64,000 nucleotides of DNA from Lineus longissimus (lineage: Eukaryota; Nemertea; Pilidiophora; Heteronemertea; Lineidae), in NCBI RefSeq assembly GCF_910592395.1, contig NC_088309.1, positions 4,900,501-4,964,500 on the forward strand, read 5' to 3'. The position numbers and the translations under genes are program-made. Positions 1 to 64,000 of this stretch are shown in pieces (the stretch's first letter is position 1; every line of letters begins with the position of its first letter). Below the pieces are notes generated by a model, which made no database searches, was not told the origin of the DNA, and saw nothing but the letters and a program-made list of their open reading frames with translations.

Positions 1-621
1 TAGGCCAGCATGACAGAGCTGCTAATTGGTCATTTAAAAAAATATTGCTACTGCCATTGACTGAACCAAATACATGATATAGAGAACAAAGTGAACTTAA
101 AATTACCCACAGAGATGTACATGTATACACACTCCAGTTTCACCAATCTAATACCAGTTGATCAATTGCTACATAAACAAAAAAAGTCCAGCCAGAATAT
201 GAGACATGGCCATCAGGCAACTGAGTATCCCCAACTCATTGTCCAAATTGAACATGTTTAATGGATTGAACGACCACATGCATCAAAATATCCAGCTTGA
301 ATTTAATAGAACTGATCTTAGATCGGTGAAAGTAGAGTAAATGAATGATCCCTCTTAGAGATCCCATTGTGATGTGTACATTCTGGTATATCCTGTCTGG
401 TAAATGAAGGATGTCATGATATTACTCAAGTTCTCAAAATCCAAGTGAAGTCACTTCCATCCACTTTAATGATCTAATAATATTGGGGATGTGACCTGAA
501 TAAATCTGTCCAAAAACTTAATTCAGTATTTCCTGGTCAGCACTCTATACTAGTTATTGTATGCATTCTAAGATCTTGAATTGAAAGTCTCCATGCCACA
601 AACTTTTTCACCTAAACATAC
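1..621. other. Plexin intron, 5' part of window
   Basis: This stretch lies downstream of the second plexin coding exon on the minus strand. I see no further sema-domain codons, splice-flanked coding block or structured repeat in it. The next plexin exon is therefore beyond the left edge. Confidence 0.5.
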
Positions 622-2420
622 GTTTCATGTCCTCTTTGGCGTTTCTGCACTCAAGTACTTTGACCTGGACTTCCCTTGCCCTTACCTTCAGCATCTTTCC
701 TTGGCTGGTTCCAAGGACTCCCACAGTCAAAGTCTTAGTAACTGGTGGATATGTCACAACAGCAATGGCAGTCAGAAACTGTGAAGTTTCTACTTTAACA
801 TTTGAGGCAATCGCTCGGACACCTCCAATGGCTTTGTTCTTTGAATTCCCACAGAATCTTCGATCGTTTCTTATCACATTGTACAGGTTGTTCTGAAAAT
901 CAGAAAAGAAACAAATCAGGCATTCTCCTCATCTTGTTCTCATATAGTGATAGGATGCAAAGTCCATGCATTCCCCTATCTTCCATTACCTTGGCATGCA
1001 CCTGAGGTTCCTTGCTTGGTGTCATATCAATGTTTTCTTTATGAAGTGTGCATGTGTTTCTTTTGTGGATATGTCATTTCAATCTACAAGAATTCTGATG
1101 TGAACTTAGAACATTAGAAAGAAGCCAAACAGTCCACCTAATACCAGGACAAATTCCTTCAAGACACAAAAAAATGTGCTAAGACATGTATGGCAGAAGG
1201 ATTTTCAGTTATATATTACAAAGTGTAGAATGCAATAGGAATACTAAGGATTTCTTGAATAGAAACATTACTACTTGATAACTCACATCAATTTTGCAAC
1301 TTTCATACTTCTCAATCCACTTTAGTATCCGTCCTCGTCCAGTGTAGCAACCAGCCTGTGCATCTTGGAATTCTATTTCGATTTTACTCATTGTGTAGCC
1401 GCAGATCACTGAACCTCGACCAGGGTCTGGGACCTGTCCCTTTGAACTATTTCGACCAAACGTCACAAATAATGTTTTGTCTTTACTTCCTGTCTTTTGG
1501 ACCAAATCTGCACCAGGGTCACCAAGATATGCTGCAGTCGCCACATTATAATCCTCGCCTGTACTAGGACTAGAACATGATAATGGAACCTCTGTATAAG
1601 AAATGAATTCCCGATCACAGGCACAGATGCGAATAAGAGTGGTATAATACTCCTCCATATCTTCCAAGTCATGTTGAACAGCAAGGAAATAAATAAACCC
1701 TGCATTTTCAAATCCATGAATGTAATTCACAATGAAAGAACTTCTGTAATCTTTATGAATATCAACTCCTGAGTACTTGCTGAATGCAGCATTCATTCCG
1801 AGGTACTGCAAATAGAAGCCTTGATCTACTGCAGATCTTAAACGCCTGGATGAAATTGCTTTTGGGAAAAAGTCATTTGGTCTAGAGTCATATGTCATGG
1901 CAACAAAGAATGCGGTGAGAGTGATATTATAGGTTTTGTTATCTGTATTACATACCCATGGAGCAAAGAAGCCAATACTAGCAAGACTTCCTCCTGCAAG
2001 ATTAGAAAGAATCTTCCCATCAAATACTGATGCGTTTGTAATATTCTTCACGCTGTGTCGGGTACACAAACCCTGGTGGACAGATCCGCAAAAGAGCAAA
2101 GACCCTGTTTTGTCATCAGTTGCGAGAATCTTTGGGTCATTGTTCATGAGTTTTAAAGGTTTGCTACAAATTGCTGGCGGTGCGGGGCAATCTGGATTAT
2201 TCCACTGAGGGCCAGTAACAAACTCCTCCACCAAAGACAAGTTGGCATCCAAGCGATAGAGTCGGTTTGTTCCAGCAACAAATATTTCATGATCAGTTTT
2301 TGATGTTTTGTCCATGGCAATTTTCTGGAAACTGAAGTCTTTCAAAGAGGTGTCGGCACTGAACTCAAATCTTGCCAAGACAGACACCACACAGCAGATG
2401 AAGATGAGAAGCAGCATCAT
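622..2420 (-). CDS. Plexin, N-terminal part of sema domain (5' partial gene, first two coding exons)
   Basis: Plexins are single-pass semaphorin receptors that control cell guidance and cytoskeleton. Coding exon 1 is 1287-2420 (378 codons, phase 0, donor GTGAGT) and coding exon 2 is 622-892 (271 nt, ends phase 1 at donor GTATGT); the rest runs off the left edge. The start at 2420 gives a hydrophobic signal peptide (residues about 1-16). Sema landmarks follow: EIFVAGTNRLYRLD, a Cys-rich strand near NPDCPAPPAICSKPLKL, the plexin-type LLFCGSVHQGLC, and in exon 2 FLTAIAVVTYPPVTKTLTVG then LGTSQGKMLKV, which is the usual end of the sixth and seventh blades. A semaphorin is less likely because LLFCGSVHQGLC is the plexin form. 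The A or B class cannot be decided here because the PSI, IPT and GAP regions are absent. The gene is divergent from the transporter that starts at 5033. Confidence 0.88.
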
Positions 2421-3538
2421 GATTCTGAAACAGTCAATGATACAGTTATTGAAATGAAAATATTAAGCAATGCCTAGGTATGCCCCATATTTTACTGCAT
2501 TATTACATCGCATTTTTAATCAAAACAAAATGACCTATACACGATTTACGAATATTGTACTGAACACAAGGTTTTTCAAACCATTTTCTGATCAAAAGTT
2601 GTTGTCATTAGCCAAATATACAAATAAAATACTACCATGACACTGACAAGGATCTTTAACGTGATGGCCCTGTATACAGCAAATTTTCTGATTGTTTTTT
2701 CTTCTTTTGAAAGTACTATTGTCCTCTAAAGGCCAGGGCCAAGGAGTTATCGTCTCCCCACTGATCTCATGATTTCTTTAGACTTAAAGGGGTTACGCCG
2801 TTACTGGTGGTCCAGTTAAATGGAAATCCACCATAAATACACAATGCCGTAGTGGTGCAGTTATTATGAATACAAATTTGTTTAAACTTGGTATTCATAG
2901 TATTTGTATAATGGGCTCTACAAAATGGCAATGTTGAAATTTATATTAGGCTTTGTGGATGAGATGTTCCACGTTTGCCCATAAACCATCAACGTGATAA
3001 CACTCAATCAGAACAGAGTTTGACTCCACCTTTTCGGAGACACACTGTATATAGGCCTATTATCTATTTTAGTAGTATCAACATGAACATGAAAATATAA
3101 CAACAGATTTAATTGGCTAAACAACACATAACAATAGGAAAAAGACATGCAAACTAACTGTTGATGCATGAAAATTTCAATGAATATTAGATAATCATTA
3201 AATTGACATCAAAGTTGTGAAAAAGCGTTGTTTGTCAACACTTTCTTCGTACGAAAACATGCACGGTGTTCACTTCCGGGTTATCCTTCGTTCTCGCTTG
3301 TTGGCTGATCATACTTGGTACCCCAATTCTGTGGTGAGGCCTCGTTTTGGGATTTGGAGTAAATGCGTCACTGGGGCGGAAGTCTATAAATAGATGGGGA
3401 TGACCACGGTACATCAGCTGCACATTGTGTACATAGTGCATGGGTGGTGTAAAGTGAAAGATAGTCCCTCAAATCATAGAGTCCTTCACAAATATCTTAA
3501 TTGTTTATTGCTTCTCAGGACCTGTATCATCTTGACAA

Positions 3539-3870
3539 GCCATAAACCATTCAATATGAACTCAAATTTGATTGTGGCCATCAGGAACCAAACTTGCCCC
3601 AGTGCCGAAATTAAAAATGTGTTAAGGAACGAAATCAGCGCCTCTAGTGTCAAGATTGCATCTGAACTTACGACCATAATGAACTTGTCGATATGAATTC
3701 ATAGTCATACTGGTGAAAAACCATTCAATGTGAAAGTGATTTAGGTGATCTGAGAAATGTGGATTCATACTAATGATCGTAAACCATTCAGTGTGAATTC
3801 AATGTAAACCATACAACGATTGAGGTCATCTGATAGATTTGGATTCATACTGGTGATAACCCATTCAGTG
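3539..3870 (+). pseudogene. Decayed C2H2 zinc-finger array relic
   Basis: Three degenerate copies of the C2H2 inter-finger linker are visible: CAT ACT GGT GAA AAA CCA TTC at 3706 (HTGEKPF), a diverged copy at 3766 (HTNDRKPF) and another at 3846 (HTGDNPF). An older copy of the aaaccattcaatatgaac type sits near 3541. The sequence just before the second linker, read with one shift, resembles the L-R-x-x-M-x-I-H-T helix end. Spacing is 60 and 80 bp instead of 84, and stop codons interrupt every frame, so this is not a working gene. It is likely a fragment of a zinc-finger paralogue. Confidence 0.6.
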
Positions 3871-5016
3871 CATCACATGCTGAACATCTCATTATTGGGT
3901 CACCAGTTTGTCGGTTTAAATGCATGACAATATTTAAAACAATACTAGTTGAATTGAAGTGTCGCAGAACAACCAAACTAGTAAAGAAGAAAAGCAAATT
4001 TAAATCGTTTTCTTTTGAATATTTATTGCTGTACATTCCAAGAATTATCCTCACATGGCAAAGAAATAAAATGCCCAATTTAACATCCTGCAGAATCAGG
4101 GGAATCGGGCGTTTCCAGTGATATACGACACAAATGGGCTGTCCTCATACGTTCACTTTGGAAACGCATTTTAAAATAGATGTTACGTCCTGTTTATGGG
4201 GCACGTCATCATCGCGTACATTTGGGAAAAACTACCTAACGAGACCTTTGACCTGGGAATTCCCCTGAGAAAAGGGATTTCCCAACATGAACCCAGTTTG
4301 GACTTCGCAATGAAAGGCTGAGTTAGAATTAGAATTAGAGAAGTACAGTAGATAATGTGTGGCCCTTGATGGGACCAGTGATGATAATAAAATTAATGTC
4401 AATGCCAGCAACATAGAGTAGAATACCGTAGAGGTAAGAAGAGATCCGGTCATGAAGTATGAACAGAAGACAGGTCATGAGGTCAGATGTTTGAGATATG
4501 AATGTTACCTTTTGTAGACATGTAGCCTGTAAAAATGATGTAGGCCTAGGCCTATAGCCTATGTATGTCCACATCACAGGATATGATAAAGAAAGGAAGG
4601 ACACTTCCCTTCTTTGGATAATATCATGAAAATGCTCTCATAATTCATTAACATGATCTTGGCTATAAAGGCCATTTTTCAGAACTGCCACGGCCTCGGC
4701 CGGCTATGTCTGCTGCTTCTTCAATGCAATATGCAATGATTCCCATCGACCCAAACATCCCAGGCGCAGGCCAACTCAGGCAACTGCCATGTTCAGTTAC
4801 GGTTGACCTTGACCGTGATTTGACCTGGATGGCTAATTTGATACCAGTTCTCCCTTGTCTGATGTCACAGAATCAACCCCTCAGCTGGGGTCCACCTCTG
4901 TCTTTGACGCTACATCATTCCGTCATTACTATAATTGGTTACTTGGTAAAGCAGTAAGCTTGATTTTTATTGATTGATTGATTGATTTTTCCCACTATTT
5001 CTTGTTGCAGACTGAC

Positions 5017-5031
5017 ATGACTGAAAGGTGA
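5017..5031 (+). promoter_or_regulatory. Four-codon upstream ORF ending one base before the MCT start
   Basis: An ATG at 5017 opens a reading frame of four sense codons ending in TGA at 5029-5031. After a single base comes the MCT start codon at 5033. It lies downstream of the inferred acceptor at 5010, so it should be in the mature 5' UTR. Such an arrangement could reduce initiation or force termination-reinitiation; the effect is inferred. Confidence 0.5.
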
Positions 5032-5032
5032 C

Positions 5033-8000
5033 ATGTCAATTCCAGATACCGTAACAAGAGATGAGAATCAGAAGAGGCCATCTGCTCCTGATGGAGGCTG
5101 GGGCTGGATGGTTGTCCTGGGTTGTGCTTTGGTCCATGTGCTAATTACTGGATTAGCCACCTCATATGGTCTGATTTATCAATACCTGATTGAGAGATTT
5201 GGAGGAAGTGCTGCACTTACCGCATCAATACATGGAGTCTCTAGTGCTCTCCGGTTTGGGCTAGGTAACATGGTTCTTCTGAATTGACCCAAAAGAAATC
5301 TGTAGGTCTGTACTAAAGAATTTCATAACAGCTGTCACTATAGGTCTCCACAGAAGCACTATAGGGTATTAAGTGGCTGCTGTCATTTCAGCACTCCTCG
5401 TGCTGAAATGACAGGGGTCACATCTGAGCTCGACCTGTGAAGGACAAAGCTGAGACCAGGCCGGTAAGGTTGAAACCCATGACCTTTTGATTGAAAGTTC
5501 AACAACATGGCCAATACACCACTGCACCCCACAATAATCTTGTCAGTGTGGATCTGCCTTGATTGAGCTGGGGAGAGCCACCCTCGACACAAGAAATCTT
5601 TTCATTCAAGCTGACATTGGACCTTCATCAACTTGAGATTGATGAGAAGTTAACAAACCTTCGTCCTATGAGTACAATGGGTTTTTTTGTACTAATATAT
5701 GGATATTTTTCATTTGACTCTTCAGGGCCTGTGGCAAGCACAGCAGTCAATCGCATCTCTACTCGTAAAGTTGTGATTATTGGTTCCTTTGTTGTCTCCG
5801 TTGGCGTCATCCTTTGTGCGTTTCCTCCAAATGTCGAGTACATGTTTTTGACATGGACCGTCCTTGTTGGTGAGTAGATGATGTTTAATCTAAAGAATAT
5901 CAATTGTGGTTGAAAGCAATATAGTACTCATAAGTCCTTTGCAGCAAGAGGTGACCATTCTATTCGATGTTCAACAAGTTTCTTCAGGAAACCAAAAGAT
6001 ATGAGACTTTTCATAGGTCTCCTGAGAGACAATCTGCCCATCAAGGAGCTCCTCATACAGCTGTGACTTCAGCCTAGTAGACTTGGGTTTGAATCCTGGG
6101 TTTGAAGTTTTTTTAGTGGGATACCCCAACCAGGCAACTTTTTCGTCTTGCAGTATTTCTCAATTAGCTTCTACTAAGTCGTTGTACAGGTTTTTTATAT
6201 TTATCTTTCTCCTTTGGTATTTTTAGTTCCCTAGCATGCTGATTTCCCACAGCCCAAATTTACAAGGCTAAACTCATACTTGCTGTCCTCATTGCAGGTG
6301 GCGGAGGCTGTTTCGTTATCATTCCAAGTATCATCCATGTTGGTCTCCACTTCAACAAGAGGAGGGCAGTCGCCAACGGAATCTCGACAGCAGGTGCTGG
6401 AGTTGGACAATTTGTATTTCCTCTGGTCTTTGTATTTCTACAGGAAAACTACGGGTATTTTGGTGCAATGCTGATTATGGGAGGGCTCTCACTCAATCTG
6501 GTAGTGGCGGGAGTATTATATCGACCTTTGGAGAACAAGGAAGTGGCGGTTGAAGAAAAGACTGTTTTTTTGCCAAATGCTTCCGATGATTCAAATACTG
6601 CTCAATCTGTTACCTGTGATAAGGATCTAGTGGACGAAGGTGGTGAAAGTAATCTGATAGAGGCTTCTCAAATTGACAGCCAAAAAACTACAAGTCTTCT
6701 TGAAAATACTCTTAGTTTACATAAAAACGATGAAGCTCAGAATTTTATCAGTCAATCTGATTCTGAAAACATTTACAAAAGTGACAGTGATCTGGAGACA
6801 ACAGCCAATTGTGGAAATGATCTCAAAACTACTGAGCTTTGCTCAAATGAAATAGACAGTGATATAGAAATTTCAAAGACATGTAGGTCTAGCAGTGATG
6901 TGAAAAATAGTCCTAGTGACAGCAAGGAGCAAAATTTTAAAATCAGTTGCAGTTCTTCTAATGAGGGTGATAGTCATTCTAACCGCTGCACCAAAGTGTG
7001 CTGCAGTTCAAAATCTAAGTCAGGAAAGAAAATTGTGGACTTCAGGCTCCTTAAAGAACCATCTTTCTTTTTCTTTTCACTCTGCCTAGCCTTTTGTACC
7101 ATGGGTTATATGCTGATCAGGACGTTCATACCAGCCCTAGTTGAGTCGCGAGGTCACCCAAAAGCGTTATCTGCCCAGTTGTTGGCATACTCCGGAGGAG
7201 CAGACATGTGTGGCCGATTAAGTGCTGGATTCTTTTTTGATATGAAAAGAATCCGACCAGTTAGACGTTACTTATATAATGCTCTACCCTTCATTATTAG
7301 TATAATTGTGGGAGTATTCCCATCAGCTCAGGAACCCGGAGAATACATATGTATTTCTATCTTATTTGGATTCTTCATCGGAACATATGTTGCTCAAAGG
7401 CCGTCTATTCTTGCTGATCTTGTTGGAAATGACAGGTTTTCAGATGCTCTTGGACTGGCAATGTTCTTCAATGGAGGCGGCCTTCTGATTGGTCCATCAG
7501 TTGGAGGTGTGTATTACAAACTACAGTGGAACCTGCCTTTAACTTAAGGATACCCTTTCTGTCAAGAACACCGCAATTCATCCCAAAGTGGTCATTTCTA
7601 CTGAATTCACCTCAGAAAACAGGACACCTCCCTATTAAAGACAGCATTTCTTAGTCCCAATGGTGTTCTTAATAGAGATGTTCAACTGTATTTGAATTTT
7701 GAGTTGTTTGAACAGGAGTACTGTACAGTACAGTACCTTATGCAATTTTGGTGTGTGGCACGTTGCTTTAGCTTGTGATCAACCAACTAGGCACTGTGAG
7801 TTGACATGCAATGTATCAGTACATCGATGAATCACTGCATCATCACACTGATGGTTGTACCAACAAAAATCTCTATGGTTGACCAACTGTGATTGACCAT
7901 ACATCAAATTATTTAAAATGGAGTGAAATCAAACTACAGTATGTCTCGTGTTGAAGTTCAATTCAGCAGACAAGCTGGCAAAGGAAGCCATGATTGACAA

Positions 8001-8217
8001 AAGTTGTCAGTTTTTGATGTTTGACGTTTGTTTTCTCCTTTCAGGTGCGCTACGTGATATGACAGGATACTACGACCCAGCCTACTACTTTGGTTCTTGT
8101 TGTCTTGCTGTGGGAGGCTCCATCTTTCTCTGTCAAAACATCATGTTCATTCGTCAGCAAAGGAGAATGATGGAACTGCCTTCAGTGAAGGATGCTGTTA
8201 CAGAAGTTAGCGTATGA
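5033..8217 (+). CDS. Monocarboxylate transporter-like protein (SLC16/MCT family, MFS)
   Basis: Proton-linked monocarboxylate or related solute carrier of the plasma membrane; substrate not predictable. Coding exons: 5033-5264, 5726-5869, 6298-7506, 8045-8217 (232+144+1209+173 nt, 585 aa, all junctions phase 1). The family signature PDGGWGWMVV is at residues 19-28, at the start of TM1. The second conserved motif around HFNKRRAVANGISTAG is at about residues 143-158 in TM5. Roughly six TMs precede and six follow an unusually long acidic, Ser/Thr-rich cytosolic loop (about 204-371) containing a Cys-rich patch near its end. The second half (GGADMCGRLSAGFFFD, then GLLIGPSVGG joined to ALRDMTGYYDPAYYFGS) is typical MCT. 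The start follows a four-codon uORF. A poly(A) signal AATAAA is at 8447. I do not assign a human orthologue. Confidence 0.92.
7507..8044 (+). other. MCT intron 3 with MITE-like fragment
   Basis: This intron joins two phase-1 exon ends. Around 7615-7690 it contains words such as aggacacctccctattaaaga and ggtgttcttaatagagatg. These resemble the halves of the 135-bp inverted-repeat element at 58891, so this is probably a diverged fragment of the same family. No coding sequence was seen. Confidence 0.45.
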
Positions 8218-8446
8218 TGACCACATGTGTGTAAACATAGTATTTTAAGTGAAAAGCTATTGCGCCATGTGGGCACAATGTCCCAAGGAAATTTCATCTT
8301 TGTTTGAGTTGGATATTTTGTCAGTATGTGTAGATGATTGTTATAATGATTGTATTAGTTTCTGGAATCAAATTCTAATCTCAGTTGTGATAGCGTGATA
8401 AAATTGTTGAATACAATGTAATGTTTGTGTTGATTCCTTAGTGAGC

Positions 8447-8452
8447 AATAAA
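8447..8452 (+). terminator. Poly(A) signal of the MCT gene
   Basis: AATAAA lies 230 bp past the MCT stop codon in AT-rich sequence, the position expected for a short 3' UTR. Confidence 0.6.
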
Positions 8453-8968
8453 CATATATTTATAACATTCTGACTTCCGTCCGAGTGAAATGCTTTATGG
8501 AGCTATGGATTCGCCTGAATTCAATTGGGTAGGACACTTTTTCCAGATGACCTTTTCTACTACTACACCAAGATCGCCAACACTTGAGAGGCCCGTTTCC
8601 ATGACAACTCATGACAAATGACAACTCCTATAGGTTCCAGCAAAAGAGATGCCAGGCTTCAAAATGAACCTTAGTCACCTTTTTATTGGTGTACATTCTC
8701 CACGCTGTCTATAAATTTTCATTAATTTCCGCCGTCTGCTTTGGGTGGGAGTAGGACCTGGAACGTATTGGCTTCAGACAATACCCCAACAGCTGCATAG
8801 CCTCACCAATCATTGCTCGTTGAGAATATTTTGGGCGGCCGCGTCCGATAATGACTCTGGCATGCTACTTGCTTACTGTGTGTGGTATTGATCCTAATGC
8901 TTGCATCAAACACTGTGTTTCATTTGCGGCCATGCCTTGTCAGACATATGCTGTTCTCACAAGGGAAG

Positions 8969-11900
8969 ATGTCTTACCATTGGATTATACTACTTGGGAC
9001 TATCCTTATATCACTGGCTCTAGTTACAGGTAATTAAATATAACATACTCTTCTTTTTGCTTCAATTGAATTTAAGTAAATCATCAGCAAAATCTTAATC
9101 TGCCTACATCACATTCCTTTCTGTGTCTTTTCTTTTGGGCACATCCTTCACTGGTGATAACTGGTGAGGTACCCAAAACGAATATCTGAAGAGGGGCTCC
9201 AAACAAGCCAATAGGGCATCCTAGACCTTTGAAGTCATATTCAAGCAAAACTGGTTTTCCACTAAAACAGAAATACCCAAATGCCATTCAGAAAAAAAAG
9301 GTTTAATAAAGGGAGGTTCAGAAAAAGACGGAATTCAATTTCGTTGATATTCGACTGAAGATGTTTTCCATACCAAATGGTCATGAGTCATCTCACTCTA
9401 TCAAGCTGGATGAGTGTCAGCATCAGTCACTGCTGATTTATACTACTGACCAGGAAGGTCCATCTTCAGTCAAGGACCCGGGGTTGAGGACCTATGCCAT
9501 ATTCGAAAAATTGGTAATTGCTTAGAGGATGCTATAAGCTGATAAGGTAATTCTCAACTGATTCAATTGGTCCAACTCCCAATTGGACAATAATGGACCT
9601 ACTAATCAGCTTTAATTGTCTACTAAGCCAAGCCTGTTGGTAAACTGGTCGAGTTCAGGTGAACGCCTTCTGGTTGCTCCTTGAAACCCGCGGCCCCTGA
9701 TTGATTTCTGTGGAGACCGGGGTAATAATGTGATATCCCACAGCGCTTTAACAGTTTCATTACTGAGGAACGCTATATAAATCTGTGACATTATCATAAA
9801 CTGGTGAAATTTACCATTACACTTCAGCAGGTCAGACTTTCCAGATACAGCCGCATCAGCATAATCACCCGAGGGTTATATTCTCCCTTCGCCCGCATTG
9901 CTAAGGGAGATTCACTCCGGACGCAGTAGTGCGGCCGACTGATTGCCTTATCCCATTTTGATCAAGTTTTTTTGTAAATGGAATCAACCTTCCTGAGAAA
10001 ATGAGGCATTGAAAACTTTCAAAATATAAACTAACTTTATTACCTGTATTTTGCAATTCATCAGATTGATATTGATCATTCAACCATCAGGCAAGTTCTT
10101 TGAAGATATTTTCAGCTGTGGGGATCAGCCTGTTTTGGATGATGACTGGACTGCCCCGGGTCAGTATACACTCCGGGTGCAGTGGACCGGCCTCGTCCCT
10201 TTACCATGAGGGGATCCAATTAGGATGGCGCGATGGAGTGCCCCGGGAGTCTGGGTGGCTGCGAGTGAAAGATCCAGAAGCCAAGAGCTTTGCTGAATGT
10301 CCCATATACATGTACTCACGACGACGCAGTCCAAAGCACGCCCTGTCAGTTATTACAAAAGAAACATGTAGCATACCCAAACAAACTTAAATCGCTCCTA
10401 AAACACATAAATTATTTATTCAGAAAAATATTGAATTCCAATATTTGTGATGTATCGCAGTTTAATCAGAACAGAACTGCGTTAATATTGAAGTAGCATT
10501 GCACAAATGCATGCCCATCGATTTTGGGGGAGCAGCTACCACTATCGCATTGGTGAAAAGTTGTTGAAGTTGCACGTTTGTGTCCCTCGAAACAGTCAGG
10601 ATGTTGTGCTTGACATTGATTTCGTGATGTCGTGCCGGGCCGGACGCGTAGAAATAGTTAAGTCGTATGCTCCTCCCCAGCACACGTTAACGTTAAACGG
10701 ACAGGTGAACATCCAGCGGGTCTCTATGCAGATACGGAAACCATGTCAGAGTAAACAATCTGAATAGCAGTCTAAGTAAGGAACCTTTGAGGCAATGCTT
10801 ACATCAGAACTAGCTACATATTGATTCGTGTTCTCCTTTGGAGTGAGCTGGTATGGAAAATGCATTTGCTTGTGATATGCAGTCATGCACACGAGGGGAG
10901 ACATCGTGGCTCCTATGCATAATGCAATTGCAGTTTAAGGTTCCCTTGTGGGACGGTATCGTTCTTGGTGAACCCAGCAAAGAGTATGAAGGTTGACAGA
11001 AATGGACTCGACTGGGTTAGGAGAATTAATTCAGAGAGTTCGTGGAGTTAATTAGATTAACTAATCCAATATGTCTCTATTTAAAGGGATAATATAAACA
11101 AGCTTGAACCTGGCCGTCTCTTACCGCATGCACCAGGGCCTGCCTTAGACTGAGTTATCATCTCACTATGCTTGTGATCATGAAGACGGGTACAACCTGA
11201 CCGTCTCTTCTATACAACAGGCACCAAGGCTCCTTGGTCTAAGCTTTCATCTCACTATGCTTGTGAAGACAGGTATATACAGACAACATCCCTTCGCTTG
11301 CCCATGAAATGGCCTCTGGACTCGCAGCAACCCCCCCCCCCCCACCAGCATTTATAGCTGAGCCCTTCCCAAGGAGCCCTTCCCTTTCATCCCATCCCCG
11401 AAAACATACCCTCCGTGACGACCTTGCCTCTTCGACGGTAGTATACATTGCTATTGATCATCATCCTTCGCTTCAACCCCCCCCCCCCCCCCCCCCGCTA
11501 CTCCCCGTATGAAGTCAATTCAAATTTATATTAAGAACATTTGATCACAAATATTTCCTCTTCAGGACATGAACCAAAAAGGGACATGATAGGGAGATGT
11601 TATAAATGTGTCTACCATCCAAATATAGAGAATGATACGTGGACTTTGGCTCAAGATGGACAAAAATACTTCAATACACCACTATGTCTTACACCAAATG
11701 AAAGTCTACCACTATGTGATACACATCCCTATGGCAGATGTTTGGTAGGTATCTTCATGATGGTGCTATTCTTGGAGTAGGCTAGCTAAAGATGCATGAC
11801 ATGTAACATTACTAAAAGACTGCAGGGTATACAATAAACACCAATCGTAAAAGAAGTGACATCAACAACAATAAGTGACGATGCTCGAAGTTTCAGGATT

Positions 11901-13108
11901 ATATTTGACCAATTGCTTTTCACCCTTTTGAAAGAAAGATAAAATGACGTCATTTTATAGCGATACGTTCGTGTTTATTACTCTACGGTATTTGCAAATA
12001 TATATGGTCCAGCCGCAGTGGTGTAGTGTCTAGGGGCTTCGGAGTGTAATGTCAGTTTATTGATATCAGACTATCAACCCACAACGTTACCTCTTTACTT
12101 TTTTCTTTCATTGAGCGCAAAAGCCGACTGGGTTTACCCGCCCAAATATCATCTTATTTTAGAGAAGACTGAATCATTTTCAAATTTCATCATTGCTACT
12201 CAATATTAGGCCCCTTGAGAACAGAATTTCTATGATAAGATGTTTGGTATACGTTGTAATTTCATCTCTTCTCGTCATCGGGTATTGCTGTAAAACATAT
12301 TGCTCGTTATAGTACCCTCGAAAATCAATTTTCCTCTACATGTCTCCCTTCGTGGTTATTTGCAATTTGGATGGTGTTCTATAGATTGGGGCAACCCTTT
12401 CCTACCGACTACATAGGCCTAATGGTGCGAACATCTCATTCACAGAACCCCCGCGCTTGTCGTATTTGATATAATACAAACTTCTCTCTATTTCCCCGAA
12501 TCTCTTTTTCATTGGGAATCATGGTATTAATGGCAATGTAACTGGATCACATTGAAGCGCACTGGTCATGCCTCTTTCCAAGCTCATCCGGTAGCCTATA
12601 TAACGGTAATGACATTGGAGCGCATGTCATACCTCTTTACAAGCTCATCCAACAACGGGACATGGGGAATGACAATTGACATTGAAGCGCGTGCCATAAT
12701 ACCTCGTCATCATCATTGGGAATGACATTGGAGGGCATGAGGAAATCACCTTCTCCGGCCCTGTACACAAACTTCTAGTCGGTGGACTGAATCGGACATC
12801 GCAAAAAGTTGGGGTTACTGTACTCATTTTTTCTAACCTCCGCTTTTCTTTTTCAGAAAGGTGTAAATTTCCATAGCGATGGTACAGAAGAACTCGTCCG
12901 TAACTGTTACGATGTGTGCCTTGAACAAACTTATTCCGGTTTCGCTTTCGGTTTTGGCACCATGCACAGCACCCATTTTTGCTGTGACGCCTTCAAAAAG
13001 CCATGTAACGGAGGAAACACTATTCGCTCGGTGAAAACAACATCCTGGATTATGATTTCGACATTCCTTATGACATTTACACAGGTGTTCTTTCGATGGT
13101 GTGGTTGA
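8969..13108 (+). CDS. Ly6/uPAR (three-finger) domain protein, secreted, probably GPI-anchored
   Basis: Coding exons: 8969-9029 (61 nt), 11566-11744 (179 nt), 12857-13108 (252 nt); 163 aa. The first exon was found by requiring phase 1 at the donor. Its ATG opens a signal peptide (MSYHW then about 15 hydrophobic residues) in a different frame from the longer open frame beginning at 8851. The mature part starts CYKC (C32, C35) and has further cysteines at about 61, 71, 79, 97, 101, 122, 123 and 130, ending with the diagnostic CC...PCN of LU domains. Ten cysteines allow five disulfides. A hydrophobic tail at about 144-159 after small residues (NGGN, 131-134) fits a GPI-anchor signal, although the last residues RWCG are somewhat polar. 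Ligand and role are unknown; family members act in cell-surface signalling, septate junctions or channel modulation. Confidence 0.82.
9030..11565 (+). other. Ly6 gene intron 1 (low-complexity and small duplication)
   Basis: A 2.5-kb phase-1 intron. It holds two homopolymer C tracts (11331-11343, 13 bases; 11477-11496, 20 bases) and a diverged tandem duplication at 11104-11280. No coding exon that would keep the reading frame was recognised. The open frames here are short and lack similarity to anything I know. Confidence 0.5.
11104..11280. repeat. Two-copy tandem duplication, period about 89 bp
   Basis: The word ctcactatgcttgtga occurs at 11162 and 11251. Each copy is preceded by a ccgtctct word and an aggc/agggc stretch. 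Copies are diverged by several substitutions and small gaps. Confidence 0.65.
11745..12856 (+). other. Ly6 gene intron 2
   Basis: Phase-0 intron with donor gtaggt and an acceptor after ctttttcag. Apart from the short tandem repeat at 12533-12745 I see no structured element or extra exon. Confidence 0.5.
12533..12745. repeat. Imperfect short tandem repeat (about 60-70 bp units)
   Basis: Units share the pattern gacattg(g/a)agcgc, then tcat(a/g)cctc and aagctcatcc. At least three clear units plus a partial fourth lie within Ly6 intron 2. Unit length varies, so this is an old, decayed array. Confidence 0.65.
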
Positions 13109-14335
13109 CCTTTATTGACAATTCAGATTATTAATTTTTGTTTTCATTCCTAAGGACGCGTCAGTTGGTTCTGACGTCATACGTCATGAGTCTGCTGAAA
13201 AGAGACGAGTGACAATCGCTTTACCATTCAGTATTGGACCTAAATGTACATACAACCTGTAGCATTCATGAAAACTCTCAGCTACATTTTGAAATACATG
13301 TTATATCTAACCACAAAACCCATCAAATGCCCAAAACTAAATAAGCTTGTAAACATCAGAGTCTTTCAAAGACTCTAGTGAGCGGACGCAGAAACTGTTA
13401 CCATGGTAACCATCATCCTGAACCTCATGGTCTATATACTCCCTTTAAACGTATAGCCGAGATGAGATGCAAAAACCTTGGTGGTCAAGATGGGTAACAA
13501 TGTCACCAGTGGAGAAGATGTATGTCATCTCATTTATAGTAATTCGAATAATCATCTAGTTTGCTCATTTTAATGAAGAATAATATGTTTTGAATATTCC
13601 TGGGACGCCCCAGTATGCTCAGACAACGGGTAGGAGAAGAAAAATGTATTATTATGAAGTTTATGCTTATATAAAGGTTTAATCGTTTTCAATTTGATAT
13701 GACCGATTAATTCCTGATATGATACATTTTGCCCAAGGGAGAACATTCACGAATTAATTTGCTCATTCATATATATTGTGATGAATGAGCACATATAAAC
13801 TGAGTGAATGTCAGCCCTTGGTGCTTCAAGATGGTACTAACCTATAGAATGCGTCGTTGAACAAAAACGCTTTATATCAATAATCCATCGCTTTTAATTC
13901 AGGTCTTTCTCTTTCTAAATCTATGCATACATTTTTAAACTTTATTGTCATAATGTAAATACATTTTCGAGTATTGAGGTAACATTTTAACCTGATTAAA
14001 CTTTATCAAGGACTGCATCTTTAGTTTCAATTTGTTAATGCATTTTCACCAAGTCTTTGGAATCTTGACGTACTAGGTTGTGACAATGTCTTCCCAGTGC
14101 AATTCCTGCTCATTTACTCCGATTCTATCAGCCTTTACCAGGGCAATGCCATCATCCCCACCACCCAGACATGTCGAAGACGATTCACAACCCGAAAAGA
14201 AACTGGACGGCTAATCGAATCTTGTCATCGAGATTTGATTGTGAAATTTTTCAGCCTTGCAAGACTTCAAAATGCGGCCCACAGAATGAATATGATGGAT
14301 CGAGGGCTCATTAATTAAGTTATGCCATTTAGACC
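13109..14335. other. Intergenic, convergent end of Ly6 and AP-3 beta genes
   Basis: Ly6 3' UTR and intergenic DNA. I found no coding block, RNA gene or strong repeat. The segment around 14230-14310 shares words with the adjacent tandem repeat (aaaatgcggcccacagaatgaat). Confidence 0.45.
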
Positions 14336-14783
14336 TGGTAGTGACATTGGTCTTGTAAGGCATCTCGTGGATGGCTCGTCAATTGTTTTCATCAAGACTG
14401 ATTGTGTCACTGCCCTTGTATAAACGTCTTTAAGGAGGGCTCATCGAGTCTTGTCATCAAGATCTGGTTCTGACCATGTCCTTTGTAGAAGCATTTTACT
14501 TTTCATCGAGATCAGGTTGTGACATTGTCCTTTGTATAAACATCTCATCAAGTCTTCTCATGAAGATGTGGTTGTGACATTCGTTTGTCTTTACTTCAAA
14601 ATGCAGCCCACAGAAGGAATGGTGTGACATTCCAGTTTGTATGAGCGTCTCATGGAATGAAGGCTCATTCAGTTTTGCCACAAAGATCTGGTTGTGACAT
14701 TGCCCTTTTTACAGGCGTCTCATGGAGGGCTCATCAAATCTTTTCATCAAGATCTGGTTGTGACATTGCCCTTTGTATAAACA
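14336..14783. repeat. Degenerate tandem repeat, units about 50-70 bp
   Basis: About seven units start with gtgacattg(t/c)cctttgtataaac and continue with tctcatggagggctcatcaagt and cttgtcatcaagatctggtt. Units lose or gain internal blocks. The array lies just beyond the probable 3' end of the minus-strand AP-3 beta gene. Confidence 0.7.
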
Positions 14784-14833
14784 TGTTAAGCATAGACAAA
14801 TACAAGAAGGCAAGGTGTTTGTTCTGATCAAAC

Positions 14834-15767
14834 TTTATTTTTCATTGAAATATATAATTTCCAGGACACGATTAATTTCTTGGTAATACTGGAGACCACA
14901 TCACAAACATAAGCAAAATATTAGCAAATGTAAATTGAGGAAGAAACAAATTATCTCATCAAATAAGTAGAGAAATAATGCAATTGACAACACATGACCA
15001 ACAACTAGGAACAGCAGGCACATTACGAGGCATAGTGTTGCCAAATAAGGCAATGACGCAATTATAGGCCACTGCATCAAATCAAGTGCTTTTCCCACAA
15101 CATTTTTTACCGTAACAGTTTTACTGTTTACCTGAATGCTCCGATATTTGTAGGACAGGTCAGTCATTTTATAGGCAAAGCAATGGTATTGTTAATTCCA
15201 AATGTTAGATATGGGGCATATTGAGCCTTCAGCATTGCATTTTGTGTTGACTCACTTCAAATGTACACATAGATGTACCGACACAAGACAAAAGAGACAG
15301 ACAGTTCTATCAGGGACAGTGGACAGGACAATATGCTATACACTATGTACAACACAATGGTCACACACAGACCAAACCAAGAGGAATGAGGTTGGTTTAT
15401 GTCCTGCATGATTACATGTACAACCGTGTACAATCAGGACAATTTAATCTGAGTATAAAGAATATACATATCATGGCATGCATTTGTCAAGGACAGCCAA
15501 TCAGAAGGTACGACCAAGCCATAATCAGATTAATCAATATCAGCAACAAACATACTTTGTTTTTAGGGTCCGTTCTAATGCGATGTCATGTTATTTAACT
15601 CTTTTTTTACATAACTGATGTGGTCAGTAATATCATATAGTAGTTCATGCTGCAAGCAGTCTTTGACGGAATGACCCCAGAGATTACCTTGAATATAGCT
15701 ATACATTATGCATCCTACGAACGAGTTGCGCCAAGGGTGCCCAATTTATAAACAGCGATCAATAAAA
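14834..15767 (-). other. Probable 3' UTR of the AP-3 beta gene
   Basis: Sequence downstream of the AP-3 beta stop codon on the minus strand. A minus-strand AATAAA (plus-strand tttatt at 14834-14839), followed by a T/G-rich stretch, is a plausible polyadenylation site. No other gene signal is visible in the interval. Confidence 0.45.
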
Positions 15768-18700
15768 TCATATCCGAGACAGAGAACTTTTGATATCTTT
15801 TAACAACATTGAACCTATCACCATTTTCTCACAGTTAACAACTATCGACACCTTACTACCACTAGCGGTGACTTTGACTAGCACCAATGACCCTGTCCCC
15901 ATTGTCTTTGCACAGTACTTGTATTCATTTTCGTTCATTCCTGGCACTTGGATCACGTTCGCTGCTTCGTAAACTTTACTGCTGATCACTCCTGGGTCCC
16001 GGTTACCAGATGGTACTTCTATGCTGCTGGAATTTTCATTCATACCTGTTAATTTACCTGAAATAAAATAAAATAATTCTCATCTGAAAGCGCTGGGTGA
16101 ATGTGGGTGAATGGTGGATATGAAATGGATGGCGAAGAAAAAGACAGAACAAAATGGCCAAAGCTGTTGGTGGCTCATCAAGAGGGACATACAGCAGGAC
16201 AAGGTCATGAGGCATGTTTTGAATTTGCCCAAGGAGTCAGATAGAAAACCCTTTTTGGGTTATCCATCTAATTATGTAACTTCGAACCACCTTTTACTAG
16301 AACCTTTTTTAATGGATACTGATGTTGTGGTGCTTGTTAGCTAACTGTGGATTATAATTAAAATGCACTCAATGTAATTGATGTCTATAATGATGTATTC
16401 TTGGTTATAACTTTTTCGTCTCTTACTTTGCTCTCTATTAAATTCGTTTTCACTCATCGAAATCGGCTGCAATAATTCTCCCACAGGTGCCTTGACTGTC
16501 ACGCTAAACTTCCTTTCTGATGTACAAATCTCAAAGCTGGCAGGTTGCGTCGTGTCGTTAAAGTCAATTCCCATCGTGACTGAGGTGGAAGCACCACTAT
16601 CTAAATTATCTGAAACGAAAACTCAAATGAGTTCCGCAATACCAAAAATGTGAAGCAGCACTAATCTGAGTGCATGAGTAGCAAATATCTTTTGATTCAC
16701 ACCACATTCTCCAAATCTAAGGCTTTATGGAAAGGTGCAGACAAGGCATAGATATTGGCAGAAATCAGAGCAGACATCAAGCCATGCTACTTGAAGACAA
16801 CAAATTTTGGATTGCCCTCATGACTGGATAGCATGACATGGATAGCATGATCAGCAAATTCGTTTCTTTAACTTAAGCAAAATCCTTAACTTACTTATTT
16901 CTGGGAAGCTGTGCAGTTCCATTCCAGCCTGAAGCTTGCTGTTACCAACTCTGATCGGGACGACCGGCTTGTCACTCTTATTGATAAAATTGATCTCCAC
17001 GGAGACCATCTTGGGTGAGAAGACAGACATGGATCGAGTGAATCTGTACTGAGCGCTGAGGCCTCCACCTGTCATACGGTTCACCAGTTCAAATGTTTTA
17101 GTTGGAATGAAGACTGCACTCGACACCTACAAGAGAGAAAAAAGTCAATTTGTTCAGTGGCACATAATATTCTTTGATATGCTACAGTGTCCTGTGACCT
17201 GTCTCTACACTCCCAGCCATCGTCTTATGTAGTGCCCCCGAATCAAACCCACCGGTAAAAAACTTTGAGCAAAACCAAGTTAACTGGCTCCATTTACCCA
17301 AGTTTGTTTCTACATGTATATGCTTATCTCATGACAAATTCTTTTGAGGTTTGAAGCAGTTTTCTTTGTCTTCTCTATGAATATAGGCCACTTAAAGCTC
17401 AAAATAGCCGTCAGAGAGAAATTGAGCACCTGAAAGCAAATAAACTTTAACCGGCTGAACTACACCAAGTAAAATGCCTAGCAAACAGGAGATTACAACT
17501 TACCGCTTGTGAAGCTGACTTGACCTTGTCACTAAGGGAATGGCTACTGAGGTCAGAGGCCATGGTCGGGGTCAGGACATCACCAGGGGTCATGACGGGG
17601 CTAGCTGCAGCTGACATGCCAACTGAAACATGGAGGAGAAGGGGATTCTACAAAGCTGAGACCATCACTCTTCAATCTATAGCTGCTTTAAATAGTACCA
17701 AACAATTTGTACTAATAAATTCTAGCCAAAGCAGCACACCACATGACTAACTACATTTCACTCTAGCATGCCAAGTCACCAGCCTTTTATACTCACTGAG
17801 ATACAAGAGGCTGAAATATAGTTCTCGCATCAATATCAGACTCTCAAATTACAGCAAACCTTAACCATTAATCAGTTTCCTGGATCATGAAATCCTCTTT
17901 TACATGTAAGTGGCCCTACAGAAAACTTTACATGACATAAGACTATTTGATAGGTTTTTATTTCTCCATGAAATAAAATTGAAGAAAGCTTTTATGTTTG
18001 ATTTAGGACTGATCATCTTTTTTCATACTAACTATTAAACTAAACTTACGATCATCCAAGTCGAGCAAGAGGTCATTGGCACTTTTACCACCACCACCAC
18101 TCTCTTTTCCTTTCTTCTGAAAAATAAAGAGTTTGGATGAAGTCACTACATTAGGCTGCTTTGATACTGAAAGAGATGAACTATGTTTCCTTGTTTTGTT
18201 TCTTTGCTTTGACAACAACTCAAGGTTACATTGTTGCCTCAACAGAGAAAGACAGGGCTCGACGTATGACACGAGGTCAACCGTCCTGACCTTAGAGCAG
18301 GCTCTCCACAAGTAAAGTATAGATATTTTATTCCTTTCAATCATTCATACTAACTAACAGAGAATGTCCTCCTGGCAGGGGGATAGGCAAGGTTACCCTG
18401 TATAACCCAATGGTTCCTCACTTTTCATACCTTTTGAGCTTTCGGTGGTGGCTTTTTCTCTTCTTCACTCTCACTCTCCGTCTCCTCTTCACTTTCCTCT
18501 TCTTCACTCGATTCCTCCTCACTTTCTTCCTCAGACTCCTCCTCTGAGTCGGAATTTTCGGAGCCCTCCGTCTCCGACTTTTCTGTCCCATCCTTAGACG
18601 CAGATTCCATTCCAGACTCTTCTTCTTCAGTGCTTTCTTCTTCTTCACTACTGTCATCCGTTGCAGAAGAATCATCTGAAAATTGCAAAGGAATATAAGT

Positions 18701-21700
18701 CATAAACTAATGATATGATTTATGAGCAAACCTTGGGCTCATTACAAGTTCACAGAAAGGTTACAGTTATAAAACACAGCTCTTATGTCTTTGAGAAATG
18801 TTGTCCGTTGCGATCGTCAAGTGGAACAAAGTAGGTATTTGCTCAGTAACAACAATAGATCTGATCAATCTTTTGCTGGCAACAGCAACAAGTTTGTCAA
18901 CTCACCAACACTTGATTCTGTATCAGAATAAAATGATTTCTTCTTTTTGATGGCCTTCTTGTCTGGTTTGATATCGAGCCACGGCGTGACAACCTCGACA
19001 TTCCTCATTGTTGGATCAGGGGCTTCCTCAGGCCATTCAGGAAGTTCTTGATAACCACTGGCTTTAGTATCCATCAGGTGAGACAGGGTGCCGAGCTGGT
19101 ACTGATCACGATCTAAAAAGTTATTTAAAAAGCTTGTAAAATAAAATCCCTACTGAATCTTTTGGACCATATAATGTCCAATCAGCAAGAATGTAAAGGT
19201 ACACATTCACCGATTGCTCATGAACTGAATACTCAAAGAAGTACTGAGCAAGGTTGGATGCTGCTCTTGAGAAGTGTTAGTGGTTGATATTCTGTTAGCC
19301 TGGCCAACATTGATGTCCTCAATTGTCTTAAGTTGATGGTCTGAACCTCAAAGAACATTTTGTGGGTGATTTACCTTTGAATTTCGACTGAAGCACCGGC
19401 GCGGGTTTGGTTGACAGGAAAATCTTCTTGACATGTTTGGCTAGACTGCCCGTCTTCTCCGTCGGCATGATAAGCTGACGCAGGAACCGTGTCCTGTCAC
19501 GGATGTCATAGTTCTGGTCATATTTAGCAAGGTTAAACACATACTGACTGAGCAGCTTCGTCTGCTTTGAGTTGGTGATGGCAAGCTTTGCAGCCAAGTT
19601 GAGGATTTGTAGCTTGACTATGTTTTCCTGAAAGCGATAAGAAGGAATGTTTGATTAGGCGTAATCAGTTAGTTCAGACAAATAAACTTACATTTTAGCC
19701 TAAAGTATGTCAGAATGCCTGGGTTTCCCAATGGCAAAAAACAACATCATATTGACCAGTTACTCACTCATGCTGAAGTCAAACCCAAACAGTCCTTCTC
19801 AAAATCCGTTATATTATATTTGAGCTGGACAATTTTGTATATCAATGTGTACACACCTCATTGATGAAATTCTTCGCCATCTTCCGCAGCACATCAGGTG
19901 CAATTTTTGGTACCCTGTCCGAGTATTCACCAATCAGCCAAAGAATGCTAGCACGTGCCATTGGAACAGTGATATTATCGGCAAGTTTCGCCATGTGTAT
20001 GATGATGTCCTTATGTTCTGTGGGCTGAAACAGCAAAGGGAGAATTTTGTAAAAAAAAACTTTTGTGGTTACCGCATAGTTATGCAACACCCCCAGGTGC
20101 AGATTCAGCTAAGCTGATGCAAACAAGGTTTTCAATCCTTAAGTTTCAATCAACTTGACAGAATCTCTATATTTACAGAATGCTGGATATGTCAAGCCAC
20201 ATGGTACCACATGGTAATCAGTGCGTTACCCATCAGCAAGAGAAAAGATTCTGGTTTTCATTTGCCGAATGTGCTGATGGAGAACCAATTTGGGAGTCAT
20301 CCATTATTATTTTCAAAAGAGTACAAAACCAGCACTAGGGGGAAGGGGTCAAGGTTTGAGAGTACTCTTTACCAATTAGAGTATGTTTGTACTCTTCCGA
20401 AAATGTTGATTATCATGGATGACCCATTGATGAAGCAAGGACTTGCACATTTAACATCTTGAATGTTTTCTGTCTTTAAACAGAACATTTTGCGTTGGAT
20501 CAGATTCAGAGCTGAACTCACACAAATTGATCAGCACTCATTATTGGCCAAGAGCAGATAACGTAGATATGACTATTAGGCATGCAGGATTGAATCATTA
20601 TGATGAAAGAAATCCATGCTGTTCTGATTTTTTTCTTTTACTTTTGTAGTGTACATGACAATCAAAAAAGAAGGATACAAACAGAATTGAAAAGAAGAAA
20701 AAACATTTTTTTTTACAATTATAGAGATAAGAAAATCAACAGAATTAAGTTTGGAGTTCAGACATGCTGGAAGATGGCTGGTTTCTATACACCTGTGATG
20801 ATATTCTTTACAGAACTATGATATTGTCTACTAAGCTATATTCCAAAATGAGGTTTAGCCCTCACCGAAAGGCAGTGCACTGAAAATGACTGCATCACAC
20901 TGCTTTTGACTGAAACCCCCACTGCATATGACTGTCTCAGGCATATCATTTTTTCTTAATGTTTTAAAACCACTGATTTTGACTGAAAGACCACTGCAAA
21001 GCACTGCCACTTGCATATCATTATGAACGACGTATTTCAAAAACACTGCCTATGACTGAAAGACCACTGATTTCCACTTCTCCAACTCTGATCGAAACCC
21101 GTGGCATTTTCAACATGACTGAAAACCACTGCTTTATGACTGGTGAGATTAAGACTTGATGGCAGTGTAAAGCAGTGGTAATTGCAGTCAAATTCAGTGT
21201 TAAATATCACCCATAATGCAACCTGAGACAGGAAGCTAGTATTAAGTTTGAATTTGATAGTCAAACATTCAAGAAATCATGGTAGCTCTTCATATTTCTC
21301 GATATTTACCCGAATTTCAATATGAGAAGAGGGGAGTTTTAGTCAATTTGAATTGGAACACATAAGGAGCCAAATGAATGCAAAAAGGGTAATCTGGACA
21401 GACACTGAAGTTGTATTTTCAGCAAATCAAGAAGGCTGTAGGCCCTATAGGTGTTGTAATGCATGCATACACTGCAAGATATCTGCATGTATCTTATCTT
21501 CATGCATCTACTGTAGGCCCTATAGGTGTTAATTGTAATGTATGCATACACGGCAAATTATCTGCATGGGAGCTCAATACACATCAATCAGTAGATCATT
21601 ATTCTACAGGCCGCGTGCAGTTACTTTATTTGGATGTCAATTTGATCTAGCTTTAATCCCTGACATCACTGACAGTAGCTATGTGCCATGTGTCGTTTCA

Positions 21701-24700
21701 ATTGTCTAGTAACCCATCTGACCACTGTCATTATGACAAAGTTTGCAATGACGTAGGTCAAGGACGTGAATTTGTCATCTTTTTACTGTGTCACGTCATC
21801 ATGCAATGGCGATGTCCTCTATTTGTGCAGATGACGTCATCACTGCCATATTGGACGCAAACACACCGTCTAAAAAGTAAAATAGGACAGCAAAAGTAAC
21901 AGTTCGTGCCTGCATGCCATTAAATAAATTATTCATATTAACACTGAAAATGACTGCTCCCTCCAAGAGGTTTTGGAAATGGCAGTCAAAATCAGTGGTG
22001 TTTCAGTGTGGATTCAGTGTGCTGCGAAATATTTAAATTAACACTGAACCCCACTGCCAGCCCTGTGCATGATGCATAGTGAGGAGTCATTTTCAGTGTC
22101 AAAAGCAGTGGAAATCAGTCAGCCTAAATATTTAAATGAGCACTGCTTTTGACTGCCTTACCACTGATTTTGACTGTCTTACCACTGCTTATGACTCCCT
22201 AACCTCTATTTTTGATTGCTGTATAACTGTATGCTTTGGTATTGCGTGACTGAAAAACACTGCCTATGACTGCTTTCCACTGATTTCAACACTGCCATAA
22301 AAATGTGAGGTAACACTGCAACCTGACTGAATCCTGACTGATATCACACTGCTTTTCGGTGAGGGAGGTGTCTATCAAAAAAACTTCTCCCTCCTGGAGC
22401 AAACTGTAGGAAGAATACTAAAGTGTATATGATAAAGGATATCAAGTGTGCATACCTATAACAGCAAAACTTTAGAGGGCAACGATGTGAAATCTAAGTA
22501 CGCAGATTTACCTTTTTAGGACTAAATGGGACACCCAAAGCACCCTTTTGCCTGCAGATTGGGCTAGCAAGTAGGTATGATCTGTCTTGCCTACCAACTG
22601 TAGGGATCTGTCAGTTGCTCTACAGTCTAATTCTTATAGGTACAGAACTTGCTTTATGATAGATAGCACATAGCAGATTGGTTGAGAAATTTAATTGTAT
22701 TTTCTAATGAGCCATTATTGGTGTGGTGTAGAGGAATTTCTTGACAACAGTAGCGGAATTCTGTACTGCAGAGCAGCCCTGACATCACATGAATCCCATA
22801 AAACGGCAGGAGAAACTCATACTTGTTATCAGTTTCTGATGGTAGGCATGACTATTGCAAAGTACACCCTAGTCACTCAATTGCTAACCAATTTACGTCA
22901 CCTAAAAGCAGGGATATTTTGACTTGGAGTCACACATAAACCATTACCTCTGATAAAGAAACAGACAGGATTGAGGACTATCAGTTCATGAAAACCTATA
23001 TTTAAAGGACTCAAGTACATATAGTGAGTTATTACCTAATACACCATGTCTCCCAGGGGTTCATGAAGGCGAGAACCAAAAAGTTAAGCGACTGATGCAG
23101 TGGGTCCACTAGACAATGCCGTTATTGGAAAAACTCAGTGAAATTCTAAGGCACACTAAAACAAATTAGAAATTGTCATTTCAAAGTAGGGTCAGGCCCA
23201 CCAGCAAGCAAGCAGGGCAACTCAAAAGAGTAGCACTTGACATAGTAAGCAGAAAAAGGCAATGAAACCAAAAGAACTAGTTTTTCTAATGGACCTACTA
23301 CATCAGTAGAAAAGAACAAACATATTAGAGCCACTTAAAACACTACTATACCATTTTAGAATGACCCTGGCAAAATGAGAAATGATATATGTGTTTGTAC
23401 GCAAGCTGTCCATGAAAGTCGATTAGGATCAATTGTGGGCGCGCCCTTTGTTTTGGAAGTGAGGAACATCGTGTGTGATATTGAAAGACTAACCCAGGTA
23501 CGTGTTGCTACGTCCAACAAGACACAGTCAAATTACAGGCCACTTCCTTGCCAATCTCAAATGTAGTTGTTATGAGATGGTAACTTAAACCATCGTCCCT
23601 TGACAAAAGCTCAAAGTAACATCTGCAATTATTTTCCTTCCCAAGTGAAAAAGCTTCCCTAAGTATCTCAAAGTGCACCTTATGTCATGTTTCATATCAT
23701 GCATCCCATCAGATAGGACGTCCTGTTTTGGGAAATCATAAGTTGCAGTGAAACCGTGCAACCGTGCAACTGTGCAAATTTCTCATCCATGCTGCCTAAA
23801 ATGAATTGTGCTGGGAAAAACTAAAAACACGTAGTGGTGAGTTAGGGCAATGATTATTCACCAGTACAGGTTAGACATCTACTAACTACAAGTACACAAG
23901 CAAATGTGTCTTCTTGATATTTTCATGGAACAAAAAAATACCAGTGACAAGATCACAAGAGCGCATTACTGCATTGGCTAGGCAGCTCAAAAGAACATGC
24001 ACAAATGTTTGGTAATGCAAAAATCACAAAGAAAATTCATAGTTCATATTAGTATCAATGGCAAACTCCTTCACCTTTAATTATAAAATTTATAGGTATT
24101 TGGCAAAAATAGATTTCACTACAGATTCAAAGAATGAAAGAGTAGAAATACTGGGTTTAAAAAGAACGCAACCTCACCTGCATCTGGAGAAGTTTCTTGA
24201 TGACCACCACACTCTCTGCCACCACACTCTCTGGAATAAAACATGAAATGATATAGGTCCATTTCAAAGGAAATATTGTCTTCATTCATCATTGGACCAT
24301 ATAGAATTCTCTGACTGACTGTACAGTGACATTCATTCCAATACTTTAGTACTCTTATCAAATTTTCCGAGTTTAGAGGAATTGAAGGGGGGAATGCTGG
24401 CTTATCAAGATCATTTTGACTTCATGACTCTCCCGACCCCTCAGTAACATGCATAGTGGAGATGAATGTAAACAAATCTCATTCATATGCAATGTTGCTC
24501 TAATCCTTGAGTATATTTTCTTCATTTTTCAACCTACCATCCCTGTTGGACATGAGTGAGACAAGACCATTCAGACAAGCATCAGTGATCTCTCCAATGC
24601 TGCTAGCACATCGGCCAATGGCTTGGATGGTGGCTGCTGCGAAGTCTTTATCAGAACTTGTGACGTAAGTCTGAAAATATAAAAGAATATTCGTGATTCC

Positions 24701-27700
24701 TACGATGAATATAGCAAGTTTGTAGGGAGATCGGTGGCATAAAGGTGGTTAGAGTAACGGACATCTTGTCCAGGGGGAGTGATACTCCTCATCGCTTCAT
24801 GCTGCAGAAACCGGGATAAGCTATAGTTCTGATGAGCTGTTTGGAGCAGGCAGACCTATGCTATGGAAGCTTTTTGGTGCACCTACCAAACAGCAAACAT
24901 GGTGGAGTATTTGATGCATTAGACTAAAATTACTTACCTGGAATTCTCTAAGTATGGTTGATATGTTGGTCTCTGTGGCAAGATTCGTCAAGATTTCAAG
25001 CTGCAAAGAGATTGAGATAGGAGATTTAAGGAGACGAGGTGTTAAATCTGGACACTGCAATAACCTTACTGCACAATATTAAATCTCGCCCAACTGTGTG
25101 TGCTGCGTGTGATGATTTTCACCAATATAGATGTATGCTTACACATCTCAGGAGGCCGATAGTGAATATTGTAAGCCACAGTTTAATGATGTCACAATCC
25201 AAAGTTCATTCTTATTACTACACAAAACTGAGTATAATCAAACTACGGTACATGTTTATAGAAATATCAAGATAAACACAGCATACCTTTAGAAGTTTAA
25301 CTGGTAATGGATCATTTGATCGCACGTAAAAGCTTTTCAAAAATGGTTCAAACATTCCTTTCCTTTTGATGGAGCAGGCAGCGATATTACTCAAGACAAC
25401 ATACTGGACTTCTCTGAAAATAAGCAAATGGTAAATCATAATTCTGACCTGGTGGAGGAGTTGAAAAGTTTGACTGAAGTAAATCACGCAGGTTGACGCT
25501 TTGGCAGCCTCAATTAGTTAACTTACACTCTCCTCTTGGTATCTGCACGCCCCAGGCAACATTTCTCTGCCAGCAACATCCACTTCATGAGTGATAGCTA
25601 TCGCAACCCTGTGACTTCAAGCAGTCAATCAGAGCCTACAATCAATCATACAGCTCCCAGCCCAAGTTCCAAGGGGTATTACAACAAGTAAGTGCTCATT
25701 TAAGTCCAACTCACTTATGGCTCCTTAGTAGTCGAACTAGAGCTTTAGCAATCAAGTTCACTTCTGTCCTCGGCGCACAATGATGGTAAAGTTGGGCGAC
25801 AGCCATCACAACCTGAAATAGATAAATAAAATATTTAGAGGTTGTGCCAGAAGTGTTCTGCAGCACCTGCAAACCAGATGGCTCCAGGTACCCTAGAATC
25901 TAAATCATAACTGCTGAATACAAAGGGGAAATTGAATGGGACCTAACTCACTGTGCCTAACAGAGAGGGTGCTGTGCTATTGACATTCTCTCCAAACCTA
26001 CCGCTGCATTTCTGCTGTTGAGTAATGGTTTACATGTCCTGAGTAAGAGCCGGTGATCAGCGTCCATTATGTATGCCTTCTTCTTCGGCTTCTCCTCCTC
26101 TTCTTCTTTCTCCGATTCCTCACTCGAAGCGTAGAATGCTCTCTCACTGTTCTCCTCGACAGCATCCTGTAAAGACACAATAGGTATTGCATTTTACTAA
26201 CGATTTTAGCTGTAATCAGCATTAATCTTTGGAATATCCACGGGCAGGATGCGACTCAGTACAAGGAGATACAGATGGTTGCGACATTATCATTGTGACA
26301 GCTCCCAACTTTACATTTGGTCTGCAGATGCATGTGACTTGTTCTGGCACAACTTCCTTTAAACGTCACCCCCCCTATTCAAGTTACAGAACACCAAATC
26401 ACCCGCCACTTACATCTTGATTAGGATTAACAAACTGAGTCCTCGCATATCTTGTCATCATGTTGATGATGATCACCTGGCCCCATTCTTCAACGTCGAC
26501 CAACAAAGTGCAAAGTTTACGATAGTTCTTGTGAATTAGGTCGATCCTCTCTGGGCAAACCTCTTCAAAGGCTTGGATTGCACTGCCTGCTACCAACTGC
26601 AAGAAAGGAGAAATGTAGAATCAGAAATTGCCTCATTCAATATTCAAATGAATTCAGAAAGTACAAAATACTGGACACCGACCTAAATCTATCTCTCAGT
26701 TTTCCAAGAACAGTCAAAGTTTGTCTTCAAATATCTTCAAAAATCTTCATTTTGAAGAAACAGAAGAGTCATTTTAATGGTTAAGTATGAGAGGGGATTC
26801 TTTCAATGTTGAACATACACATGATTCAAGTATATCTCAGACAGAGCTTAGAATAACTCACGGTAGTCTTATCTGCAAGTAGCTTCTCAATGACTTCCAC
26901 CAGTATCTCTTTCTGTTCAGGATCCAGGCTGCAATTGAAACAGAAAATAACTCTTCTGCTGTTGGGTATTGCGATAATTTCTGCCTGTCATTGATGCAAA
27001 TGTTGTGCACTTCAGTTTTGACAAGGAAAGTAAGCACTGCTGCGAGAGTGGATTTTCATGATTTCAACCTGCGTTAGTTCACACAGTTCATATAATCCAT
27101 GACAATCAGGACCAATGGCATGGGATAATATTATGTATAGTTATCGCAATGGCCCTGAGAGTGTTAAAATCATCAAGGCCAGTTCTATCAGCAACCAACA
27201 TAGGAATGATAATCAGCAGAGAAGTGCACTAGAGTGCCATCATCAAACAAACTACTCAATATGTGACCCAATATGAGTGTCACATACTTCAGTTCCCCTA
27301 ACAAACTCCCATATTTACATACTGTATTGATTTCACATTGGCTAACAATATATTATTAGTATGGCATGTTCCCAAGCAAGAACCATTCATTAGAGCACAA
27401 CCATGAAGGAAATAATAAATGATGCGAAGCATGAGAAGTCATAGACATGGTTCAATATGATATCAAGGCATGCATTTGTTGCGATGAACTACATGTATAT
27501 AAACTCAACCTCACATTAGCCAGATGGCAGAGGCTAATGAGTATGAAAAGGCGTTGAAATGCCAGCCACCTCAAAACAACAGGGGTAAAAAGAGCTAGAG
27601 ATCCAGCTGCCCCGGGTCTGGGGGACATTTCCAAATCTTACAAAGGCAAGAATAAACATTATTGGTTTTATGAGGACAACCCTGAACAAAGACCATAGAT

Positions 27701-30231
27701 AGTACATGTAATGTTACAATAAATAATACATGCTTTGTTATGGTTTATTAGTTTAGTAAGCTACCATCACAAAATTAACTGATGCCTTGAAAGTATTAGG
27801 AAGTCATCATGAGGTATTTTGTCTCTTCTTCTGCATTCGGAATTTTGAGATGCCTGTTAATAGTCAGTCAGTCGATTTTTAGTTACAAAGTTGGCTGTCC
27901 CAGAGTTAGAACTGCTAAAGAGCTTCACAGCGTTGATGTCAGGGTGGTGTCCTTTTACCACTTTTCCTCTCTACTCTTGCAGTGGAACATGCTAAACACA
28001 AGGACTGATCTCCAATGAATCCAGATCTATTGAACCATGTTGACTGAGAGATTGAACTGGCTCCTGCTTTCATATCATATAATTTTGACAATTAGGTAAT
28101 TTTGAGATGGTTGAGAATGACAAGAACATGCACCGAGCATGCAAATGAAATGGCTACCTGGTCTCCCCCTCATCTATACAATATTTTTTCAGCAAACTGC
28201 AAGCAAACAGCACCAAAAAAATGTAAATCATAAAGCGAACAAGTCCTCTGGATTCTGAACACTTGTCAGTAGACCGAAGTGAGGGCTGTGACAGTTGCTT
28301 TCAGCTAGTAAAACCACAAATGCAGAATTTGTATGCAGATGGTCACATGAAAAGTTCTACACGTGTCAAACTCAGCATTATAATTCAGCCACACACAACA
28401 AATTTCAAGAAACACTGTAACCCCTTAAACCAAAGAAACTATCAGAAACCAAAATTATGGATCAACTGTTACATGTATTACCAGCTAAAGTGGAATGAAA
28501 CCAAACAACAAACTAACACACTTCAACACCAATAAGAAGCAATGTATGATTGTGCTTACCTGTAAAGCTTTGGTATGGCGTGAGCTGATGTTTTCCTGAC
28601 ATAGGGAGACATGTCCATGACTGATTCCTTAATAGCCAACATCATGATTGGAACAATCACTGGCACACGGATACTGGAAAGGACTCTCAGGGCACTAGCA
28701 CGAATCAACTGATTCGGGTCCTGAAGAAATAACCAACAGTCAATCAATGAGGAACTTCATAACAGGTAGGCGGCAGTAGCGTGTAGTCAAATACACCATA
28801 GACTTCCAGTTCATGTCAAATTTATCCACAAAAGGTTAGATGAATCATATTTTTCAGTAGAACGTTTAAAATGACTTTCTGACTATTGAGTTGGTAGGAT
28901 CACAGCCTAACTTTATCTCTTGTTTGGAATTAAAAGATTATAATTCTACTAAGCAATACACAAATTAATACACATTATTCTAGTTTCTGAATAATTACCT
29001 TCAGAGCTCTCTGAAATGTACTAATGGAGAGCAAGGCCAAATCCTGTTGTTCCTCAGCATATCGGACCAAGTATACAAACACCAACTTCTTGACTTCAGC
29101 ATTTTTTGATACAACATTTTTCACAACCGCAGGGAACAAGTCAGAAACATCCTTTCCTTTGGCAACCATCTGAAATGAAAGAGGATAATTTTGATATGGA
29201 GGTGTCCAACTCTGAGCTGACTGTCTGATGGTTGTGACATTGTCTTTATGTCAGCTTCCTCTTTCATAGTAAGTGAAGCCATGTCAAAGCAGACTGGTCT
29301 ACCTGGCCAATTTTCATAGCAAAACCTAGCCTCCCCTAAGTAGTTGTCACATCAATACTTATCTAACAGAGAGACAGGCCCTGGAACCTCCAGTCCTCAC
29401 ACGCCAGGGCAGGTTCTGTTCCATGTCCAAGATATGTACAGAAACAAGACAGCATACAGCATTTGACATGCCTGAATGATTCTATCAGAATTATTACTTA
29501 CTCCAATTATCCGCTTCATTGCTTCAAGTTTCACATTGTCCTTGTTACCATCCAGCATTGACTTCAAGTCTTCATGTCTGAAAATGGGAAAGACTTTCAA
29601 TTTCAAATGTTCAAAAACAGACTTAGCTGCCTGATTGAGGCCGCAATCAACAGGGCACAATAACTGTATGATTCGCTCATTGACGAGTGAACTCTTTACT
29701 CAAAAGACATGAAAGAGACCTCAAAACTTTTGCCTGAACAAATGCCAATGAAACTCTGGCTCTGACTGTGAAACATGGACAAAGAAGACTGTCATTGTAA
29801 AAGTAGAGGCCTACGTATGAGCCACGTGTGACTCTCTTATCTTGATCTTGCCATCATCTCTTGGACTTCACTGTAGACCGTGATAGAGCCCAACACGTCA
29901 GTGTCAAATGATCCACCTTGGCCCATCTGATCATGCCCATGCCTATGGTGGCAATTACCACGGCCACGGTACGGCCAGAATACTTAAAAGGGTCTATAAT
30001 CAAAAGATCAAGCATGTTGTAATAAGCACGGTGACATTTATTTGATGAGCAACATGAAAGAAATTAAAAATGATATGGCCAGTTGGTAAACCTATGAACT
30101 CACTTCTTGAAATCATTCATGAAAAAACTGCTGGAAGCTGGATCAGAAGCCATGTCAGCATCTCCTCCACTTCCAGTGGAAGATGGTGGCCTTTCATTCG
30201 CATACGATCCCTGGAATCCATTATTGGCCAT
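15768..30231 (-). CDS. AP3B: AP-3 complex subunit beta (AP3B1/AP3B2 orthologue), complete
   Basis: Large subunit of the AP-3 adaptor, which sorts cargo from endosomes or TGN to lysosomes and related organelles. Coding exons, 5' to 3': 30104-30231, 29502-29577, 28999-29169, 28560-28720, 26862-26928, 26414-26596, 26002-26166, 25715-25812, 25287-25413, 24938-25000, 24538-24670, 24178-24230, 19857-20024, 19375-19627, 18906-19112, 18431-18675, 18050-18116, 17504-17622, 16895-17126, 16427-16609, 15768-16057. All 21 join in frame (3189 nt, 1062 aa; human AP3B1 about 1094). The adaptin trunk covers about 43-615 ([42 protein letters not shown]). A Ser/Glu-rich acidic hinge is at 685-766, a Gly/Asp linker follows, and the C-terminal appendage is at 829-1062 ([44 protein letters not shown]). 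Only the N-terminal 40 residues and hinge are poorly conserved. It is head-to-head with SCAMP. Confidence 0.96.
20859..22365. mobile_element. 1.5-kb non-autonomous TIR element with subterminal CACTG/TGACTG repeats
   Basis: The left end ccctcaccgaaaggcagtg is the inverse of the right end cactgcttttcggtgaggg with one mismatch over 19 bp. Both ends carry dense subterminal repeats of cactg spaced from tgactg (about 20858-21230 and 21945-22365), largely inverted relative to each other. Flanking 8-mers aggtttag (20851-20858) and aggtgtct (22366-22373) match at 5 of 8 positions, perhaps a decayed target duplication. Subterminal repeats and an 8-bp duplication would suit a hAT-like family, but no transposase is present. 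An internal part (21436-21575) has its own 75-bp tandem duplication. Confidence 0.7.
21436..21575. repeat. 75-bp tandem duplication inside the TIR element
   Basis: The word ctgtaggccctataggtgtt starts at 21436 and again at 21511. Each is followed by (t)gtaatg(c/t)atgcatacac and then a tatctgcatg word. Confidence 0.75.
26929..28559 (-). other. AP-3 beta intron 4
   Basis: A 1.6-kb phase-2 intron. No repeat, RNA gene or extra exon recognised. The open frames in it are short and start inside non-coding sequence. Confidence 0.45.
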
Positions 30232-30740
30232 CATTATCAGTTAGTGGCCAGTGTTGATGCCCTCTCTGATAATTTGAAAGTGTCCAAAAACAAATAAATG
30301 GGCGTGTATTCAGGCAAAATGTGTAGTACAGTGTTCATCAAAACTTCAAAGTGCCGACTGTCCAAAATGGCCGAAAATATTGGTGGTCATGTGATTTTTC
30401 CGGAAGTGATAGAAATGTTGTTGACACGTCAACGCGTCCTTCTAAAACACCTTATTTCGAGGCGTTCAAACGTTCTGTATGCTTCTAACTACTTCATGGG
30501 TCAACTGTGGGTGTTTATTTTGATTCATGATGCCGCGAAAGTGCTTTTTGTGACTGTAATTGAATTTCAGGTGACGTCATTTTCGTGTGACAGTTAGTCA
30601 ATGCGCATGCGTCACTCATTATTTTGTCAGCCATTTTCTTTCGGGAAGTAGGAAATTTTCGCGAAGTGAGAGTATTCAATGAAATAAGGCAGATTTCTCT
30701 CTTATTCGAGAAAATAAAATATTGATTTGATAAGGGTACA
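30232..30740. promoter_or_regulatory. Bidirectional promoter between AP-3 beta and SCAMP
   Basis: Only 509 bp separate the two divergent start codons. The interval contains consensus-like sites typical of housekeeping bidirectional promoters: an ETS site CCGGAAGTG at 30400, a palindromic CRE TGACGTCA at 30572-30579, an NRF-1-like TGCGCATGCG at 30602-30611, and YY1-like AAAATGGCCG at 30364 plus its reverse gccattttc near 30630. No TATA box is evident. Sites are recognised by eye; factor binding in this organism is inferred. Confidence 0.7.
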
Positions 30741-33700
30741 ATGTCAGATTTCGACGCCAACCCATTTGCGGATCCGGAGGCTGCGAATCCGTTCTCGGTA
30801 AGTTTTGTGAGGGCAAAATATTGACACGTCAAAAGTCGAAAATGCACTCAGCATTGTACTGCACTGACTGCCACTGCAAGTGCACGACACACTCAGGATG
30901 TGGTACCCTGTATTTTCTTTGCTTTCCTGCCCCGGCCCCACCGTCCTGATTTATTATTGTGAGTACACTCCATCATTATTGATGGCTTTTTAATAATTTC
31001 ATTATTGTTATATGGTTTCCCCGGCCGAGGAAGCCTCGGAGCTCCGATCCCGAGGCTAGCTAGCTTTAACTGTGCTGACTGCTGAGGTGACGTAGTACAC
31101 ACGTCAACACATGAACAACAATAACGACCGGCGCCAACCAGGCTCCTAACCAACAAGAAGTCCGATGCCTGAAATGGAAATGCCAGGCCCAGCCCTACTG
31201 GCTACTGCCCCTAGTAGACTCCTAATGTACCGTTTAGTGGATGTCTTGTTGACTGACAGACTAACGGAGTGGACGATTTCAACAAAGACAAACCAGCGCC
31301 CAAGCAATCAAAACATGGATATTGTTATTTATGTGCACACCACAACTAAAGGCCTAAGCCAACTGCAAGACAAGGCCACTCGCCAATTGCAGTGACCCTT
31401 CGTTACTGGTCTGGTGTAACGCATGACTGGTCAGCGCCCAAACAAACTTTCGAAATTGTCCGTTTGGGTTCACCAATCGAAACCATGTTCACCGTCAAGG
31501 ACTAGGGTGTCTATCTTCATGGTCCGATGATTCATGTTCAGCATATCAGATTGTCACATCGGCATATTATAATATTTTTGTTTGTCTGGGCCCCTTGTCA
31601 ATAGAAGGGCAATGCTGATAGTTGAGTGAGCATGAGATGGGGTGGCTTCCACTGCTTACTTAATATTCATTAGTACAACATGGATTTTGGGGAAAATGTG
31701 TACTGTTCTTTAGCAGATTATGTATTCACTGTACATGTAAATTAACTGCAGTTGTCAGTAATTTACAACTTGCTGAATACATTGTTACCACCTGCTGTCT
31801 CAGCCAAGTCAATGCATCTCCTGCGGTGCATACATGTACATTGTAGGTAAAGGCATTGACTTGATTGACTGCCTGAACAACAATCAGAATCTGAAAATAT
31901 GAACTTACCTTTCGATGTTTTCTTGCGTATTTAACAAAGTTGGTAACCTAACTGCCATAGCATCCATGATTCTAATTTTTTTTTAGTTAACACATTTACA
32001 AATTCAGCACATCCAACTGTTCTTCTACTCCAGTGTGCAGCACAGCATAGTAGACTTTGAAACCAGATGTAGATATACATGTATTCAGCAAATGTCATCT
32101 GTTCTGGATATCATTTGTAATTGAAAGTTTGAACTAAAGATAAGGTTCTCAAATGAATTTGATATCTGTTGCATGTACAATGTCGTTCTTCCATCAGTCC
32201 AACTCTGTTTTTGTGATTCCATCTGTTGGTGTCAGGTAAATGATTAAACAATGTACAAAAAATTTGAAACAATTGACATGACTGGCATGACTGGCGCTCA
32301 ATAGTGGCATTAGCAGTGTGAGCAGCCTTGTCAAAAGCACTCGGCATTGGACAAGTCAGAAGCAGATGACACTTATCAGAATTGTCAACGTATCTTATCT
32401 CATCTTACAATACAATGTTATGGAAGGGATGCTGGGGTTGGAATTGGATGATTGAGTCCAGCTGACCTGAAATTTCTTTTGGAATACTATCTGATGAGAT
32501 TTGTGTTGAATATCTTGCTACCTCATTTCTTTCTCGAGAACAATTTAGAAGGGATAAAATAAGTGGGAATGTTCATGATTTAGTTTATTCTATGAGCAGT
32601 GAGCTTTTCTGTTTAAATCTATGATTTGTTTCGAGTGATTGAATTGGACATTTCCATTGAGATTGACGATTTTCTATTAGACTTTGTGATGGACATTTAG
32701 TTTTTAAAACTGGATTAGTATTTGGTGGCATTTCACAATGCCTCGTAAGAAACAGCTTTTGGAATATCAAAGTAGTAAGGTACATATGGGATTCCTCAAT
32801 TATGGTTGTTATTTGGGGACTGGTCTTATATCGTCGCTAATATGTACAAGACTTTATGATATTCAGTTTGGTTTTGCTTTTGTTGCAATACCTTGAGTTG
32901 TAAATACCTTCTGCATAACGTCACTATCTTTCATCAAAAATGACCAAAATGCATGTATGGTTATTGAATTGGTAGGGATCACATGTACATTGTATTGTAT
33001 ACTGGTTATAGTATTTTTAGTATTGACGTGAGTTAAAAGATCATTGAATGAATGAGTCATCAGTCACATGTGTGCAGGAAAGGTCTGTTCAGCACTTGTA
33101 ATTCTATATTTGAATAAAATTTAAAATGAATTCAATGATAAAGAAATGTCATGTGGGGAGCTGGTGTAGGGGGTTGGTGCTGCGCCTGTGTGTTGGTTGG
33201 TGGCACCAGTTCCCTTGACCCACTTCCCTTCATCTCAGTGGTGATGTCCATAATCATAAATCAATCAGTCAGTGAAATAGCTATGTGCTATGGATGACGA
33301 TTTCCTTGTAACTGACTCTGCACTGCAATCAAGATCAATATTAACATCTGTACTTATTGATTGATGTTTGTAATGCAGTTGACAACAAAAAGAACTTTTG
33401 ACTTGAGAGGCATCACATGGTGAGAGTAATCTTGACAGCAGTAGGATGGGAAAAGATGAAACTTTTCCATAGACAAGTCCTTGCTCAAAGCACTTTGTAT
33501 TCTCTTTGCAGGATCCAGCAGTTCAGCAAGCAGCACGTACAGGAGGCCAGGGACAGGGTGGTATTGATGAGTACAACCCGTTTGCCAGTGGGAATCAGAC
33601 GAAAACAGCTCAGCAGGTACATATTTGCCACTGTGAAATGTTTTGACCGCTTGATGAATCTAACTTGTCCTTATTCAATAATCATAACAACATGTATGTG

Positions 33701-36700
33701 TTGGGAGCAAAATAAATTTGTCACTATGCAGTGACATCTTTTGACAGCTTGATGAAACTAGCTTTATGCCTGCTGGTCCTGAGTCCTTATTCAATAATAT
33801 AAAAGTTAAAACATGAACTCCTCTCATTCATCAGTTTAGCAACATCTGTTTCAGTTTTGATCTCACTGTATAGTGGCTCCATCTATGAATGCTGATACAG
33901 ATGCATAACCATTTGCGCATAATGCATGGGATGAGTAATCGACTTTATCAATATTCATCTAAAACCAGCATTTGCTCGATATTGCATTGGGCTGCTGTGC
34001 ATGCTAGTCGACTACATACATAGTCACAGTCGTCATAGGCCCGCCATTGTGAGGCAGCAATGGAGAAGCCACAGGTTGTCTACGTTGATGTAGGTATTCT
34101 GTCGACACACAATTTCTGGTCTTTTATGGTGATGGGAACTTTCTGCTGCATCTGGTAAAACTTGTTTGTGTGTTTTGGCAGTCACATTCAACTGCAGGTC
34201 TTACACTTTTACAACCAACCACCAAAATGGGGTGGGGGATGGGATGGGGTGGGATAGGATGGTGGATGGGAGTGGGGTGTTCTTAGACTAGATTGTACAT
34301 GTACTTTGATTGAAATATAGTCATGTATGTCAAGTTGCGTTTGCATCAGTGGACATATCACTTTTAAGTTAAGTAGAAATATCTCCATGCCAGGCCTACC
34401 TTTGAAAGATTATGGTGCCTCCTTCCTCCAGCTCCGCTTCTGGTGTCTGGATGTCAAGGTTGTCATTCTTCCAGTTAGGTTCAAATTTGGAAGTGGTGAA
34501 GATTGTATTCCTTGATGGTCCTCCTGCTGCGGCACTAACCCTGTTCAATTTGGAATGCATCAAATGGAGAGTCATGTTCGGCCACTGGTGTGTCCATACT
34601 TCACTGATTTCGCGTGATTGTAAGGTCTAGGACTAATAGGCCCACATGTAGGAGACATCCCTCCTCACTTGTTTTCGATCTTTATGTCATTTAAAATTCT
34701 AACAATGCTGAGCTGAGCAAACAATTGATTTGTCCACCTGTATGTCCACTGATGCAAGTAGAAACTGACTAGATGCAGGATTGGTTTGTTGGGAAGAGAT
34801 CAATATTCTTAATCGGGATATTTACGAAGGCTCTACATGTCAGACTTGCAGTACTTGAGTGCAATTGTAGCGGGCATTGAGAACGAAGGGTTGGGATCTG
34901 ATCTGACCTTGTCCACGCTATGGTTTTCACTCACTATTCTGATCGTTTTGACTGACCAGTATACGGGGTAGTCATGTAATGTGTTATCTGTTCGGCTGAA
35001 TAGGCCCCACCATACCAAAAGATTTCGGAGAAGAAAAAATCTTCCCTTTAGATGACATCCTTGAAAAGGGAAAAATATGAAGTAGTCGGTCACTCAGTGG
35101 CCAGGAGCAAATTTGAAGACATCAGAAAGCTCATGTCTCTATTTCTGTGGTTCATTTTACATTGACATTGTGAATTATTGATTTGCTCTGGAGGCTTTAT
35201 ATCTCAATCCTATCACAGTGTGTATGCAGTTACATGTATGAGCATTGCACTGTTAAATACAAGTTCCCTGTGCGGCTGATGTGCAGAGATTACAATCTGG
35301 TCATTTTGTGAAGCCGATTTTCGCAATGCATATGAGAGAAAATCAGGTCCTCTGCTTACACTGGTTAGTGCTAGTAAAGGTGGAAAGGCATATTGGTTCA
35401 CGCTTCGAATTGCAACTATAAATATTGGTTCAGTCTGCAGGAAAAGTTCTGCTACCATCAGAAACCGACTTTGGATTTGAATGAGGAGGCTACACCAAGA
35501 AAGTACTAAGACCGTTTGTTTCTGTGCTCATTTCAGGCAAATCCACAGCAACCTCAGCAACCATGGAAACCTCCACCACCACAGCCTGCTGTCATGCAGC
35601 CGACAGAATCACCACCACCCTACACACCATCAGCCGCACAGAAAGCCGATACGGCCGAGCTGCAGCGGCGGCAAGAGGTAAGCAAACGAAACCAAGTAAA
35701 CAACGAATATCCTGGCGTAAAGAGGAATCCAGCCCCTGGTCACTGATGAGTTCCTGGATACTGGAATATTGTGGAGATTAGACATTCTTGACCTTTTCCT
35801 GACCTAAGCACTTGCTGAATTGTTGAAGCAAAACATTGAAGATTATAAATTAGAACCAGAGAATCCAGAAATTTATTCAGTTCAAAGTGGCCTAGATGAA
35901 ATCTTTAAAAAAACTGTTATTTGGTGATTGAGTTTAGACACCGTCTATGAACGGCATTGATCTTTGACCAGTTTGCTGTCTGAGGTCTAAAATTACCAAT
36001 CCTCAGTGTCAGTTCAATCTGAAATATTGATTCTATGTCTCTATCTCCTCGGCAGGAATTGGAGCGAAAAGCAGAAGAATTACAGAGGAAAGAACAACAG
36101 ATGAGAGATGCTCAGATCAATAGTACGTATCAGTTTTATAGTAAATAATGCCAAGAGATAGAGTTTCAACATGTAAACAAAATATTGTGTGGCGAGGCTG
36201 ATACATGATATAATCAGAATTTAAACAAAAGAGTGTAGAACTTCAAATTTTTAGCTTTCTTCCACCGAGTTTCTGGTGTTGAAATCTTAGGTGAATTACA
36301 GTAATGGAAAGCCCCCCCCCCCCCTTACACGAAGTATCGACTTGTTTGCCAACTGGTATCTACAAGACTTCATACTAAAGTGTTCTTATTTTCCTAATTT
36401 TTATAGGGGATCGTAAGTATCCTTATGGTATACACTAACTTAAAATAAAGTTAGCTCATCTTCTGCCATGATCTAATCTCATAACATCACTAATAAAGTA
36501 GTCCTCTATCCCTGTGAATTTTAGCAGATGGTGAGTATGATCCCTCTGTATTTGTGCACGAGTGGTGGTTTCTGGGACACCCATAGGTTACTCAGAACTG
36601 TTTATAATCATTGTCACGCCCCTCAAAAATGCTGACCAGCTGGGTCTTGCACACCTGAAAGATTTCTTCCAGTTGGTGTCTTGATTTTCCTGACTGATGG

Positions 36701-39700
36701 TCAAAGACTGACAATAGCATCGAAACTTTGGCCAGATTGCTAATCAGGATATTTGAAGCAATAATTTCATGAGCTTAATCTAGTCTGGCAATAGTGCACC
36801 GTCAGTCGAGTCTTGCATCCTCTGGTTTGGGATAGTAGTGAAAATCTTCTCACACTTGTACTATAATACAGTAATATAAAGGTACATCCATTATTTTGCC
36901 TGCACTAGCCTTTTGTACAGGAAAGGTGCGATTTCAATTTTAGAACTTTCACATGCCTGTACATTTTGCTTAAAGGAGTATTAAGTAAAGGTGGTGGAAC
37001 CAGGATATATGTATGATAGTTCATGAGTGGCCTGAAAGGAGCAGTGGTCTTGTTAATAGTGCACTTGTCCAATGAAAAGTGTTGCAAGTTATCATCATCG
37101 AGGCTAGATTTAGTGCTGTGCATGAAGTCGAAAATCTCAAGATGACAAAAAGAAGATTAGAAGATATGAATATGCCAATTTCGTCATTTCCTGCAAAGAA
37201 TAGAGCTGCATTTTCTAAGACGATAGTTTTGTCTTTACTTGAGTTTCCAATGTCATGCATAAGGGACGACTTTTACATGAATCCGATGTACAGTAAATAA
37301 TAATAACCTCACAAAATTATGTACAATTTTCATTTCTTGTCTTTTCAGCTCGTGCAAATAACTGGCCACCTCTGCCCGAAAAGTGTTGTGTAGGACCATG
37401 TTTTTATCAAGATTTTAATGTAGATATACCACTAGAATTCCAGAGAATTGTCAAGATATTATATTATTTATGGATGTGTAAGTATAGAACTAATAAATTT
37501 TGTGCATTTGACTGAATTTATATTTTCCGTTCTTGGCACGATGACGTTGAGAATCTTGCCTCAGTCTGTATCACAAAAGTTGCTTGCCACTACAGTTGGG
37601 CATCAGTTAGGGTAATAAGGCTTGTGACGAGGCAAAGGGAACAGGCACAAGATATCCAAGGACATGACTATCAAAATAAAATCGTAATTTAAAGATCAGT
37701 GTTTTGCTTTTGGAGGTGATGGCCGAAGAGGATTTCTCTATTCGAAGACAACCAAATTTCTTTTGTTACCAATGTAGTAACCTGAAGATTTCTTTTGTTT
37801 TCAGTTCACGTGTGTGTATTGTTCCTGAATATCCTTGGTGGATTAGCGTATTTCATAGCCGACAGTGGATCATCGAGTGGGGGCACGACGTTTGGCCTGG
37901 CCATCCTCTACTTCGTTCTCTTCACGCCCTGTTCATTTGTCTGTTGGTATCGACCAGTCTATAAAGCATTCAGGTAAGTGAAGTGATTTTAGCTTGTTTG
38001 ACATCCAGCGTATAGACTTCTGTGAAAAGGACTTGTTTTGGATCCTAGGTCAAGCAGCAACACACTACTGTCATCGGTCAGCTTGAAGGTGATTGCAAGG
38101 AAGAGTTCTCCAGTGGTTGGATACAAACATTCGTTCCTTCAAACTTCTACTGTAATGAATCTTTTACATATCTGATGCCCAGTTTGTTCTTCTCGTTTCA
38201 GGAGTGACAGCTCATTTAACTTCTTTCTATTTTTCTTCATATTCTTCTTCCAATTCTGTGTCCATCTAATACAATGTTTAGGAATCAATGGATGGGGAAC
38301 ATGGTAAGTACAAAACAATCGGTTTAGAAACGAAAAAAAAGCTATGACTAATTACTTTACAAAATAGCCTGAACAAATTTGATCAAGGGGGTTCATGCTG
38401 CTGGAGCCAAAACCTGTCACTGGGAAAGGAGGATAGAATAAACAGAAATTTCCATTCTGATTGACGAGAATAGAAGACCCCAATAAGACTGCAGAAAAAT
38501 AGAGCACATGTGGTTCAATTGAAACAGGTTGTTTGACTCATTGTGATGTGCTCTTTTTGATTGTTCAGAAAGTCCCTTGATATAATTGATAGACAACAAA
38601 AAGTCATTGGATGGCATTATTTTTGCCAATTCCCTCTCATTGACCTGATTGCCGTTTCAGTGGGTTCCTGAGCAGTTTCGCTATGCTCGCTAAAAAGACC
38701 GACGCGGGCTACGTAGTGGGAGCCATGCTGATACTTCTTGGAGTCGCATGGGCTCTTCTTGCAGCAGCCGATTTGTTCTGCCTCCTTATGGTAGACATTG
38801 TTATGAATTTTTTTCTCTCCAAAACTAAGGTGGAAAATGCACTGGTGTAGCTTTATATCAGTGGAAAGGAGCTTTGATGGTGTGCGGTTGGGAAGGTTTT
38901 AGAACAAAGTTACAAATTTGCACTGGGAGTCACATTCAGAACTAGTATTTCTGTTGTGAAACTTGACTCAAAAACTGCATTTTAAAAAAACAGTGAAACT
39001 GTTAGTGTCCCTGAATGATAGACAGATATGTTGAGACTGTACTGTTCTGTCCAGTTAATGAGGTGGGCTTGGTCAGCATCAAAGTCATGCTTGAGGTTAA
39101 GTTTTTATCAACTTCGTATGGTGTTGTGGCATGTCAGCTCGAATGAAGGTGAAGACCATGCTTCTATGGTGGATCCCTTGACTGGATCAGAGCAGTACCT
39201 TACTTTAATGTCCCCTCCCGTTAACCTTTAATGACTTACAATTTCAGCGGTTTCCTGAATGGCCTGATAATGCTTGGTCATAAGACATCACAGGGCTATG
39301 GCGTTGGTGCCATACTACTTTTAATTGGAGTCATGTTTGCTATGTTAGCCGCAATTGACATGATCTGCCTCATAAAGGTAGAGGATACTCAGAGAATTTT
39401 ATCAACAGATGAAAAATGCACCGATTTTGAGCAGTTCGGAGGAATTTCATTTGTATTTGGGACACTCATGCTAATTTATGTTTCTAGCCGCATGTTAACA
39501 GTTCCTCCGATTGCAATGATGGCAGTGTATGTTTCGTCTTGTATATGTGTTATTTTGCATATGCCCTGTAATGCTTTTGTCTTTTCTAATAGTCAGTACA
39601 AGTAGCCATGTCATATTTTTGTTGGGGAAAATCCCAATCAGTCCTATTTAATACACCTACAGTCTCTTTTCTGATAGATGGTCACAACACCAATTGAACA

Positions 39701-42700
39701 CCTGCATTTTACTACTACTAGTGATACATCATAGACATGCTTACCTCCACCGAGACAATTTAGATTTAGGGAATTAACACTGCACTGGTGTGTCTCTGAA
39801 CTTGACTATCTTGACTGGGAGGGGAGGGTGGCGCTAAAATGAAGACCAAAACCCAAGGTGCTTTGGCTGAAGGTTTTTTGTGTTGAAGGACTAAAGACTG
39901 AGGGACTGATCAGTCCAAATCCATTGGCTTTGTGACTCATTTTGACCTATTAGGAGATGGCTGTGTGTATCTGAATAGTTCTGATAGGGTCAGCGTTCAA
40001 GGCTGGTCCTTACACATTATTAGCTCTTTTTTCCCCAAGCATGTAAAATTTGCGTGTTTAACAAAAGTTTTACAGTGATAGCATGAATGAGTGATTATCT
40101 GTGTTTTCCCTAGGATATAGTTGTTTTTTTGTTCCATTTCATGTAGCAGGTCGTGTGCAATTGCAAGAACTTATAAAAGAATTTATGATCTGGGTGGAGA
40201 TGATATCTTTGTGTGAAACTCGCAAAAAAATCGATATAAAGTAAATTTTTTTCCAAGGTTGAAAACAGTAGATTTTTAGTCGACTGGTATCATCATAGAT
40301 ACTCAGGGGTTAAGCTAAAATAGACAATCCCATGTGCAGTTCAGAAGAAAAACGGAAAAATTGGGCTGTTTACAACATGAAGTGGTGAAATTATAGCTAC
40401 AGTGTACAATTGCACATTCCGGCCGGAGCTGATAATGTGCAAGGATCTAGTGTGAACCCTTCCTCCCCTCCTCCCAAGTCCATGATTTTCTTTGTTGTTG
40501 GTCTAACTTGCTTTTCCTTGGTTATTTGTTATGTAGTGGATGGATTAATGGCCTAGCTCTTGTCGGGCCCAACCCTGGAGCAGGGGCCATCCTACTAATA
40601 ATAGGGCTATTCTACTCGCTGCTGGCTGCGGCTGATATGATACTTCTCATCAAGGTAGGGAGCATGTCGACACTTGCGCTTGACTGATTTGTCTATTCCC
40701 ACCTTACAATAACAGCTTGCATTTCACACAAGTTTGCTTTCACACTATGTAAAGGTTGCTTGTTTCTATAGATTTCGAGCAGATGCTGTCATCACAGCAA
40801 AAGACCCCAATTTAGATGGCAAATCTATGCCATTGACTGACAAAGGATACTCTTTACAGGTATCATATTCAATTATACTAGTTCTGTGAGAATAACTTAA
40901 TTTGTATTGAATTAGAAGATACATGTAATAGAGGTGATTTGAATTTCAAAATGACTTCGATCAAGGAATGCCGAAAGATATTTTGACAAGTGCCATCTCA
41001 TAAAACACCTAAAAAAGACAAGTCTAAGGTGAGCATTTTGTGAAAGCAATTATGTAGGTTCAGGTTTGAGTTGGCTTGCTGCTCTAACCAGTTAACACCT
41101 CATTCCTTTCTTGTTTCCACACTGCAGGAGTTCCGTTTTCTGTCATTAGTTCAGTGACTGTCTTCATGATAGGAATCTGTCATTTGGACCTTTATAGTCA
41201 GTTTTTTTTTGTTGTAAAGAAATCCTATTTCACATGAGCAGTGTGTATGCACTGTGCACTGGGGGCAACACCCAGTTTGAGCGACACATCCTACCTTTTA
41301 TGGGGTTATTTATTGATCTTCCATGATTGAATAGAATTATTACTTACTATTGCACCAGAGTCACCCTCATCTTTCTTTTGGTGAACCCCTCCCTCCCTCC
41401 CTGGCCCCGAGCACTGCTTTAACCTTTGCCAAGTCATTCTGTCCCAAACCATGTGATGTGCATGAAGGACACAAAGATTGCATTAACCTTCCTCTCACAG
41501 TCTGTGGAATTTGTACCCAGTGGGATGGTAAGCTAGAGACCAGTCACAAAGAGTATCACTCTGGGACACTAGTTACCTAGGCTGTGAGCGGAACCATGAA
41601 CTGTGCCAAGGGGTATTCAAGAGGTAGGTAGTTTATTCTGATGACTCCTGCCTTCTGGTTTGGAATCACGTCCTACACAGCAACCGACCTCCAGGGGGTT
41701 CATGCACACGCAGGTCATGTACTAAACTAAGCAAGCAATTGTCCTGATTTTGCATGTAAATTTGGAGTGAAGCACAGTTCTTGTGTGCTCTGTTAATTGC
41801 AGAGATGCATCCAATTGTCTATGCAAACAGTTAGTTGACTTGGTGTTGCTTTTTGTTGCATTCATGTACAAAAAGCTTGCCTACTCGGTACAGTTATTTC
41901 TTCTCAGTTGCTTCTTTCCTGATTGGCCTTCTATATAAACCTGTGCATGGGTCAGTGCAACAATCAGTCTTTAGATGCAAGAAAGGTAGGTAGTCAAAGG
42001 TTCATGCTCTTCAGATTGTAGTTAGGCTTTTCATGTAAAAATTCCATCTGTAGTGGTATTTGTTCTTGTAAAAAAATAACTTAATTTCCATTTTAAATGT
42101 CTCTTTGAAACTTTATGTCATGCTGTGCTGAAAAAATGACGTAAGAAATATTTTTCATTAGCTACATGTACATTGATTGACATGAAAGGCCATGCACATC
42201 ACTCTGGAGCTGGGCTAGTTGACAAAAACTTTGAAAATATCATCGCAAGGTTGAGGTTTCTTGTGTGCGGCTTTAGCTTCAAACAACTAATAGATGAAGA
42301 CTAGACTTCAATTGAGCATCAAAATATGGATGATTCTGGGATACATAATGTTGGCCAGCCTTTGTTTCATTTGTTAAAAAGAATACTTTAGTGTGTTTCA
42401 TCAGAAGCCTTTCGTTATTGTAAGGGTTGCTGTATCAGAAAGTCTAGCCTTCACCTGTAGCATCTTATGTTACATCCTAATGCTTCCTTTTCAGTGCAAT
42501 AAAGTCAGTATAGAGAATGGTCAATTTGTCTTACTAAATCCTATAATATCTCAAAACTATTAGTGCCAGTTATCGAACATCTAAACTGCTTGTGTTGTAG
42601 TGATTAAGTGCTAATGATCAAACGAGTTAATCAAGAGTCTTTGAATTAATGCTGAAAGATAATCTTTGAGACGAAGTTGGGTTTGCATGTCAGTATTGCT

Positions 42701-43071
42701 AAAGATAGCCTATCTGTTCCTTGATGACCGTTCTGTGTCGGAAGACTAGTTTACAGTAAACAAGTATGTTGTGTGTCGATTTTAGATGTTTTAAGCTCTC
42801 ACTTTTGTAATAACCCTAAGAATTAGTTGTGGTGATCTATGTCGATTTCTTGCCATCACAGTGTTGGGCGGCCCTCAACTCTCTTCTTTTTTTTCATCTA
42901 TAGGTGCATCGCATATACCGCAGCACGGGCGCCAGCTTCGCAAAGGCACAACAAGAATTTGCGCAAGGCGTCATGAAAAACGAAGGAGTTCAGAACGCTG
43001 CTGGAAACATGGCTGCCGGAGCAGCGAGAAATGCATTCACAGGAACTGGATCAGGCGGTAATCGTTACTAA
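30741..43071 (+). CDS. SCAMP: Secretory carrier-associated membrane protein (SCAMP), complete, with alternative TM4 exons
   Basis: Four-TM protein of recycling and secretory vesicles, involved in exocytosis and endocytosis. Coding exons: 30741-30797, 33512-33616, 35537-35677, 36056-36122, 37349-37477, 37805-37973, 38202-38303, then one of 38661-38790, 39248-39377 or 40537-40654, then 42904-43071. The frame closes to 355 aa with the first or second alternative, 351 aa with the third. Three NPF motifs (residues 7-9, 16-18, 41-43) are EH-domain ligands. A Pro-rich stretch and a short coiled coil ([15 protein letters not shown]) follow. TM1 begins near [19 protein letters not shown] at 213-223 is the SCAMP E-peptide, known from vertebrate members to inhibit a late step of exocytosis. 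TM3 is Phe-rich, TM4 is in the alternative exon, and the tail has the conserved [16 protein letters not shown]. It is head-to-head with AP-3 beta. Confidence 0.95.
30798..33511 (+). other. SCAMP intron 1
   Basis: A 2.7-kb phase-0 intron. Its first few hundred bases are GC-richer and CpG-containing, continuing the promoter region. The rest is AT-rich with no recognised element. Confidence 0.45.
33617..35536 (+). other. SCAMP intron 2, with a G-run cluster at 34229-34280
   Basis: A 1.9-kb phase-0 intron. The sense strand at 34229-34253 has four closely spaced G-runs (GGGG T GGGGG AT GGG AT GGGG), followed by more GGG-containing repeats to about 34280. It could form a G-quadruplex in the pre-mRNA. 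Nothing else stands out. Confidence 0.5.
36407..36412 (+). other. Candidate 6-nt microexon 1 in SCAMP
   Basis: A pyrimidine-rich tract ends in ttttatag, followed by GGGATC and a strong donor gtaagtat. It lies in the phase-1 intron between exons 36056-36122 and 37349-37477. Insertion would keep frame and change the junction codon plus add two residues (reading R-D-P in place of T). The constitutive protein already matches human SCAMP1 length here, so inclusion would be optional. Confidence 0.45.
36525..36530 (+). other. Candidate 6-nt microexon 2 in SCAMP
   Basis: In the same intron, ttttag is followed by CAGATG and then donor gtgagtat; a 3-nt version (ATG) is possible if the cag is used as acceptor. 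The 6-nt form would read T-D-A across the junction and keeps frame. Its similarity in size and phase to the preceding candidate suggests a cassette pair. Confidence 0.4.
38661..38790 (+). CDS. SCAMP: SCAMP alternative exon 8a (TM4 version 1)
   Basis: 130 nt, acceptor gtttcag, enters in phase 2 (TG|T completes Cys) and leaves in phase 0 at donor gtagac. It encodes [20 protein letters not shown] and then a hydrophobic TM segment ending DLFCLLM. It is homologous in position and sequence to the two exons that follow. The donor has G at +4 instead of the usual A. Confidence 0.88.
39248..39377 (+). CDS. SCAMP: SCAMP alternative exon 8b (TM4 version 2)
   Basis: Also 130 nt and the same phases, acceptor atttcag, donor gtagag. 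It encodes [20 protein letters not shown] then a hydrophobic segment ending DMICLIK. It aligns without gaps to 8a over 44 residues, with roughly half identical. If spliced after 8a the frame becomes CGG TTT CCT and meets a TAA within 12 codons. Confidence 0.9.
40537..40654 (+). CDS. SCAMP: SCAMP alternative exon 8c (TM4 version 3)
   Basis: 118 nt, same entry and exit phases, acceptor atgtag, donor gtaggg. It encodes [20 protein letters not shown] then a hydrophobic segment ending DMILLIK. It is four codons shorter than 8a and 8b in the loop before the membrane segment, matching the length of human SCAMP1 in this region, so it may be the ancestral form. If spliced after 8a or 8b it reads TGG ATG GAT TAA and stops. 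Confidence 0.9.
40655..42903 (+). other. SCAMP last intron
   Basis: A 2.2-kb phase-0 intron between the alternative exon cluster and the terminal coding exon. I searched it for a fourth TM4-like exon (Gly-Ala-hydrophobic-Leu-Ala-Ala-Asp pattern) and found none. Confidence 0.5.
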
Positions 43072-46000
43072 GCGGCCAGAATCGGACGATGATTGAACAA
43101 TTCTTGTAAATAAAGGGCGATATGTACACCATGATGAATGGTGTGGCAATGAAATTCTCTGAATGTGAAGTTCTGGCCAAACTTTGTGAAATTGACAGCT
43201 GGCTGTTGTTGGGTCGTACTGCTCCTGCTGTGAAGGGCAGGAACCCATCTACCCTGCCATCCCTACAGTGCTAGACAAGGACCCTGCCATCTCTGCAGTG
43301 CTAGACAGGGAGTGTGAAAAGCATGAAATATTCTACTCTTCCATGTAGAATATGATGAAGTCATCCTGAACTTGTTGCTACTCAATGACCATCCGTGGTA
43401 CGAGGACCGATTTCATTTCCATACATTATATGTCGGAGCTTGAATAGTCAAGTCAAACTGACACATGACGAAGATGACTCGTCAAACTGTGCTTTGTCTG
43501 AGCAGGTTGCGATCTTTCGATCAGGTTTGCTGTCATATTCACTGAGTTTACCTGTCAGTGTTGAAGGCTAAGTCATGGAGGTACATCGAGATAGAATGAG
43601 TGCCTTGGCTGGAAAACTGTTAACCTGGCTCTGCGTTGGAACATACTGTGTCGACAGGATTAGCCGTATGAGGGAGTGGGTCAAAAAGCCTATTTTAGAT
43701 ATGATAGGCCACTGTGTAACAGACAGGCTTAATATCTTCAACAAATATTTTCAGGCTAAGGTGAGAAATGCTTTGGCTCCCGGTTTAGGTATGTTCATGG
43801 GGTAGAATAAAACTTGGCACTGTCTTCTAAAGGCCTTCCAGTTTTTGGTCGACTTGAAGTATTTCAAAACAGAAGAGGCAAATTATTTGTGTGATGAGTA
43901 ACCTACTTAGACTCTTATGTGAACACTGATTAATGTCACATCGAATTGGATTCAATAATTGGAGGACATGTACATAATTCAGCCCTTTGGCTGCTAGTTG
44001 CTTTGAGGACGATGTTGTTGCAAAAAGGTGTTTGGAGTGGCCTTGGTTCTAGCGCATTCTAGAAATACACAGTGGTGTGTCGAACTTGGCATGAACAACT
44101 ATACATCTGCATGTAGAAATAGTATTGAACTTGAGTTGTACATGTGGCCATTTGTAAACATTGTAAAAAAGCATTTCATGTTTCACCTATTTGAACTTGC
44201 ACCTTGATGCAAGGTGCTTAAAATTTTAGTCTAATGACATTACTATGAGATTGGTGACCTCAGTGACCTCTAATGCATCACCTTTCCCAGCAACCTTATA
44301 TCAGTGTCATTAGAGTATTTCACCTCGTCTTTACTATACTACCCGTTTGTCTCCTTACTGTTGTTTCATTGAAGTGATTTCGGATGAGTTGTGATTACTG
44401 TCAAAGATTCTATGTAGTGAGTGTGGTGTGGTCAACGTATAAACGAACTGGTGTGACAGTATTTAGACATGTACACTTGTAAAAAAAAGATGGCTGCAGT
44501 ATACATGTATATTGCTTTGTAATAAGTCTCATCATTTTACTGGCTGCATCGTGAGTGTTCACTGTCAAATCCTTTGAGATAAGATTTCTCCATTTTTTGT
44601 GTGGAGTCGTCAGAATACAGGTCACGCATGTATATACGTTGCTCAGAAATTCGAAAAATTGATTTGTACAATTTTGGCTGATAAATTTTTCTCCCTTCAT
44701 AGAAAAGTGATACACATTTATTATTCTAATATAGTCTTGATTCCTTAAGCGTTGACCATTCTAGATCTAAATGCAGCCTTTAAATGGATGACTCTTATCT
44801 GTTTTGCTATAGAAACTGTTGAGTCTTATAACTTTACAGTTGTCAGCCTAGGATGTATTTAAAGAATGGAATGCTGAATAGAAGCAGCTTTTCTCCTATT
44901 TACATGTAGTATGTATGATAGAATTTCAAATTCCTGTTTTGTTGATTGTTCATTTGGCGGCTGCCAGAGGCAGGGCTGTTATGTTGTGTCACCTTGTTTC
45001 TTGGTTATATGGTTGTGGTCATATCATATAAATCACTGTTATGACATCACTTAACTGGGGCCGTAGCTTTTTCAGGTCAAGTATACAGGGTGTTTCGGAA
45101 ACATCTTCTCACTTTGATACTGTTAAACTTCTTAATCCACCAAATGCAATATGGCTGTCAGACCACACAATGTTGTGATGTGTGAGACTTCTTATGTATG
45201 TGTCGCCTGATAGAAGATTGCTCTAGTTCTTCTCTAAGCTTCACCACTTCTGAATATGTCCTCATTATCTATGCTATGATTTTTAAAAGTAAATATATAA
45301 CCCAGTCATTTCAAATTATTCTGTTTTCCTCACTCTTGTTCATGGCAGAATTTATGAATGACCTGGAATAATTGTACCCCTGCATTGTACAAACTTCCCT
45401 TGTTAATAAATGGTTCCTGCCTAGTGTTCTCACACTTGATGTTCTGGAGTTGAGCTGAAGATTTTTCACTTTGAAAAAGTCTTTATTCATTGTAAATACT
45501 AATAAATTAGTCTGAATGTGGCACCAATGTGTGATATTGTAAATTATAGTTATCAGTTATAACTTGGCACTTATGTAAGCATACATGTACAAAAAACCAT
45601 GATTTCTTTTATGTTTGGAATTTCAGTAATTGGTACAAGATAGGATCGTAGTTCTATGTCCTTGTTTGAAGTAGTTCATTGAAGCTCTAATTCAAGAAGC
45701 TTTCAAAATTTGCCTGGAGTTGTATTTTGCCAGCTGAATTTTTGTGGCTCCTGGTTTCATAAGATCACTGATGTTATTATTTCAATTTAGTTATTGACAG
45801 TTGATAGGCTGATTGAAGATGTGATGCTGCAAGATGTCTGAGAATATTTCGCCCACTTAACAGGCAAGATGGAGCAGATTTAATACTGTATGACGTGTAG
45901 TGTCATTATAACTTTATAAGAAGCATTCCATCTTGAATAGGTGTGACCGTGAATTGATACTTCAATTGGTTATCAATTCATGGCTGTGCCTTTGCCACAG

Positions 46001-46436
46001 CCTGAACTCTCTTGTTTTGTTCTGGGTTCAATGTCACCAAAAATTTACAACACTAACAGCTATTGTCATCAACTGCTGTTGGAAGGGGTATGACTAAGGC
46101 TTCAATTTCGAAAATTTCAGTGATTTGTTGGCAGGTGGTTTTTCAGGGCAAATTTTCTTTGTTCCATCATCATCATCAATAGCGGCTTCGTGGCCCTCCT
46201 GGGTCTTTGCCTCATCTTTCCATAGTTTTGACATTCTTTCCTGATAATAATCTTTTAATCTATGCTTGGTGATATTGAACTCTCAACAGACTCGAGGTTG
46301 GTTTTTTTTGTTACTTGTATATTTCGGTGAAAAACCCTATTTAGTGCTGATTATGTGCAAGTGCATATATTTAGAATGTAAATGTACTACATTGTACTAT
46401 TAAATCCTAAGAACAATAAATATAATTTGGTTTCAT
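43072..46436 (+). other. Probable long 3' UTR of SCAMP
   Basis: AT-rich sequence without coding character after the SCAMP stop. Candidate AATAAA signals occur near 43110, 43806, 45407, 45503 and 46415. The last (46415-46420) is followed by T/G-rich sequence and is a plausible distal site, giving a UTR of up to 3.3 kb. Which sites are used is unknown. Confidence 0.45.
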
Positions 46437-46540
46437 CGAGTAAATGCAATATTGTTTTAGCTTATTCTGTGGTCAAACAAGAACCTGTTTCTTGAAGGTG
46501 TGGCAGAACTTCAGCTTCAGCTGAGGACAGGTCTTGACGC

Positions 46541-46720
46541 AAGGACCCAACGCGCCGCGTAGCGGCAAAATTACGAAGCTGGCGAAACATTTATAACGGG
46601 TCACCGTGATCTCATTATGGACTTATAGCAGGATCCAACGCTCCGCCTAGCGACAAAATAGCGAAGCTGGCGAAACATTTATAACGGGTCAACCGTGATC
46701 TCATTATGGACTTACAGCGC
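46541..46720. repeat. Two-copy tandem duplication, period 88 bp
   Basis: The word gaagctggcgaaacatttat occurs at 46575 and 46663. In each copy it is preceded by a ccgc-tagcg-caaaat stretch and followed by aacgggtca-ccgtgatctc and attatggactta. GC-richer than its surroundings. Confidence 0.8.
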
Positions 46721-47373
46721 GATTATGGGGTTGTAACTATTTTGCTGTATATTGTCACGAGGAAAGAAAAGCACGCGACCTAACGCCTACCTATTTATGT
46801 AAAGTGATAATTAGAAGGTATATAGTTCAGTAAATCGTCTTTTGAGAGGATAAAAAAGTATATGCCTACGTCACAGAGTCTCCGCAATGGTCATTTTTAT
46901 CACAGTAGTCTCGCGCAGCCAGACCTGCTTCACATATTAGTCTGGCGCAAGCCAGGCGTTCATTGTTCTTGACCTAGACGTTTTCCACCACAATGTATCT
47001 GGGCCGAAGAAACACTGCGCAAGATTACCTCGAGCTGGAGCTAAGAATAGATTATGCTAATGAGCATACTTCCACATTGAATTTTCCCAGATCGCGCCAA
47101 GCTACTTAACCTAATACCGTTAGGCCCCGCGCACTACGTTGGCACATCCAGCAAAGACTTGGTACAATCTAGATCTATGACAACATGGCGAGCTATGAAA
47201 GGAAGGGCACATCCAGAAGAGATATGGTCCCCTCCTGTCTCATTGGCCGAAAGTCATTCCTGCATGTAACAATATCGAGCGACGGTGAAATATACAGGTG
47301 GAAAACAGAAATGTCCTCGTTTTTCACTTTCGCTCCGATGTCTTTGAACAGGGTGACAAGTTCATGCCTACTG

Positions 47374-47460
47374 CAGGGTGGCCCAGAATTATTTTCCCTC
47401 ACACAATGGAAACATAGTAGAATTCTATTGTGCAAGGGAAAACCTCTCTGGCCCACCCTG
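47374..47460. mobile_element. Mariner-type hairpin MITE (87 bp)
   Basis: The left arm cagggtggcccaga...ttttccctcacacaat pairs with the right arm attgtgcaagggaaaacc...ggcccaccctg, leaving a loop of about 20 bases. Ends of the CAGGGTGnCCCA type next to TA at the right side resemble mariner family termini. No transposase. Confidence 0.65.
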
Positions 47461-47793
47461 TAGAGTTTCGTTCAGTTTCCTCATCAATGATTTTGACAGG
47501 ACCTCAGCTGACGCCATCTGAGCTAAATGGAAATAATCTGAAATAAAAAATTACCCGTTTCAGGGCGACGGGGGACGAGTTATTCCATGAACCCCAAACA
47601 TGGGAGTAATACCGTGAGCGAATTTGCATTGTATATAAGGGTCCTGGTAGGTAAGTAAGTTTTGATAAAGAAAAGCTGGGGACGTTTTATGTGAGAACTA
47701 AGTAGTATTGATGGCCAACGGCAGGGGAGCCAGGAGCGGGCTCAGGACACAATTAAATCTGCGATTTCAAAATCGACCGAAATTCTGTTAGTT

Positions 47794-48267
47794 AGAAATA
47801 ACTTATGTCAGTTCCTCTTCAAATCCCAATCTGCGCTGTATCAAGTATCCACTCTTGGTTGTATCTAAAACCTTTCATGTCAAGATGGCTGGTTCTATAC
47901 TTTATTGGTCTCTTATTCAATGTTGTGAAACCGGTTTCTCCTTCTTGATAATGCGAGGACAATCAGCTATTTGCTTCGCTCTAGTTGCTTTTAACTGAGA
48001 TATTGGGCCTGGGGAACTGTAATGAAAATGATAATAAAGCACTCGTAGACAGAATATCAATATAGTCATAACTAGATCATACCAGTGCTCTGACACAATG
48101 CAAATATGAGACAAGTATCGGGTTTATTCCAAGGTCCGTTTGTCCTTTGTACGGATGACCTAATTTGTTGAATTAAACCCGATTGGATTTGTCGCTATCT
48201 CGAGCCTGTTAAAGACAATTCTACTCGGGAGGAGCGACATGAAGAGGAACTGACATAAGTTATTTCT
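47794..48267. mobile_element. 474-bp element with perfect 28-bp terminal inverted repeats
   Basis: Positions 47794-47821 (agaaataacttatgtcagtt then cctcttca) are the exact reverse complement of 48240-48267. Inside, atcgggtttattc near 48118 and gaattaaacccgat near 48171 form a second, smaller inverted repeat. No target duplication is clear and there is no coding capacity for a transposase. Perfect arms suggest recent insertion or sequence constraint. Confidence 0.7.
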
Positions 48268-49192
48268 TCAGGAGATCTCAGTGTAACAAAAATGCCGGTG
48301 TCAGCAGCGTCTGTTCTGTAGCTGTATGGTGGTATATTGCTGATTATGCATCAATTGCAGTTGTGATGAGTCTAGATCGTCTATAGTCATAGCCCAAGGA
48401 TTACTGGAGGACCACTTTCGCTGCGCGTCCTATTAGGATATTTTACAGCAAGGCTGGTAAGTTTTCAAGTTCATCATTTGTGTTATTGACCCAGGTCTAG
48501 CTATCAGGCAAGTCCAAATTTCAATTCTGCTCAATGAGTGCCACAATACAGTGACTTTTACAGCCTTATTCGTTGTAAACTCAGCAAGGAGTCTTCTCGA
48601 TCAATTTCTAAGGAATTTTGAAGACATCGCTGACAGACAGCGGCGTTGGCACCTGACCAGACGACAAGCAGACCAGCAGACGACAAACTACCGTTGGCCT
48701 GCTATCATCATCATCACGAGGCTCCTTTGCAGGCTCCTAGCATCGTAGTCGTCGTCATCGTCGTCGTCGTCACATTGCCGTTTTTTTACTATTTTCCGGT
48801 CTTTCACCGCTCAACTAAACGGTTCGATAATTTTTTTGCGGCTCTTATGGGCCATGGAACCCCCTGACAAGCATCCGACCATATGCAGTGAAACCTTGCG
48901 AACTTTATCGTCGAGTTATTGGTTCTGATCGGCCTAAATATATAACTAGATATATATGTGATTATTATGCTGCTAATCAATGAGGCCGGATCAATGCTCT
49001 TAGTTAACTCTGCTCATAATCGACTATTGAACTCTTTACCCCGGTTTTCTGCAACCTTTCTTTCTTATATCAGGTGCGTCGAACAGGCTCTCAAAAACCA
49101 TCGCACAGCCACGTGTTGCGAGGGAAATTTTCCCGCGCTGCAACAGATCGATATCTGAGCTAAATTTAGAATCATCAGCATCCTTTTCCATC

Positions 49193-51694
49193 ATGGCGCC
49201 GATTGTATGGAACGATTTCTTGCCAATGACATCAGAGATGGATTGGTGCGAACCGAATTATGCTGTCACGAGTTATATAGCGGAATTCTATAATACGGTA
49301 GGTAATCCTCAGAGCTCGAGGACGGGTTGGGACTTGTCGAATTCTACGATCACCTCGCAAACATCTCTGCAGTCTCCCGCTTTAATTGCTCCTCATACAG
49401 GATGCCTCAAAATAGTTGTAACCAAGTAGGCTATGGGTAGAAGACTAGCTAAGTGGAAGTTCCATGCTATGTATGATAGTTGTGCCTGCGGGTGTGCTTC
49501 TCCCTATAATATGAATATGTCTGTAGTCACTGTAACTTAAAAATTGCTTCACCGTCAATACAGATAGGCCTACTGTCAGAATATGTTGTTTTTGTCAGTG
49601 AGAGAACCGTCCTGCCCGGTGTATGCAATTACATGCATAAACATGTAGGCCTAATTATATGATTTGTAGGCCTAAAATTGATTTCTATATTACCTAATAC
49701 GTTCCCATCCCATTTACATCCTGTATGCACTATATGTACAGCAATTAATGACCAACTGCAAATGTTGACCTAATTCGTGGCGTATGTGTAACTGTCATTA
49801 ATGATGATAACAACCTAACAACGGGGGAATCCCGAGATTCGCGTCACAACGGCCCTCAGTGTTGGTTGGCTCTGTCCTACCGGCTCTGGTAGACACTGAG
49901 AAAGGTGTCACCCTCGATGTTCAAATAATACATGTGGATATAAAACACCACAGCAGGCCTAACCGAGGGCATAGAGGGCTTGATATCTTTGGTACAGTGA
50001 GGCAACACCACCATTTTAACACGTTGTCTTATCTGGATGCTATTTTGTTCCTTGAACCTTAGAGTAGCCAGAATTTAGTCTGGTTATATACGCTAAGCTT
50101 GAACCACTGTCGGCCTATCCGTTGGGAGTCTCAGCTTTTGATATTCTCTCCAAAGTCTGAGCTATTGAGGAACAGAAAATGAGGTAATCACCACCAAGAC
50201 TGCCATAAAAATCAGCCTAATTGTCTGAAAGATCCAGGATATCAGGCAATTGCCCTCCAATTTCCTCATAAGACGTTTTTTCCGTATTTGTTTGTCGTAT
50301 GAGTTAATTACGTTTTCGACGTTCCTTCTTTTTCAGATAAGTAATCTACCGCTAGTGATCCTACCAATTATTCTAATCATCCTCAACAAGGAGTACTCCA
50401 GGCGAGTATCGTGTGGGCCAAACGTCATCTGGGGACTAGTCATCACCGTCGGACTCGGTTCGACCTACTTCCACGGTACGCTGAGCCGGATGGGACAGCT
50501 TCTCGATGAGGTGACCATCAGTTGGGTCGTGCATGGCACATTCGCTCTCCTCATCCCAAGACACATGCTGCCAATTAGCTTAAAGGGAGACAGGTAAGGC
50601 GCTGTCATTGAGTTCAATTGCTGTTGATTCTTCTTTCCTTTTTGAAAGTGTAGCCTTGTCAATATTCTATTTAGTATAAATGTAGTATACAAGCGTACTC
50701 GTTGTGGCCCGACCGAGACATACGCATCTCCCGATGAACCCATCGACAAATTGTCGTGCTTGTCATAACTACTCATATAGCCCATTTCGTCATCCTGATC
50801 GTTCCTCACAGTACCTGGTGCCAGGCCGGTCCACTGCATCCGGAGTTTAGTCACTCATAACCTAATAACTTCTATATTTCGTCTTCCCGTTTTCAGAGCT
50901 ACTGTGAGAAATTTGATGCTTCTCCTGGCTGCGATATGGTCTATCCTTGCCATCATCATTCCTGCCGTCACACCTGTTATCCTACAGTTCCTTGGCATAC
51001 CATGTTTCTATGTCCACTTTCGCACGATGAGAAGGTAGTGTAAAAGTTGTATAATATGTCGCCAAAACTTTTAGGAAAGGACTTCCAAGTATAGTAAGAG
51101 GAGAACTAATCTCATGAACGTCATCCTCAACTCATGTTCCATTCTGGAAAATGTAGTACCACATTCATACCAGAGCCAGCTTGGAAACTGTACACACATA
51201 CACCTATTGGTCCTTTTACGGCGGCATTTTGTAGTCGTACATTATGTATGCGTACACTGATTTGTATAGACTCTATTGTAACGTCGCTTTTCAACTTGAT
51301 AGCGTTACATTCCCGGTTACATTGATGTCTGATAGTTTCTGGTAATTGACAAGTTTTTGACTATGTTTAATTTTGTTCCAGATGTGATTGTCCTGAGGTC
51401 GTCAAGCTCGGCAACAGAGCTGGAGTCATCTTCCTTCTCGCCACAGCCTGTTGGCTTGCTGATCAAATGTTCTGTCCATTCTGGATCAGCATCAACTTTC
51501 CGTATCTTCACAGTTTCTTCCATATTTTAGCTGCCTTCGCTGCCTGCTCTTCAATCACCAGCTTTGTTTACATCGAAGCAATAGAAAAAGTGCCTGAACA
51601 AAATCCGCATCTCAAGTATTGGCCAAGTAACGAATGGAAAGTCCTTTCAGTGCCTTATATCAGGTTTGGAGAGGAGACCAAAAAATCCGAATGA
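49193..51694 (+). CDS. Alkaline ceramidase (ACER2-like), paralogue A
   Basis: Multi-pass ER/Golgi enzyme that hydrolyses ceramide to sphingosine and fatty acid. Coding exons: 49193-49297, 50337-50593, 50897-51034, 51382-51694 (105+257+138+313 nt, 270 aa). Family hallmarks: SEMDWCEPNY, then IAEFYNTISN across the first junction. YFHGTLSRMGQLLDE holds His81 and Asp92, and FPYLHSFFHIL holds His210 and His214; these are the four residues expected for the Zn-dependent CREST-type active site. The C-terminal EKVPEQNPHLKYWPSNEW is also typical. Exon 1 is short and was set by phase and the conserved DWCE motif. About seven hydrophobic segments are visible, as in human ACER2. The tandem paralogue lies 5 kb downstream. 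Confidence 0.93.
49298..50336 (+). other. Ceramidase A intron 1
   Basis: A 1.0-kb phase-0 intron (donor gtaggt, acceptor tttttcag). No extra exon or repeat seen apart from several taggcct words near 49567-49675. Confidence 0.5.
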
Positions 51695-52520
51695 TCAGTT
51701 TCCGATACTCATCACGACGCCTGTGGCTTTATACCCTATATGCTTTATCATGAATTCCATAAAATGTCTTTAGTGGCCAAGATGGTGTTGGACTGAACAC
51801 CGTGTATCCGGTGCCTATCGGGAGGTTTTCATGGACCAAAAGGGAAGAGCCATAAGACAATCACAAAACCGATAGGAGCCTCCTACAAAGGAGCCATTAA
51901 TGATGATGATAATAGCAGGCCAACAGGTACTTGTCGAGAAGTACCCCATGGGTACCCATATGGCCGCCGACACTTGCCCATATGTTAGTTATATGGGGCC
52001 AATAAATTTTACTATGTCTTCTGATAACGACAAGGGACAATATATGTGGTGATGTTGGAAAGACCAAGAACCAGGGGATGTTTACACGAACTGGTCCTTG
52101 GTGAGTCGGTCTCCGGTTGTCATGTATAACAACTTCCTTGTGCAGAAAAGCATCTGGCAATATCTGGCCGCAAATTATGAAGCAAGATACAATGTGTAAG
52201 GTCTCCTTCCTGGTTGTGACTGTCACAGAGCTAATAGTGCCTCTGTGTGCTCCTTGTCCACAGAAAGACCATGACACTTTGGTTGTGTAATCGGTTGTGA
52301 AGTTGTCACAACCTCCCTTCAGCCGCTTCCCTGACAGAACTCTTACAACTGAAGACAACACAGAAAAGCAAAGGCAAGAATAATCTTTTACCATTTTCTT
52401 CTATATCGATCTTCTGAACAGCACATTGTTGCAAAAATTACAGGTTCATTTCAAAATATAAAGTTGAATCAAAACAGAGTAACTCGTAAATCAAAGTACA
52501 CTTTTCAATTGAGACAACTC
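51695..52520. other. 3' UTR of ceramidase A and spacer
   Basis: Non-coding as far as I can tell. Around 51815-51885 the words ctatcgggaggttttcatgg and ccgataggagcctcc form a loose inverted repeat. A 165-codon minus-strand open frame here resembles no known family and starts and ends without splice or promoter context. Confidence 0.4.
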
Positions 52521-54556
52521 CAATACATGTCCTGGTCCCAGACTGTGACTGAGACAGAATGGCCATGTAGTGCGCCAAAGCTCCGAGCTAGGCAACACGG
52601 AGCGAGTTAGTCCAAGGTTGTGACAGAAGTGTGTCTTTGACCAAGCATGTCCTGGCCCAGACTGTGACTGAGATAGAATGTTCAGGTAGTGCACCAAGGG
52701 TCCGAGCTAGGCATCACGGAGCGAGTTAGTCCAAGGTTGTGACAGAAGTGTGTCTTTGACCAAGCATGTCCTGGCCCAGACTGTGACTGAGATAGAATGT
52801 TCAGGTAGTGCGCCAAAGGTCAGAGCTAGGCAACACGGAGCGAGTTAGTCCAAGATTGTGACAGAAGTGTGTCTTTGTCCAAGACATGTCCTGGTCCCAG
52901 ATTGTGACTGAGACAGAATAGCCATGTAGTGCACCAAAGGTCAGAGCTAGGCAACACGGAGCGAGTTAGTCCAAGGTTGTGACAGAAGTGTGTCTTTGAC
53001 CAAGCATGTCCTGGCCCAGACTGTGACTGAGATAGAATGTTCAGGTAGTGCACCAAGGGTCCGAGCTAGGCATCACGGAGCGAGTTAGTCCAAGGTTGTG
53101 ACAGAAGTGTGTCTTTGACCAAGCATGTCCTGGCCCAGACTGTGACTGAGATAGAATGTTCAGGTAGTGCGCCAAAGGTCCGAGCTAGGCATCACAGAGC
53201 GAGTTAGTCCGAGGTTGTGACAGTAGTGTGTCGTTGTCCAAGACATGCCCTGGTCCCAGACTGTGACTGAGACAGAATGGCCATTTCGTGCACCAAAGGT
53301 CAGAGCTAGGCATTCCAGAGCTCGAGCGAGTTAGTCCAAGGTTGTGACAGAAGTGTGTCTTTGACCGATACCTGTCCTGGCCCAGACTGTGACTGAGATA
53401 GAATGGTCAGGTAGTGCACCAAGGGTCCAAGCTAGGCATCATGGAGCGAGTTAGTCCAAGGTTGTGACAGAAGTGTGTCTTTGTCCAATACATGTCCTGG
53501 TCCAGACTGTGACTAAGACAGAATGGTCAGGTACATGTAGTGCACCAAGGGTCCGAGCTAGGCATCATGGAGCGAGTTAGTCCAAGGTTGTGACAGAAGT
53601 GTGTCTTTGACCGATACATGTCCTGGCCCAGCATGTGACTGAGATAGAATGGTCCGGTAATGCACCAAGGGTCCGAGCTAGGCATCACGGAGCGAGTTAG
53701 TCCAAGGTTGTGACAGAAGTGTGTCTTTGTCCAACACATGTCCTGGTCCCAGACTGTGACTGAGACAGAATGGTCAGGTAGTGCACCAAAGGTCCGAGCC
53801 AGGCATCACGGAGCGAGTTAGTCCAAGGTTGTGACAGAAGTGTGTCTTTGTCCAAGACATGTCCTGGTCCCAGATTGTGACTGAGACAGAATAGCCATGT
53901 AGTGCACTGAAGGTCCGAGCTGGGCATCACGGAACGAGTTAGTCCAAGGTTATGACAGAAGTGTGTCTTTGACCGATACATGTCCTGGCCCAGCATGTGA
54001 CTGAGATAGAATGGTCCGGTAATGCACCAAGGGTCCGAGCTAGGCATCATGGAGCGAGTTAGTCCAAGGTTGTGACAGAAGTGTGTCTTTGTCCAATACA
54101 TGTCCTGGTCCCAGACTGTGACTGAGACAGAATGGTCCGGTAGTGCACCAAAGGTCCGAGCTAGGCCTCACGGAGCGAGTTAGTCCAAGGTTGTGACAGA
54201 AGTGTGTCTTTGTCCAATATATGTCCTGGTCCCAGACTGTGACTCAGACAGAATGGCCATGTAGTGCACCAAAGGTCAGAGCTAGGCCTCACGGGGCGAG
54301 TTAGTCCAAGGTTGTGACAGAAGTGTGTCTTTGACCGATACATGTCTTGGCCCAGACTGTGACTGTGAGAGAATGGTCAGGTAGTGCACCAAGGGTCCGA
54401 GCTAGGCATCACGGGGAAAGTTAGTCCAAGGTTGTGACAGAAATGTGTCTTTGTCTGATACACACCCTGGACCAATTCTGTGACTGAGACAGAATGGTCA
54501 TTTCACAGCAGGGCATGGGTGAGTTTGTCCAAGGTTGAGACAGAAGTGTGTCTTTC
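52521..54556. repeat. Satellite array, 17 monomers of about 120 bp
   Basis: Each monomer carries tgtcctggtcccagactgtg, gactgagacagaatgg, agtgcaccaaaggtccgagc, gagcgagttagtccaaggtt and gtgacagaagtgtgtctttg. The last word recurs at 52620, 52739, 52858, 52979, 53098, 53217, 53344, 53464, 53590, 53710, 53831, 53952, 54072, 54193, 54314, 54434 and, diverged, 54537. Spacing is 119-127 bp, with a short last unit of 103. First and last copies are the most diverged, as expected for arrays homogenised by unequal exchange. The many minus-strand open frames reading HFCHNLGLTRSV are a by-product, since 120 is divisible by three. Confidence 0.95.
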
Positions 54557-54656
54557 ACATAAGTCTGGTCGAAATATCGATAGATATTCCCCTTTGACAG
54601 AGTACCACATCTAGTCCAGCTGCTAAGCTTAGAATTGTGCATTTTAATGGGGAAAG

Positions 54657-55219
54657 CATGAAATTTGGTAGGATGGTAGGGGTCATTTATCGATTAAGAC
54701 CCTAATTTTTCACGCCCCCTGGCGGTCGCCACCTTGGAATCCAATTTGGCCCGTTTCCTGCAATATCTCGGAATCTATTGCACGTACGGGTATAATTTTG
54801 ACGGCTTACCCTAGGTTTTCAGGTATGACGAATTCAACGGAACCAATGGAAATGCCATAATATGGCCGCCATACTGGATTCCAAGATGGCCGCCACCATG
54901 AGTGCCTATAATTATTTGTCACCCCATATATACATACTGGTTATCGATGGAGACATGAAATTTGGCATATATGTGACAGGACCCCTAAGGATCACTAATC
55001 GATTAAGATCCCAACGTGAAACGCCCCCTAGTGGCAGCCATATTGAATTTCAAAATGGCCGCCATATTTTGGGCTTTCTCCCTGAATATCTCTGACACTA
55101 TTGCAGATAGAGGTATAATTTCATGTCTTACCTTAGGTTTTCAGGTATGACGAATCGAATGGAACCAACGAAAATTTCATATAATGGCCACCATATTGGA
55201 TTTCAAGATGGCCGCCATC
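54657..55219. repeat. Duplicated 297-bp repeat rich in AAGATGGCCGCC words
   Basis: Two diverged copies begin with catgaaatttgg at 54657 and 54954. Shared order: gattaaga-cc, cgccccctgg or cgccccctag, a gccatnttg word, ctattgca, ttaccctaggttttcaggta, tgacgaat, and terminal ttccaagatggccgcca. The CAAGATGGCCGCC words recur in both orientations and resemble YY1 sites. Similar sequence is likely interspersed elsewhere in the genome. Confidence 0.8.
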
Positions 55220-56735
55220 TATAGGGAGCACTGCATATGAGGTGTGGATTACAGTGTTGGGGAGGCTCAGTTAGACATTATGGGATAGATAGAGTTGCAT
55301 CTTTCCAAAGGAAATGCTGTAACGTGTGGGACGTTATCAGACGTAGGTTCTGTGTGGCTTCAACAATAGAGGCTTTCGGACAATACTAGCATAGGATTGA
55401 CTTGGACTGTTGCGCTTGCCACAGTTTCTGTGCCACAGTACGAGAGTGACATTATTTGCCAACGCACATTTACTGCATAAGATGGAATAGGCAAATCAAG
55501 AGCCCTGTGGCGAAGAGCCATATAGGTTTTACAGGCGTGCGCCAGAGATTAGATTTTTGTATTACATTGTACTTGATGCAAAACTGATGTATAAATCTTT
55601 GTTTTGTATTTAAGTCTGAATATGGTTTGGGCACTATATAAAAGACTCATTATAAAGAGTCTACCGAATATTGGGGAAAAATAGAGACTGCAGTGACCCT
55701 GTGGGAGAGGTCGGGTTTACAGGATGTCATCAGCTGGTTGGTCACTGTCACTAGTGTCGCTGGTTGTGACAGTTAAAAGCATTTGAGAAGACGGGCTAGA
55801 TTTGTGTACATTCCCTCTTGCGGTGTATTGTGATGTTTTGACACAAGGGCCTCAAAAGGCCCTTGTGTCATGCAGCGTATTCCGTAGCACCGGTATACAT
55901 AACTTATGTTAAACAAATGATGCTCTCAAATGCATTTTCTAAGTGACTGAGAGACGATGTTTACTCGTTAATCCACTGCAAAGAAATACATAACGAATAA
56001 GCCCCCTAGGTTTTCTTCTTATGTATGACAGATGCGTGAGATGGAGGTAAGAAATAAAGAACAAGTATTTTTAAAAACATGATACTATTTACTATGTAAT
56101 CAAGTATGCTGCATGATATGATCCCCCATCCGTACAGACGTCCGTTCATAGCATACCCGTGCGCAATGAACCCTAGATCCTGCCACTGATGTGGTTTTTC
56201 GCCAGTATGAATGAACGCGCCACCGTACGATGCTGCCATCTAACGGAAAACGCTCAACTACTTATGACGTCATCTTTCTTCGTTGTAAACAGAAGTCACA
56301 TGGCAGAAAGATCAGCTGATTGCGCCACTGAATTTTTCGTCTAATTTCGATTTAATTGCGACATTGTCGTTGCCGCGATGACCTATTTATCAGATTGAGA
56401 GGTCGCTATAAAAACTCGTGATTCTCGAGATATGTATGTTGAGAAGTTATAGTGTTTCGATTTGGAGTATTTTGTTTCTGAAATGGGGACTTCTACTGTA
56501 TTGAAACTCAGAATGACAATGAATCCAATGCGCAGTACATACTGACACATAACACTGCCAACAGTGTATTACAACAGTGTATTGATACAGTGTATTCCTT
56601 TGTTGACTGCAGTGAGTACAGTTAGGGTGGTGATACTCTACTGATAGTGGGAATTGAAAATTGTTTTATGTTGAATGCAGCCAACATAATTAATTGAAGT
56701 AGTCGGAAGAGAGAAACAAGACACTTTAAAATATC
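55220..56735. other. Spacer and 5' region of ceramidase B
   Basis: About 1.5 kb without a recognised gene. A short inverted repeat gggcctcaaaaggcccttgtgtca lies near 55847-55871. The promoter and 5' UTR of paralogue B must lie in the distal part. Confidence 0.45.
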
Positions 56736-58375
56736 ATGATGGTGGGGCAGGAACGAGATGCAAGTGATGCTTTGCATGACTTCCGTTCTGGCACATCGGA
56801 TGTTGATTGGTGTGAACATAACTATGAAGTAACCAAATTAGTAGCCGAGTTCTACAACACTGTAAGTATTGAAACAACTGTAGAACACCATAAGTATTGA
56901 TATTCTACGATCTTCTATAGATTGGGAACATAGCGAGAAAGTGATTAGTTAGACTGTACTTTCCAATGTTATCGATGGATGTATTGTTTTTAGGTCAAGG
57001 CTAAAAAACTTGAAAAAATATTAATTTGTAGAAGTCACCTAATTAATAAATATGTCTATGTACAGACCGTTGCCCTGGAAAATTATTAAAAAGATTTGGA
57101 TTTAAAACATCGCACTCATCTTGACTGATTGCTCCTTCTTGTTGAATCGTTGTCATCAAATGCTCGCTATATTAGGTATCAATGTTTCTCTTGTTTTCAG
57201 ATAAGCAATGCACTGTTCTTCATCATGCCACCTCTTCTGATCTACCTGAACTGGCAGTATGCCAAACGAGTGTCCATCTACACTAACCTGATCTGGGCCC
57301 TTCTTGTCATTGTGGGAATAGGATCTGTCTATTTTCATGCAACTCTCAGTTTGGTTGGCCAACTTCTCGATGAAATTTCGATTGTTTGGGTGATCTTCGG
57401 AGCTATAGCTCTTTTATTTCCAAGGGAACACATGCCGACAATATTTCGAGGAAGCAGGTGTGTATTCAGAATAACAAGAAGCTCTTAACCAGTATACATA
57501 TGGGCTCATTCCCAACTTTAGCCGACTGGCAGATAGTTCAGCTGAAGACCTTTGTAACAATAACAATCTTTAGTTCAACGTAGGATTTTGCCTTTTCGAA
57601 AAATGAGTGCAAGTACTTGGGTTTCTATACTGATTTAACACACTTGTTAAGTTGTTCTTTTCTTCCAGGGATAACTTTCGGAAGGTGATCCTGTGTACAG
57701 CATTGGTTGCTTCCTTCCTGGCGTTTTTGATGCCAGTCCTCAATGCATTCATACTCTTCTCCCTCGGCTTTCCCTGTGCTTACATCTTGGTTAAAGAGTT
57801 AAAAAGGTAGGTCAAAGTTAGCTAAGGTGATTTATCTTCATTTCTGGATTAACCACAGTAACTCATCATAAAGCATAAAGGCAGTTAAACTTGAAGGGTG
57901 CAAGTCTTGTCATACCCAAGTAAATTAATGCAACAAACTATGGTTATTTTGAGAGATTTCTGTTCCATCACCTTTGCTTTTTGGAGCTGAATGGTTGAAA
58001 TTTTCACCACATTGAGATCACAGCGACACCGTTGATATATTTTCCAGGTGCAAGTGTCCTCGAGTGTACTACCTAGGATGCCGCTGCTGTTTGACGTGGG
58101 TTGTAGCCGTCATCTGCTGGCTTAGTGACAAATTTTTCTGCCGTATGTGGTCGTCAATTGCATTTCCTTATCTCCATTGTTTCTGGCATATCTTTATCGC
58201 TATCAGTGGATGTACGTCCATTGTGACTCTCATCTACTTCAATGCTGTTGCGGAGGTGCCAGAACAGATGCCGGTCCTCAAATACTGGCCAAGTAACAAG
58301 TGGGATAACTTTGGAATACCGTACATCGCCTTTAAAGCTCTGGCCCCGTGCAGGTCTACATGCAAGTACCTGTGA
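56736..58375 (+). CDS. Alkaline ceramidase (ACER2-like), paralogue B
   Basis: Same enzyme class as the upstream paralogue. Coding exons: 56736-56861, 57201-57457, 57669-57806, 58048-58375 (126+257+138+328 nt, 282 aa). Exons 2 and 3 have the same length and phase as in paralogue [12 protein letters not shown] and [18 protein letters not shown], then [12 protein letters not shown] with SLVGQLLDE (His88, Asp99) and [11 protein letters not shown] (His217, His221), carry the metal-binding set. [15 protein letters not shown] ends the conserved part. It is closer in wording to human ACER2 than paralogue A is, and has a 12-residue longer protein with a Cys-containing tail ([10 protein letters not shown]). 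Two adjacent ATGs (56736, 56739) could both serve as start; I used the first. Confidence 0.94.
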
Positions 58376-58890
58376 ACACTCAGATGAGAATCAATAGGAC
58401 TCGAGATACTGTGTTATTGAATGAGAAGAGTCATTCCTGCCCATAATCAGAGATTATATTAATAAGTTTCTCCTTTTATAGTCAGGTGTTTTTTTGTAGG
58501 CCAGTGTGCATATATATGTTTAGATAATACTTGTTAGATCTGAGCTCTTTAAGAATCTGAAACATATTTTGTGTTATTTTTTTTATAGCTGAACTTGTAA
58601 AGCCAATACTGTGAGGAATTGTGTGTGTTTTCTCAAAAAAAAATGTGTTCATGACGTTTATGTCCATTTGAAAGGTTTGTTTGTTTGAACAAGTAGATTC
58701 TGTGTTTGTCCTAGGTTTTGCCTGATCATCTTGTGAGTGATGGAGACAGTTTTAAAAGCACACCTGTTTATATATGTAGATATGTATACAAAGGTATTGT
58801 AGTTTGAGTGGGAAATGTTCAATTTTGCACACTTTGATGTCAGGTTCTGAGGTAACACTAAATTATTTTCGTGTGGTGCAAAAAACTATG

Positions 58891-59025
58891 TACAGTAGAA
58901 CCTCTCTATCAAGGACACCATCCGGACTGACCAGTGCTGTCCTTAATAGAGAGGTGTCCTAATTACAGAGGTCAAATTGAATGGAAACAACCAGAGAGGT
59001 GTCCGCTAAGGGAGGTTCCACTGTA
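58891..59025. mobile_element. 135-bp Tc1/mariner-type MITE
   Basis: Begins tacagtagaacctctctatc and ends gggaggttccactgta, giving inverted termini with TA at each edge. Inside, aaggacacc and aggtgtcc words recur in inverted order. This layout (tacagtnGAACCTC...GAGGTTCnACTGTA) is typical of very common marine invertebrate MITEs. A related fragment lies in MCT intron 3. Confidence 0.75.
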
Positions 59026-59289
59026 CATGAGAAAGGCGTGAGCTTTTTTTAATGTGAATGTCTACAATATATGCACATTTACTCCTGCAATGTATGTATG
59101 TGATAGTTTTATGTAATTTCTTGTTATCAAGTGTATGAATGCATTTAAATATGTTCCTATATATATTCAGATTGGTGCAATAATGATCAATTCAAAACTG
59201 TTTAAATTTCCAACGAAGTGTGTACTGCAAGCGTTTGTGTGGGCTGGGCTCAATCCTCAACAAAATGGATGAAAATGTTGAGTGATGAT

Positions 59290-59909
59290 AGGCCTTTTTA
59301 CACGGTGCTGGTTCAAGACAACCCTCCTGAACCGTCACGAGGCGTGTTCGGTTCAGGACGGTTCATTTCGCTTTTACACGGGGACGGTTCGACGATCTGG
59401 CCTCGATCCGGCTCCAGGCCGGTTCGTCACTAACATCGTCAATTGGTGGCGCTGTTCAATCCTGCTGGCGGTGGAGCTACGAAAATATCACAACCTTCAA
59501 CAAATAATACAAAATGGTTCACGATGGCGCCGGTGAGATGCAGAGTTTTTGCTTTGGTACACAGCATTTGTATGGAAAGAAAGCTCTTGCTCTCGATAAA
59601 TTGAAGATTTCACAGCAGTTTCTTTCCGCGGAAAATTTCATGCCAGGAACACGGCAGCTATTCCCGCGAATGACGTCACGCGAGTACCGTGTGCAAACCG
59701 GCTCGGAGCCGGTTCGCTTTTACACGCATAAATAAACCCTCCTCCACCGGCCTACACCGGCCTGCACCGACCCGAGACCGGCGATCGGAACCCGCCTCGG
59801 ACCAGGAGGGTTCAGGACGGTAGGTTCGCTTTTACACGAGGGAAAATGAACCGGCTGGTACCTGAACTAGTCTCGATCCGGCTTGAACCCGCACCGTGTA
59901 AAAACGCCT
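59290..59909. mobile_element. 620-bp non-autonomous TIR element with internal TTTTACACG repeats
   Basis: The left end aggcctttttacacggtgct and following ggttcaag match the reverse complement of the right end (aggcgtttttacacggtgcg then ggttcaag) with two mismatches over about 28 bp. The trinucleotide gat flanks both sides (59287-59289, 59910-59912), a possible 3-bp target duplication. Internally the word ggttcgcttttacacg or close variants recurs near 59359, 59707 and 59824, and gaaccggc/gccggttc words are abundant. It is much richer in GC and CpG than its surroundings. No transposase is encoded. Confidence 0.8.
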
Positions 59910-62705
59910 GATGGGCGGTTGTCAAATTGAGTATTGAAATGTGCATTTACTTCGTTGCAGTTTATGTAACATGATGACATGAACAGCTGTATGCATATGA
60001 CATCATATGCAGAGTTGATTACAGGCTTTGACCCTTCTCCTTATGGTACTGGTTTGTTACTTGTGTACGGAATTCATAAAATGCACTTGTTGAGAAGACT
60101 ACACGAAATGAACCTCAAAACCTTTGTTTTATTTTTTAAGCCAATATATTCATTCCTAGATATTGGATTTTTTTACTTTCCAGTTCAACTGGTTGGATAA
60201 TGTTAATTATTTTGTTGTACACTGGTTGTACAGTATCTCAAGAGAAAATTTACACCACTTGCAAATGGAGGGGGGAAATCTCCTGTGAAATGTTGCTTTG
60301 TCAATGAAAGTGCGGTATGGAACACTACATGTGCATTAAGGGAGTATATGGTTGATTGAATAGGTAACACTGTATCTTTTGAATTATATTGGAATTTAAC
60401 AGAATGGCTGGACACAGGAGGCAGTCAGAGTTGATTGGAAAGTGTCGCAATATGCTGCACAGGAAATTGTATGTTTTCATACAAAGAGGATTTTGTGTCA
60501 CCTTCTCACTGTAAACCTTCTAATACTTGTATGTGCTTGCGAAAATATTTTATGCATGGATGTGTATGTCACAGCTGTGCAACTTAATATGCTCAATGTG
60601 CAGAGTGTTAGGTTTGAAATATGCACTTTTCAGGGTGATACCAGCTGGCATGGCCATAGGCATGCAGCTGTCTTTATTGCAGATAAGCAGATGTCAGGTT
60701 GCCTCAGAAATAATTCCTATCCTTTCAATGGATGCATCTTGTCAAGAGGATTGGCTCATCTGACCACATTAAAATTGTGTGAATGTTAAGGTAAATGCTT
60801 CAAAATGAATGCATGTGTAGATTCTCAATATGAAGCGCATTGTGTAATCTGTACATTGTTTACTGGAATAAAAAATTGTTACCCAAGATTTTTTCCAATC
60901 GTTTTATTTCCCTGGTTTCCTTGGGACTCTCTATAAAGATGAGTGAAGTACAAGTACAAAGTACATCTATGTACAGTAGAAATTGGAGGAATGAGTGACC
61001 ATCGGCCCACCCATTAGATTCGCAAGCCATAATCTAGCCAGCTGGTGAAGGGGCATAGTAATATTGGAACCAGGCCAGTGTGGATGATGCCAACTATGGA
61101 TTTTCTGGGTATGACATCAAAAGGAAGACTCCTATTTTGAACCTCCAACTACATTCCTGATGCAAAATTGCAGAGTTCATGTGTGCCAACCTGAGCAACT
61201 CTCTTCACTCGAACAACCATTTGGGGCATCACAAAATTCCATGTTCAGATGGCGACACCAGGGCTGTGTTTTATTTCTATTGTGATGAAATGCTTGTCAT
61301 CATTTTTCAACCAAATACGTAGTTCAAAAGCTTTTTCCATGCATTTTGCTTGATTATTGATTACCAGTACGAATTATTTATTTCTAAAAACAAGCCAATT
61401 ATCAATAAAAAAATGAAAAGAAAAATGCTTGTTGTTTCTGATGCAATGCCTCTGATAACAATTTCAAGTGTCAGTACATGTCAGTATTGCGCAGACTTCC
61501 ATATATAGTTCCGTGGATGTTGCTGCTTACAATAGCCACTAGTGAGAAGGTCATTTTCCAATTCAACTATTGGATACAAGGACTGATTGCAGGAAAGTAC
61601 ATACTCCCCAGACAGTAGCTCCTGCCTGATTATGGCAGTGCAGATCTAGATAGTTAAGGGCTCATGACTGACTTTACAGGCAACAGATGGTATATCTAAA
61701 GCTGATGACTCCTGAAGGTGGGCAAGACTCATCCCACATTGTCAGTGCAAAAGAGGTCCTGTTGTCTGGATGGAGGGCTCCTAACTGACTTTACAGCATT
61801 CTAGCATTCAGAGCAGAGGACTCCTGATGACCGAGTTAATCAATGTGCCAAATTTTAGTAACTCTTATCTAATCTGTGGGGAGGGGGAGGGGAGCGGCAG
61901 AATAAAGACAATTGACATAGAATGTCTCCCAATACATGTCATTGGCAAATGAGGACACAAGTCAGTAAAATACTCAAACTGCCCTAAGGCTCTAGTTGGA
62001 ATCTAAACTTGATGACAAAGGGATCAGCGGTTTCAGAAATAACACATCATTGCTACGTCAGTGTCAGTGTATGCCTGCAGGGCACAGCTTATGAATACAT
62101 GTCAACCATAAAAGTAAAAACTAAATGTCAAAACAGCAAATTTCATCAGAAATCACACGGAAATGATGCAATACACCTCGCCTTATTTTCTGAAGTAGTT
62201 TTGTTTTTTGATTACTGCAGGAGGCTGAAAAGTTGGGAAAGGGAGGGGGTTCATTAAGATGAGATTTGGGATTTATTAGATAGTGGCTTGGTTTCAATGA
62301 AATGAGCTGCTATATATCCCGTTTAGAAAACATAATGACGAACAAGAAATCATAAATTTTTTTTCATCACATTTATCTCAATTCAAGGCAACAACAGTAT
62401 CTACAAAGCATGACCTATATTGGTGTCTACTGGACATTTTATGTTAGACAACAACGTCAGTTAGTTCTTATAGCCAATATTTCCAAACTTATTATCTAGC
62501 ATATCATTGAAAAGAGCGTCCAAAAATGTACCATGTAATCCTTTTGATATCCAATAATTGCACAAGTTCAGCACAGTTTGTCTCTTAGTCTTTAACACAG
62601 TTATCTGCAAATGACAAAGTATTCTAACAGATTCACAATCTTCTCCATAATACCAAGAATCCGGTCAATTTCACTCTCAGTTCTATCTGTCTCAGACTCG
62701 TTGTG

Positions 62706-63938
62706 TCAGGAACTCCTAAATCCCGGTAGTGAGCCAAAGAATTTAGAGAACATGGATTTTGATTCGTTATCTTGGTGATCTGACAACACTAACTCGTTGT
62801 GAGATATGGATCTCTGCCCCGATTCGGTCCACTTCTTGTTGAAATCTTCCAATGACTCTGAAACAGTAAAACATTTTTTCTAAAAGGCATGTAAACGTAC
62901 AGTCCATCATTAGTATTATTTTGGAGTCTTGGTCCATTTCTAACTTTTCTTCTCGCAAAAATGTTCTCGACTACGAGACGGCTTTGTTATCCTACAAATA
63001 TTATTCAAAGGACCTTCGGATGAAAAGTGTTGCTTCAAATTTCAAGCTTTCTCAATTTGTCAGTCTGTCACAATACCTATTGTTTCATCTCATTAAGAAT
63101 CTCTTTGCTTGTAATCTGAACTTACTTTCATCAATGTTGCGAAATGTTTCCATCTTCTCTTTTTCGCCATCTTTATTCCTCTTGGTAACAACAGAATAAC
63201 TCTTGTTGTCGATTTCTCGGGTGACAGTTTTTTCTTCACTGCCATCACTGTTCCTCACTGTTTTCACATGTTCTACAGTCTGAAAGATGAAGTGTTGACC
63301 ACATTCAATAACGGTAATCTTCTGTTTTATATTTTTACGATTTGAGAGGCAAACACGAACATTAAGTGATTTTTTGAAGAATCATAGTAGTAAGATTAAT
63401 TGATTAAACTCTGGCTTACCCAATAACAAGGACCCCTGGCTCACAGAGTGATAGATCAGTATTTTACTCACACTGATGACCGATTCTCAGTTCAGGATCT
63501 GTACAAGTTTCTCAACACTTACCCCATCACCTCTCCTGGTTGATCTCACTGACACACTCTTTGAGAATCCCCACGTCGTTCCTGATGGCATGACAACTGA
63601 AGAGCTCGGTTCAGATTTCTTTGATTCTGAAGCAATTCGGTCGAAGTCATCCTTACCAAGTTCACCATCTAGATCTGAAATATGAGATGGTAGATTCGTA
63701 GTGTAGGAAGCTGAACACTTGACTTTTAAATGCAGCGAGACAGAAAGATAAATTTCGAGGGTAGAATCCATCAAAAACACCAGAATTGAGATGCAGAAAA
63801 ATTGAATACTGTCATTTCTATCTGTGTTCCATGGCAAGAAAAAACATACAATCTTGAACTGTTTAGTCCCATACCTTTGTCAATTTTGTCATCAGGTCGA
63901 ATTCTGTCCCATCTTGGTGTTTTCCATATGTTGCCAAA
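62706..63938 (-). CDS. HAX1-like protein, C-terminal part (5' end beyond window)
   Basis: Coding exons, 5' to 3': 63875-63938, 63523-63674, 63126-63279, 62706-62857, joined in frame (phases 1, 0, 1) and ending in TGA at 62706. The core reads WGFSKSVSVRSTRRGDG, TVEHVKTVRNSDGSEEKTVT and REIDNKSYSVVTKR. In human HAX1 the C-terminal half has the same order: KSYFKSISVTKITKPDG, then [20 protein letters not shown], and a short hydrophobic/basic end, here FSKFFGSLPGFRSS. HAX1 is a mitochondrial and ER-associated regulator of apoptosis and protein quality control. An acidic D-D motif (DLDGELGKDDFDR) precedes the core. The match is by motif order, not alignment, so the call is tentative. The acceptor at 63939 is phase 0, so at least one more 5' exon lies to the right. 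Confidence 0.68.
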
Positions 63939-64000
63939 CTGCAATGGAGACAAAAAGTATAAAATCAATTTTCTGTTAAAACATTCAATTTCTCAATATT

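Follow-up and report, generated by a model that had tools for sequence, protein, structure and literature searches.

Tandem mutually exclusive exons are adjacent and homologous, resemble each other in length, phase and frame, and may shift the frame when included jointly, as described in the available portions of two surveys (PMC5740500, PMC9741552). Proteins with such exons are enriched for ion channels and other transmembrane types, according to the available part of one survey (PMC9741552), and where an exon encodes a transmembrane helix, joint use or skipping would alter the membrane side of what follows, according to that of the other (PMC5740500). The term 'SCAMP' occurs in neither main text. 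Exon 5 of SNAP25, a regulated-secretion protein, is likewise a mutually exclusive duplicate, and the vertebrate SCAMP family comprises five genes (PMC2581893 and PMC4235465, respectively, as far as their text was available). In the available portions of the literature searched, no account of an exon choice for the fourth membrane segment (TM4) of a SCAMP was found, in agreement with the sequence-only reading, which knew of no three-way TM4 choice in this family.

We found a SCAMP gene in a 64,000-nucleotide stretch of the ribbon worm Lineus longissimus genome (the window) with three tandem TM4 exons, which we named 9a, 9b and 9c. It is highly probable that they constitute a mutually exclusive cluster of three exons within the only SCAMP gene detected. 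Like the surveyed tandem exons (PMC5740500, PMC9741552, in the portions available), they are adjacent and homologous, and their joint inclusion shifts the frame. Unlike the surveyed clusters, that of Lineus has three copies, belongs to a vesicle tetraspan protein and includes a type not found in the 70 vertebrate rows among the matches listed. SNAP25 is a cytosolic SNARE. It differs from the SCAMP case in being a vertebrate protein with two variants, whose swapped part is not a membrane helix, as far as the available part of the SNAP25 study goes. The vertebrate SCAMPs belong to the same family and supply several TM4 versions too; there the diversity comes from separate genes, with a single TM4 type, the "GW" (W) type, in all 70 listed rows, whereas in Lineus it would come from exon choice within one gene.

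All exons of the gene lie on the forward (+) strand of the window. The product predicted with exon 9a is identical over its complete sequence to the NCBI model SCAMP1-like isoform X2, and this identity covers exon 1 (30741..30797, with the start codon and the first NPF motifs), exon 2 (33512..33616), the proline-rich exon 4 (35537..35677), exon 5 with a charged helix stretch (36056..36122), exon 6 from NNWPPLP to the start of TM1 (37349..37477), exon 7 (37805..37973), which hydropathy also assigns to TM1-TM2 with the [10 protein letters not shown] loop, and the common last coding exon 10 (42904..43071, TAA at 43069-43071). Exon 8 (38202..38303) carries TM3, and its donor, ATGgtaagt, matches 8/9 consensus positions and is common to 9a, 9b and 9c. 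The number 3 is reserved for an optional candidate exon at 34054-34089, which we omitted; its 32-base reading breaks the frame, and its in-frame 36-base reading is possible but has a weak acceptor and is missing from X2. Products a, b and c match PF04144 with 207.9, 207.8 and 214.3 bits (cut-off 27). They contain N-terminal NPF repeats and the loop CWYRPxYKAFR, both of which we take to be SCAMP family motifs, and C213, W214, R216, Y219, A221 and F222 are invariant across 95 aligned rows. A search of the 391 Mb assembly found PF04144 matches at the window locus only, although it ran exon by exon, with the exon 9 copies unlisted, and a weak second locus could escape it. No second copy of exons 5 to 8 or 10 was detected in the window by tblastn (all matches E > 0.05), Rfam gave no match there, and no solved structure of a relative was found by sequence at E 0.001.

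Each alternative exon encodes the TM3-TM4 loop and TM4. Exon 9a (38661..38790; 43 aa, F type) is the one present in X2 and has the donor ATGgtagac (5/9 consensus matches); exon 9b (39248..39377; 43 aa, F type) has AAGgtagag (6/9), and exon 9c (40537..40654; 39 aa, W type) has AAGgtaggg (7/9). The loop is four residues longer in 9a and 9b than in 9c. The exons are 130, 130 and 118 bases long, each leaving remainder 1 on division by three, share a common phase, are open and have AG/GT borders. Their protein identity is 33-55%, and the BLOSUM62 scores (a-b 119, a-c 65, b-c 101) lie so far above the maxima of 2000 shuffles each (38, 30 and 38) that the likeness is not due to chance. The coordinates, lengths, homology and phase proposed in the sequence-only reading are thereby reproduced exactly to the base. 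Differences at codon positions 1/2/3 number 16/10/25 for a-b, 13/7/29 for b-c and 17/9/31 for a-c (with gaps set by hand in the last two), and this third-position excess indicates constraint on the exons at the protein level. A fourth copy was not found in the window by tblastn. Only the 9a product matched a deposited Lineus model in a protein collection clustered at 90% identity, where X2 sits in a cluster of four sequences whose other members are not told apart.

The frame arithmetic admits one exon at a time. Products a, b and c (355, 355 and 351 aa) reach the natural stop, and none of the five other choices (no exon, ab, ac, bc, abc) does, which bears out the earlier claim that only single-exon choices give a full protein. 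When the exons were joined, the earlier predictions for double inclusion were also reproduced: ab runs 11 residues to a TAA, and ac and bc read WMD and stop. These stops fall 94 (ab) or 106 (ac, bc) bases ahead of the last junction, and skipping exon 9 places the stop in the last exon. The one SCAMP gene detected can thus probably give rise to more than one form of this core secretion protein. Exon 8 would join 9a, 9b or 9c, and the chosen exon would then join exon 10, giving SCAMPs with constant tails and TM1-TM3 and a varied TM3-TM4 loop and TM4; 9b and 9c are presumably used in Lineus. The acceptors of 9a, 9b and 9c have 11, 10 and 11 pyrimidines of 17, compared with 12 to 15 in the constant exons 2, 4 to 8 and 10, and the donors match the consensus at 5, 6 and 7 of nine positions, a range overlapping the 6 to 9 of the constant exons. 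Exclusivity may result from regulation of which exon is chosen, all three having below-average acceptors, together with frameshift and decay of wrong joins.

Hydropathy peaks occur at TM1-TM4 in all three products, with two overlapping TM4 peaks in c, and place the TM3-TM4 loop and TM4 within each exon, as the sequence-only reading had proposed for the swapped piece. In AlphaFold, the helices of product a span residues 152-185, 190-224, 227-249 and 271-307, and residues 258-300 of this 9a form comprise one short helix plus the greater part of TM4 (pLDDT 97-98 by blocks). Positions 15, 11, 1, 22, 24, 8, 7 and 4 vary least among 202 distinct TM4 cores. Of these eight, 1, 4, 8, 11, 15 and 22 follow a 3-4 spacing that corresponds to one helix face (p 0.043; p 0.07 for the three Lineus variants alone), while 7 and 24 are conserved yet off this face. 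In Lineus, 9a, 9b and 9c alike have G1, L4, G8, an aromatic residue at 11, A15 and L22. The variants may retain common TM4 packing positions and differ in the loop and elsewhere along the helix, and they could adjust contacts with partners or lipids, probably from tissue to tissue.

The TM4 swap is not peculiar to Lineus longissimus. It occurs at the same boundary in annotated isoforms of at least seven other species (three decapods, two molluscs, a sea cucumber and amphioxus); the animals with this kind of swap are snails, clams and oysters, shrimps, a sea cucumber and lancelets. In the isoform pairs of those seven species, the 40 residues on either side of the TM3-TM4 unit are identical, and in four of them the identity extends all the way upstream (259-322 residues). 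Two or three tandem TM4 copies were found in four of 261 proteins among the matches listed, with three in Mya; these four gene models look like predictor artefacts. The swap in at least seven other species and the tandem copies are new, and they give a positive answer at the protein level to the proposal that SCAMP genes of other species be searched for a like cluster. The matches were the best 120 of 635, 780 and 791 per search of the clustered collection, so further isoforms may have gone undetected in other species, and nothing follows from insects or annelids showing no second type.

A TM4 tree of 66 segments has only 44 columns, too few to date the switch. The chances are about even that nemerteans, molluscs, decapods, echinoderms and amphioxus each duplicated the TM4 exon in separate events. 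AU tests leave standing a Lineus a+b+c clade (p 0.388), an amphioxus pair (p 0.189) and a mollusc-only clade (p 0.126). One starred branch (95/92) unites the W type of sea urchin and sea star with the non-W type of echinoderms and amphioxus, the starred branches require at least two W/non-W changes, and W forms one group in 0% of 200 bootstrap trees. Moreover, the swap in decapods and the sea cucumber is between two non-W types, not between W and non-W. On the other hand, the tree has only five W/non-W changes against a shuffle mean of 21 (the label itself being one column), and the boundary and the order, non-W before W, are alike in Lineus, Mya, Nucella and Branchiostoma belcheri; the W copy lies 3' of the non-W copy in all three multi-copy proteins having both. 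Somewhat more tentatively, the switch could date to the protostome-deuterostome ancestor. The early arrangement would have been a non-W exon with a W exon behind it; nemerteans and some clams would have expanded it to three copies, and vertebrates, in which SCAMP genes multiplied instead, would have lost it.

Within Lineus, exclusivity could be enforced by selectors competing to pair with a docking site in the RNA, the mechanism known from Dscam exon 6; we consider this unlikely. At 457 and 1159 bases, the introns between the alternative exons give room for such pairings and make it less likely that exclusivity stems from an intron being too short. However, in each of the six intron-intron comparisons at least one of the six mononucleotide shuffles gave a stronger duplex, and the repeats inside the region are short and imperfect; with no docking or selector pairing above shuffles, no structural mechanism was found. 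TGCATG (4 observed, 2.3 +/- 1.6 expected), GCATG (10, 5.3 +/- 2.5) and T6 runs (15, 7.6 +/- 3.9) were counted, and the other splicing-factor motifs tried lie within about 1.5 standard deviations of expectation; we do not claim enrichment.

There is little likelihood that the cluster mainly sets the amount of SCAMP, with joint inclusion or skipping as a regulated unproductive outcome instead of an error. The usual 50-base decay rule is mammalian; under it, the stops 94 or 106 bases before the last junction predict decay, but the skipping stop in the last exon predicts none, and neither the protein-level constraint on each copy nor the full-length annotated products that carry different TM4s in at least seven other species would be explained. 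That only one or two copies are in use, 9b or another being a duplicate no longer or hardly spliced in, is improbable: the 9a product is the only one found as a deposited Lineus model and a 43-codon stretch is open by chance in about 1/8 of cases, but the three exons, all of them open and canonically bordered, show a third-position bias that an unused copy would lose (b-c 13/7/29), and include in 9c the sole type of the listed vertebrate rows.

Most probably, then, 9a, 9b and 9c form a genuine cluster of mutually exclusive exons, and a further gene joins a kind of arrangement already known. SCAMPs are widespread vesicle proteins, and to our knowledge their molecular job is still unclear. The swap is confined to the TM3-TM4 loop and TM4 and leaves the cytosolic parts untouched, which marks this segment as one worth varying. 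As natural matched variants, 9a, 9b and 9c offer a means to ask what TM4 binds, and with the swap present in isoforms from four further phyla whose genomes are already annotated, the question is testable with existing RNA-seq.

The window holds one detected SCAMP locus of the ribbon worm Lineus longissimus (phylum Nemertea). A Pfam SCAMP profile search of the source assembly (391 Mb, 30 contigs) gave three matches, all of them within the window and falling in exons 6-8; we speak of one detected locus only, because this search works exon by exon and the exon 9 copies are absent from its matches. The gene model comprises exons at 30741-30797, 33512-33616, 35537-35677, 36056-36122, 37349-37477, 37805-37973 and 38202-38303, followed by one of three alternative exons, 9a (38661-38790), 9b (39248-39377) or 9c (40537-40654), and then by 42904-43071. 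Two candidate 6-base microexons, GGGATC (36407-36412) and CAGATG (36525-36530), lie between exons 5 and 6 with good splice sites and keep the frame, and a candidate optional exon of 36 bases (34054-34089) is in frame with a weak acceptor; all are missing from the NCBI isoform X2, which is identical to the 9a product. A 30-base unit forms two repeats at 43251-43311, 180 bases past the SCAMP stop codon and perhaps in the 3' untranslated region.

Elsewhere in the window, the ceramidase family domain PF05875 matches two open stretches on one strand about 7 kb apart (50229-50597 and 57129-57488), which are perhaps tandem duplicate genes. Between them sits a tandem array (52519-54500) with 16 copies of a 121-base unit, or alternatively a 362-base period. 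A 434-aa open frame at 6243-7547 carries the MFS transporter domain PF07690.

The three alternative exons lie where the sequence-only reading had placed them, each preceded by AG and followed by GT. They are 130, 130 and 118 bases long, with a single open frame in each. The products with a, b or c alone have 355, 355 and 351 residues and all end at the natural TAA, a stop reached by none of the five other joins (none, ab, ac, bc and abc); the earlier proposal that a full protein comes from single-exon choices alone is thus borne out. Protein identity is 55% between a and b, 51% between b and c (with a 4-residue gap) and 33% between a and c, and the alignment scores (119, 101 and 65, respectively) each exceed all 2000 shuffles per pair. 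In tblastn searches of the window, we found neither a fourth copy nor duplicates of SCAMP exons 5-8 or 10.

Differences between the copies at codon positions 1/2/3 number 16/10/25 (a-b), 13/7/29 (b-c) and 17/9/31 (a-c, with gaps set by hand). Judged from these comparisons, the three copies show the pattern of sequence maintained for the protein it encodes. Each product scores far over the cut-off of the SCAMP profile, and direct evidence of use in Lineus covers 9a only. The acceptors of 9a, 9b and 9c have 11, 10 and 11 pyrimidines of 17, whereas those of seven constant exons have 12-15; their donors match the consensus at 5, 6 and 7 of 9 positions, a range overlapping that of the constant exons (6-9).

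Hydropathy gives four membrane helices per product, the fourth (TM4) being encoded in the alternative exon. The swapped piece is the TM3-TM4 loop plus TM4, as had been suggested, according to hydropathy for the three products and an AlphaFold2 model for 9a (95 aligned sequences; mean pLDDT 78, with residues 251-300 at 97-98 by blocks). In this model, exon 9a residues 258-300 fold into a short helix at 259-266 and, after a turn, the greater part of TM4 (271-307). We take the TM3-TM4 loop to be luminal and the tails cytosolic in the SCAMP family. The loops of a and b are longer than that of c, with a net charge of +1 versus 0. Across 202 different TM4 cores, variability is lowest at eight positions (15, 11, 1, 22, 24, 8, 7 and 4). 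Six of them (1, 4, 8, 11, 15 and 22) fall on the same side of the helix (moment p 0.043); when only identity among the Lineus variants is scored, p is 0.07. This suggests that packing positions of TM4 are kept while the remaining helix and the loop vary.

As for how one exon is chosen, the introns between the copies (457 and 1159 bases) exceed the length at which a short intron could prevent joint splicing, and every splice site is GT-AG. No competing intron pairings stronger than shuffles were found at the cluster, and the cluster region has only short, imperfect repeats and no clear excess of splicing motifs. TGCATG, the RBFOX site, occurs four times in 38304-42903 (expected 2.3 +/- 1.6), always in the intron after 9c (40655-42903), at 41459, 41751, 41944 and 42684. 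Wrong joins of 9a, 9b and 9c shift the frame. Trans-acting factors would pick among these exons with modest acceptors, and frameshift and decay would remove wrongly joined transcripts; this would be the most likely arrangement.

The same cluster was looked for in the SCAMPs of other species through three protein searches (the best 120 of 635, 780 and 791 matches each; 261 different proteins combined). Pairs from the same species were counted if TM4 differs and the flanks are identical over 40 residues on each side of the TM3-TM4 unit, pairs across species or with metagenome rows being left out. Among the matches listed, at least seven species have such a swap at the protein level: the decapods Macrobrachium rosenbergii, Procambarus clarkii and Cherax quadricarinatus, and Branchiostoma floridae, Physella acuta, Saccostrea echinata and Apostichopus japonicus. 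For four of them, namely Macrobrachium, B. floridae, Saccostrea and Apostichopus, identity within the pair extends over 259-322 residues upstream and 50-60 downstream. Divergence starts right behind CG or VG in all seven, and likeness resumes 0-3 residues before VH; these limits are the exon 9 borders in Lineus. By a TM4 profile, four of the 261 proteins listed contain at least two TM4 copies, of W or non-W (F, I or L) type: in Mya arenaria the order is I, W, W, in Branchiostoma belcheri L, W, in Nucella lapillus I, W, and in Nymphon striatum an F copy precedes a partial one. They look like gene models fusing adjacent alternative exons. The W type comes last in all three that have both types, as it does in Lineus (F, F, W), and is found in 70 of 70 vertebrate rows, chosen by name, among the matches listed. 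From the same-species pairs and the multi-copy models, the Lineus cluster exemplifies a pattern found in Nemertea, Mollusca, Arthropoda, Echinodermata and Chordata (amphioxus).

Other SCAMP segments vary as well. In B. floridae, the TM1-TM2 segment of one protein (P0070) also differs from that of two others (P0038 and P0072) between identical flanks, and amphioxus SCAMP may therefore have a second alternative exon. Two Mytilus edulis proteins (P0131 and P0133) are unlike at the TM3 end and the following loop, and one from Pinctada imbricata (P0156) has two successive TM3-like stretches; an alternative TM3 exon is possible in bivalve SCAMPs.

The W and non-W exons may have an ancient single origin. 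On a TM4 tree (66 segments, 44 columns), the W/non-W label changes five times, versus a shuffled mean of 21; Lineus c is closest to the W types of Owenia and molluscs, and an unstarred branch (91/90) unites a and b with F types of arthropods and a single row from a leech. Against a single old split, however, a starred branch (95/92) places W types of sea urchin and sea star together with non-W types of echinoderms and amphioxus, no fewer than two W/non-W changes are required by starred branches, and W forms one group in 0 of 200 bootstrap trees. Alternatively, TM4 exons may have been duplicated locally and repeatedly: in AU tests, a clade confined to Lineus (p 0.388), a pairing within amphioxus (p 0.189) and a clade of molluscs (p 0.126) are not rejected, and in both decapods and the sea cucumber the swap is between two non-W types.

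A full-text literature search, judged by titles and abstract starts of the papers listed, found no description of TM4 exon choice in SCAMPs, in agreement with the earlier view of the three-way choice. In the passages covered, SCAMP2 stands in a gene table separate from the passages on mutually exclusive exons (PMC7470232), transcripts RA, RC and RD of fly SCAMP are named with no mention of TM4 choice (PMC4235465), and 'SCAMP' is absent from the main text of two surveys of mutually exclusive exons (PMC5740500, PMC9741552). TM4 isoforms are already public in NCBI annotation, though undiscussed as far as we found. The exon-choice system is of a known kind, and SCAMP TM4, with a three-way choice in Lineus, is a new case of it.
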